Part shown: positions 1-41,920 of the stretch, piece after piece
Numbering within the stretch: the stretch's first letter is position 1
Layout: each line of letters starts with the position of its first letter
Source: Planctomycetota bacterium
GTDB lineage: Bacteria; Planctomycetota; PLA2; JAEUHO01
Length of the DNA stretch: 41,920 nucleotides
Assembly: GCA_029259795.1 (NCBI GenBank)
Contig: JAJDEM010000044.1
Coordinates: forward strand, 1-41,920
Direction of reading: 5' to 3'
Program-made: the position numbers and the translations under genes
Notes under the pieces: model-generated
Seen by the model: only the letters and a program-made list of their open reading frames with translations
Database searches by the model: none
What the model was told of the DNA's origin: nothing

Positions 1-2
1 CC

Positions 3-1655
3 AACGCATTCGCCGGCACGGGCAAGGTCGAGGAGAGCGCCCGGCACCTGAAGCTCGCGCGCGCGAAGGCGCAGACGATCGACGACGAGAACTTCGGCCT
101 CGCACTCAACGACACAGCGATCGAGATCGCCCATCGGGCAGGACGACACGCAGACGCCGTCACAGCAGCCCTGCTGGCCGCAGACGCCCTGCAGCGCAGC
201 TACAGGCAGCTCGCGGACGACGAGCAGGCGGGTGCCCGGGAGCGCTGGGCACGCGGGTTGACGCGTGGCGTCCTCTCCGCGGCCAAGCTGGGTCGGGCAG
301 ACGACGCGTTCCAGCTCATCGAGCTGAACCGCGCCGGCGCCTTGCGCCGCGCGCTCGGCGGGACGGATCGTGTGTACGGCGCGCTGCTCGATCCCGCACT
401 CCGAGCCGAGGAGGCTGAAGCGCGTGCGCAGGAAACCTCCGCGGTGGACCGCCTGCGCGCGGCCCGCGGCGGCGATCTCTCGGCCAAACAGCTGAAGGCC
501 CTTGAAGGGGAGCTGCGCGCCGCACGGGAGCGCCTCCACGATCTGGACCGCCGCGTTCAGCGCGGCGCGGCAAGCGCCCGCGACGTCACCGCGCCTACGC
601 TGCCGACCCTCGCTGAGGTCCAGAAGGACATGGCGGCCGACGAGGCGCACGTCCTCTACTCCATGGCGGGCGAGGCGGCTGTCGCCGTCGTCGTCACCAA
701 GAAGACCAAGCGCGTCGTCGAGCTCGGCCCCAGCGCCATCCTTCGTGATCTCTGCGAGGACCTCCTTGTGGACTACGAGGGGACCATCGACCGAGAACGG
801 CTCATCGAGCTGGTTCAGCTCGTGGTGATGCCGCTGCGGCTCAAGAACACGCTGCGCCGCGTGCGTGTCTCCCCCAGCGGTCCCCTCGGCTACGTGCCGT
901 TCTCCTTGCTGTTTCCCGGGCACGAAGTCGTCCTGGTTCCTTCGGCCGCTACCTATGCGCTGCTGGCGGAGCCGTCGGCGAAGGGAACCGCCCGCGTCCT
1001 CGCGCTCGGCGACCCTCTCTATGCCGAGAAGGGTGAAGCCAGCGTGCTGCGCGGAGCACGCGCCGGGCGGAGCCTGACCCGACTCCCGGCGACCAAGGCC
1101 GAGGCCGAAGCCATCGGGGACGATGTGTTGCTGGGCGCAGGCGCCACCGAGGCTGCCCTGCGCAAGACCCTCGGCACGCAAGCCCACTGGCGCGCCGTCC
1201 ATCTGGCCTGCCACGGCCTGGTGGATCCTGAGCGGCCGATGTTCTGCTCCCTGGCGCTGACCCCGGGCGACGGCGACGACGGCTTCCTGACGGTACTCGA
1301 GGTCATGCGCCTCAAGGTCCCGGCCGACCTCGTCGTGCTCTCGGCGTGTGAGACGGGTCGCGGCCGCGTCGTCGCTGGCGAGGGCATTCTCGGACTGACG
1401 CGAGCCTTCATGCTGGCGGGCGCGCCGCGCGTGCTCGTGAGCCTTTGGCAGGTCGACGATGAAGCGACCCGCATGCTCATGGAGCACTTCTACACGGTGT
1501 GGAAGGCTGGGTCCGTGGGTCCGGCCGAGGCACTCGTGAAGGCACAGAATCACGTGCGCACCTACAAGCAGCCTGGCAAGGCCGGTGGTGCGAGCAAGCA
1601 GCCGTACAAGGACCCGCGTTTCTGGGCGGGCTGGGCCCTCTGGGGCCTGCGCTAG
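3..1655 (+). CDS. CHAT-domain cysteine protease with helical (TPR-like) N-terminal region, 5' truncated
   Basis: The frame is open from base 3, so the true start lies outside the window; the first in-frame start-like codon, a TTG at 258, is not the real start. The visible 550 residues begin with alanine-rich helical sequence resembling TPR repeats, followed by a charged coiled-coil-like stretch (about residues 130-190) and a C-terminal CHAT domain. CHAT is a caspase-like (clan CD) fold with a His-Cys dyad. Here His404 of the fragment lies in VHLACHG and Cys449 in VVLSACETG, and both motifs look intact. The protein ends in FWAGWALWGLR, a typical CHAT terminus. Its C-terminal half resembles the CHAT protein encoded at 20882-23869, so the two are probably paralogs. 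Substrate unknown. Localisation cannot be judged because the N-terminus is missing. Confidence 0.9.
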   Translation, partial: NAFAGTGKVEESARHLKLARAKAQTIDDENFGLALNDTAIEIAHRAGRHADAVTAALLAADALQRSYRQLADDEQAGARERWARGLTRGVLSAAKLGRADDAFQLIELNRAGALRRALGGTDRVYGALLDPALRAEEAEARAQETSAVDRLRAARGGDLSAKQLKALEGELRAARERLHDLDRRVQRGAASARDVTAPTLPTLAEVQKDMAADEAHVLYSMAGEAAVAVVVTKKTKRVVELGPSAILRDLCEDLLVDYEGTIDRERLIELVQLVVMPLRLKNTLRRVRVSPSGPLGYVPFSLLFPGHEVVLVPSAATYALLAEPSAKGTARVLALGDPLYAEKGEASVLRGARAGRSLTRLPATKAEAEAIGDDVLLGAGATEAALRKTLGTQAHWRAVHLACHGLVDPERPMFCSLALTPGDGDDGFLTVLEVMRLKVPADLVVLSACETGRGRVVAGEGILGLTRAFMLAGAPRVLVSLWQVDDEATRMLMEHFYTVWKAGSVGPAEALVKAQNHVRTYKQPGKAGGASKQPYKDPRFWAGWALWGLR

Positions 1656-1741
1656 GCGCGAGGGTCTCAACAGCAGTTCGCGACATAGGGAGCGCGTTCG
1701 GCGCGTAGTAGGCTGCCCGCCCACCTCGTGGACCCCGCCCC

Positions 1742-2974
1742 ATGTACGAGCGCTACACGGCCTTCTTCCACCTGCGTGCCGTCGCGGGCCAGGGGGCGAT
1801 GTCGGGCGTACTCATCCTCAACGAGTACATCGCGCGCAAGGAGCTCGGCGCGACGCGCTGGCAGATCCTGGCGCTCCTGCTGATTCCGGCCGGGGCGCAG
1901 CTCATGGCCGTCGTGTGGAACCCGGCCAGTAGCAAGGGGCCCATTGCCCGCCGACCGTTTCGAGTCCTCGGCATGGGCCTGCATGCCCTGCTGTTCCTGC
2001 CGCTGCTTACCGGCGGCCGCTGGACCCCGGGGCTGTTCGTCGCGCTGACAGCCACGGTCGCCGTCGCGCAGATGCTGCTGGTTCCGCTGCAGAACGCCAT
2101 CCTCGCGCGGAACTATGGCGAGTCGCACCGCGGCCGACGCTTCGGTCGGGCGGTCGCCATCCAGAGCCTTGCCCTCGTCGTGGTCAGCGTGCCCATCGGG
2201 CTGTGCCTGGATCGGGAACCCGACGCTTGGACCTGGGCGTATGCCCTCTCGGGCGCCTTCGGCCTCTTCGCCTACCGCCAGTGGGGCAAGCTTCGCCGGC
2301 GCCGCGCCTCACAGGATGTGAGCGGACTCTCCGAGCACGGATCGCCTTGGAACGCGCTGTTTGGCGATCGCTCCTTCCTCGCCTTCGAAGGCTGCTTCAT
2401 GGTCTACGGGCTCGGGTTCCTGGCGTTGATGCCGATCCTCCCGCTCTTCCTCGTCGACGAAGTGGGCGTGTCCTACGGCGACGTCGGTCTCGCCCGGGGT
2501 GCCGTATTCTGGATCGTCATGATCGTCACCGCTCCCCTTGTGGGGTGGCTTGCCGATCGAATCGGCATCCTCCGGCTCGGCGCCATGGGCTTCCTCTGCC
2601 TCGCACTGTTCCCGCTCACGATGATCCTGCTGCCGAACCGACTCGGGCTGTTTCTCGGATTCGCCGTCTTCGGGCTCGCCATGTCGGCCGTCAACGTGAC
2701 CTGGAACCTCGGGCCGATCACGCTGGCACGAGGTCGCGACCCGATCCCCTACCTGAACGCGCACCTCTCCCTGGTCGGCGTCCGCGCCATCATCGGGATG
2801 ACGGCGGCGACCGCTCTCTATGGACCGCTCGGCAGCCAGGGGATCTTCGTGGGTGTGATCGGCCTCGAGATCGCTGCGGCTGTGCTCATGTTCTGGGCCG
2901 CGCGCGCAACAGGCCGCCGCTGGCGCGTCGACGCCGAGGCGGCGCAGGTAACCCTGCCGCAGCCCCCGCGCTGA
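1742..2974 (+). CDS. Major facilitator superfamily (MFS) transporter
   Basis: A 410-residue polytopic membrane protein, the usual MFS size, with about eleven or twelve hydrophobic segments. A loop near the middle (about residues 180-205) is rich in Arg, Ser and Glu and separates the two six-helix halves. The second half contains GWLADRIGILRLG, matching the MFS loop consensus G-x-x-x-D-R-x-G found between helices 2-3 and 8-9. The ATG at 1742 is 86 bases after the CHAT stop and has no clear Shine-Dalgarno sequence. Substrate cannot be inferred. The C-terminus is basic and probably cytoplasmic. The gene converges on the HEAT-repeat gene that ends at 2990. Confidence 0.85.
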   Translation: MYERYTAFFHLRAVAGQGAMSGVLILNEYIARKELGATRWQILALLLIPAGAQLMAVVWNPASSKGPIARRPFRVLGMGLHALLFLPLLTGGRWTPGLFVALTATVAVAQMLLVPLQNAILARNYGESHRGRRFGRAVAIQSLALVVVSVPIGLCLDREPDAWTWAYALSGAFGLFAYRQWGKLRRRRASQDVSGLSEHGSPWNALFGDRSFLAFEGCFMVYGLGFLALMPILPLFLVDEVGVSYGDVGLARGAVFWIVMIVTAPLVGWLADRIGILRLGAMGFLCLALFPLTMILLPNRLGLFLGFAVFGLAMSAVNVTWNLGPITLARGRDPIPYLNAHLSLVGVRAIIGMTAATALYGPLGSQGIFVGVIGLEIAAAVLMFWAARATGRRWRVDAEAAQVTLPQPPR

Positions 2975-2989
2975 GTTGCCGCGGCGGCG

Positions 2990-4501
2990 CTACTTGCCTG
3001 CGGCCTCCGCCGCGAGCGCTTCAATCTCCTCGATCCAGGCCTCGGCCATCTCGACGACCTTCGGATCCGAGTGGTTGACGGCCTCCTTGAGCGCGGCCAG
3101 CGCGCCCTTGTCGCCCTGGGCGAGCTCGCCCAGGGCATCCGACGCCTTCTCGCGCACGACGGCGTCATCGTCGCGTAGCGCCGCACGGAGCATCGGCACG
3201 GCCTCGCGCGGCGCGTAGTTCATCAACCCCTGCACGACGACCCGGCGCACGCCCACGTTGTCATGGCGCAGCGCATCGCGCAGCGTGTCGGCCACAGCGA
3301 AGCGCCCATCGTGTGCTCCGGCAAGGAGCCGCAGCGTCATCGCGGCGGTCTGCCACTGCGCCTCCTCGTGGGAGCGAAACATCGCCTCGAGTGTGGGCAC
3401 GACATCCTCGGCCCGCTTCGCAATGCTTGGCACCATGCGCATCGCCCGGTCACGCCAGAGCACCTCGGAGGAAGGCAGGGTGGCCAGGAGCGCCGGAAGC
3501 AGTGTCTCCTGGGGAACCAAGCGAAGCTGGAGGAACAACGAGACTGCTCCCATGCGAACCTGCGGCAGCTCGTCCTTCAGCGCGGCCAGCAGGATCTCCT
3601 TGGCATCGGGGCGCTTGGTGAGGAAGCGCCACGCGGCCCCCTGGGCATTCACGCGCGAGTTGATCACCCCAACCAAGGCCCGCTGCGCGACGGGATCGTC
3701 GGGGCCGATCTGGATGAGCGCGGACACCACGCCGTAGAAGTCACCGCCCTTCAACAGGAAGTCTGCGAAGAGTGGGATCAGGCTTCGGCCACGCGTGCCC
3801 AGCGAGCCCACGGCTTGACCGAGGTTTCGAACAAGGACGCGGTACTTCCCGTTCGGGAGTGGCGTCAGCATCCAGCGCAGGAACGACTCGATGTCGGCGC
3901 CACTCCTGGCGCTGTCGAGCACGAGTGCCGCCACCCACGGCAGATACAGCGAGGACTCGTTCGCCCGGGCCCAGGCTTCGAGGCCCCGACGCGTGTCCGG
4001 CGGGAGCGGCACGAGCGCGCGCAGCCAGCGCAGGACCGGGTGTTGCCCGTAGCGCCGCTCTGGAGCGGCAAGTCCGCGCAGGCAATCGAGAAGACCGGCC
4101 GCAAGCTGCGGCTTGAGGTCCTCGAGCGGCGCAAGAACCTCGTCGAGGAACGCCACATACTCCCGGTGCGCGTAGTTGATCGATGTGTTCTCGAGCGCCG
4201 CCATCAACTCGCAGATGCGCTCGGGGTGCGCGCGGATCCACGCGGTGAGCTCCGCGCGTTCCTCGGGCTCTAGCGTCTGGTCCAGCCGCCCCATCAAGGC
4301 ATCAGCGGATCCTGCCTGGGGCGCTTGGCGAAGGCCCGGTCCGGCGTCGGCTTCGCGGGGCTGCGCCTCGCGCTCCTCCTCAGCCTCCGCCGGCGTGTCG
4401 GCAGCGTCGGGCTCAGGCACCTCGTCGGAGCCTAGCAGCCAGACCAAGAGCCCGATGACGACCCACCCAAGCAAGACGATCGGAATCAGACGACCGCGCA
4501 C
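2990..4501 (-). CDS. Membrane-anchored HEAT-repeat protein
   Basis: About 503 residues from a GTG at 4501. That start is preferred because TTGGAGGG lies 8 bases upstream of it; the longer frame would start at a TTG inside this Shine-Dalgarno. The N-terminus is basic and then has a single hydrophobic segment (IVLLGWVVIGLLVWLLG), so it is probably an inner-membrane anchor. An acidic Glu/Ala/Asp linker follows, about residues 28-60. The remainder is helical, and the last 150 residues show clear HEAT/PBS-lyase-type repeats, for example VGVRRVVVQGLM and AVVREKASDALGEL. HEAT repeats are protein-binding scaffolds, and no catalytic motif is visible. It lies 73 bases downstream of the beta-propeller gene on the same strand, so the two repeat proteins may be co-expressed. 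Confidence 0.8.
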   Translation of the reverse strand: MRGRLIPIVLLGWVVIGLLVWLLGSDEVPEPDAADTPAEAEEEREAQPREADAGPGLRQAPQAGSADALMGRLDQTLEPEERAELTAWIRAHPERICELMAALENTSINYAHREYVAFLDEVLAPLEDLKPQLAAGLLDCLRGLAAPERRYGQHPVLRWLRALVPLPPDTRRGLEAWARANESSLYLPWVAALVLDSARSGADIESFLRWMLTPLPNGKYRVLVRNLGQAVGSLGTRGRSLIPLFADFLLKGGDFYGVVSALIQIGPDDPVAQRALVGVINSRVNAQGAAWRFLTKRPDAKEILLAALKDELPQVRMGAVSLFLQLRLVPQETLLPALLATLPSSEVLWRDRAMRMVPSIAKRAEDVVPTLEAMFRSHEEAQWQTAAMTLRLLAGAHDGRFAVADTLRDALRHDNVGVRRVVVQGLMNYAPREAVPMLRAALRDDDAVVREKASDALGELAQGDKGALAALKEAVNHSDPKVVEMAEAWIEEIEALAAEAAGK

Positions 4502-4509
4502 CAGCCAAC

Positions 4510-4514
4510 CCTCC
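4510..4514 (-). promoter_or_regulatory. Ribosome binding site deciding the start of the HEAT-repeat gene
   Basis: GGAGG on the minus strand, 8 bases from the GTG at 4501. It supports that start over the upstream in-frame TTG at 4516, which overlaps the site. Confidence 0.6.
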
Positions 4515-4573
4515 AAGGCTTTGCAACGGACGGATTGTAGGCGGAACGACTCGCCGCGCGGACAGTGGGTGCG

Positions 4574-5659
4574 TTACTTGGCTGCGGGGCGCGGGAGCGT
4601 CCAGGCGTGGACCACGCCCTCGTGCAAGGCCACGGCGTAGCGCCCGCTGGCAGTGAAGGACACCGTGCTCGGCCGCTTGCCCTGGATTGGAGCGAGCGCG
4701 GGCGCCTCGCCTGCAAGCGCGCGCAGCGCGAGGCTCCCATTGTGGAGGCCGAGCAGAACCAAGCCTCCGTCAGGCGAAACCGATGCGGTGACCGTGACCG
4801 CCTTGAGATCCGAGAAGGTGGTCGTAGGCGTGAACACCACCTTCGTGGCCTCGGGCTTGGGCTCACCGCCCCACCCCTTGCTCCAATCCTTCACCTTCAC
4901 CACACGGCCGGTGGTCGGCCAGATCGACGCGCTGGTCGAAAACAACTGCGAACCGACGATCCCGGTCGCGTCGGGCAAGAACGCCGCGTACCAATCCGCG
5001 GCGCCCGGTCCCGAGAACTCATGACGCGTCTTGCCTGTGCCTGTCTCCACGAGAAGGCAGTCGAGGTTTCACCCGTCAGCGACGCCGAGGACCGCCAGCG
5101 CCGTGGTCGGCCCAAACACCACCCGCAAGACGGTGCGCTTGCCGCCGACGCGTCGAGTTGCGAGCACGCTGCCGTCCTTGACGGCCGCTGCTGTGAGCAC
5201 ACCTGTGGACGCGACGCTGATCAAGCGCTCGCCATCGGGCGAGAACGCGAAGCCGACAGGCCGCGCCTTGCGCCACAGAATCTTCTGCGTCGAGCGATCC
5301 AACACGAGGACTTCCTTGGCGGTCGCCCCAGCTAGCCGGCGCCCGGTCGGGTCGACAGCGACGCGGGTCACGGCCGACTCGCCAAGGCGGACCGCGAGGG
5401 TCGGACCGTGCCCGATACGCCAACCGCGGAGGAAGCCGTCACTCGTCCCCACGAGCAGCGCCTCGCCGCTGTGATCGGCAGCCAAGGCGGTGACGGTTCC
5501 CTCGAGCGCGATGCGCTGTGCTGCGATTGCCGGTGCGGCCGGGGCAGGCTGCTTGGCGGCGACCTCAGCCTTCGTTGCGGGCGGCTCGTCATCGGCCACC
5601 GCTCGCTGCAAGGGGAACGCGCACGCGAGAGCGGCGAAACCGAGGCAGAGCACGCGCAT
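4574..5659 (-). pseudogene. Exported WD40-type beta-propeller protein interrupted by one in-frame TGA
   Basis: The ATG at 5659 has GGGAGG 7 bases upstream and begins a signal peptide (MRVLCLGFAALACAFPLQRAVA, cut near ADD), then a Pro/Ala linker and propeller-like repeats such as ALAADHSGEALLVGTSDG and AFSPDGERLISVASTG. The frame stops at a TGA at 5069-5071 after 196 codons, but the same frame continues without a shift to a natural stop at 4574. The continuation reads NLDCLLVETGTGKTRHEF and holds further propeller strands (SVSPDGGLVLLGLHNG, TVSFTASGRYAVALHEG). With the stop suppressed, the protein would have 361 codons and a normal repeat rhythm across the break. The likeliest explanations are a recent nonsense mutation or a sequence error. 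A short truncated product is also possible. Confidence 0.75.
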
Positions 5660-5754
5660 GGCAGATCCTCCCGAGACGAGCCGTGTTCTACCAGCCTGCC
5701 AGGGTCAGGCAGGTCAGCGCGTGTGCCGGCCCCAACACCCGGAGCCTGGACGAG

Positions 5755-6201
5755 CTACCCGTCCGCTGCGGGCCACCAGTGGTACTCGACATCCGGCTCG
5801 GACTCCGGAGGCGGGCTGACGCCGTACTGGAACACTTCGAAACCGCGGGCCTCGTAGAAGCGGCACGCGCCTGTGTTCTTCTGGTGCGTGAAGAGCCGCA
5901 GCCCTGCGGGCGAGAGCTGCTTGGCATGGCCGAGCAACGCGGAGCCGACGCCTTGGCGCTGCCGCTCCACGGCGATGTAGAGCCTATCGAGGAAGTCACC
6001 CTGCAGCGCCAGGTAGCCGGCGATCCTGCCATCGATCTCTGCGACCCAGAGCTCGTTCTCAGCGACGATGACGCGAGCAAAGTAGGCACGATCCTCTGCC
6101 TCGGTGTGCGCCTCGAGGAAGGTGTACGTCACGGCCATCACCGCGCGCCAGAGGGTCACGACGGCTTCGCTATCAGCAGCGGTATACGGGCGGATCTGCA
6201 C
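5755..6201 (-). CDS. GNAT family N-acetyltransferase
   Basis: 148 residues from a GTG at 6201, beginning VQIRPYTAADSEAV, the usual start of a GNAT domain. GGAGG lies 8 bases upstream. The longer open frame to 6333 runs into the palindromic element at 6228-6400 and is not credible as coding. The protein has the GNAT order: beta1 with IRPYTAADS, ELWVAEIDGRIAGYLAL (beta3-beta4), LDRLYIAVERQRQGVGSALLGHA (motif A, with the acetyl-CoA pyrophosphate-binding Q/R-x-x-G-x-G/A pattern RQGVGS), and FYEARGFEVFQYG near the C-terminus. It would transfer acetyl from acetyl-CoA to an amine; the substrate is unknown. It is 95 bases upstream of the propeller gene on the same strand. Confidence 0.9.
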   Translation of the reverse strand: MQIRPYTAADSEAVVTLWRAVMAVTYTFLEAHTEAEDRAYFARVIVAENELWVAEIDGRIAGYLALQGDFLDRLYIAVERQRQGVGSALLGHAKQLSPAGLRLFTHQKNTGACRFYEARGFEVFQYGVSPPPESEPDVEYHWWPAADG

Positions 6202-6209
6202 TGCGCTGG

Positions 6210-6214
6210 CCTCC
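6210..6214 (-). promoter_or_regulatory. Ribosome binding site deciding the GNAT start
   Basis: GGAGG on the minus strand, 8 bases before the GTG at 6201. This places the start outside the repeat element at 6228-6400. Confidence 0.6.
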
Positions 6215-6227
6215 TCGGCCTCGACTA

Positions 6228-6400
6228 GGGTATGTCTGAAGAAACACCGTCGCGAGCCGGGTGAGGCCGAAGCGAGGCGTAGCCACAACGAAGACATGGC
6301 CCGGAGGCGTGCTCCTGCACGTTGAGGAGCCATGTCGCCGCTGGGGCACGGATCGCGAGGGCATCAGCAGGCGCAGCAGGTGGGCTTTTCAGACAGGCCC
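6228..6400. mobile_element. MITE-like palindromic element, about 173 bp, non-coding
   Basis: The ends are imperfect inverted repeats: 6228-6248 reads GGGTATGTCTGAAGAAACACC and 6379-6400, reverse-complemented, reads GGGCCTGTCTGAAAAGCCCACC. They share GGG, TGTCTGAA and ACC. The centre is also palindromic: GACATGGC (6293-6300) pairs with GCCATGTC (6329-6336), enclosing a small GTGC-tcct-GCAC hairpin (6309-6320). Terminal plus central inverted repeats in a short non-coding unit that sits exactly in the gap between two divergent genes fit a miniature inverted-repeat transposable element or a remnant of an insertion sequence. No clear target-site duplication is visible and only one copy is present here. 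It could instead be a large regulatory or structured-RNA palindrome. Confidence 0.5.
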
Positions 6401-6416
6401 CAGGGTAGGGCTACAC

Positions 6417-7466
6417 GTGGTCGATCACACACCCCAACCCGATGCAGCCTCCGCAGCACGCCTTGCCAGCCATGCGGCGGCGAAGGCCGCGCTCGCGCAG
6501 GTGGATGACGAGACGCTCTGCCGACTTCTCGCCGATGCCGCAGCCCAGGACTCCGGGCACGGCATCATTCAGCTGCCCGACGGCGGCGCCCCAGCCTTTG
6601 CCAAGTTGCTCCCCCTGAGCGACGTCGAGGCAGATGAAGGGCAGCGGCTCGCAACCCGCAACCTGTTCGAGCTCCCGTGCTTCTATCAGTACCGACTCGG
6701 CAGCCTCGGCTTCGGCGCGTGGCGAGAACTCGCGGCGCAGGAACTGACCACGTCGTGGGTACGCAGCGGGAGCTTCTCGGCCGTCCCGCTGCTTCACGGC
6801 TGGCGCGTCTTGCCGGTCAAGTCAGCCATCGAGGACGATCGCGCGGAGGTATCGCTATGGGGTGGCGACCTCACGATTGCACGGCGCATCGAGGCCAACC
6901 GCTCGTCCACACGATCGCTCGTGCTGTTCATGGAGCCCTACCCCCAGACCTTCGCGGCGTGGCTCGGTGAACGGCTCGCAGACCCCAGGGGACTTGCCGT
7001 GCGCCCTCACGACCTCGAGGCCTCGCTGCTCGCCATCGTGGAGGCCATGAACACGCGCGGCCTTCTGCACATGGACGCGCACCTCGAGAACTTCCTCACC
7101 GACGGAGAGACGCTCGTCCTCGGCGACTACGGCCTGGCCACAGCGCAAGCCTTCGACCTCAGCCCCGAGGAAGAGCACTTCCTCGAAACGCACGCGTCGT
7201 TTGACAGCTGCACCGCGATCACGGGCTTGGTGCAGGCGTTCGTCGCGCGCTACGACCAGCGCGCTGAGTGGCACGACGCACTTCGAGAGGTCGCCGCAGG
7301 GAACCACGTATCCCGCGACGTCATGCCCGAGCCTGTCCGCAGATACCTCGCGCAGCGGGCACCGGTCGCCCTCACGATGCACGAGTTCTACGTCCAGCTC
7401 CTCGCAGACCTGAGCGGCGCCGAGTTCCCTGCGCAGGCGCTTGAGCGCGCCCTGGACGGCTCCTGA
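6417..7466 (+). CDS. Protein-kinase-fold phosphotransferase, family uncertain
   Basis: 349 residues if the GTG at 6417 is the start. The open frame extends to 6261 but then crosses the palindromic element, and the extra residues look non-coding. The catalytic loop is LHMDAHLENFL (His218, Asp220, Asn225), followed by GDYGLA (Asp237) in the position of DFG. This His-x-Asp-x-His-x-x-Asn pattern is seen in kinase-like families such as APH, Kdo kinase and lipopolysaccharide kinases rather than Hanks kinases (HRDLKxxN). The N-lobe has AFAKLLPL, where Lys could be the ATP-contacting lysine. Substrate unknown; it could phosphorylate a small molecule, a lipid sugar or a protein. It stands alone, 181 bases from the next gene. 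Confidence 0.7.
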   Translation: MVDHTPQPDAASAARLASHAAAKAALAQVDDETLCRLLADAAAQDSGHGIIQLPDGGAPAFAKLLPLSDVEADEGQRLATRNLFELPCFYQYRLGSLGFGAWRELAAQELTTSWVRSGSFSAVPLLHGWRVLPVKSAIEDDRAEVSLWGGDLTIARRIEANRSSTRSLVLFMEPYPQTFAAWLGERLADPRGLAVRPHDLEASLLAIVEAMNTRGLLHMDAHLENFLTDGETLVLGDYGLATAQAFDLSPEEEHFLETHASFDSCTAITGLVQAFVARYDQRAEWHDALREVAAGNHVSRDVMPEPVRRYLAQRAPVALTMHEFYVQLLADLSGAEFPAQALERALDGS

Positions 7467-7647
7467 AGCGCGCGCGTTCGTCCGGGCCTGCGGTGTCAAG
7501 CGGCGTAGGGACCGATCCAGCGTTAGTCCCGCCCAGGAGGCAGAGTTCAACTCGATCCAGCCCCGTCCGTACCGCTGGCTGCGCCTCTCGGTCTAGCCCG
7601 TTACCATCCTCCTCGCCGCTACGCCCCCCCGCCCTGAGAGGGACTCC

Positions 7648-8475
7648 ATGTCGCACTACCCCCCCACCCTTCCGCTCGCCGACTGGCAACCGACCCGCGA
7701 CACGCTGCATCGCTACGCGCGCATCCTCGGCAAGGTCCGTGGCCGCTACATGCCGGCCTCCAAGCACTGGTGGCACATCACGTTGTCTGTCTGTGCGCGC
7801 GGCCTGACCACGACGCCGTTCCCCGTCGGTACGCAGACGATCGAGCTGACGTTGGACCTGGTCGCGCATCGGCTGGCCATCGACAGCAGTGCCGGTTGGT
7901 CGGCTGCGCTGCCCCTCGTGGGCCAGAGTGAAGTCGGCGTTCGCGAGTGGATCGACGCCAGCCTCGAGAGTGCCGGCATTCAGCAGGAGTCGGACGTACT
8001 CGCGGCGTTTGAGTCCGATGAGGTCCAGCCCTACGACACCGAGGCGACCGGCCGCTATCGAATGGCCCTGGCGTGGATGGACGCCAGCCTCAAGGCGTTC
8101 AAGGGCGGCCTCCGCGAGGAGACCAGCCCGGTGCACGTCTTCCCGCACCACCTAGACCTCGCGGTCAACTGGTTCTCGGGTCGCCTGGTGCCGGGCAAGG
8201 ACCCGGCGGATGCGGAGAGCTCCGACGAGCAGATGAACTTCGGCTTCGTCACCGGCGATGGCTCGATCGATGACGCCTACATCTACGCCACGGCGTACCC
8301 CGCGCCGGAGGGCTGGGCCGACCTCGCGCTCGCAGCCCCTGCCTTCTGGCACACCGAAGGCTGGACGGGGGCGATCCTGCCGTACGACGCGCTCGCAAAC
8401 GCCGACGATCCGGACGCGGTGCTGCTCGCCTTCCTCGAGGCGGTGCAGACCCACGGCAGCGCGCTCATGCGCTAG
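7648..8475 (+). CDS. DUF5996 family protein
   Basis: 275 residues, full length for the family. Signature stretches include DTLHRYARILGKVR near the start, KHWWHITLSVCARGLTTTPFP, the PVHVFPHHLDLAVNWFSGR segment and YATAYPAPEGW near the end. I recognise these as DUF5996, a widespread family of soluble proteins without an established function. No signal peptide or membrane segment is visible. AGAGGG lies 5 bases upstream of the ATG at 7648. The stop codon at 8473-8475 overlaps the stop of the convergent DTW gene. The 181-base gap before the gene (7467-7647) holds nothing I can identify. Confidence 0.85.
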   Translation: MSHYPPTLPLADWQPTRDTLHRYARILGKVRGRYMPASKHWWHITLSVCARGLTTTPFPVGTQTIELTLDLVAHRLAIDSSAGWSAALPLVGQSEVGVREWIDASLESAGIQQESDVLAAFESDEVQPYDTEATGRYRMALAWMDASLKAFKGGLREETSPVHVFPHHLDLAVNWFSGRLVPGKDPADAESSDEQMNFGFVTGDGSIDDAYIYATAYPAPEGWADLALAAPAFWHTEGWTGAILPYDALANADDPDAVLLAFLEAVQTHGSALMR

Positions 8476-9698
8476 CCGGCGCTCGGCGCCTCGGGGGCCA
8501 GCGCCCGCCAGGCATCGAGGATCCCTCGCAACAGCGCGACGCGCCGGCCCGCCCGCCCCCGCTGCGGATCGTGGGTCGCCTCGATGCCGGCAGCGGCGGC
8601 GTGCGCCTCGATCGACCCCGCCTTGCGATTGGTCAGAAGGCGCGCGGTAGCGCTCAGGTCGAGGAACGGGCCGGGCAGCGTACCCCCGCAGTCCTGGAGC
8701 AGGCGCAGCGCGTGGTGGCCCCATGACGCCACGACATCCGTAGGCCGCAGGAAGTCCACGAACGCCGAGAGCATCTCCTCAACCGATCCTCCCGCGAGGA
8801 GCTCAGCGGCCGAGAACCCCACGTAGCCGGGGATGTTGGGCGCCAGCGGGTGACGAGGTGCCACAAGCGACGAGAGGTGCTCGCCCGTGCTGGGGCGCAG
8901 CGCCGTCCAGACGATCAGCTCGTCCCCAAACGCGCGCTCGGACGTGCCGTGCGGCCACGCGTTCGCGTCGGCCATGACGAGGACAAGGTCCTCGTAGCGA
9001 TCGCGGACTTCTACGGGCAGTCGCTCATGCGGCGTGAGCTTCGGACGGGTGCGCAGTCGGGGGACGCGCTTCTCCGGTGCGGCGGCTGTCTGCTGCGCTC
9101 GGATCTGTGCATCGACCATGGCATCCATCGGGCGACGCAGCGCACGGAAGCGCTCCGGCTCGCCTTCGATCGCGCCCAGGACATGCATGAGTGCCTCGAT
9201 CGTCGAGACGTACTCGTCGCAGGGCTCGCGCCGAATCCTGTAGTTGGACGGCTCCGGCGCATGGAACGCGTAGCACGGCAGCGCGGCCAGGCGCGGGTTG
9301 TCGCGCACGAGCGTCCGGGCCTGCGACCAGGTGCCGTCCACGACGACCAGGGTGACCGGCGCAGGCGGCGGCTCGCGCAGGATGTCGCGTGCATCCGGCC
9401 CCGGATAGAGCAGCACCGGCGGGCGGGTCGGGTCGGCACAGGCCGCCGCGAGCACGTCGCTCTCATCCCACGCCGTGCCGACATGCACACTCGCCTGCGG
9501 CAGGCAGAGGCTCGCCATGTGCGCCGTCCCGATCGGCATGCCGGCCTCGCGCGGGTGCTGGAGGATCACGATCCGTGAGCGTGTCTCGATCGTGGTGATG
9601 GCCGCGCAGTAGCAGACGCTCACAGGCCGCTCGCAGCGCGAGCACATGGCGCGCCCGGTCGTGGCTTCGGCAGGGGACGGGGGAGGGGTGGCGCTCAC
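8472..9698 (-). CDS. DTW-domain tRNA-uridine aminocarboxypropyltransferase with an extra C-terminal domain
   Basis: 408 residues. The N-terminal 200 residues match the DTW family (TapT in E. coli, formerly YfiP), which transfers the 3-amino-3-carboxypropyl group of S-adenosylmethionine to a uridine in tRNA. Visible are four cysteines, C-x2-C-x6-C-x-C (residues 19, 22, 29, 31), probably zinc-binding; HPREAGMPIGTA; the DTW signature in the form VVVDGTWSQA (Asp121-Trp124); and SNYRIRREP with STIEAL. Bacterial DTW proteins usually end near here, but this one continues for about 190 residues. The extension reads like a DnaQ/RNase-H-type exonuclease fold whose acidic residues are missing (LVLVMADANAW, VASWGHHALRLL, FLDLSATARLL). 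The GTG start is 9 bases after the stop of the MmcQ-like gene, so it is likely the last gene of that operon. Confidence 0.85.
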   Translation of the reverse strand: MSATPPPSPAEATTGRAMCSRCERPVSVCYCAAITTIETRSRIVILQHPREAGMPIGTAHMASLCLPQASVHVGTAWDESDVLAAACADPTRPPVLLYPGPDARDILREPPPAPVTLVVVDGTWSQARTLVRDNPRLAALPCYAFHAPEPSNYRIRREPCDEYVSTIEALMHVLGAIEGEPERFRALRRPMDAMVDAQIRAQQTAAAPEKRVPRLRTRPKLTPHERLPVEVRDRYEDLVLVMADANAWPHGTSERAFGDELIVWTALRPSTGEHLSSLVAPRHPLAPNIPGYVGFSAAELLAGGSVEEMLSAFVDFLRPTDVVASWGHHALRLLQDCGGTLPGPFLDLSATARLLTNRKAGSIEAHAAAAGIEATHDPQRGRAGRRVALLRGILDAWRALAPEAPSAG

Positions 9699-9707
9699 GC
9701 CCTCAGC

Positions 9708-10178
9708 CTAGCGACGGCGCGTACCGCTGGCCTTCTTCGCAGCCTTCTTCGCAGCCTTCTTCTTCGCGCGCTTCTTCGTGGCGGCCTTCTTCTTGGCCGC
9801 CTTCTTCCTGGCGGCCTTCTTCTTGGCGGCCTTCTTCTTGGCGGGCCCGGCAGCGCTCAGCGCATAGCTCTCGTCCAGCCACTTCGTCCAGAGCGCCTTC
9901 GGCATGGGCGACGCCGCGCTGAAGCGTGCCGTCACCCAGGCTGTACTCCCGACCTGGAAGTCCTCGGGTGCCCGCTTGGCCAAGCGCTCGGCCTCTGTCC
10001 GGGAACGCCCCAGCTTGAACATCGCCTTGCAGCGACCGCCCTGCATGCCGACGTAGAGGAACGCCTGCTTGCCCGTCTTGAACGAGCTCTGGGTACAGGA
10101 CGTCCCCTGATCGACGCCGGGATAGCGACTCGCCTTCAGGCGCATCGGCTCCGTCGGATCCTTCTTGCTTGCAGCCAC
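9708..10178 (-). CDS. MmcQ/YjbR-like protein with a histone-H1-like Lys/Ala tail
   Basis: 156 residues from a GTG at 10178 that has GGAGG 9 bases upstream; the longer frame overlaps the preceding gene and was rejected. The first 110 residues contain SFKTGKQAFLYVGM, KAMFKLGR and GSTAWVTARFS followed by LWTKWLDESYAL, the layout of the MmcQ/YjbR family (CyaY-like fold, often described as DNA-binding). The last 40 or so residues are almost pure repeats of KKAAKKKAA with a final SGTRRR, like the C-terminal tail of histone H1 or bacterial H1-like proteins. Such a tail would bind nucleic acid non-specifically. It is third in a unit ArsR, AHSA1, MmcQ-like, DTW, with a 31-base gap before it and a 9-base gap after. 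Family assignment is moderately secure; the tail is directly visible. Confidence 0.75.
   Translation of the reverse strand: MAASKKDPTEPMRLKASRYPGVDQGTSCTQSSFKTGKQAFLYVGMQGGRCKAMFKLGRSRTEAERLAKRAPEDFQVGSTAWVTARFSAASPMPKALWTKWLDESYALSAAGPAKKKAAKKKAARKKAAKKKAATKKRAKKKAAKKAAKKASGTRRR
9712..9843 (-). repeat. Low-complexity Lys/Ala codon repeat
   Basis: Irregular tandem copies of GCCTTCTTCTTGGCG on the plus strand encode the KKAAKKKAA tail of the MmcQ-like protein. It is coding low complexity and may be prone to length change by slippage. It is not a CRISPR array, as there are no unique spacers. Confidence 0.8.
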
Positions 10179-10187
10179 GGAAGACGT

Positions 10188-10192
10188 CCTCC
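10188..10192 (-). promoter_or_regulatory. Ribosome binding site deciding the MmcQ-like start
   Basis: GGAGG on the minus strand, 9 bases before the GTG at 10178. It lies in the short gap after the AHSA1 stop and rules out the longer in-frame start at 10298. Confidence 0.6.
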
Positions 10193-10209
10193 AAGGGGTT
10201 TGCGTGCGA

Positions 10210-10686
10210 TCAGCCCTCGCTCGGCGTGGCAAGGAACGCATCAAGCTTCCCCAACGCCGCCGTCCAGCCACCGCGAATGATATCCCGCAGCTCGACATCG
10301 CCCTCGACGGTCATGTCCGGGATGCCCGCGTGCACGAGACGGACCAACGTTCCGCCCTCCACCTCGGTGAAGTCGACGGTCACAAGCATGGTCTCGTCCG
10401 GTCCGGCCGGACTGCCCGACTCGAACGCCAGCCGCGCAGGCGGGTCGAACTCCGTAAGCGTCGCCGCGCCGGGGACCTCGCCGACACCCTCGATCGTCAT
10501 GTGGTGGCAGTACTGCCCACCGACCTGCGGCTCGATCTCCGAGCGGACCGACGTCGTCGCCGCACACCCCCACCACTGCTGGACCTTGCTCGTCTCGACC
10601 CACGCCTCGAACACCAACTCGCGCGGCGCCGGATACACCCGCGACACGATCAACTTGCCGTCTTCGAACGTCGTCTCTGTACTCAT
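10210..10686 (-). CDS. SRPBCC domain protein, AHSA1 (activator of Hsp90 ATPase-like) family
   Basis: 158 residues. The opening LIVSRVYPAPRELVFEAWVETSKVQQWWG is the standard start of AHSA1/CalC-type START-fold proteins: a beta strand, then the PxxxVFxAWTxPxxxxxWWG helix. The end, GGWTAALGKLDAFL, is the usual C-terminal helix. These small proteins form a hydrophobic pocket for an unknown ligand; the Hsp90 name comes from a distant eukaryotic homolog and should not be taken as function. The ATG overlaps the stop of the upstream ArsR gene by four bases (ATGA), so translation is coupled. Pairing of ArsR and AHSA1 genes is very common in soil and environmental bacteria. Confidence 0.92.
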   Translation of the reverse strand: MSTETTFEDGKLIVSRVYPAPRELVFEAWVETSKVQQWWGCAATTSVRSEIEPQVGGQYCHHMTIEGVGEVPGAATLTEFDPPARLAFESGSPAGPDETMLVTVDFTEVEGGTLVRLVHAGIPDMTVEGDVELRDIIRGGWTAALGKLDAFLATPSEG

Positions 10687-11048
10687 CGCTTCTTCCTCTC
10701 CTGAGGGCTGGTCTGCTTGCGTGCTGCCGCGCCATGTGCCTTGAGGTACGTGTCCACGGCATCAAACTGCTGTTCCCAGGACCGCGCGTAGCGCCCGATC
10801 CAGGTGCTCGCCATCTCGATCGACCGCGGGTCCACGCGGATGCGGTGTTCGCGGCCCACGCGGGTCCGCTGGATCAGCCCCGCCTCCTCCAACACACGCA
10901 GGTGGCGCGAAATCGCCGGCTGGGACATGGCATACGGCTCAGCGAGTGCGCTCACGTTGGTCTCGCCTTCGGCGAGTTGCTGGAGCATGCCCCGGCGGGT
11001 CGGGTCCGCCAGGGCGGAGAAGACGAGATCGAGGGGGGCCTTTTGCAT
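10683..11048 (-). CDS. ArsR-family winged-helix transcriptional regulator
   Basis: 121 residues from an ATG at 11048, beginning MQKAPLDLVFSALADPTRRGML, the canonical ArsR start. The helix-turn-helix is in NVSALAEPYAMSQPAISRHLRVLEEAGLI, followed by the beta-wing TRVGREHRIRVDP. I see no CxC metal site in the recognition helix, so it is not a classical arsenic sensor; AHSA1-linked members usually lack one. It probably represses its own operon with the AHSA1, MmcQ-like and DTW genes downstream. The FMN reductase at 11180 is divergent, so the 131-base gap may hold a shared operator. The longer frame to 11162 is not supported. Confidence 0.93.
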   Translation of the reverse strand: MQKAPLDLVFSALADPTRRGMLQQLAEGETNVSALAEPYAMSQPAISRHLRVLEEAGLIQRTRVGREHRIRVDPRSIEMASTWIGRYARSWEQQFDAVDTYLKAHGAAARKQTSPQERKKR

Positions 11049-11179
11049 AACCAACAGGCTATATGACAGCTCGAGGCGCTCGTCAAGCCTGCGCTCCGCG
11101 ACCGCGCAGCAACACAATCTGCTACCCGGCCCGGGGCCTGCCGGGGATGATCCGAGGTCCACCTCAGCACGGAGGCTCC

Positions 11180-11755
11180 ATGCCTAACATCCTCGCGTTC
11201 GCCGGCAGCACCCGCACGGACTCCTACAACAAGCGTGTCGTCGCCGTTGCAGCCGAAGCCGCGCGCGCCGCCGGTGCGGAGGTCGAGGTGATCGACTTGC
11301 GCGACTTCCCGATGCCGCTGCTGGACGAGGACGAGGAGCGCGCGAACGGCAAGCCCCCCGCCGCTCTGGCCCTGAAGGCGAAGATGGCCGCCAGCGACGG
11401 CTTCCTGATCAGCTCGCCTGAGTACAACGGTGGGATCACGGGAGTCCTCAAGAACACGCTCGACTGGGTGTCCCGACCGGACGAGGGCGACGCGCCGCGC
11501 AGCATGCCGGCGTTCCAGGGCAAGACCGTCGTCTTGATGAGTGCCTCGCCGGGCGGACTCGGCGGCCTGCGCGCGCTGTTTCACGTGCGCGACATCCTCT
11601 CGGGCGTTGGCTGCGTCGTCCTGCCGCAGCAGGTGGCTGTCTCGGCGGCGTACAAGGAGTTCGACGAGGATGGCGCGATGAAGGCAGACGGCTTCCGCCC
11701 GCGCATCGAAGCGCTGGGCACCACCCTCGCGGAATACCTCACGCGGCACGCGTGA
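11180..11755 (+). CDS. NADPH-dependent FMN reductase (flavodoxin-fold)
   Basis: 191 residues. ATG 11180 has GGAGG 4 to 5 bases upstream. The N-terminus ILAFAGSTRTDSYNKRV is the phosphate-binding loop for FMN (GSxRxxSxNxxL type). LISSPEYNGGITGVLKNTLDWVSRP is the family signature that contacts the flavin, and VVLMSASPGGLGGLRA follows. The family reduces FMN, quinones, azo dyes or chromate with NAD(P)H, and the true substrate is not readable from sequence. Cytoplasmic, probably a homodimer or tetramer. It is divergent from the ArsR operon and convergent with the kinase gene that ends at 11787. Confidence 0.95.
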   Translation: MPNILAFAGSTRTDSYNKRVVAVAAEAARAAGAEVEVIDLRDFPMPLLDEDEERANGKPPAALALKAKMAASDGFLISSPEYNGGITGVLKNTLDWVSRPDEGDAPRSMPAFQGKTVVLMSASPGGLGGLRALFHVRDILSGVGCVVLPQQVAVSAAYKEFDEDGAMKADGFRPRIEALGTTLAEYLTRHA

Positions 11756-11786
11756 GCGACGACACGCCTCGCGCGTCTGAGTTGAG

Positions 11787-13463
11787 CTAGGAGGCCGCGA
11801 CCGCGAGAGCCTCGAGCTCACGCGCAACCGCACTGGCATCGGAGGGCCGCAGCGCCGGATCCGACGCGAGGAGACGCATCGTCAGGTCGCGCAGTGCTGC
11901 AGGGTGCTCATTGCCGAGCGGAGGCGGCGGCGCGTTCCGCACGGTCGTAATCGAGTAGATCGACTCCCCCGGCGGATACGGCAACGCGCCGGCCATCAAC
12001 TCGTAGAGGATCGTGCCAAGCGCGTAGAGATCGGCGGCCGACGTCGCAACGGACCCTGCGAACTGCTCCGGCGCCATGTAGAGCGGTGTCCCTGCCAGCT
12101 GCCCCGTCATCGTGAGGCGCGTCGCCTTGTCCTGACGAGCGATACCGAAGTCGGCGATGACGGCGCGCTCGCCTGCTGCGACCAGCACATTGTGTGGCTT
12201 CAGGTCGCGATGCACGATGCCCGCCGCGTGGATGGCCTCGAGTCCACGGGCGATCCCGGCGCCCAAGGACGCCACGCGATCCGGTGCAAAGGAGCCCTCG
12301 CGCAGGAGCAACGTCGCCAGATCCGGACCGCCGATGAAGTCCATGACGACATACGGCGTGCCGTTCTCCTCCCCCACACCGCGGATTCCGACCACGTTCT
12401 CGTGGTCGATCTGCTGCATCGCGCGCGCTTCACGCAGGAAGCGCTCGAACGCGTCGTTGTCCTCGCGATGCTCCGGCTTCAGGGCCTTGACGGCGAGCGG
12501 CGCCCCCTCGCTGCACGCACTGTGGGCGCGCAGAACGACGCCGAAGGCGCCAGCGCCATGCCGACCGACGATCTCAAGACCATCTGGGCAGTCGCTGGGA
12601 AACAGGCGCGAGCCCGTCTGGAAGCCCGAAGGAATCTCGGCGGCGTGCCGCTGGTGGATCTCGACGAGGAGCATCCCGAGCGACGCGGCACTGCCCTTGC
12701 GTTCCGCAGGGTCGGCCTCCAGCGCATCGACAAGTCGACTGAGCAGTGCCTGGGGGACATCCGGACTGAGCGTGTGCAGATCCAGCAGCGGCGCGGCATC
12801 ACGGGCGCGCTGGGTCGCCACCTCCTCATCGTCCCCGCCCCGCGGATAGCGACCGGTGAGCCAGTAGAAGATCGTCGCGGCCAGTCCGTAGACGTCCGAC
12901 GCCGTCGTCGGCCGCTCGCCGCCGAACTCCTCGGGTGCGGTGAATGGGGAGAGGCCGAGCACCGCCGGACGCAGGGGCCAGATGCCTGCGTGCAGGTCGG
13001 CCGCCTTCACGAGATTCAGCAAGAAGGCGTGGCCACGGTCGCTCACCGAGACCCAGCGCGGGGACACCTTGCCGTGGACGTAGCCCTCGGCATGGATGTG
13101 GGCCAGCGCGTCGGCGACCTGCGCACCCAGGCGAGCGGCCTCCCCGACCGGCAGGCGGCCGTCCTCCGAGACGATGTCGCTGGTCAGCCGAATCTTGTCG
13201 TACTCATGCACCGACCAGAGGGCGCCGTCGTGCTCGAACACGTCAATCGCCCGGTGGATGTGCGGGTGCCGCAGCGCCGCGGCCAGACGCTGCTCGCGAT
13301 AGAAGGTCTCATGAACGTCCTGGCCGCGGGCCGGGTCGATGCTCAGCCGGCGCAGCATGACATCGCTGCCCAGGATGAGGTTCTTCCCCAGGAAGAAGGT
13401 GCTCGGGGGGCTGACGGTGATCGCCTCGCCCAGTTCGTAGCTCTCGATACCCACGAACGGCAT
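11787..13463 (-). CDS. Tandem pseudokinase-kinase: Ser/Thr protein kinase with a degenerate N-terminal kinase domain
   Basis: 558 residues from ATG 13463; a GTG at 13469 with GAGG 6 bases upstream is an alternative. Residues 1-270 have the pattern of a Hanks kinase but lack its key residues. The catalytic loop is HGKVSPRWVSV (His130, Gly131, Lys132) instead of HRDLKPxN, LNLVKA stands where DFG should be, and VMLRRL has Arg in place of the ATP-binding Lys. APEEFGGERPTTASDVYGLA is the preserved APE and helix F region. Residues 300-558 are a complete kinase: GRHGAGAFG loop, AVKALK (Lys326), HRDLKPHN (Asp420), DFG (Asp438) and GTPLYMAPEQF. There is no membrane segment, so it is cytoplasmic. The arrangement resembles pairs in which a pseudokinase controls its kinase partner. 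Confidence 0.9.
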   Translation of the reverse strand: MPFVGIESYELGEAITVSPPSTFFLGKNLILGSDVMLRRLSIDPARGQDVHETFYREQRLAAALRHPHIHRAIDVFEHDGALWSVHEYDKIRLTSDIVSEDGRLPVGEAARLGAQVADALAHIHAEGYVHGKVSPRWVSVSDRGHAFLLNLVKAADLHAGIWPLRPAVLGLSPFTAPEEFGGERPTTASDVYGLAATIFYWLTGRYPRGGDDEEVATQRARDAAPLLDLHTLSPDVPQALLSRLVDALEADPAERKGSAASLGMLLVEIHQRHAAEIPSGFQTGSRLFPSDCPDGLEIVGRHGAGAFGVVLRAHSACSEGAPLAVKALKPEHREDNDAFERFLREARAMQQIDHENVVGIRGVGEENGTPYVVMDFIGGPDLATLLLREGSFAPDRVASLGAGIARGLEAIHAAGIVHRDLKPHNVLVAAGERAVIADFGIARQDKATRLTMTGQLAGTPLYMAPEQFAGSVATSAADLYALGTILYELMAGALPYPPGESIYSITTVRNAPPPPLGNEHPAALRDLTMRLLASDPALRPSDASAVARELEALAVAAS

Positions 13464-13546
13464 CCTCACACGAGGCCTCGGGCCGGGCAACCGGCGTCCC
13501 CTGCTCCCTCACCGATGCCACGAGGTCCTTCGAGGTTTCACCCGAA

Positions 13547-14755
13547 TCAGGGAGCCGACCGCTTGACGGTGAGGCCGGCGCGACCCGCCATCAGCGGCTC
13601 GCGATAGCGCCCGTCGCCCTTCAGGGCGTAGTTGAGGAACGCCGTTGACCGCTCGACGAGGAGCAGCGTCGCCTCGCGGGGGCCAAGCATGTGGGTCATC
13701 CCCTTGACCACCAAGAGGAAGCGCTCGCCGGGCGCCTGCTTGTAGGCCGCCGTTGCGGCAGCGAGGAACTGATCCTGATCGCCGATGATCAGGCACGCCG
13801 GAGAGGTGGCCTTGCCTTCGACCGCCTCACCGGGCCCCGACGGCGCCAGCGCGAGACAGGCGCGCACCCGCTGATCGGTGCGGGCGCTGCGCAAGGCCGC
13901 ATTCCCGCCGCGCGAGTGGCCCGCGACCGCCAGCCGCTTGAGATCGACGAGCCCCTTCAGCGGCGAGCCCTCCCGCGCCGCCTCCGTCGTAAGCCAGTCC
14001 ATGACGGTGCCGAACTTCCCGGCGCGCTTGGCCGCGGACCTGTCGTTGAACGCAACGATCACGGTAATGTAGCCCCACGTGGCAAACCACCGGCCGTAGG
14101 GTCGGTAGCCCTGGGCACTGGCCGCGTCGCCCCCGGGGGAGAACACGATGGCCGGATACGGGCCCGCGCCATCCGGATGATGGACCTGCGCCGCCATCCC
14201 CTCGATCGTCGCGTCGTACTGGCGAAGCCCCAGCCCGCCGCCCTTGCCAGGGTGCTTCAACTCGACGCCGACGTCGCCCGAAACAAACGGCTTCCAGCCC
14301 TTGCCGGCGTCCACGTGCACGGCGTAGGTGAAACCTGACTTCGCCTTCTTGGTGAAGGTGTAGCGCCAGCGTTCGTCGGTCTCGCCTTCGTGCGCGGTCT
14401 CCTCGAACGTCACGACGCCCTGCGCATCGACGGCGCCTGTGTAGACGCGCAGCACGCCCTTGGCCCACTGGCGCATGCGGAGTGCCTTGCTCTTGGCGTC
14501 CCAGGAGATCACGCGGAGATCCTCGTGGACCGTACGCCCCTGCATCGTGCTCTTGGTGCGGATCTCGATCACGGACTTGGCAAGCCCGTACGCTCCGACC
14601 TGGGTCTCGTCGTAGGCGCCGTAGGGGTGCTTGCCCGCACCGGTGAACTCGCCAACGAAGAATGCGACGGGGGCGAGCGGATCGTCGGGGGATCCGACAG
14701 CGAGTGTTGCGTTGCCAAGGAGCAAGCCAAGTGCGAGTACATGCCAGGTCTTCAT
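13547..14755 (-). CDS. Exported alpha/beta hydrolase with an N-terminal lipocalin-like domain
   Basis: 402 residues from ATG 14755 with GGGAG about 8 bases upstream. The signal peptide is MKTWHVLALGLLLGNATLAVGS. Residues 28-165 form a beta-rich domain starting APVAFFVGEFTGAG, like the DUF1579/nitrobindin type of lipocalin-like barrel. Residues 180-400 are an alpha/beta hydrolase of the dienelactone hydrolase/PET-hydrolase-like group: nucleophile GHSRGG (Ser281), acid in IIGDQDQF (Asp326 or Asp328), and histidine in GMTHMLGP (His355). VFSPGGDA is the oxyanion region. It is probably a periplasmic or secreted esterase; substrate unknown. The longer frame to 14848 was rejected in favour of the signal peptide start. 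The fusion of a barrel to a hydrolase is uncommon in my knowledge. Confidence 0.82.
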   Translation of the reverse strand: MKTWHVLALGLLLGNATLAVGSPDDPLAPVAFFVGEFTGAGKHPYGAYDETQVGAYGLAKSVIEIRTKSTMQGRTVHEDLRVISWDAKSKALRMRQWAKGVLRVYTGAVDAQGVVTFEETAHEGETDERWRYTFTKKAKSGFTYAVHVDAGKGWKPFVSGDVGVELKHPGKGGGLGLRQYDATIEGMAAQVHHPDGAGPYPAIVFSPGGDAASAQGYRPYGRWFATWGYITVIVAFNDRSAAKRAGKFGTVMDWLTTEAAREGSPLKGLVDLKRLAVAGHSRGGNAALRSARTDQRVRACLALAPSGPGEAVEGKATSPACLIIGDQDQFLAAATAAYKQAPGERFLLVVKGMTHMLGPREATLLLVERSTAFLNYALKGDGRYREPLMAGRAGLTVKRSAP

Positions 14756-14841
14756 CGAGGGTCTCCCTTGGGGGCATCCAGCGCCGACATCAGGCCCGAG
14801 AGCCTGCTTCGCAGGACGCTCGTCCGGCGGCTCGAAGGATA

Positions 14842-14867
14842 GCCGCACGCCTGGGCGTCGGTGCGGC
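14842..14867. terminator. Strong GC hairpin downstream of the SNF2 gene, possible terminator
   Basis: GCCGCAC (14842-14848) pairs with GTGCGGC (14861-14867), with extra internal CGC/GCG pairing. It lies 110 bases beyond the stop of the SNF2 gene and 87 bases before the start of the hydrolase gene on the same strand. There is no T-run after it, so it would be an atypical terminator. The rest of 14756-14976 shows nothing else I can name. Confidence 0.3.
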
Positions 14868-14976
14868 AGAGAGCTACGGGGTACGCTCGCGGGGCTTGAG
14901 GCTTTCGGCCCAGATACGGCAGCGCATCCAAGCCGTAGGACGCGATCCCGTGGCGCACTCTTCCGCTCGCTCGGAA

Positions 14977-17900
14977 TCAGCCGAGCAGAAGTTCCAGATC
15001 CGCGCGCGTGATCCCGCGCAGCGGCGCATCGTTCACCCCGCCGAGAACGGCTTGGACCAGCTCGCGCTTGCGCGCCTGCAGCTGAAGGACGCGATCCTCC
15101 ACGGTGTCCTCACCGATCAGGCGGTAGACGGTGACCGGGTTCTGCTGCCCCATGCGGTGGGCCCGGCCCACGGCCTGTGCCTCGACAGCGGGGTTCCACC
15201 AGGGGTCGAGAATGAAGACGTACTGCGCGGCCGTCAGGTTGAGCCCGGTACCACCGGCCTTGAGGCTGATCAGGAACGTCGTGACATCCGGATCTTCCTG
15301 GAACCGATCGATGCTCTCGCCCCGCTTGGTCGTCTTGCCGTCGAGGTACTCGTAGCGGATGCTCAGCTCGTCGAGCCGGTCGCGAACGATCGCGAGGAAC
15401 GACGTGAACTGCGAGAAGACCAGCGCCTTGTGCCCGGCGTCGGCGATCTCCTCGAGCATGGGCAGCAGCAACTCGAGCTTGGCCGCCGTCTCGGAGACAC
15501 GCTGCTTGTCGATGAGCCCGGGGTGGCAGGCCGCCTGACGCAGCCTGAGCAGGGCCTCGAGGACGTGCATCTTGGACTTGCCAAGGCCCGAGTTGTCGAC
15601 CTTGCTCAGCACGCTCGCGCGATAGTGCTCGCGGATGCCGTCATAGGCCTGGCGCTGCTCGGGCTGGAGCGCGCAGCGCAAGACCTGCTCCTCGAGCTCG
15701 GGCAGCTCGGTGAGGACCTGCTCGCGGGTCCGTCGCAGGATCACGGGGCGCAACGCGGCTTGCAGCCACGCGATGCGCTCCAGGGAGGGCTTGCCGGTGC
15801 TGCCGAGCAAGGCCTGGAACTCCCGCTTCGTTCCGAGCAAGCCCGGATTGAGGAACGCGAACAAGGAGCCGAGCTCTTCAAGGTGGTTCTCGATCGGCGT
15901 GCCCGAGAGGGCGAGCCTGTGCTTGGCGTCGAGCTGCCGCGCGGCCCGGGCGGTCTTGCTCGTTGCGTTCTTGATGGCCTGGGATTCGTCGAGCACCGCG
16001 TAGTCGAGCGGGATGTCGGCGAGGATCTTGATGTCGCGGCGCATCGTGCCGTAGGTCGTGACGATCAGATCGAGCTTGCTGACATCCTTCAGGGTGTCGG
16101 CCCGGCTCGGCCCGTGATAGCTCGCAACCCTGAGGGCGGGCGCGAAGCGCTCGGCCTCACGAACCCAGTTCGACATGACCGAGCGCGGCGCGACGACGAG
16201 GCTCGGCCCGCGCCGGTCCTTTGCCCGGCGCCGCGGCAACAGGCAGGCAAGAACCTGCACCGTCTTGCCAAGGCCCATGTCATCAGCAAGGCAGCCGCCC
16301 AGGCCCGCCTCGCGCAGGAACGCAAGCCAGCCCAACGCCTCGCGCTGGTAGTCGCGCAGCGTGCCTTCGAAGCTCTTGCTCTCGCGGCGCGCGCGTACGC
16401 CCTTGAAGCCAGCGAGCGTCTCGCGGAGCGCCTCGAAGTCGGCGTCGACCTGCACGTTGGCGAGGTCGTCGAGCAGTATGTCGAGCAGCGGGGCCCGGGC
16501 CCGCGCAACGCGTAGATTCTCCCCCGCCACGGGTGTGGCGGAGAGGGCGCCGAGCGCCTCGAGCCTGGAGATCCACTCCGGCGGTAGCAGGGCCGCTCCG
16601 CCGCCCGCGAGTTCGACGAAGCCGCGACCAGCCCGCACGGCCTGCAGGATGGCGGGCAACGGCAACGCCTCCTGATCGAAGGTCACCTCGCCATCGATGT
16701 CGAACCAGTCGATGCCAGAGCTGACGCGCACGGCCAAGGACCCACCGGACTTCACCGCGCGGCTCTCGACGCGCACGGCCCAGCCCGCTTCGATGAGTCG
16801 CGTGCAGCGCCGTGCAAGGTCTTCGACCGGCATGAGGTAGGGACGCTCGGCCCAGGCGGGGCCGCTCCGGATGCAGCCTTGCTCCGTGAGGGAGGCGAGC
16901 AGGGCCCCTTCGCCTTCGTCGTTGCGCCGCAAGATCCTCGGGATGTCTTCCCGCGTCGTCAGGTAGCGGCTCGGGTCCGCGGCCGAGACGAGCACGTCTC
17001 CGTAGGTGAAGGTCACCGTGCCTTCGGCATGCGGCCCCGGCGGCAGCGAGAGGTCCAGCGAACCGAGGGGCGCCTCGCTCGGCTCCGCCAGCTCACCCAA
17101 CTCGAGCGGGACGCCCCGGGCGACGCTCATCAGGGACTCGAGGAATGCGCCGACGTCTTCGCCGCGGACCTGCATCGCGCCGTCCTCACGCAGGTTGCTG
17201 ACCCAGTCCGAGGCACCGGCGTCGTCGAACGGGCCGACGCCGTCATCGAGAATGGCGATCCCGCCGGGCAGGAGCAGCTGGGCCGCTTCGAGCGGTCGGC
17301 GATCCTCGCCACACACGAGTTCGGCCTCGAGTGAGACGGCGCGCGGATCGGCCGGATCCCCCGCGGGTCTGAGGTTCAGCTCGAAGCGCCACGGGGTCGT
17401 CGACCAGGTCAGCGGCCCACGCCAGTCCCCATCCGCGCCGCGGCAGTAGACCGGCACGATCCCCTGCACGGACTCAAGCGCCCGCGCGGCGTCACGGGGG
17501 GGCACATGGATCCTCGACTGCTCGTTCCAGCGCCAACCAAAGGCCTTGTCGTCGCCGACCTTCGCGATGCGGTAGAGCGCCAGCCGGACGTCCTTGGACA
17601 TCGTGCGGTACTTCTCGAGGGTCGACCACTTCGCCTCGGAGGCCTCGCCGTAGCCACCGCCCTTGCGCGCCTGCTTGCGGGTCAGCGAGAGCACGAGCCC
17701 ACTGTGGGTGACGCACTCGCGCGGGTCGATCCAGAGCTCGAAGAGCTGGGAGCGCGCGCCTTCGCGCCCGACGATCTCCTCCTGGCGGCGGAGGGCCCCC
17801 TGCTCGAGATGGGCAAAGCGCATGCGCCACGACGGCGCCCGACCGCTGGTCAGCCCGCCCGCAGCGGCGGGATCCGCGAGGGAGGTCAGTTGCTCGCCGG

Positions 17901-18207
17901 CCCGAAAGGCGCGGATGGCGGCCGCAGCGTGGCCCTTGGCATCGGCGAGGCAGGCAAACGCCACCGCGTGCTTGCACATCCCCTCGTAGCTCCACGCCGG
18001 GCAGGTGCAGTCGGCCACGAGGCCACTCTCGCCGTATTGCAGCTCGACGTCGTAGCCTTCCGTACCGACCACCACGGCCCGTAGATGGCCGCTGGCGGTC
18101 AACTGAACGCCTCGGACCCGGCCCTCCCGGAAGTAGGTGATCCCGCGCGCGATGGTGCGCTCTTGGGCGTGTTCCTTGCAGAGACGGAGATAGGGGTCAG
18201 CAGACAT
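14977..18207 (-). CDS. SNF2-family DNA-dependent ATPase with N-terminal SWIM zinc finger
   Basis: 1,076 residues. The SWIM finger is DCTCPAWSYEGMCKH, with ligands Cys67, Cys69, Cys78 and His80. A long middle region of about 500 residues has no motif I recognise. The SNF2 motor then starts at about residue 620: Walker A in ADDMGLGKT (Lys648), motif II as DESQ (Asp740, Glu741), ALSGTPIENHLEELGSLF (motif III), FSQFTSFL and LKAGGTGLNL (motifs IV-V), and QAVGRAHRMGQ (motif VI arginines). Such proteins translocate on double-stranded DNA and remodel protein-DNA complexes or RNA polymerase; SWIM fingers bind DNA or protein. The bacterial SWIM-SNF2 architecture is well known (HepA/RapA relatives). The ATG at 18207 has AGGA 10 bases upstream. 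The gene is divergent from the toroid-protein gene. Confidence 0.93.
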   Translation of the reverse strand: MSADPYLRLCKEHAQERTIARGITYFREGRVRGVQLTASGHLRAVVVGTEGYDVELQYGESGLVADCTCPAWSYEGMCKHAVAFACLADAKGHAAAAIRAFRAGEQLTSLADPAAAGGLTSGRAPSWRMRFAHLEQGALRRQEEIVGREGARSQLFELWIDPRECVTHSGLVLSLTRKQARKGGGYGEASEAKWSTLEKYRTMSKDVRLALYRIAKVGDDKAFGWRWNEQSRIHVPPRDAARALESVQGIVPVYCRGADGDWRGPLTWSTTPWRFELNLRPAGDPADPRAVSLEAELVCGEDRRPLEAAQLLLPGGIAILDDGVGPFDDAGASDWVSNLREDGAMQVRGEDVGAFLESLMSVARGVPLELGELAEPSEAPLGSLDLSLPPGPHAEGTVTFTYGDVLVSAADPSRYLTTREDIPRILRRNDEGEGALLASLTEQGCIRSGPAWAERPYLMPVEDLARRCTRLIEAGWAVRVESRAVKSGGSLAVRVSSGIDWFDIDGEVTFDQEALPLPAILQAVRAGRGFVELAGGGAALLPPEWISRLEALGALSATPVAGENLRVARARAPLLDILLDDLANVQVDADFEALRETLAGFKGVRARRESKSFEGTLRDYQREALGWLAFLREAGLGGCLADDMGLGKTVQVLACLLPRRRAKDRRGPSLVVAPRSVMSNWVREAERFAPALRVASYHGPSRADTLKDVSKLDLIVTTYGTMRRDIKILADIPLDYAVLDESQAIKNATSKTARAARQLDAKHRLALSGTPIENHLEELGSLFAFLNPGLLGTKREFQALLGSTGKPSLERIAWLQAALRPVILRRTREQVLTELPELEEQVLRCALQPEQRQAYDGIREHYRASVLSKVDNSGLGKSKMHVLEALLRLRQAACHPGLIDKQRVSETAAKLELLLPMLEEIADAGHKALVFSQFTSFLAIVRDRLDELSIRYEYLDGKTTKRGESIDRFQEDPDVTTFLISLKAGGTGLNLTAAQYVFILDPWWNPAVEAQAVGRAHRMGQQNPVTVYRLIGEDTVEDRVLQLQARKRELVQAVLGGVNDAPLRGITRADLELLLG

Positions 18208-18310
18208 GGGCGAACGATCCTACGGGGTCGAAGCCCGACCCCCGCAGAAGGTCGCTGCCTTGGAATCCAATCGGCCACACAGCACGCGCAGATTCGCGTT
18301 CAATGGGGCG

Positions 18311-20299
18311 ATGCAGCGGCGGGTTCTCCTCCTTCTTCTCCTCGCCCCCCTTCTCGTCTGCCTGACGGCGCCCACGCGGGCAGCAGCCGATGACTTCGGG
18401 GAGACCGAGCACAGGCTGAAGACCGCTGGGATCGAGCCGGACCTCCGGAAACGGATCCATGCGGGCATTGCACGTGCCGTCGCCTGGCTCCGCGCGAAAC
18501 AGAACCCCAGGAAGGGGAGCTTCTCGCGCGACATCGGGCATACCGTCCTGGCCGCCCTCGCGCTGCGCCACGCGGCCACACCGGCGGCCCTCGAAGGCTC
18601 GGCTGCTGCGCTGGTGTGGCTACGCAAGTACGCCGAGGGGCACCTGCAGTCGCGTACGTACGAGGGCGGCATCGCGGCCATGCTCCTTGACGCCAACAAG
18701 AGCGACGACGCCCTGGGGCGCAAGATCCACAAGCAGCTAGCGATCGGGCCAGGCAAGAGCGGCTGGTGGGGCTACTCGCCAAGTGGCACCCACGGGAGAG
18801 CCAATCTATCGACGGCCCAGTTTGGCGCGCTGGGGCTCTGGGCGACCGAGCGCCGCGGCGCCCCCCTTGCCCGCGCCGCGTGGCTGCGGCATCTCAGCGG
18901 CACGATGCGAGAGCAACTCGCCGATGGCTCCTGGACCTACGCACCGCTGGGCGGCGGCCAGCAGAACGCGCGCTACGGGGGGTACGCCACCGGGACCTTC
19001 ATGGGCTACGCCGGCATCGTGCTCGCCAGCAACGCGCTCAAGGACGACATGCCCGAGGACGAGGACTTCCTCGCACGCCTGGCAATCGTGAGCGCGCGCG
19101 CCGAAGGCGCGCTGCGCCGCGATGTGCAGGCTGTGCTCGGGTCCCCTGGCACGGCCCTCACCATGAGCACCAACCTCTTCTATCGCATCTACGCACTGGA
19201 GAAGGCGTGCGTCTTCGCGGGTCACACCGATGTGGGCGGCGTCGACTGGTATCGGGAGGGCGCCAACATCCTCCTGCGTGGCCAACTCCGCGATGGCGGC
19301 TGGGGGGTTACGAGCCTCGGCGGCGCCACGGTGCGGCGCCCGGGCACGCCCAGGGTCACCGTACGGTCCAACACGATCCAGACGGCCTTTGGACTGCTGT
19401 TCCTGTTGCGCGCCTCGGAGAGCTACCGACCGCTCACGCCGCGTCCCGTCGACCGCAAGCCGGTCACGACGCCCACCGGCGACGAGCCGCCCGAACCCGA
19501 AGACCTCCCGCCTCCGCCGCCGCGCTTGAGCATCGCGAACAAGATCCTCGATCGCCTCGAGGCGCACTTGGGTGCCCCTGGCGTTCCTCGACTCGCGCCC
19601 TACCTGAGCGCCTTTCGCTTCATCAGGCGCACCTATCCCAGGGCTCGCACGAAAGACGGCTTCCTCTCCCCAGAGCACGACGCGTGGTGCCGGCGCGCCG
19701 ACGCGCTTCTCCTACGGGCCGTGACCCACTTCACCGCAGCGCCCGGTAGCGCGCGTGGACCCGCCGTCTCCTTGGAAGCCCTCAAGACGCTCGCCGTCTC
19801 GCACCCGCGGGTCGGCCTGCTCCTCATGCGTCGCGTCGCGACCATGCGCCACGACAGGTCTTTCTCGCGGCACCTGCACTCCGCTTGGTACGCAGCGGCG
19901 TTCGAAGCCCTCCGGCGACTCGCGCCCGCGGGGATCGATGCGTGGCTGGCTGGGCGCATGGTCACGCCCGATCTCAAGCAGGCCGTCCGCTCCAGAGCGG
20001 CGCTTGTCACCCTCGGCGGTCGCGCGTTCTTCATGACCGGCGCCCAGCGCCACGCGACCGCCCGCAACCTGCTCGCCGGCCTCCGCCCCCTCTTCATTCG
20101 CGGCGCCATCACGGACCCCGGCCTCAAGCGCATGGTGCGCGCGCTGGCGTTCACCCTCCAGCGCCTTGCCACCCCCGCCGCCGAGCAGGGCCTGGCCCTC
20201 AATCACCACGCCGGCCTCGCCACCCACGACGCGCAGGCAATCATGCGCTGGTGGCAAGCGTGGCGCGCGCCGACGGCATCGATCTGGCAGGACCGGTAG
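18311..20299 (+). CDS. Exported protein with terpenoid-cyclase (prenyltransferase/squalene oxidase) repeats
   Basis: 662 residues from ATG 18311, chosen because a signal peptide follows directly (MQRRVLLLLLLAPLLVCLTAPTRAAA, cut before DDF). The longer frame to 18206 overlaps the SNF2 start. Residues 50-400 are alpha-helical repeats of the alpha/alpha-toroid type with QW-like motifs: QLADGSWTY (about 202) and QLRDGGWGV (about 325). A Pro-rich linker (EPEDLPPPPP) leads to a helical C-terminal half of about 250 residues that I do not recognise. Exported proteins of this kind are abundant in Planctomycetota, have no known enzyme activity and lack the DxDD/DxxDD acid motifs of squalene-hopene cyclases. 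It is probably a periplasmic binding or structural protein. Its gene is followed 9 bases later by the RusA-like gene. Confidence 0.8.
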   Translation: MQRRVLLLLLLAPLLVCLTAPTRAAADDFGETEHRLKTAGIEPDLRKRIHAGIARAVAWLRAKQNPRKGSFSRDIGHTVLAALALRHAATPAALEGSAAALVWLRKYAEGHLQSRTYEGGIAAMLLDANKSDDALGRKIHKQLAIGPGKSGWWGYSPSGTHGRANLSTAQFGALGLWATERRGAPLARAAWLRHLSGTMREQLADGSWTYAPLGGGQQNARYGGYATGTFMGYAGIVLASNALKDDMPEDEDFLARLAIVSARAEGALRRDVQAVLGSPGTALTMSTNLFYRIYALEKACVFAGHTDVGGVDWYREGANILLRGQLRDGGWGVTSLGGATVRRPGTPRVTVRSNTIQTAFGLLFLLRASESYRPLTPRPVDRKPVTTPTGDEPPEPEDLPPPPPRLSIANKILDRLEAHLGAPGVPRLAPYLSAFRFIRRTYPRARTKDGFLSPEHDAWCRRADALLLRAVTHFTAAPGSARGPAVSLEALKTLAVSHPRVGLLLMRRVATMRHDRSFSRHLHSAWYAAAFEALRRLAPAGIDAWLAGRMVTPDLKQAVRSRAALVTLGGRAFFMTGAQRHATARNLLAGLRPLFIRGAITDPGLKRMVRALAFTLQRLATPAAEQGLALNHHAGLATHDAQAIMRWWQAWRAPTASIWQDR

Positions 20300-20308
20300 G
20301 CTCTCGGC

Positions 20309-20851
20309 GTGCTCGAACCCAAGAAGCCCACACCCGACGATCTGGATCGGCTCCTGCTAGCCACACGAGACGACGAAGCGCTCGGGGGCGTGAACATCCA
20401 TGCATTGATCGAGCTTGCCAAGCGCGGGCTTCACGCCGTCGGCGGCGAGCTCCTTCTCGACCCCATCGACATCCGGGGTGTCATCGGCAACAGCGTTCCG
20501 ACGAGTCCACGCGGCAAGCAGACGACCGTTGCCTGGAAGCGGCTCGTGATGCGAACGGTCAAGGCAGCTCGCGGCGACGGACCGCTCGACCCACTGGTTC
20601 CGCGGGTCGTAGAGATCCACTTCGAGTTCCACCGCAGCAACCACGGCGGCCACGACTGCGACGCCGAGAACTTCGTCAAGCCCACCGCCGACGCCATCGC
20701 GGCCGGCCTCTTCTGCCCCAACGACCTCGAACCCGAAGACGTCCGACGCTTCGCATTCGACGACACGCGCTTCAGCGTCATCCCCTACCGCATGGACGAT
20801 CCCGCCACCGCTGGGGAAGAGGGCGTCACCGTCATCATCCGCGAGGCGTAG
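20309..20851 (+). CDS. RusA-like Holliday-junction resolvase fold protein
   Basis: 180 residues from a GTG at 20309, 9 bases after the preceding stop. The segment IHFEFHR followed by DCDAENFVKPTADAIAAGLF (Asp116, Asp118, Asn121, Lys124, Asp128) and then DDTRFSVIPYRM (Asp151/Asp152) has the order of RusA: a strand, DxDNxxKxxxDAL, and a later acidic pair before a strand. RusA cuts Holliday junctions symmetrically using three Asp residues and a Lys. The DxD-to-Asn spacing is two residues longer than in E. coli RusA, and the N-terminal 95 residues (with SPRGKQTTVAWKRLVMRTV) are extra. RusA genes are usually phage-borne, but there is no phage context here. Activity is an inference. Confidence 0.55.
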   Translation: MLEPKKPTPDDLDRLLLATRDDEALGGVNIHALIELAKRGLHAVGGELLLDPIDIRGVIGNSVPTSPRGKQTTVAWKRLVMRTVKAARGDGPLDPLVPRVVEIHFEFHRSNHGGHDCDAENFVKPTADAIAAGLFCPNDLEPEDVRRFAFDDTRFSVIPYRMDDPATAGEEGVTVIIREA

Positions 20852-20881
20852 CCGGCAAGCCTCGCACGCGCTCGCGGCGGC

Positions 20882-23869
20882 CTACACCGCGCCCCAGAAG
20901 ATCCAGCCGGCCCAGTAGTAGGGCGCTGCCCAATGCGCCTTGCCATGCTTGTCCTTGTGAGTCCGCACGACCTCCTGGGCCTCGCGGAGCGCGTCGTGCA
21001 ATGAGCGACCCTTGCTACGCTCGGTGTAGAAGGCCGTCATGAGTACGGACGTCGCCTTGTCATCGGCAGGCCAGAGACTCGTGAGCAGTCTCGGGCAACC
21101 CGCGGCCATGGCGGCGCGGACGAACCCGAGCAGGCCTACGCCGTCGCGATGCTGAGCGCGACCGACGTCGCAAGCCGACACGACCGTCAGATGGGCGCGC
21201 AGCTTGAGCGCGAACAGCTCGCTGGCGGTAAGAAACCCGTCGTCCTCGTCGGTCGGTGACAATGCCACGCAGGTCAGGCCGGGCGTTCCGTCGTCGACGA
21301 TGCCATGGCAGCCAAGGTGAACAACGTCCCAGACCTCGTCGGTGGCGAGTTGTCGTTTCAACTCCGTCTCCGAAGCCGCCGCGCGCAGAAGGCGAATGCC
21401 CTTTTGCCCGATGAGCTTGCTGCTTTCAGCGCCGCTGTGCTCCAAGCGCGGGAGATACCTGGAACCGGGCGCCCAGGGGACGGTGCGGCCGCCGACGGCC
21501 TTCTCGTAGAGAGGGTCGCCCATGGCGAGCGAGCGCCCGCCCTTCTCGGGACGCAAGGTCCGCGCCTGAAGAAGCGAGGTCGCCGAGGGCACTACGGTGA
21601 TGTCAAGCCGCGCTGCGCGTGCGACCGGAAGGCTCGACCACGGAACGACCGTCAGGGGTCCGGCCGGGCTCACGTAGAGGCGGCGGATCGAGGCAGGAAG
21701 TGCCAGATCTTGGATCAGACGCTGCTCGATGACGGCGATTGGACGCTCATACTGCTCGCGTGTCATGTCGCCGACCGAGCGCTGAAGCGTCTCACATGCG
21801 GCCTCGACCTCTGGCCACTTCTTGAGTACCGGAGTCCGCGCGCCAGCCTTGGTAACCACCAGCACGCTCGCAGCCCCGGCGTGCACGTCGTAGAGTGCGA
21901 TGGCCTCGTCGGAAGCAAGCGCCTTGCGTACGGTCTTCAACACCGCCGCCTTCGGGTAGGCGAGCGCAGCCCGGGAGCCCGCCTGTCTCTGGATGCTCGT
22001 GATCACATCCAGGAAGGCCGTTTGCGCGGCATCCTTGGCCGCACGCGCATCAGCGACTCGCTTGTCCCGAAGGCTGCGTCCGAACCGGCTGTGCAACAAC
22101 AGGTAGCGCTCACGCGCAGCCACAAGCACACGCTGGGCCTTTCGCTCGCGGGCCCGTAGCTCTGGCTTCAGATCCAAGCCTCGCGCAAGGTGGCTGCCGC
22201 CCATGGCGCGAACCAGCAGGCGAGCCCGGCCCGCTTCGTAGGCTTCGAACTCAAGCGCCCTGTCGTTCGATGCCCGAGCAGCGCGCCCCCAGACGCGGAA
22301 GATCCGCGCGCGCTCGCGCTCCGACCGGACGCTGATGTCTTCCTCATCCGCAAGGCCCAAAGTGGACTCGTCCATGAGCGCCATCGCCGCCTTGGCCTGC
22401 TTGACCGCCGCGACAGGCCTACCCGCTTCGAGCTCAAGCTCCGCCAACCGGCCGTGGATCGAGGCTCCCAGGTCCAGGATCTCTTGCGCTTCGGTAACGA
22501 GGCGAGCCGCGTCGAGGCGAGCCCGCGCAGGCTTCCACTCTCCCAGGCCGATATGCGCAACTGCCGCCGTGAAGTGCGCCCAGGCGGCATCCTTGGTTCC
22601 CGCCGGCAGCATGGCGAGGCCCTGGGTCGCGTCGGTGAGCGCCGCCCGCCAATCCGCGCGCTCCACATGCAGCGCGAGCGCCCGATACATGTGCAGCCAG
22701 CCTACGAACTCGGGCTCGTTCATCTTCTGGAACGCAACCCGCGCGTCCTCAAGGCTGCTTGCAGCCGCCTTGAAGTCACCCGTCGCCGCGAAGGCCAGCC
22801 CCAAGTTTGCCCGCAGCGTGGCGTCGAATGTCGGGTCCAGCTGGCCGCTCTTCAAGAGGTGGCCGCCTCGCTTGATGGCACTGGTGTATCGGCCCATGTC
22901 GATGAGCAACGACACCAGCGTGTAGCCGGCATTCCTCTGCGTGACGGCGGCATCCACTGCATCTTCCTCGGCCACCCCTTCTGACGCGGCGGCCCGGCCC
23001 GCCTCGACAGCGGCACGTTCGCAGGTCGAGAGCGCCTCTGCATAGCGCCCCAGGTGACCGAGTGCGGTTGCCAGGTGCACCCGCGCCGCTGCCGCCTGCG
23101 CCAAGGGTCCATGTTCGTCGAAGTGCGAGATGACACGGCGCAGACTCGTCACTGCGCCTCGAGGAGAACCCTCCCTCAGCGCGAGGAACGCGTCGAAGCG
23201 ATCGACATGCCGCTCCTCCGCTACGACCTGCATCGCCTTGGCAACGAGGCGCAGGTCACGGAGCGTGGCTCGGGCATCTCCGAAGCGCGCCTCGTCCTTA
23301 AGGATGAAGAACCGGCCATGCAAGGCCACCGCCTGGCCTCGCAGCCAACCCAACTCACGGGCCACGCGCTCCATATCGCTGTAGGACGCGAGCGCATCCT
23401 CGAGCTTGCCGAGCGCAGTTGAGGACTCTGCGATGGCGTGGCTGCGCATCCAACCGAGCACGCTTGGGGCGGCGGGCGGGCGGGCTGCCAGAAGCCCTAG
23501 GACTCCCTCATGGTCACCCGCAGCAAGAACGTCGATCGCCTCAACGATGGCGCGCCGAAGCAGCGGCTGCGCTTGGGACGGGGCGCGAGCGTAGCGCAGA
23601 AGGCCATCGCGATCTGGTTGGCGTAAAGCACCGGCATAGGTAACCGCAGCCCGTGTGAACCCATCTGCGAGCAGCCGATCGACGATTTGCCATGGCACTA
23701 CGGCAGGCGGCGACGCCAGGCGACGAAGTGTGGCGTCGTCGCCTTCGCGAGCAGCCTTCAGGGTGCTTGCGAACAGCTCCGCATGGACGTCCGCGTCACC
23801 AGATGCGACGGGCGCTCCCCAGCCCAGGCCAAGGATCAGGATCCACGGCCCAAGGCGAAGAGCACGCAT
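20882..23869 (-). CDS. Exported TPR-CHAT cysteine protease
   Basis: 995 residues. The N-terminus MRALRLGPWILILGLGWGAPVASG looks like a signal peptide, so the protein is probably periplasmic or secreted, unlike the best-studied CHAT proteins. Residues 30-560 are helical repeats with TPR character, for example GRYAEALSTCERAAVEAGRA, AALTDATQGLAML and GLAFAATGDFKAAASSLEDARVAF. A coiled-coil-like linker (about 570-640) precedes the CHAT domain: His855 in VHLGCHGIVDD and Cys900 in VVSACDVG form the protease dyad. The C-terminus is YYWAGWIFWGAV. It is last in a minus-strand series after two metzincin proteases and a lipoprotein, with a gap of only 22 bases to the lipoprotein gene. It resembles the truncated CHAT protein at the left edge. 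Substrate and trigger are unknown. Confidence 0.9.
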   Translation of the reverse strand: MRALRLGPWILILGLGWGAPVASGDADVHAELFASTLKAAREGDDATLRRLASPPAVVPWQIVDRLLADGFTRAAVTYAGALRQPDRDGLLRYARAPSQAQPLLRRAIVEAIDVLAAGDHEGVLGLLAARPPAAPSVLGWMRSHAIAESSTALGKLEDALASYSDMERVARELGWLRGQAVALHGRFFILKDEARFGDARATLRDLRLVAKAMQVVAEERHVDRFDAFLALREGSPRGAVTSLRRVISHFDEHGPLAQAAAARVHLATALGHLGRYAEALSTCERAAVEAGRAAASEGVAEEDAVDAAVTQRNAGYTLVSLLIDMGRYTSAIKRGGHLLKSGQLDPTFDATLRANLGLAFAATGDFKAAASSLEDARVAFQKMNEPEFVGWLHMYRALALHVERADWRAALTDATQGLAMLPAGTKDAAWAHFTAAVAHIGLGEWKPARARLDAARLVTEAQEILDLGASIHGRLAELELEAGRPVAAVKQAKAAMALMDESTLGLADEEDISVRSERERARIFRVWGRAARASNDRALEFEAYEAGRARLLVRAMGGSHLARGLDLKPELRARERKAQRVLVAARERYLLLHSRFGRSLRDKRVADARAAKDAAQTAFLDVITSIQRQAGSRAALAYPKAAVLKTVRKALASDEAIALYDVHAGAASVLVVTKAGARTPVLKKWPEVEAACETLQRSVGDMTREQYERPIAVIEQRLIQDLALPASIRRLYVSPAGPLTVVPWSSLPVARAARLDITVVPSATSLLQARTLRPEKGGRSLAMGDPLYEKAVGGRTVPWAPGSRYLPRLEHSGAESSKLIGQKGIRLLRAAASETELKRQLATDEVWDVVHLGCHGIVDDGTPGLTCVALSPTDEDDGFLTASELFALKLRAHLTVVSACDVGRAQHRDGVGLLGFVRAAMAAGCPRLLTSLWPADDKATSVLMTAFYTERSKGRSLHDALREAQEVVRTHKDKHGKAHWAAPYYWAGWIFWGAV

Positions 23870-23891
23870 TACCCGTGGTATCCGCCGGCCC

Positions 23892-24596
23892 CTACGGCTT
23901 GGCCGCTGAGGTCGCCAGGATACCGGTGGCGTGCGAAGTTGTGGTTCCGTGGGGATCGTCTGACCACACCTTGTTCACGGGATCCCATGTGAAGTAGATG
24001 ATGTCGTACTCGATCCAGTAATCGAAGTTGGAGCCGTTCGGCTTGACCTTCAGCTCCATGAGTACTTCTGCGATGTGCTTGTTGTAGGCCGGCGCCGGCA
24101 GATCAATCACGAACGACGGAATCACCGTCATCTTGAGCGTGGGCGTCTCGGCGAGGGCCAGATTGCTGAAGACAAGGCTCGGATGGATGTAGCCCGGCGT
24201 GTACGCGACATACTCGTAACCCGCATCGCCCGAGTGCCCGCTGCCCAAGGCGCCGGGGCTGTTGCCATTGGGGATGCGCTGCGGGAACGGCCCGATGGGG
24301 GCTGTATTCACGACCGGGCTGCCGTGCAACCCACGACTTCCTGCGCCGTAGAGGTACGGCTTTACGTCCCGCGCCGAGCGGTTCTTGAGGCGAACGACCT
24401 TGGCCGTCGGTCCGCTGCCCGAGTCTTTGAAGTAGTCTCCGATGCTCCCGAGAGGCCCTCCACCGTCATCCTTGGGCTTGCAGCAATCATCGCCGATGCA
24501 GGCAGAGCCAAGCAAGGCGAGGGCCGGTAGGAGCAGAAGGGCTAGCAGGCCTCTCCTGCTCAACTCAGGTCGATACCAACGGCGTGCAGTCCTCAT
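23892..24596 (-). CDS. Putative Tat-exported lipoprotein, unknown function
   Basis: 234 residues from ATG 24596 with GGAGG 7 bases upstream. The signal region has SRRGLLALLLLPALALLGSAC: a twin-arginine-like SRRGLL motif and a lipobox with Cys33. The mature protein starts IGDDCCKPKDDGGG and is rich in Gly, Pro and Ser. I do not recognise a family. The C-terminal part, with ALAETPTLKMTVIPSFVID and DYWIEYDIIYFTWDP, looks like a beta-sandwich. It sits between the metzincin gene (30 bases upstream) and the TPR-CHAT gene (22 bases downstream), so the three are probably one transcript. A role as binding partner, anchor or substrate of the proteases is only a guess. Confidence 0.75.
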   Translation of the reverse strand: MRTARRWYRPELSRRGLLALLLLPALALLGSACIGDDCCKPKDDGGGPLGSIGDYFKDSGSGPTAKVVRLKNRSARDVKPYLYGAGSRGLHGSPVVNTAPIGPFPQRIPNGNSPGALGSGHSGDAGYEYVAYTPGYIHPSLVFSNLALAETPTLKMTVIPSFVIDLPAPAYNKHIAEVLMELKVKPNGSNFDYWIEYDIIYFTWDPVNKVWSDDPHGTTTSHATGILATSAAKP

Positions 24597-24603
24597 GCGC
24601 AGT

Positions 24604-24608
24604 CCTCC
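24604..24608 (-). promoter_or_regulatory. Ribosome binding site deciding the lipoprotein start
   Basis: GGAGG on the minus strand, 7 bases before the ATG at 24596. It makes the upstream in-frame ATG at 24620 unlikely. Confidence 0.6.
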
Positions 24609-24626
24609 ATGGGACCCCAATCCCCT

Positions 24627-26027
24627 CTACGGGACAGGATCCAGGTTGTTTCCCCAGTTCGCAAAGAGCCTGAGATTCTTCCTGATGACCCTTGCGTTGT
24701 TTGCCGTCCCCACCTCGCCGACCGCGACGCCCGCAGAGTCCCCCTCCGGGTCCGTCTTGTTGGGGTTGCTGAAGACACGTTCCAGCACGCAGCTCGCGTT
24801 CTCCGAAGCCTTCCCCATCAGGGTGCAGCGGCGCTGTGACACAAAGTAGGACCCGCCAGTAATCCAGTCGGTCACCTCGACCTGGGCGAAGTACACGAAG
24901 CCGTGACCGTAGGCATCCCGCGGATTGTCCGGATCCGTGTTGTGTTGGCAAGCGAAGTTGTGGGCGACCTCGTGTGCCAAGGCGACGCCCCCCTCCATGT
25001 TGAGCCAACTCGTAATACTGTAGGCGCGCTCCGCGAAGTACCCATCGCCGGACTTCCAGATCTCCCCCTCGCCGAGATCGTTCATCCGGCTCCGAGCAAC
25101 GAGGACCGTCACGACGTCGGCCTTCTGGTCATAGCGAGTCCTGCGGAGGTCCTCGACAGCCTGGACGTCGGCCAGCAGGTCGACGTCGGAGGCGCCGTTC
25201 TCGTCCATGTCGACCAGCACGAAGCCCGTGACGCAGATCATGGTCGAGACCCCGCTCCGGCGCAACGCGTCGTTGAAGGCGCAGACGGCCGTGCCCGTTC
25301 GCGCGCGAATGATCGCCTCGTCGGAGTTGACGTCTGCAAGAACGTCGTTGGTGTAGCCCACCAACAGTTCGATCCGCGATCCGTCTTCGCTATTGTCCCG
25401 CTTCTTCCAGCGGCTGAGCGGTGGCCGCATGGGGCGCGGCGGACGCGGCGGGAGATCGGGTGGCGGGGGCAGGTCCAGCGGTTGGCGCGCGGCAGCCTTG
25501 CCTCCCAGCCGCACCCGCGGCATGTCCCGCCTAAGGTAGAGAACGCCACCCTGGTAGGGCAGCGTCGTCGCTGTGTACTCCAGAATCCGACCGCGGTAGA
25601 ACACGACCAGGTGCGAGGTGAATCGCTTGGCCTGCTTGAACTCGCCCTCCCAAGTGAAGGACATGAACGCTTGATACGAGCCCTGGTTGGCTGGGCTGGA
25701 GTATGCGATGACGCGCGGCATGCACCGACACGTCAACTTCATATGGATCGAGACGTCGTGCAGCTCGGGAAGGTCGACGCTGGCCCAGATGCTGGGCGCA
25801 CCGATGGAGCCGGTGATGCTCCGCCGGTTGAACCGTGCGAGGCCAAGCCTCTCACCCTTGCGTCCCAGGGCATAGCCACGCATGTGCCGCATGCGCTTGT
25901 GGGTCATGTGTCCATCGGGAAGCGCCTGGAAGACCTCAATCGGATGGGCCTCGTCAGCGTGGGCAGCCACGGTGTCGAGGCACAGCAGGATCGCAGGGAC
26001 AAGCCATCCAATGACGCGCACATGCAT
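24627..26027 (-). CDS. Exported metzincin-type zinc metalloprotease, paralog A
   Basis: 466 residues from ATG 26027, with a signal peptide (MHVRVIGWLVPAILLCLDTVAAHA). The N-terminal 170 residues contain CRCMPRVIAYSS and FMSFTWEGEF and may be a propeptide or substrate-binding region. A Pro-rich linker (LPPPPDLPPRPPRP) separates it from the catalytic domain, which starts RIELLVGYTNDVLADVNSDEAI, as in reprolysin-like (M12B-type) proteases. The zinc site is HEVAHNFACQH (His352, Glu353, His356, His362). The metzincin glycine between the second and third histidines is Ala here (Ala359), while paralog B has Gly. The domain ends with cysteine-containing sequence around RRCTLMGK. It is 30 bases upstream of the lipoprotein gene and 142 bases downstream of paralog B. 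Confidence 0.88.
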   Translation of the reverse strand: MHVRVIGWLVPAILLCLDTVAAHADEAHPIEVFQALPDGHMTHKRMRHMRGYALGRKGERLGLARFNRRSITGSIGAPSIWASVDLPELHDVSIHMKLTCRCMPRVIAYSSPANQGSYQAFMSFTWEGEFKQAKRFTSHLVVFYRGRILEYTATTLPYQGGVLYLRRDMPRVRLGGKAAARQPLDLPPPPDLPPRPPRPMRPPLSRWKKRDNSEDGSRIELLVGYTNDVLADVNSDEAIIRARTGTAVCAFNDALRRSGVSTMICVTGFVLVDMDENGASDVDLLADVQAVEDLRRTRYDQKADVVTVLVARSRMNDLGEGEIWKSGDGYFAERAYSITSWLNMEGGVALAHEVAHNFACQHNTDPDNPRDAYGHGFVYFAQVEVTDWITGGSYFVSQRRCTLMGKASENASCVLERVFSNPNKTDPEGDSAGVAVGEVGTANNARVIRKNLRLFANWGNNLDPVP

Positions 26028-26169
26028 GAGGCGAGTGCTCCAATCCGCGGCCCATTGAACGCCAATGAACACCGAAAAATCAAGCCCACGGGCACCTTGG
26101 AGGCCCGTCGTGGCCTAACAAGCGAGTTGTGCGGCCAACCATGTCGATCAGGCGTCGGGTGGACACGGG

Positions 26170-27552
26170 TCAGGGCACGCGCCGGAGGCCGTTGCCCCAG
26201 TTTGCGAAGGTCCGAAGCCCTTCGCGGATGGCGCGCGCGTTGTCACGTCGCTCAGCGACACCCGTCGGCTGCGCTCCCTCGCCCTGCTCAGGCTCAGAGA
26301 CCAGCGGCGAACTGAACACAGGCACCGGCTTGCATGACCCGTTGGCCGGCGGCTTCCCAAGGATCGTGCAACTCGGCTGGTCGACCAGTTTCGGCCTGTC
26401 ATCACCCCAGACCACAGTCTTCTTCCTCCAGACGAAGAAGTGGCCGTGACTCCACGGGCTCCTGGGGCGGCATGGATCCAGATTGTGCTGGCATCCGAAG
26501 TTGTGGGCGACCTCATGCGCCAGCGCAAAGCCCCCGTCCAGATACAACCAACTCGTGATGCTGTAGGCGCGCTCGGCGAAATCGTCGTCTTCCGCCTTCC
26601 GGATCTCGGCCTCGCCCCAGTCGTTCGAACGCCGGCGGGCGACCAGCACGGAGACCGCATCGGCCCGCAGACGCCTCCGCTCGCGCCGAAGCGCGGCTAC
26701 ACCCTGAACGCGTGACAGCAACTCGGGATCACTTGCCGTGCCTTCTTCGAACTGACTCAACGCCATGAAGTCGAGGACGCAGATCTTTGTGGGAACACGG
26801 CTCCGACGCAACGCCTCGTTGAAGAAACAGACGGCGTTGGCGACCCGCGCCACAATGCGAGTTTCGTCGGATCCCGCAGCGAGCGAAACCTGGCGCGTGT
26901 AACCAATCAGCAGATCGATGCGTGTTCCGTCGTCTCGTTGTTTGCGCCGCATGTCAGGCGGCCGCCTGCGGGTGAGACGAGCGGGCAGGCATGGCGTCGA
27001 GCGCTTGCTCGCGAGCTTCGCGCTGGCAAGTGAGAGTGGCGCGTCCCGCCACACGTAGAGGACGTCGTCCCTGTAGGCATGCGGCGTAGCCATGTATTCG
27101 CGGAGGCGGCCGCGGTGGAAGACGACCAGGTTCGTCGTGTACTTCCGGGCCAGCCCCTTCCCCGGCCGGAGAACGAAGGACATGAACGCGCGGGGCTCGC
27201 CGGGCTTGCCAACACTCGCGTAGCTGATCGCACCGCGCACGCAGCGGCATCCCCGGACGAAGCGCAAGACGCGGGACTCGTCATCGGCGAGTTCGAGCCG
27301 GATCGTCAGCCGCGGCTTGCCGATCATGGGCCCCAACTGCCCCCAGTCCACAAACGCCAGGCCGAGCGTCTCCCTGGAGCGCCCTGTTCGAAAGCCGCTC
27401 CTCACAAGCATCTGATCGTCAGTCCAATCCAGCTTGGGCAGGGAGGAGACGGCCGTCATGCCGGCGTTGTCGTCAGCGCGGACCACAGTGGGGTCGACAA
27501 AGAGCGCGAGGAGCGCCGCGAGCAGGACGAGAGAGAGGAAACGCACTGCCAT
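26170..27552 (-). CDS. Exported metzincin-type zinc metalloprotease, paralog B
   Basis: 460 residues from ATG 27552, with GGAG 8 bases upstream and a signal peptide (MAVRFLSLVLLAALLALFVDPTVVRA). It has the same domain order as paralog A: an N-terminal region with CRCVRGAISYAS and RAFMSFVLRPG, a basic linker (RLTRRRPPDMRRKQ), then RIDLLIGYTRQVSLAAGSDETRI. The zinc site is complete, HEVAHNFGCQH (His346, Glu347, His350, Gly353, His356), the metzincin HExxHxxGxxH. Shared stretches such as FAERAYSITSWL and ALAHEVAHNF show a tandem duplication. Both are probably secreted or periplasmic endopeptidases. The longer frame to 27750 was rejected because it lacks a signal peptide start. It is first in the minus-strand series ending with the CHAT protease. 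Confidence 0.9.
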   Translation of the reverse strand: MAVRFLSLVLLAALLALFVDPTVVRADDNAGMTAVSSLPKLDWTDDQMLVRSGFRTGRSRETLGLAFVDWGQLGPMIGKPRLTIRLELADDESRVLRFVRGCRCVRGAISYASVGKPGEPRAFMSFVLRPGKGLARKYTTNLVVFHRGRLREYMATPHAYRDDVLYVWRDAPLSLASAKLASKRSTPCLPARLTRRRPPDMRRKQRDDGTRIDLLIGYTRQVSLAAGSDETRIVARVANAVCFFNEALRRSRVPTKICVLDFMALSQFEEGTASDPELLSRVQGVAALRRERRRLRADAVSVLVARRRSNDWGEAEIRKAEDDDFAERAYSITSWLYLDGGFALAHEVAHNFGCQHNLDPCRPRSPWSHGHFFVWRKKTVVWGDDRPKLVDQPSCTILGKPPANGSCKPVPVFSSPLVSEPEQGEGAQPTGVAERRDNARAIREGLRTFANWGNGLRRVP

Positions 27553-27848
27553 GGGCCATGCTCCGCTGGGAGCACCAGTGGACGCCAAGCAGGGCCACCA
27601 AATCAAGCCTGCGCCGCTGCCGTCAGTTTCGGGGCGTGTGCCGCGCTCTGGCAGGAGGTACTGCGCTGCTAGATTGGGCGCCGAGGCGCCGGCGACCGTC
27701 CGGCCGGCAGTCCTGCTGCTCTCCAAAGAAGGGGATGCGACGTGAACCACCCGCCTGAGAGACAGCCGACACCCGACCGAATGACAACGGCGTGGCCGCT
27801 ACGGCGAGGGCTCGCAAGGCCCGCGATCTCCAAGCCGTAGGGCAATCC
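27553..27848. other. Divergent intergenic region between paralog B and serB
   Basis: The longest gene-free stretch (296 bases). It must hold promoters for both flanking genes, but I see no convincing -35/-10 pair. GGCGCC-GA-GGCGCC at 27677-27690 is a GC-rich dyad that could be an operator or hairpin. Several overlapping frames are open here, but none has family features. Confidence 0.4.
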
Positions 27849-28508
27849 ATGGCGACCGTCATCTTCGACTTCGACAGTGTGCTGATTCCGTGCGAGAGCC
27901 TCGAGGTGGTGCTGGCGCGGAGCGCGGGGCTCACCGACGAGGACTTCGCGGCCATCGAGGCGCTGACCACAGCGGGCATGGAGGGGCGGATCTCGTTCGC
28001 GGAGTCGCTGGAGCAGCGGCTGGCGATCGCGCAGCCGAACCTGGGGACGCTGATGGCCTTTGCCTGGCGGCTCGCGGAGAAGCCCACAGCGGGCGCGGCC
28101 GAGCTGATCGCCACGCTCACGGCCCAGGGCCATGAGGTGTGGATCGTCAGTGGCGGGTTCCAGGAGATGCTCTCTGAGGTCGGGAGCAGCCTGGGTGTTG
28201 CGGCAGATCGGATTCACGGCGTCCAGGCCCGCTGGAGCGACGACGGCGCGTTCGAGGGTCTCGCTCCCGACTCGGCGTTTGGTCGCTCCAAGGTCGAGGG
28301 GTTGACCGCACTTGGCGCGGCCTATCCCCGTCCGGCGATCGGTGTGGGCGACGGCGCCACGGACCTCGCATTGCGTACGGCCGGCTTGGTCGACGCGTTC
28401 GTGGCCTACACCGAGCACGCGCGCCGGGAGCCCGTGGCTGCCGGCGCCGACGCGGAAGCCCGCTCGATGGAAGCCCTCGGACTGCTGCTCGGCGAGTTGC
28501 TTGCCTAG
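27849..28508 (+). CDS. serB: Phosphoserine phosphatase (HAD superfamily)
   Basis: 219 residues from ATG 27849. HAD motif I is FDFDSVLIP (Asp7 nucleophile, Asp9 acid/base), motif II is VSGGF (Ser101), motif III is Lys148 in GRSKVEGL, and motif IV is GVGDGATDLAL (Asp168, Asp172). The cap region with FAESLEQRLAIAQP after motif I matches SerB-type enzymes. The enzyme hydrolyses O-phosphoserine to serine, the last step of the phosphorylated pathway. The context supports this: SerA and SerC lie 2.8 kb downstream on the same strand. Other HAD phosphatases of this subfamily use other phosphomonoesters, so the call relies partly on the neighbours. The stop at 28508 is 3 bases from the end of the convergent barrel gene. 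Confidence 0.85.
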   Translation: MATVIFDFDSVLIPCESLEVVLARSAGLTDEDFAAIEALTTAGMEGRISFAESLEQRLAIAQPNLGTLMAFAWRLAEKPTAGAAELIATLTAQGHEVWIVSGGFQEMLSEVGSSLGVAADRIHGVQARWSDDGAFEGLAPDSAFGRSKVEGLTALGAAYPRPAIGVGDGATDLALRTAGLVDAFVAYTEHARREPVAAGADAEARSMEALGLLLGELLA

Positions 28509-28511
28509 GCG

Positions 28512-30437
28512 CTACGAGTCGCTCTTCGTCCCGAGCTCGGTCTCGAAGCCGACCCAGACGGTGTGCGCGTCGTCGCCTGAGAGGAACTTCGCCATGTCGT
28601 AGCTGTACTGGATGCGCAGCCGGATCGCCGGGTTCATCGTATTGACCAAGCGGATCTTCGACTGGTTGAACGCGATCGGAATGATCGCCAGGGCAGAGAT
28701 TCGCTGACGGTCGTGGCGGAGCGGGTCCGCCTCCCGCCCGCTGAAGGTCGACGCCCCGCTCGTGGCGTCGAAGCCGACGAACGAGTCGCGCGCCCCCGTG
28801 GCGTAGTCGTAGCGCACACCGACGGCCATGTTCCGCGTGACCGATGTGACGGCCTGCGCGTAAAAGCCCCAGTCTTCGAGCTCGTCCTTCGAGAGAACGT
28901 TGGGGTTGCCTCCGCCGTCGACCGCGCTGTAAGCGTCTGTCCGAATCCGGCGGTGCATGATCTCCGCAACGAACATCGTGCGGATGCCGTTGCGGGAGGC
29001 GTCGACGATGTCGACGCGCACGTCGCCGCCGAACACCGTGGTGTGCCCTTCCTTGCCCGTGTTGTTCGGGCCGAACATGCCGGACCCGCCGATCTGCATG
29101 GCCGTGCAACCATTGACCGGAAGGACATGGGCGACGCGGCCGTGCCAGACGAGATCGGAGAAGTTCTTGCCCTCCAACTTCACCGAGTGCCAGATCTTGG
29201 AGAGGCCACCCATGCTGAAGCCGGTAAGCTCGGCCTCTGCCTGATCGAGGTCTTGGGCTCCGATATGGATGCGCAGCCGGCGGGCCACATCGTGGATGGC
29301 GAAGTCGGCTCCGATCGACTTGAAGCCGTCCTTGCCGAGGACGCGCGTGCGGATGATCGGTGAGTCCACGAAGTGCCACGCGCCGTCGGTGTACATGTTG
29401 TGGATGCCGAAGGGAGCCCGATACGTACCGGCCGCCAAGGCAAACCCCGAGGCCACCTCGGAGAAGAGCGAGGCCTCCTCGACGTCGATTTCGGTCAGAT
29501 CGCCGGACACGCTGTCGACGACCGAGTTGAAGCGCAGATCGCCGCCCAGGTACTCATCGAAGAGATCCGCTCCGGCCTGCGTCGTCACGACATGCGCGAA
29601 GAACCCACGCGACTTGGGGTCGAGTTCGCCCTGCTGAAGGATCGGAAGCCGCTTGTCGTCGGTGCTCGAGCCGCCATACATGATCCGAGCCGAGGCACTC
29701 ACGTACCACGGGACGCGCATGCCCCCGAGCTGGATGGCGGACGGCGAGACGCTCTCGGCCGCCGGGCCCGCGGCAGACGAGTAGCGCGAGAAGCCCACCG
29801 ACTGCGCACGCGGCATGGGCGCGCCCGTCTGCGGGAGGCTGCGGGCCAGGGGTCCGCCGCGGGAGTCGGCGTTGTACAGGCGAGACGGGGTTCGGCTCCC
29901 GCGGGCCGCGATGGAGCCTGCGTATGGCCGCGCCTCATGGCCCAGCATGCCGACCCCTCCCGAGTTGCCCTCGCGGAAGAACGGCTGACGCGGCGTGCTT
30001 CGACCGCGTCGCGGGAGCGTGTCCAGCATGGGCAAGGAGAACCAACGCCGTTCGAATTGACGCGGCCGCGCGAGCCGCTGCTGGGCCTCGATCACGGCCG
30101 CGCCATAGGCATCTTCGTAGGCTTGTCGCACCGACGGCGCCACGGGCCGCACGGCAGAGTGGCCCGGTGTGCGAACCAGGGGCTGCATCGGCACACGCCA
30201 GCCATGGTCCACGACGCGTGCGGTAGCCCTGGGGTCGGCAACGACCCCATAGGTGATCCCGCCAGCGCCGTTCGGCGGGCGGGAGGGACAGGGGATGTCA
30301 TCCCGAATCGAGTCCCGGACGTACTCCACCACAGGCCCCTCCTCATCAGCGAGGGCTACCTGCACCCCATGACCCCCAAGCACTAGCACCCCTTGAATCG
30401 CAAGGGCGTATGCCAACGTCGAATGCAGCAGTCTCAT
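28512..30437 (-). CDS. Probable outer-membrane beta-barrel protein with a long N-terminal extension
   Basis: 641 residues from ATG 30437; a GTG one codon upstream is possible. A signal peptide (about residues 1-30) is followed by some 220 residues rich in Arg, Pro and Ser with low complexity. From about residue 240 the sequence alternates polar and apolar residues with aromatic girdles, as in a porin: WYVSASARIMYGG, DWGFYAQAVTSV, MAVGVRYDYATG, LRIQYSYDM and HTVWVGFETELG near the C-terminus. Many strands start and end with Tyr, Trp or Phe. It lacks a terminal Phe after the last strand, ending TKSDS instead. I do not recognise a specific family; a channel or adhesin role is possible. It follows a lipoprotein gene by 36 bases, and both have G-rich leaders. 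Confidence 0.7.
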   Translation of the reverse strand: MRLLHSTLAYALAIQGVLVLGGHGVQVALADEEGPVVEYVRDSIRDDIPCPSRPPNGAGGITYGVVADPRATARVVDHGWRVPMQPLVRTPGHSAVRPVAPSVRQAYEDAYGAAVIEAQQRLARPRQFERRWFSLPMLDTLPRRGRSTPRQPFFREGNSGGVGMLGHEARPYAGSIAARGSRTPSRLYNADSRGGPLARSLPQTGAPMPRAQSVGFSRYSSAAGPAAESVSPSAIQLGGMRVPWYVSASARIMYGGSSTDDKRLPILQQGELDPKSRGFFAHVVTTQAGADLFDEYLGGDLRFNSVVDSVSGDLTEIDVEEASLFSEVASGFALAAGTYRAPFGIHNMYTDGAWHFVDSPIIRTRVLGKDGFKSIGADFAIHDVARRLRIHIGAQDLDQAEAELTGFSMGGLSKIWHSVKLEGKNFSDLVWHGRVAHVLPVNGCTAMQIGGSGMFGPNNTGKEGHTTVFGGDVRVDIVDASRNGIRTMFVAEIMHRRIRTDAYSAVDGGGNPNVLSKDELEDWGFYAQAVTSVTRNMAVGVRYDYATGARDSFVGFDATSGASTFSGREADPLRHDRQRISALAIIPIAFNQSKIRLVNTMNPAIRLRIQYSYDMAKFLSGDDAHTVWVGFETELGTKSDS

Positions 30438-30473
30438 CACTCACCCCCCAGTTCCAAGGCACGCACGCGACGA

Positions 30474-31160
30474 TCAACGCTTGACCGGCAGGAAATCGAT
30501 CTCACCCATTTTTACTTTCGCGTAGTCATCCACGAGGATCGCGTCATAGGGACTTCCCGCAGGTTCAAGACGCTTGGTCGTTGCGTCGATCTGCAATATC
30601 TTCTGGCCGCGCGAGCTGACGACCGCGAGCAGCGTCGCGATCGAGCGTCCCTTGTCGTCGACCCCGATGTCGACGACGAGCACAAGCGAACAATCCTGAA
30701 GTACGCCAGCGCAGTCAGCTGTCGAGCACGACGGTCGAATGCAGATGTCGACCGTCCTGCGTCCCCCCAAGCAGGCGATGGAACTCGTCAGCACCACCGA
30801 GGGAGGCTGGAACGAGTACGCCGTCGTGTGACGCCAGAACGTGCGAGCGTCATAGAGGTCTCGGACGATTCTGTCGTGGATGGGCCCCGATTTGAGATCC
30901 GACTCGTCGGGCGCGTCGGCGAACTCCTGCACCACCACTTGGGCGAACGCTGCGGCGCAGACCAGATCCCGCCAAGCCTGCGGCTGATTGCAGTCCCCGC
31001 ACCGTTGTGCGGCAGGCGTGCAGAGCATCGCGCCGCGCACCTCCGATGCGAGGCGGCGGTTGGCATCCGAAGGAGGCACCCCGGACACGCACCCCGCACA
31101 AGCGAGAATCAGCCCGGCCCCCACGACCGTACACACCCACGAACCCACGCGACCGCCCAT
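30474..31160 (-). CDS. Cysteine-rich putative lipoprotein, unknown function
   Basis: 228 residues from ATG 31160, preceded by a run of G that could act as Shine-Dalgarno. The signal peptide is MGGRVGSWVCTVVGAGLILACAGC with two possible lipobox cysteines. The mature part has at least ten cysteines, among them RCGDCNQ and CIRPSCSTADCAGVLQDC, likely forming disulfides in the periplasm. The C-terminal half is beta-rich, with LVLVVDIGVDDKGRSIATLLAVVSS and KILQIDATTKRLEPAG. I do not recognise a family. The gap to the barrel gene is 36 bases, so the two are likely co-transcribed and may work together at the outer membrane. It is divergent from serA. Confidence 0.65.
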   Translation of the reverse strand: MGGRVGSWVCTVVGAGLILACAGCVSGVPPSDANRRLASEVRGAMLCTPAAQRCGDCNQPQAWRDLVCAAAFAQVVVQEFADAPDESDLKSGPIHDRIVRDLYDARTFWRHTTAYSFQPPSVVLTSSIACLGGRRTVDICIRPSCSTADCAGVLQDCSLVLVVDIGVDDKGRSIATLLAVVSSRGQKILQIDATTKRLEPAGSPYDAILVDDYAKVKMGEIDFLPVKR

Positions 31161-31284
31161 GGCACCCCCCCCCACGACCCGCGCCTGCAGTCCCTGCAAC
31201 ACCGCGAACGGCGCGGTTCTAGCATGTTTGCCGCCCGCGCGGCAAGCGCCGCGGGCTGGGGGGGCCCCTTGCGATCCTCTGGCG
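31161..31284. other. Divergent intergenic region between the Cys-rich lipoprotein gene and serA
   Basis: 124 bases holding a 9-C run (31165-31173) and a run of 7 G followed by CCCC (about 31257-31267). Promoters for both directions must lie here or overlap the genes, but no clear box can be picked out. The homopolymer runs make it a place for slippage or sequencing error. Confidence 0.4.
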
Positions 31285-32520
31285 GTGACAACGACACGCC
31301 TCAGCCATCCCCGCGACCAGATCCGCTTCCTCTTGCTGGAGGGGATCCACGAGCGCGCGGTGGAGGTGCTCTGCGAGCGGGGCTACACGAACGTCCGGCG
31401 GGAGTCGGGCGCCTTGCCACGCGACGCGCTGCTCGAGGCTGTGGCCGACGTGCACTTCATCGGCCTGCGCTCGCGCACGCAGCTGGACGCCGAGGTGCTG
31501 GCCGCGGCGGAGCGGCTCACCGGCGTCGGCTGCTTCTGCATTGGCACGAACCAGGTCGACCTCGTCGGCGCCGCCCACAAGGGCGTTCCGGTATTCAACG
31601 CTCCCCATTCGAACACACGCTCGGTTGCCGAGTTGGTCATCGGGCTCGCGGTCATGTTGTTTCGCGACATCTTCCGCAAGAGCACGACCGCGCACGCAGG
31701 GGGCTGGCTCAAGACCGCCAAGGGCGCGCGCGAGCTGCGCGGGCGCAGGCTCGGCATCGTCGGCTATGGCCACATCGGATCCCAGGTCTCGGTGCTCGCC
31801 GAGTCGATGGGCATGAACGTCATCTACTACGACGTCAAGCCGGTGCTCTCCATGGGCAACGCGACCTCGACGACTTCCCTCGCCGCCTTGCTGGCCGAGA
31901 GCGATCTCGTCACCCTGCACGTGCCCGAGACGCCGCAAACAGAGAAGCTCATTGGCGCCGCCGAGGTCGCGGCCATGAAGCCGGGGGCGCATCTCATCAA
32001 CGCGAGTCGCGGGACGGTGGTCGACGCCGACGCCCTGGCGGCGGCGCTGGCCAGCGGCCAGGTCGGGGGTGCTGCGGTGGATGTGTTCTCCCGCGAGCCC
32101 AAGGGACCAGACGAGACGTTCGAGAACCCGCTCCGCGGCGTGCCGAACGTCATCCTCACCCCCCACATCGGCGGCTCGACGTTGGAGGCCCAGGAGTCCA
32201 TCGGCGTCGATGTGGCCACCAAGCTCGCGGCCTACAGCGACAGCGGCACCACAACCGGGGCCGTGAACTTCCCGCAGTTGAATCTCGCCCCCAACGACGA
32301 CTGCCACCGGGTCCTCCACATCCACCGCAACGAGCCGGGCGTGCTGGCCCGCATCAATGGGGTCCTCGCGGCGCAGGACGCCAACATCCTCGGTCAGCAC
32401 CTCCAGACGCAGAATGGCGTGGGCTATGTGGTCACGGATGTCGCAGAGATCGACGCGGCCGCCACCCTGCCCCAGCTCAAGGCTGTGGAAGGCACGCTGC
32501 GCACGCGCATCTTGTATTAA
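31285..32520 (+). CDS. serA: D-3-phosphoglycerate dehydrogenase with C-terminal ACT domain
   Basis: 411 residues from a GTG at 31285, almost exactly the length of E. coli SerA (410). It oxidises 3-phosphoglycerate to 3-phosphohydroxypyruvate with NAD, the first step of serine synthesis. The nucleotide fold has GYGHIGSQ (160-167) followed by Asp183 at the end of the next strand, favouring NAD. The catalytic residues are Arg242 (SRGTVVD), Glu271 (REPKG) and His294 (LTPHIGGST). The ACT domain (about 342-411) begins RVLHIHRNEPGVLARI and in E. coli binds serine for feedback inhibition, so allosteric control is likely. The start lacks a strong Shine-Dalgarno. serC follows after 31 bases, which implies an operon. 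Confidence 0.93.
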   Translation: MTTTRLSHPRDQIRFLLLEGIHERAVEVLCERGYTNVRRESGALPRDALLEAVADVHFIGLRSRTQLDAEVLAAAERLTGVGCFCIGTNQVDLVGAAHKGVPVFNAPHSNTRSVAELVIGLAVMLFRDIFRKSTTAHAGGWLKTAKGARELRGRRLGIVGYGHIGSQVSVLAESMGMNVIYYDVKPVLSMGNATSTTSLAALLAESDLVTLHVPETPQTEKLIGAAEVAAMKPGAHLINASRGTVVDADALAAALASGQVGGAAVDVFSREPKGPDETFENPLRGVPNVILTPHIGGSTLEAQESIGVDVATKLAAYSDSGTTTGAVNFPQLNLAPNDDCHRVLHIHRNEPGVLARINGVLAAQDANILGQHLQTQNGVGYVVTDVAEIDAAATLPQLKAVEGTLRTRILY

Positions 32521-32536
32521 CCTCCCGGGCTGCCCC

Positions 32537-32543
32537 AAGGAGG
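32537..32543 (+). promoter_or_regulatory. Strong ribosome binding site for serC
   Basis: AAGGAGG 8 bases before the GTG at 32552. It fixes the serC start within a frame that is open far upstream through serA. Confidence 0.75.
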
Positions 32544-32551
32544 AGCACGCG

Positions 32552-33604
32552 GTGAGCATCGTCTATCTCGGCATCGGCCCGTCGGAAGTCAGTGCGGCTG
32601 TCCGCCAGGACCTCGCCGACTTGGCCACCAGCGGCCTTCTCTCGGAGAGCCACCGCGGGCCCGCAGTCCAAAACGAGCTCAAGCAGACGACCGCCAATCT
32701 GCGCAGCGCGATGGGCATACCCGCCGACTACGCCGTCATCTTCCAGCCGTCGGCAACGGCAGCCATGGAGCTGATCCTGCGCAACACGGTGCGCGCGCGC
32801 TCATTTCACTTCGTGGACGGCGCCTTCTCGGGCCGCTTCGCCTCGACCGCCGACCAGATCGGCATCGGCACGACGGTTCACGATCACGCGTGGGACGAGC
32901 CGCTCCTGCCGGAGGAGGCAAGGATCGACGATGTCGTCGAGCTGATCTCCCTGGCGCACAACGAGACCAGCACCGGCCAGATGTGGCCGTGGGAGACCAT
33001 CCGCGCGCTGCGCGAGCGCCACCCCGACCCGCTGCTCTCCATCGACGTCACGTCCACCTTCGGTGCGGTCGCCATGGACTGGACCTTGGCCGACTTCTGG
33101 TTCTTCTCCGTCCAGAAGTGCATGGGCCTTCCGGCCGGACTCGGCGTACTGATCGCCAGTCCGCGCGCTGTCGATCGTGCGCGTGAACTCGGGCCGCTCC
33201 GGCAGGTGGCTGGCTGGCAGGACCTCGTGGGCCTCGCCGAGCGCATCAAGGTCGGAGAGACCGTCGAGACGCCCAACGTGCTGGGCATCGCGTTGCTGGG
33301 TCGCCAACTGGCCCGCTGGGATCTCGCCCGCATCGACGCCGACACCCACGCCAAGGCAGCCTGCGTCGCCGAGGCCGTCTCAGACGAGGCGTACTTCATA
33401 CGCGACCCCGCCTGGCGTTCCGTCACCGCGCACAACCTGCAGTTTGACGACGTCGCCGCCGTGAAGGCCCGAGCCCTCACAGCGGGCTTTGCGCTCGGCG
33501 CGGGCTACGGCCCCTTGCGCGAGAAGTGCGTGCGCCTCGCGACGTTCCCGACCGTGACGGTCGATCAGGTTCGCGAGGCGCTGGCTGCGATCACCGGGGT
33601 CTAA
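32552..33604 (+). CDS. serC: Phosphoserine aminotransferase (class V, PLP-dependent)
   Basis: 350 residues from a GTG with AAGGAGG 8 bases upstream. It begins VSIVYLGIGPSEVSAAV, like the N-terminus of SerC proteins. SHRGPAVQNELKQTTANLRSAMGIP, FQPSATAAMELILRN (cofactor phosphate cup), HNETSTGQ, Asp165 in SIDVTSTFG (pyridine nitrogen) and Lys189 in FFSVQKCMGLPAG (Schiff base) are all present. The enzyme converts 3-phosphohydroxypyruvate and glutamate to phosphoserine and 2-oxoglutarate. Placement directly behind serA, with serB nearby, supports this role over other class V aminotransferases. The gene ends 52 bases from the convergent gluzincin gene. Confidence 0.9.
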   Translation: MSIVYLGIGPSEVSAAVRQDLADLATSGLLSESHRGPAVQNELKQTTANLRSAMGIPADYAVIFQPSATAAMELILRNTVRARSFHFVDGAFSGRFASTADQIGIGTTVHDHAWDEPLLPEEARIDDVVELISLAHNETSTGQMWPWETIRALRERHPDPLLSIDVTSTFGAVAMDWTLADFWFFSVQKCMGLPAGLGVLIASPRAVDRARELGPLRQVAGWQDLVGLAERIKVGETVETPNVLGIALLGRQLARWDLARIDADTHAKAACVAEAVSDEAYFIRDPAWRSVTAHNLQFDDVAAVKARALTAGFALGAGYGPLREKCVRLATFPTVTVDQVREALAAITGV

Positions 33605-33656
33605 CCCGGGGCCGGTCTTCCCGCCCCCTACACCGTTCGCCGCCTTCGCTTCCCGA

Positions 33657-36600
33657 CTACTTCCGCTTCGACGGAACCTCGAGCTTCAGCGTCGCGAGGC
33701 CTGTCTGAGGGCCCCAGGTGGCCAGCCCGACGCGCGTGTTCCGCGGGATGGGGAGTAGCGAGGTCTCGTCGAACAGCGTCACGCCGCCGAGCTTCACGGT
33801 CAGTCGCCCGTCGTAGTAGGTGAACTCGAACTCCCGCAAGCCGTCCTTGTCCACGGGCACGGCGATCGGCGGGACCTGGAAGTAGAGGTGGTCGTAGCGC
33901 TCGAGCTGCGCAGCCACCTGATTCTTGCCGCGGGGATGCACGATCAGGTTCCAACCGGAGAGGCCGTCCTTGCTGCCGTCCCCCTGGATGGTCATGACGA
34001 ACTTGGGGCCCCTTGCGCCGGAGTCGATCTGCGCCGTGAAGCGCAGATCCGTGATGCCGTCCGTGAACTTGGGCTTGAGCCAGATCAAGTTGCTCGGCGA
34101 GTCCTTCGGAAAGCCCGGCCGCACCGTGTACTTGCGCCACGGGACCCGCTTGTCGGTCGCTTGGCCGACGAGGCGTGCGTTGACGACCTTCCAGTTCCCA
34201 ACGACCGGCTTGAGTTTCGCGCTGAAGCTCTTGCGCTTGAAGTTCATCTTCAACGCGGACTTCCAGCCGATGCGCTTCTTGGCGGCCCGGCGCGCGCCCT
34301 GGCTCGTCGAGCCCTGATCCGTCGGCGAGGCGCGGGTGTCGACCGTCAGGCCCTTGATGGGCGCCCCGCGCGGCTGCGCGATCGCGAGAATGAACCCCGC
34401 ATCGCCACGGCGATTGCGGACCTTCACGAGCAGCTTGTTGCGCCCCTTCTGGAGCTTCACGGGGAGCTTCATCGCATCGGGCACGGGGGCGTAGGGCCCG
34501 CGCCACGCCAGCAGCCTCGAGCCGTTCCCGCCCGCATTGATGTAGTTCTCGACGAGGCGGTCGTTGAGAAACATCGTCAGGTCGTCGTCCGCGCGGACGT
34601 GGATGAAGGCGTCCATGGCCTCCGGCACGGTCAGAAACGTGAGCGCGTAGGTCGCCGTGTTGTCCTGGTAGGCGAAGTTGAAGTGGATCCAGCCCGTGCT
34701 GTCGCGCGAGACCACGCCCTGGCGCTGCGGATCCCGCCACTTGGAGACGTTCGCCTCCCCGGGGTACTCCTTCGTGTAGTCGATCTCGTACTCGGGCGGG
34801 AAGACGCCGGCGCCCGGCCCCACCCCCGCCTTCTTGAACGGGCCGATGACCTTCCACTCGTGGATGACGCCCAGTTCCTCGCGACTGACGCGTTCCGCCT
34901 CCTCGTGGTCGCGGCGCCGGTACGACTCCATCATCTTGCCGGCAATCAAGTCGCGCGGGATCGGCGAGCCGTGGAACTTGCGCAGCTCGGGCTCGGTCCG
35001 CTCGATGGCGTAGCCGCCCTTGGCGAACGCCTCGACCTCCTTCTGCACGGCGTCGCGGTCATCGGGGAGCAGCGGCAGCCGGAAGCGAATGAGGTCGTCG
35101 AACGCCTTGGGGCCGAACGCTCGGATGAGGAAGTACGCAACGGCCCGCGCGATGTAGGGAATGCGGCCATCCTTGAGCGGGGCCGCCCGGTACTCGCGAA
35201 AGAACTGGCGGTAGGGCTTCCAGTCGTGGAGGCGACCGACCTTGCTGAACTTCTCGACGAAGTGCAGGAAGAACCCCGCGCTGGGCCCGTACTCGTGCAT
35301 GCGCCAGTAGGCGACGTCCTTCTCGAGATAGTCCACCTTGAAGGCCTCGAGGTTGCGCTGGAACCCATGCAGACTGTCCGACGTCTGCCCAAGGGCTTCG
35401 TACGCGTAGGCCGCGCCAAAGTTGGCGAGCCCCTCGCGCCAGCCACTGATGATCGGACTCGTGTCGTCGATGCAGTGTGTGAGCTCGTGGTAGAGCAAGC
35501 CGTTGTCGATCCGCCGGCCCTTCTGGTCCGGCATGGCCTTCCCGATGTCGATGGTCTTGCCGCCGCCGACGCCGCCGCCGAAGTCCCACAACTCCTTGAA
35601 GTAGACGGTGACGCGATCGCCGCCGGGGTTGGGCTTGCGCCCGAACAGATCCGTGAGAAACACGTAGGCGAGATCGAAGCGGAGCTTCGACATCGGCGGC
35701 AGCGTCCCGACGAGATTCGTGGGTCCGATGAAGATGAACTTGTGCGACGCACTCGCGGTCGTGCGCGCCCACACCGGGTGGTTCAGGGCATCGTCGACGA
35801 CCTGTTGCTGCTCGGGGGGCGTGTCCTTGAGCCAGGTCTCGTCCAGGGCCTTGCGACGCGCAACGGCCCTCCCCCCAAGTTCCCCATCGGGACTGTTGAG
35901 GGCAAGCCCGCGTAGCGCGAGGCTCGCGGGCGCGTACATCTTCTTCCGGGCCCACGCCTCGGCCTTCTCGAAGAGTGCCTTGGTGTAGCCATTCGCCTTC
36001 ACGGCCGAGGCCACGAGCGCCTTCTCCTCGTCGGTGGCGCTCTGCAGGATGCGGACGTGGAGATCCGTGATGTCGCGCTGGGTACGCACGGCGTCGTCGA
36101 CAGCCCCGATGACCGCGCCGCCTGCGTCCTCGCTGAGCTTGCCCCCCACGGCCTCGAGAATGCGCAGCGAGGCGTGATACTGCTTGCGGCGGAACGCGCC
36201 GCTCGAGATGAGCTTGAGGTAGCGGTGCTTTTCGGCCTTGATCCGACCGGCGATGATCTCGCGTTCGACCACGCTGATCGGGCGCGGCGGCAGGTGTCCG
36301 AGCTTCAAGATCGCGTCCCGGAAGCGGTACTTGGGGCCGTCTTCCACCGAGCGCCGCATGCCGAGCTCGAGTGCACTCCACGCGTCGGCCAGGCGCCCTT
36401 TGCTCGCGAGGTCGGCGGCGGCCGCGAGGATCGAGTCGACCAGCGGGCCTTCCTCGAGCGGCCCGAAGTCGGGCAGGTCGAAGTGGGCCACGCGGATCCA
36501 GTGACTGTAGCGCTGCCCCTCCATGCGCGGGACGAGGGTGCGGTCGGCCTTCGGGTCGTAGAACCCGACCCAGAAGCCCATGGGCGCGCCGGGCTTGACG

Positions 36601-36950
36601 CGAATGGGCAAGGGCGCGGGCACCTCGTAGGCAACGACCTGCCCCTTCTTCCAGGTGCCGACGGCGGGGTCGGGCGCATGGTCGAGCGTGACGCCGGACT
36701 GCCGCCAGGCCAGGAGGCGGAGCTCGACGCGGTAGGGCCGGTCGATGTCTTCGAGCGCCTTGAAGCTCAGCTTCAGGGTGACCATGCCAGTTGCGGCGGC
36801 CTCCTTGAGGTCGACAGTGCCCGTGACCTCGATCGGCACGTCCCGTCGGTTGTCCTCCTCCTCGTCCTCGTCCGCACGGGCCGGCGCGGTGGCCAGGCCG
36901 AGGCCCAGGAAGACGAGCACCAGCAGCCAGGAGAGTCGATGCAGCAGCAT
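33657..36950 (-). CDS. Large exported gluzincin-type metallopeptidase-like multidomain protein
   Basis: 1,097 residues from ATG 36950, chosen for its signal peptide (MLLHRLSWLLVLVFLGLGLATAPARA). The open frame upstream is a shadow of the next gene. Domains in order: a beta-sandwich region (about 40-160) with acidic start EDEEED; a helical region; a peptidase domain with LLYHELTHCIDD (His488, Glu489, His492) and GWREGLANFG (Glu506 as third zinc ligand), the gluzincin pattern of M1/M61-like enzymes; a galactose-binding or PA14-like region with VRADDDLTMFLNDRLV and GRNKLLVKVRN; and a C-terminal jelly-roll with FEFTYYDGRLTVKLGGVTLFDE like DUF1080/concanavalin-type domains. The last two are carbohydrate-binding types, so it may act on cell-surface glycoproteins. 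Third in a minus-strand set. Confidence 0.75.
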   Translation of the reverse strand: MLLHRLSWLLVLVFLGLGLATAPARADEDEEEDNRRDVPIEVTGTVDLKEAAATGMVTLKLSFKALEDIDRPYRVELRLLAWRQSGVTLDHAPDPAVGTWKKGQVVAYEVPAPLPIRVKPGAPMGFWVGFYDPKADRTLVPRMEGQRYSHWIRVAHFDLPDFGPLEEGPLVDSILAAAADLASKGRLADAWSALELGMRRSVEDGPKYRFRDAILKLGHLPPRPISVVEREIIAGRIKAEKHRYLKLISSGAFRRKQYHASLRILEAVGGKLSEDAGGAVIGAVDDAVRTQRDITDLHVRILQSATDEEKALVASAVKANGYTKALFEKAEAWARKKMYAPASLALRGLALNSPDGELGGRAVARRKALDETWLKDTPPEQQQVVDDALNHPVWARTTASASHKFIFIGPTNLVGTLPPMSKLRFDLAYVFLTDLFGRKPNPGGDRVTVYFKELWDFGGGVGGGKTIDIGKAMPDQKGRRIDNGLLYHELTHCIDDTSPIISGWREGLANFGAAYAYEALGQTSDSLHGFQRNLEAFKVDYLEKDVAYWRMHEYGPSAGFFLHFVEKFSKVGRLHDWKPYRQFFREYRAAPLKDGRIPYIARAVAYFLIRAFGPKAFDDLIRFRLPLLPDDRDAVQKEVEAFAKGGYAIERTEPELRKFHGSPIPRDLIAGKMMESYRRRDHEEAERVSREELGVIHEWKVIGPFKKAGVGPGAGVFPPEYEIDYTKEYPGEANVSKWRDPQRQGVVSRDSTGWIHFNFAYQDNTATYALTFLTVPEAMDAFIHVRADDDLTMFLNDRLVENYINAGGNGSRLLAWRGPYAPVPDAMKLPVKLQKGRNKLLVKVRNRRGDAGFILAIAQPRGAPIKGLTVDTRASPTDQGSTSQGARRAAKKRIGWKSALKMNFKRKSFSAKLKPVVGNWKVVNARLVGQATDKRVPWRKYTVRPGFPKDSPSNLIWLKPKFTDGITDLRFTAQIDSGARGPKFVMTIQGDGSKDGLSGWNLIVHPRGKNQVAAQLERYDHLYFQVPPIAVPVDKDGLREFEFTYYDGRLTVKLGGVTLFDETSLLPIPRNTRVGLATWGPQTGLATLKLEVPSKRK

Positions 36951-36994
36951 GGGCGCATCGTACTCGCGGAGCGTTCCCGGGCGGGTACGGGGGG

Positions 36995-37822
36995 TCAGGC
37001 GAGTCCGAGAGTGGAGGCGGCCTCGTGCCAAGCCTCCGCCGTCTCGGCGGGCAGGTCCGGGTCGGAGGCGAGCACGGCACCCAGATGGCGCTGCCCATCC
37101 GGGGCAGAGACCCCGACGATGACGCGCGCGAGGCCCAGACGATCGGCCAGCTTCAGGGCAGCCTTCCGGAAGCTCCTCGCGTGACTCTCGTCGACGCCGT
37201 AGACGAAGGCGGTGAACGCACCAGCGAACGCCGAGCCCACGTACGCACCGAGCGTGCGGCGCAGGGCGTCGAAGTCCTTCGGCTCGAGATGCGGACCCAG
37301 CTCGACCTGCTTGCACTCCCCGCCGTGCTTCCAGGTGTAGGGGTCCATCGTGAAGAGCCACGGTCGGTCCAGATCGGGCGGCGGCAGCAGGGAGGGAACG
37401 AGCTCGCGCCACGGGCGCCCCTCGATCCGGACCGCGGTGCCCGCCCAGGCGGTGGCAAGGGCTGCACGTTTGGCCGGGTCGACCTCACAGAGGAGGCCGG
37501 CGATGCGCTCGCGCCCGAGGAGTGCGGCAAGCAACTCGGCGGTGTTCGGATAGTGCCCCGTGGTTGCGGCGGCGTGCGCGTACGCGCGCATCACCGCGTG
37601 CGAGGAGGCGTCGGCTGCTTCCGGCGGGAGGCATGCGACGGCCCCGAGCAGATCGCGGAGCGCCCGATTGTGCTCGTGCGGGTCGGGGCGTTCCGCCGCT
37701 TCAAAGGGCGCCATGGCGTGGGTGGCGACCAAGTAGAGCCCCGCTCCCTCCGTCGCAAGCGTGGCCGCGGCGTGGCACTCGATCGCGTGTTGCAGGAGGT
37801 TGCCGTTGTTGACTCGCGCCAT
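36995..37822 (-). CDS. Diverged RlmJ-like (23S rRNA adenine methyltransferase) family protein
   Basis: 275 residues, close to RlmJ (280). The order of landmarks matches RlmJ: NNGNLLQHAIE for its GNxxDVLKH; ATHAMAPFE where RlmJ has the SAM loop DTHAGAG; YPNTAELLAALL for YPGSPLIARLLL; LLCEVDP for LTELHP; LLPPPDLDRPWLFTMDPYTW for LPPxxRRGLxLIDPPYE. The glycines of the SAM loop and the second Pro of DPPY are missing, so the protein may not methylate rRNA as RlmJ does. It might be a binding protein or act on another substrate. No signal peptide is visible. It sits 10 bases downstream of the VOC gene and 44 bases upstream of the large peptidase gene. Confidence 0.5.
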   Translation of the reverse strand: MARVNNGNLLQHAIECHAAATLATEGAGLYLVATHAMAPFEAAERPDPHEHNRALRDLLGAVACLPPEAADASSHAVMRAYAHAAATTGHYPNTAELLAALLGRERIAGLLCEVDPAKRAALATAWAGTAVRIEGRPWRELVPSLLPPPDLDRPWLFTMDPYTWKHGGECKQVELGPHLEPKDFDALRRTLGAYVGSAFAGAFTAFVYGVDESHARSFRKAALKLADRLGLARVIVGVSAPDGQRHLGAVLASDPDLPAETAEAWHEAASTLGLA

Positions 37823-37832
37823 GCGGGGACGC

Positions 37833-38216
37833 TCAGCCCTCGATCAGGGCAAGCGTCGCGCCTGCCGGATCGCGGACGACGCAGAAGGGCTTGGCCCCCA
37901 TGGGGCGAGGCCCGTCGAGAACCGATCCGCCAAGCTCGACGCAGCGCTTTGCACTCGCCTCGACGTCCGCGACGGTGACGTAGATCATCCACTGCGCTGG
38001 CACGTTCGCGTTGGCGCCGCGCGCATGACAGACGCCGGCCACGCACTCGCCGGTGCCGGAGGCGATCATCTCGTAGTCGTTGTACTCGCCCATGTCGTGC
38101 GGCTTCGCGGCCCAGCCGACAACCTCGCTGTAGAAGTCGCGTACGCCGTCGGCATCGGGAACCGTCAAGTCCCGCCACACGATCGAGCCGAGCTTCTTCG
38201 CGCTGTCGTCACTCAT
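37833..38216 (-). CDS. VOC superfamily (glyoxalase/bleomycin-resistance-like) protein
   Basis: 127 residues from ATG 38216 with AGGAGG 6 bases upstream; the extra N-terminal residues to 38291 are non-family sequence. It has the paired beta-alpha-beta-beta-beta modules of the fold: IVWRDLTVPDADGVRDFYSEVVGW (start), then WMIYVTVADVEASAKRCVELGGSVLDGP, and PFCVVRDPAGATLALIEG (end). This subtype resembles PhnB/YdhG-like VOC proteins found near ArsR or AHSA1 genes. The catalytic metal ligands of true glyoxalase I are not all evident, so I give no substrate. First gene in the minus-strand set with the RlmJ-like and peptidase genes. Confidence 0.9.
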   Translation of the reverse strand: MSDDSAKKLGSIVWRDLTVPDADGVRDFYSEVVGWAAKPHDMGEYNDYEMIASGTGECVAGVCHARGANANVPAQWMIYVTVADVEASAKRCVELGGSVLDGPRPMGAKPFCVVRDPAGATLALIEG

Positions 38217-38348
38217 GGGAGCCCTCCTTCGGGGGCGGATCCTACCCCGCGATAGGCCCCGACGCCCTTGGGATGGAAGAGGCGCCCGCACGGTGAGCGC
38301 CGTGGCAGCCGGCGTCCTCAGCTAGCTCCGAGAGCGCATGGACGTCCC

Positions 38349-39734
38349 TCAGGGCGCGCTGATGACCCGTGAGACCGTGCCCGACGTACTCAGCGGAGAG
38401 ATCGCCCCGCTGGTCAGGACGTAGAGTTCGCCGCCCTCGTCTTTGCCGATGCCCATGAGCGCGCCGGGCAACGGCGCAGGCCCCGGCTGAACCAGGATGT
38501 CCCGCCGCTGCCACGCCGACGGCCCCGCGATGGCGCAGACGAACAGCCGTCCGACGGGATTGCCGAAGTCCGAAGCCCAGTCGCCGAAGACATAGAGGCC
38601 GCTCAACGCGGACACCCCGGGCCCGCGGTAGACATGACCGCCGATGATCGAGACACCGAGGCCGTGGTCGTAGTCGAGTACCGGGTCGAGCAGCGGTTCA
38701 CCCGACGGGCCCACCGTGGGACAGCCTGCGGGCGGCGCCGTCGGGTTCAGCGGATCGAAGCAGAGGAACCCCTCGCGGGTCGCCCAGCCGTAGTTTCCGC
38801 CGAGCACGATGTCGTTCAGCTCTTCGCGCAGCCCCTGGCCGACGTCGCCGCAGAGGAGCTTGTTCGTTCCGCCCGTGCCGTCGTCAAACGACAGGCGATA
38901 CGGGTTGCGCAGGCCGTATGCATAGATCTCATCGACGCCGGTGACGCCGACGAACGGGTTGGTCGGCGGCACCACATAGCTCTGGCCCATCGGCGGGACC
39001 GTGTCGACGTCGATCCGCAGGATCGCGCCCAGCGGCGTCGTGATGTCCTGGCCATGGCCGAGCGGCCCGTGGAGGCCGGGGACGGAGCCCAAGCCGTCGC
39101 CCGAGCCGCCACCATCGCCAAGGCTGAAGTAGAGGAACCCGTCGGGGCCGAAGACGACGGAGCCACCATCGTGGTTGAACTCGGGTTGATCCACCGTGTA
39201 GAGCACGCGCTCGGAGCTCGGATCGGCCACGTTGTTCGTGACGGGATTGCCCGTGACCGTGAACTCACTCAGCACCGATGTGTGGCAGCCGCGCGGGGTC
39301 CCGAAGCAGGGCTCGCCCATCGCGCCGGCGCGCGTGCGGCTGTAGCGCACGTAGAAGCGACCGTTGCTCGCGTATTGGGGATGGAAGGCAAGCCCAAGCA
39401 GGCCGCGTTCGTCGAAGCCACCGTCCAGGGTCACCATCAGGCCCGCGACATCGAGAAACGGCGCCGCCAGCAGCGTGTCCGTACCGTCCAGGATGCGGAT
39501 CTGCCCCGTCTGGAGCACGATGAAGCGTCGGCCGGAGCCGTCCCCCGCATGCGTGAGGAAGACGGGCGGGGGAAGCCCCGTCGCCAGCGGGACGAGTCCG
39601 ATCGACACGGGGCCGGGTGGCGTCGCCGCCGGGTCGCCCCCAGAAGCACCGCCACACGTGGGAAGGAAGAACAGGAGCGAGAAGACGAGCAGGCAGCGAC
39701 GCGCGCTCGCCAGGGGCGTGGGCATGGTGGGCAT
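38349..39734 (-). CDS. Exported PQQ-dependent glucose/sorbosone dehydrogenase-like protein
   Basis: 461 residues. The N-terminus has a lipoprotein-like signal (RRCLLVFSLLFFLPTCGGASG, Cys27). A six-bladed propeller follows with family landmarks: RGLLGLAFHPQY, NHDGGSVVFGPDGFLYFSLGDGGG, YGLRNPYRLSFD, DVGQGLREELNDI and GGNYGW. These are the GSDH/YliI-type motifs; members oxidise aldose sugars using PQQ and Ca2+, usually in the periplasm. The His in FNHDGG corresponds to the catalytic base of soluble glucose dehydrogenase. Many relatives in environmental bacteria have no tested substrate, so sugar oxidation is a family inference. Divergent from the SDR gene. The 148-base gap to it holds no clear promoter. 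Confidence 0.92.
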   Translation of the reverse strand: MPTMPTPLASARRCLLVFSLLFFLPTCGGASGGDPAATPPGPVSIGLVPLATGLPPPVFLTHAGDGSGRRFIVLQTGQIRILDGTDTLLAAPFLDVAGLMVTLDGGFDERGLLGLAFHPQYASNGRFYVRYSRTRAGAMGEPCFGTPRGCHTSVLSEFTVTGNPVTNNVADPSSERVLYTVDQPEFNHDGGSVVFGPDGFLYFSLGDGGGSGDGLGSVPGLHGPLGHGQDITTPLGAILRIDVDTVPPMGQSYVVPPTNPFVGVTGVDEIYAYGLRNPYRLSFDDGTGGTNKLLCGDVGQGLREELNDIVLGGNYGWATREGFLCFDPLNPTAPPAGCPTVGPSGEPLLDPVLDYDHGLGVSIIGGHVYRGPGVSALSGLYVFGDWASDFGNPVGRLFVCAIAGPSAWQRRDILVQPGPAPLPGALMGIGKDEGGELYVLTSGAISPLSTSGTVSRVISAP

Positions 39735-39882
39735 GGGGCCTCGATCGTTGGGGGGACGTGCGACCGCGCCGCCCGCCTCCCACGCCCCGGAGCCGCGACT
39801 CGATCGTGTTGTTCTCTCTTCCTTCTATACCCCACTGGTACCGTCCGGACGGGCCTCAGAGCCCGAATGTGAAGGAGCCCCC

Positions 39883-40662
39883 ATGGCTACGTCCCGTGCA
39901 CTCGAAGGGCGCGTCGCGCTCATTACCGGCGGCTCTTCCGGCATCGGCCTCGCCACCGCCGAGACCTTTGCGCGTGCAGGCGCCACCGTCGCCCTCACCG
40001 GTCGTCGGGCCGAGCCACTGGCGGAAGCAGCCGCCCGGGTCGAAGCGCTCGGCGGCCGCGCCTTGGCCCTGCCTGGGGATGTGCGCGACGAGGCTCACGC
40101 GGCGGAGGCGGTCGCCGCGGTCGTGGCGACCTTCGGCGGCCTGGACATCCTCGTGAACAACGCGGGGGTGATCGGCGCGGGGCCGCTCGAGGACACGAGC
40201 CTCGAGGAGTGGCAGCGGCTGATCGACATCGACCTCACGGGCCCCTTCCTGTTTGCGCGCGCGGCCATCCCGCACCTGAAGGGTCGAACCGGGGCCGCGA
40301 TCGTCAACGTGTCGAGCGTGGCGGGGACCCGCCCCTACCCGGGCATCGCACCGTACTGCGTGGCCAAAGCGGGGCTTGACCGTCTGACAGAGTGTCTCGC
40401 GCTCGAGCTGGCCCCGCACGGGGTACGCGTGAATGCGATCAACCCGGGCGTCGTGAAGACCAACCTCCACAAGGCCACGAACACCGTCCCGGATTACGAC
40501 GCCTTCCTTGCGCGCAGCGAAGAGACGCACCCCCTCGGCTTCTACGGCGCCCCCCAGGACGCTGCCGACTTGATCCTCTTCCTCGCGAGCGGACAGAGTC
40601 GCTGGATCACGGGTGGCCTGATTCCGCTGGATGGCGGACGCGCCCTGACTTCGTTACGCTGA
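39883..40662 (+). CDS. Short-chain dehydrogenase/reductase (classical SDR)
   Basis: 259 residues from ATG 39883 with AAGGAG upstream. The cofactor loop is [10 protein letters not shown] (Tx3GxGxG type), and TGRRAE after the second strand favours NADP. The catalytic set is visible: NNAG, Ser in VNVSSVAG, and the YCVAK motif (Tyr-x-x-x-Lys). [10 protein letters not shown] is the usual PG motif that contacts substrate. The C-terminal end [17 protein letters not shown] is the normal SDR terminus. It oxidises or reduces a hydroxyl or carbonyl group; the substrate cannot be read from sequence. The aquaporin gene follows after 25 bases, so the two may share a transcript without an obvious functional link. 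Confidence 0.95.
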
Positions 40663-40687
40663 GCGCTCCCCCACCCGGAGAGCACCG

Positions 40688-41392
40688 ATGCAGAAGAAGT
40701 TGGCCGCTGAGTTCCTCGGCACGCTCTGGCTCGTCCTTGGCGGCTGCGGCACGGCGATCCTCGCGGGCGCCAGCGTGGGCTGGGTCGGTGTGAGCATCGC
40801 GTTCGGCCTCACTGTGGTGAGCATGGCGTACGCGATCGGCCACATCTCCGGATGCCACCTCAACCCGGCTGTCACGATCGGGCTTGCCGCCGCGGGACGT
40901 CATCCGAAGAACGAAGTTCTCGGCTACGTCATCGCGCAAGTCCTCGGCGGCATCGTCGGCGCCGGGATCATCTTCCTCATCGCCTCGAACATCCAGATGC
41001 CGCCGGGCGCGCCCGCATGGGAGGTTGGCGGCTTCGCGAGCAACGGCTACGGGGACCACTCGCCCAATGGCTACGGCATGGTCGCCGCCCTCATCTGCGA
41101 AGTCGCGATGACGTTCTTCTTCCTGCTGGTCATCATCGGCGCGACGTCAAAGGCTGCCTCGCCCGGCATGGCGGGGCTGGCCATCGGTCTCTGCCTCACC
41201 CTCATCCATCTCGTGAGCATCCCGGTCACGAACACTTCGGTGAACCCCGCGCGCAGCACGGGCCCGGCGTTGATCGCGGGGGCCGATGCCCTCGGCCAGC
41301 TGTGGCTCTTCTGGGTCGCGCCGATCGTTGGGGCCGTGTTGGCAGCCATCGTCCACAAAACGGTCCTGGGTGGCGACACGGAGACTGCGTAG
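40688..41392 (+). CDS. aqpZ: Aquaporin Z (water channel)
   Basis: 234 residues, nearly collinear with E. coli AqpZ. Both NPA boxes are present: [10 protein letters not shown] (59-61) and [10 protein letters not shown] (186-188). The selectivity filter residues match a water-specific channel: Phe39 in AFGLTV, His174 in [11 protein letters not shown], Thr183 and Arg189. This distinguishes it from glycerol facilitators, which have Gly or Phe at the His position. Six membrane helices and two half-helices are expected in the inner membrane, as a tetramer. The GGAGAG upstream gives an acceptable ribosome site. Downstream is a 15-base tandem repeat and the convergent thioredoxin-like gene. Confidence 0.97.
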
Positions 41393-41430
41393 CGCGGCAG
41401 CCTCGCCGCCAGGCGCAGCGAGCACGCCGC

Positions 41431-41460
41431 CAGGCCTAGCGGACCCAGGCCTAGCGGATC
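41431..41460. repeat. 15-bp tandem direct repeat at the end of the thioredoxin-like gene
   Basis: 41431-41445 (CAGGCCTAGCGGACC) and 41446-41460 (CAGGCCTAGCGGATC) differ at one base. The second copy contains the stop codon of the thioredoxin-like gene. It looks like a recent slippage duplication. CGCCGCCAGGC is also repeated just upstream (41404-41435). Confidence 0.7.
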
Positions 41461-41900
41461 AAGGCCGCCAAGGCCTGCTCGGGGCGACCCCAGCCGCGAC
41501 TCGTGATCGTGCCGACGGCCTTGCCGTCGACGAGGACGACGCCGGTCGGGATGCGCTTGATGCCGCGCTTGCGAGCCTCGGGATCCCGACGCATCGCCTG
41601 GCCCTTGGGCAAGCCGTAGTAGGTGACGGTGATCTTGCTTCCGGCGATCGCCTCGTCCACGCGCAGGATGCGGGGTAGCAGGCGCCGGCAGGTCGGGCAC
41701 CACGAGCCAAAGAACACGACGACCTCGATCTCCTTGGCTCCAGCCTTGATGCGCTTGACGTCGGCTGCGCGGGGTCGATACGTCGCACCGGCGCGCTCGT
41801 ACTCCGGGCTGTGCAGGATCACCGCCGCCGCGTCCTTCGCACCGAGGAGGTAGGGCTGCGGCTGCAGCCTCGCCACCAAGCCTTCGACCTTGATGGCCAT
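41451..41900 (-). CDS. Thioredoxin-fold protein with WCPTC motif
   Basis: 149 residues from ATG 41900. The redox site is VVFFGSWCPTC (Cys68, Cys71), preceded by the usual strand and followed by the helix RRLLPRILRVDEAI. RIPTGVVLVDG holds the cis-Pro of thioredoxin folds. The first 45 residues are an N-terminal extension with no hydrophobic signal, so export is doubtful. WCPTC with a Pro-Thr dipeptide differs from thioredoxin (GP) and is seen in TlpA/ResA-like proteins. It probably reduces or exchanges disulfides of an unknown partner. The gene converges on aqpZ and its stop overlaps the tandem repeat. Confidence 0.85.
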   Translation of the reverse strand: MAIKVEGLVARLQPQPYLLGAKDAAAVILHSPEYERAGATYRPRAADVKRIKAGAKEIEVVVFFGSWCPTCRRLLPRILRVDEAIAGSKITVTYYGLPKGQAMRRDPEARKRGIKRIPTGVVLVDGKAVGTITSRGWGRPEQALAALIR

Positions 41901-41920
41901 GCCGCCCCGGTCGAGCCGCA

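Follow-up and report, generated by a model that had tools for sequence, protein, structure and literature searches.

The question raised by this locus is whether a CHAT-domain protease with a signal peptide works together with all the exported proteins encoded beside it, or whether the functional unit is smaller than the gene cluster. The window, i.e., the whole stretch of 41,920 nucleotides that was analyzed, is the complete contig G000:C356 of the draft genome of an uncultured Planctomycetota bacterium (4.3 Mb, 417 contigs, 89% complete), which is labelled G000 in the comparisons. On its minus strand, the genes of metzincin 1, metzincin 2, a small lipoprotein and a TPR-CHAT protein follow each other in this order with gaps of 142, 30 and 22 bp (Table 1). 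The gene coordinates thereby confirm the arrangement of four same-direction genes at 20882-27552, from which the initial annotation had proposed an envelope protease module acting as a proteolytic cascade. The codon-position composition supports all four frames as real genes, and no promoter-like or terminator-like sites were found in the gaps between them. All four products carry export-type N-termini, in agreement with the signal peptides described for them before; signal peptides were judged by a simple home-made rule throughout. The same rule calls about 39% of the other genes with 250 aa or more in the sampled loci exported, so that a run of four such genes is only mildly unusual. At positions 3-1655 of the plus strand, the contig start truncates a second TPR-CHAT gene, of which the 3' part is left, with a CHAT domain matching at E 3.5e-54.

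Table 1. Features of the gene cluster in the window and companion genes at related CHAT loci
Feature	Position	Strand	Description
Metzincin 1	26170-27552	(-)	460 aa; signal peptide, N-terminal domain with CxC motif, catalytic domain; M12B/reprolysin-like
Zinc site HEVAHNFGCQH, metzincin 1	26485-26517	(-)	residues 346-356; exact HEXXHXXGXXH
Metzincin 2	24627-26027	(-)	466 aa; tandem paralogue of metzincin 1
Zinc site HEVAHNFACQH, metzincin 2	24942-24974	(-)	residues 352-362; Ala for usual Gly
Small lipoprotein	23892-24596	(-)	234 aa; SRRGLL motif, LLGSAC lipobox (Cys33)
TPR-CHAT protease, very probably exported	20882-23869	(-)	995 aa
TPR region, part with Pfam TPR matches	22739-23185	(-)	about residues 229-377
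CHAT domain	20891-21730	(-)	residues 714-993; H855 and C900
Second companion family, members	L040 4235-4813; L044 8406-9023; L046 8362-8964		directly upstream of TPR-CHAT genes
PEGA-domain lipoprotein loci	L037 13045-15000; L062 7295-7973; L095 1832-3748; L098 69-1967		

The HExxHxxxxxH sites reported for the two metzincins are intact, with the three zinc histidines and the glutamate kept in both. At the Met-turn, metzincin 2 keeps the methionine (CTLMG at residue 401), while at the same position of metzincin 1 it is replaced by a leucine (CTILG, residues 395-399). The two proteins show 44% identity, and a paralogous DNA repeat (24931-25122 and 26474-26665, 72%) lies within the pair; except for metzincin 2, no full-length homologue of metzincin 1 was found. 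Pfam Reprolysin profiles score below the cut-off for these proteins (best 20.2 bits versus 22.4). Among curated profiles, both proteins match Mep72 (E 9e-10 and 2e-8) and CpaA best. The Mep72 scores of 37.7 and 33.2 bits do not reach the equivalog level set by a cut-off of 645, and only the catalytic half is similar, over positions 2-223 of the 573 in the profile. By sequence comparison the best solved relatives are the snake-venom adamalysins, and a structure model of a metzincin has a pLDDT of about 35. A plasmid origin was considered and rejected, with one distant plasmid match only. The metzincins are read as M12B-like secreted metalloproteases specific to this genome among those compared. 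They would probably be zymogens that are secreted and function autonomously, without having to act on the CHAT protein.

Their distribution bears directly on the module. Neither metzincin 2 nor a profile of both metzincins found a match in the 16 other genomes of the order, and a contig scan for metzincin 2 revealed no relative. A phylum-wide sample of 392 genomes yielded 14 distant relatives of the catalytic domain (E 1e-13 to 1e-6) in 13 other genomes. No CHAT gene was present near these 14 loci in the stretches read, which extend to about 10 kb on either side at most and are shorter at contig ends. A single match to the CHAT profile near these metzincins (L149:8012-8833) is by sequence a DnaJ-type protein. 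Another tandem metzincin pair (L154, 7733-9262 and 9287-10795) is encoded, without CHAT, in a distant Planctomycetota genome. The initial annotation had itself proposed to look for co-occurrence of the four families within 10 kb and to take its absence as a refutation, and for the metzincins such co-occurrence is absent from the related genomes searched. With metzincins in none of the relatives, the cluster is not conserved as a module of four genes, and the reading as a conserved envelope unit was rejected.

The surroundings of the cluster were compared as well. The adjoining gene (27792-28508) encodes a HAD-family, SerB-like phosphatase, and serA- and serC-like genes follow beyond it. In G003, G004, G006 and G008, serB-like or serA-/serC-like genes keep each other's company, and in the relatives the serine-biosynthesis genes have different genes on the side where the window has the metzincin-lipoprotein-CHAT stretch; in G007, this side is occupied by a different TPR-CHAT gene. 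Taken together with the absence of the metzincins, this indicates that the stretch is specific to this genome among those available. A gene for a 642-aa protein without Pfam match (28512-30440, minus strand) lies between the serB-like and serA-like genes of the window, unlike in some relatives, where the two are adjacent.

The CHAT domain of the window protein matches PF12770 with E 4e-47 and 161 bits versus a cut-off of 24, and weak TPR matches are found upstream of it. The His-Cys dyad ascribed to the protein is indeed intact, with H855 in the motif GCHG and C900 in SACD, and both residues are invariant in 13 aligned relatives; no solved CHAT structure was reached by sequence search. A signal-peptide-like N-terminus is present in the window protein and in most of its paralogues, which agrees with the earlier view that this CHAT protein is exported, and judged from the sequence it very probably is.

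The N-terminus of the lipoprotein (SRRGLL...LLGSAC) fits a reading as twin-arginine signal plus lipobox. The lipobox follows a hydrophobic signal region and has Gly at -3, a weaker form; the counterpart in G008 has LGSC. Of the Tat-type lipoprotein described initially, the arginine pair and the lipobox stand for the window protein. The G008 counterpart lacks the two arginines, so that Tat export does not appear to be conserved. No known family was matched by the window lipoprotein, and its structure model is unusable with a pLDDT of 35. The closest CHAT protein in any genome searched is G008:C50 from another genus (37% over residues 34-994, E 1.5e-158), encoded in record JANQJW010000014.1 of the metagenome-assembled genome Planctomycetota PL25a_bin.13. 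There, the gene of a 219-aa lipoprotein with the lipobox LLGSC lies directly 5' of the CHAT gene, and upstream of it a ribose-phosphate pyrophosphokinase-like gene is found, not metzincins. The two lipoproteins have the motif K-VR-KN---R-VKP in common. Their similarity is weak but exceeds chance when this one pair is compared (BLASTP E 0.01; shuffle p 0.009), and a ranking against controls placed it at 5 of 280. A genome-wide search with the window lipoprotein did not find the G008 counterpart, and a match in G011 was dismissed as chance, as it lies in an integrase/PIN-type stretch without lipoprotein. A contig scan for the CHAT pair returned two loci.

In the CHAT tree, the window protein and the G008 protein form one clade with a support of 1.0, and the CHAT protein of G007:C43 falls in a neighbouring clade. 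The product of a small gene located 4 bp 5' of this G007:C43 CHAT gene, in which no lipobox is evident, is a clear relative of the G008 lipoprotein, with a local score of 60 that exceeds those of all 161 controls. The nearest CHAT homologue, like the window CHAT, is thus immediately preceded by the gene of a small lipoprotein, which lends modest support to the link between the two genes and to the lipoprotein-CHAT half of the original proposal.

The window protein belongs to a large family. The window genome contains 25 CHAT domains above the Pfam cut-off, and relatives of the window CHAT are present in 16 of the 17 genomes of the order, and a single genome can have up to dozens of them. Many of these TPR-CHATs share a DPWLVA-x-L-type stretch near the N-terminus. 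By the simple rule, export-type N-termini are found on 56 of the 72 TPR-CHATs with intact 5' end; among the other genes of the same loci that reach 250 aa, the count is 113 of 289 (p 3e-9). This and the following p value are indicative only, since the controls stem from the very loci that hold the CHAT genes and sequences that are related do not count as independent. The exported CHAT protein, presented at first as an oddity, is therefore the usual form in a paralogous family of the order. Five TPR-CHAT matches in a row lie within 16 kb in G002:C6:114366-129880 (L099, G002:C6:111000-130990). In the limited part of the literature covered, no description of an exported TPR-CHAT family with companions was found.

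Further companion genes accompany other subclades. Small genes of a second companion family, with no Pfam match and no evident signal peptide, are located 7-41 bp upstream of three CHAT genes in G000, G006 and G008, whose products form their own clade (support 1.0). As the CHAT proteins beside this family in L044 and L046 have a signal peptide, companions may not all meet their CHAT protein. In a third clade (G000, G004, G006, G008), a PEGA-domain lipoprotein is encoded downstream of CHAT, and the CHAT proteins of L037, L062 and L095 (G000, G006, G008) themselves show a lipoprotein-type N-terminus; hem-type genes are found near these loci. On the same strand and no more than 60 bp upstream, 15 of 70 CHAT genes have a gene for a product of up to 245 aa, versus 25 of 278 other genes (p 0.006), and most TPR-CHATs surveyed (55/70) have no small companion. 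A family common to all companions was considered because of an apparent motif R-x-R-F-F-N in the G007, G009 and G011 companions. When hhalign and local alignment were compared with controls, only two pairs rose clearly above the rest, G007-G008 with a strong and window-G008 with a weak similarity, and one common companion family is therefore not claimed. The wider pattern, a lineage-wide expansion of exported TPR-CHATs with clade-specific companions, is the more interesting result.

Our main reading, to which we assign a probability of about 0.5, is that two genes form the core of the locus: that of a small lipoprotein anchored in the envelope and, immediately 3' of it, that of an exported TPR-CHAT cysteine protease. 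The lipoprotein would be a dedicated partner of the protease, either as substrate or as tether, and the metzincins a genome-specific addition. The unit would be part of the expanded exported TPR-CHAT family of the order, some subclades of which have their own companions. Most likely, the TPR solenoid would serve to bind the lipoprotein, or else a ligand that the latter presents. The CHAT domain would cleave the lipoprotein or something tethered by it outside of the cytoplasm. By analogy with Csx29 and Csx30, the partner would likely be the substrate itself or an anchor bringing the substrate. The metzincins would be additional secreted proteases acquired or retained only in this genome. Binding of the partner, its cleavage and the place where the protease acts, as well as the zymogen nature of the metzincins, are inferred, and so would be any proteolytic cascade, to which only the adjacency of the genes points. 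A broader version, in which subclades of the extracytoplasmic TPR-CHATs of the order, up to dozens per genome, each cleave their own co-inherited envelope-anchored partner in surface sensing or response, extends the same analogy and is put forward tentatively, as one possibility.

If the four genes instead formed one operon for an envelope proteolytic cascade, with the CHAT protease or a metzincin activating the other, this would account for the common strand, the short gaps, the four export-type N-termini, the intact active sites and the gaps in which no promoter-like or terminator-like site was found. We regard it as quite improbable, since the metzincins are missing from all relatives of the order that have CHAT relatives, 0 of the 14 distant metzincin loci have a CHAT gene within the roughly 10 kb read per side, and the lipoprotein-CHAT pair of G008 occurs without metzincins. 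The last point likewise argues against the lipoprotein being a dedicated, BamI-like inhibitor or chaperone of the metzincins beside an independent CHAT gene, as the weakly similar lipoprotein adjoins the nearest CHAT homologue where there is no metzincin. What speaks for such a role is that Mep72 and CpaA are the best curated profiles for both metzincins; CpaB is the counterpart of BamI for CpaA. Furthermore, bamI is cotranscribed with the Mep72 gene, and its product binds Mep72 and relieves its toxicity in E. coli (PMC4334185). With at best 37.7 of the 645 bits of the Mep72 cut-off and a lipoprotein that matches no known family, this role is very doubtful.

Independent genes for exported proteins might also have come to lie in the same direction by chance in a variable genome stretch. 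CHAT genes are numerous, with 25 domains in the window genome, exported proteins are common in the sampled loci (39%), and next to the serine genes the relatives have other genes at this site. Against this stand the companion genes that travel with CHAT subclades, the enrichment of small same-strand upstream neighbours of CHAT genes and the gap of only 22 bp between lipoprotein and CHAT, which make a mere neighbourhood unlikely. The two-gene unit of lipoprotein and TPR-CHAT protease is the reading we prefer.

With the paralogues of the order, such as G008:C50, G008:C72 and G006:C7, the window CHAT protein shares the signal peptide, the DPWLVA-type stretch, the TPRs and the CHAT domain, while companion genes differ and most paralogues have none. 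The metzincins resemble the adamalysins/reprolysins of family M12B (atrolysin C, adamalysin II), with which about 150 residues of their catalytic domain, the zinc motif among them, can be aligned; they differ in scoring below the Pfam Reprolysin cut-off, in the missing Met-turn methionine of metzincin 1 and in having no domain following the catalytic part. The Mep72-BamI pair of Pseudomonas aeruginosa is similar in that a secreted metzincin, the best curated profile for both window metzincins, is encoded adjacent to a small gene. However, the score is far below the cut-off, only the catalytic half is similar and the counterpart of the small window gene in G008 goes with the CHAT gene.

A parallel to the pair is Craspase (CASP), in which the TPR-CHAT protease Csx29 acts with Cas7-11 in a CRISPR complex on the substrate Csx30 and was understood through this partner encoded in its locus (PMC10028731). 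The window protein also combines a TPR region with a CHAT cysteine-protease domain and has a partner gene beside it. In contrast to the cytoplasmic Csx29, it has a signal-peptide-like N-terminus by the simple rule and its putative partner is a lipoprotein; for a protein outside the cytoplasm, one would not expect RNA to guide the trigger. Of the Craspase setting, with Cas7-11, a crRNA array and Csx30/Csx31 encoded together, no sign was seen: eight window proteins had no match to the defence-system profiles of PADLOC, and no CRISPR-like repeats were found in 14000-33000 of the window. A defence reading was rejected. Many exported-looking TPR-CHATs occur in the whole order, some with a dedicated small partner gene adjoining; they offer concrete protease-partner pairs to test and suggest that caspase-like proteases are used at the cell envelope. 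If the broader version put forward above is correct, these pairs would be an extracytoplasmic counterpart of the Csx29-Csx30 protease-substrate pair, serving in surface sensing or response.
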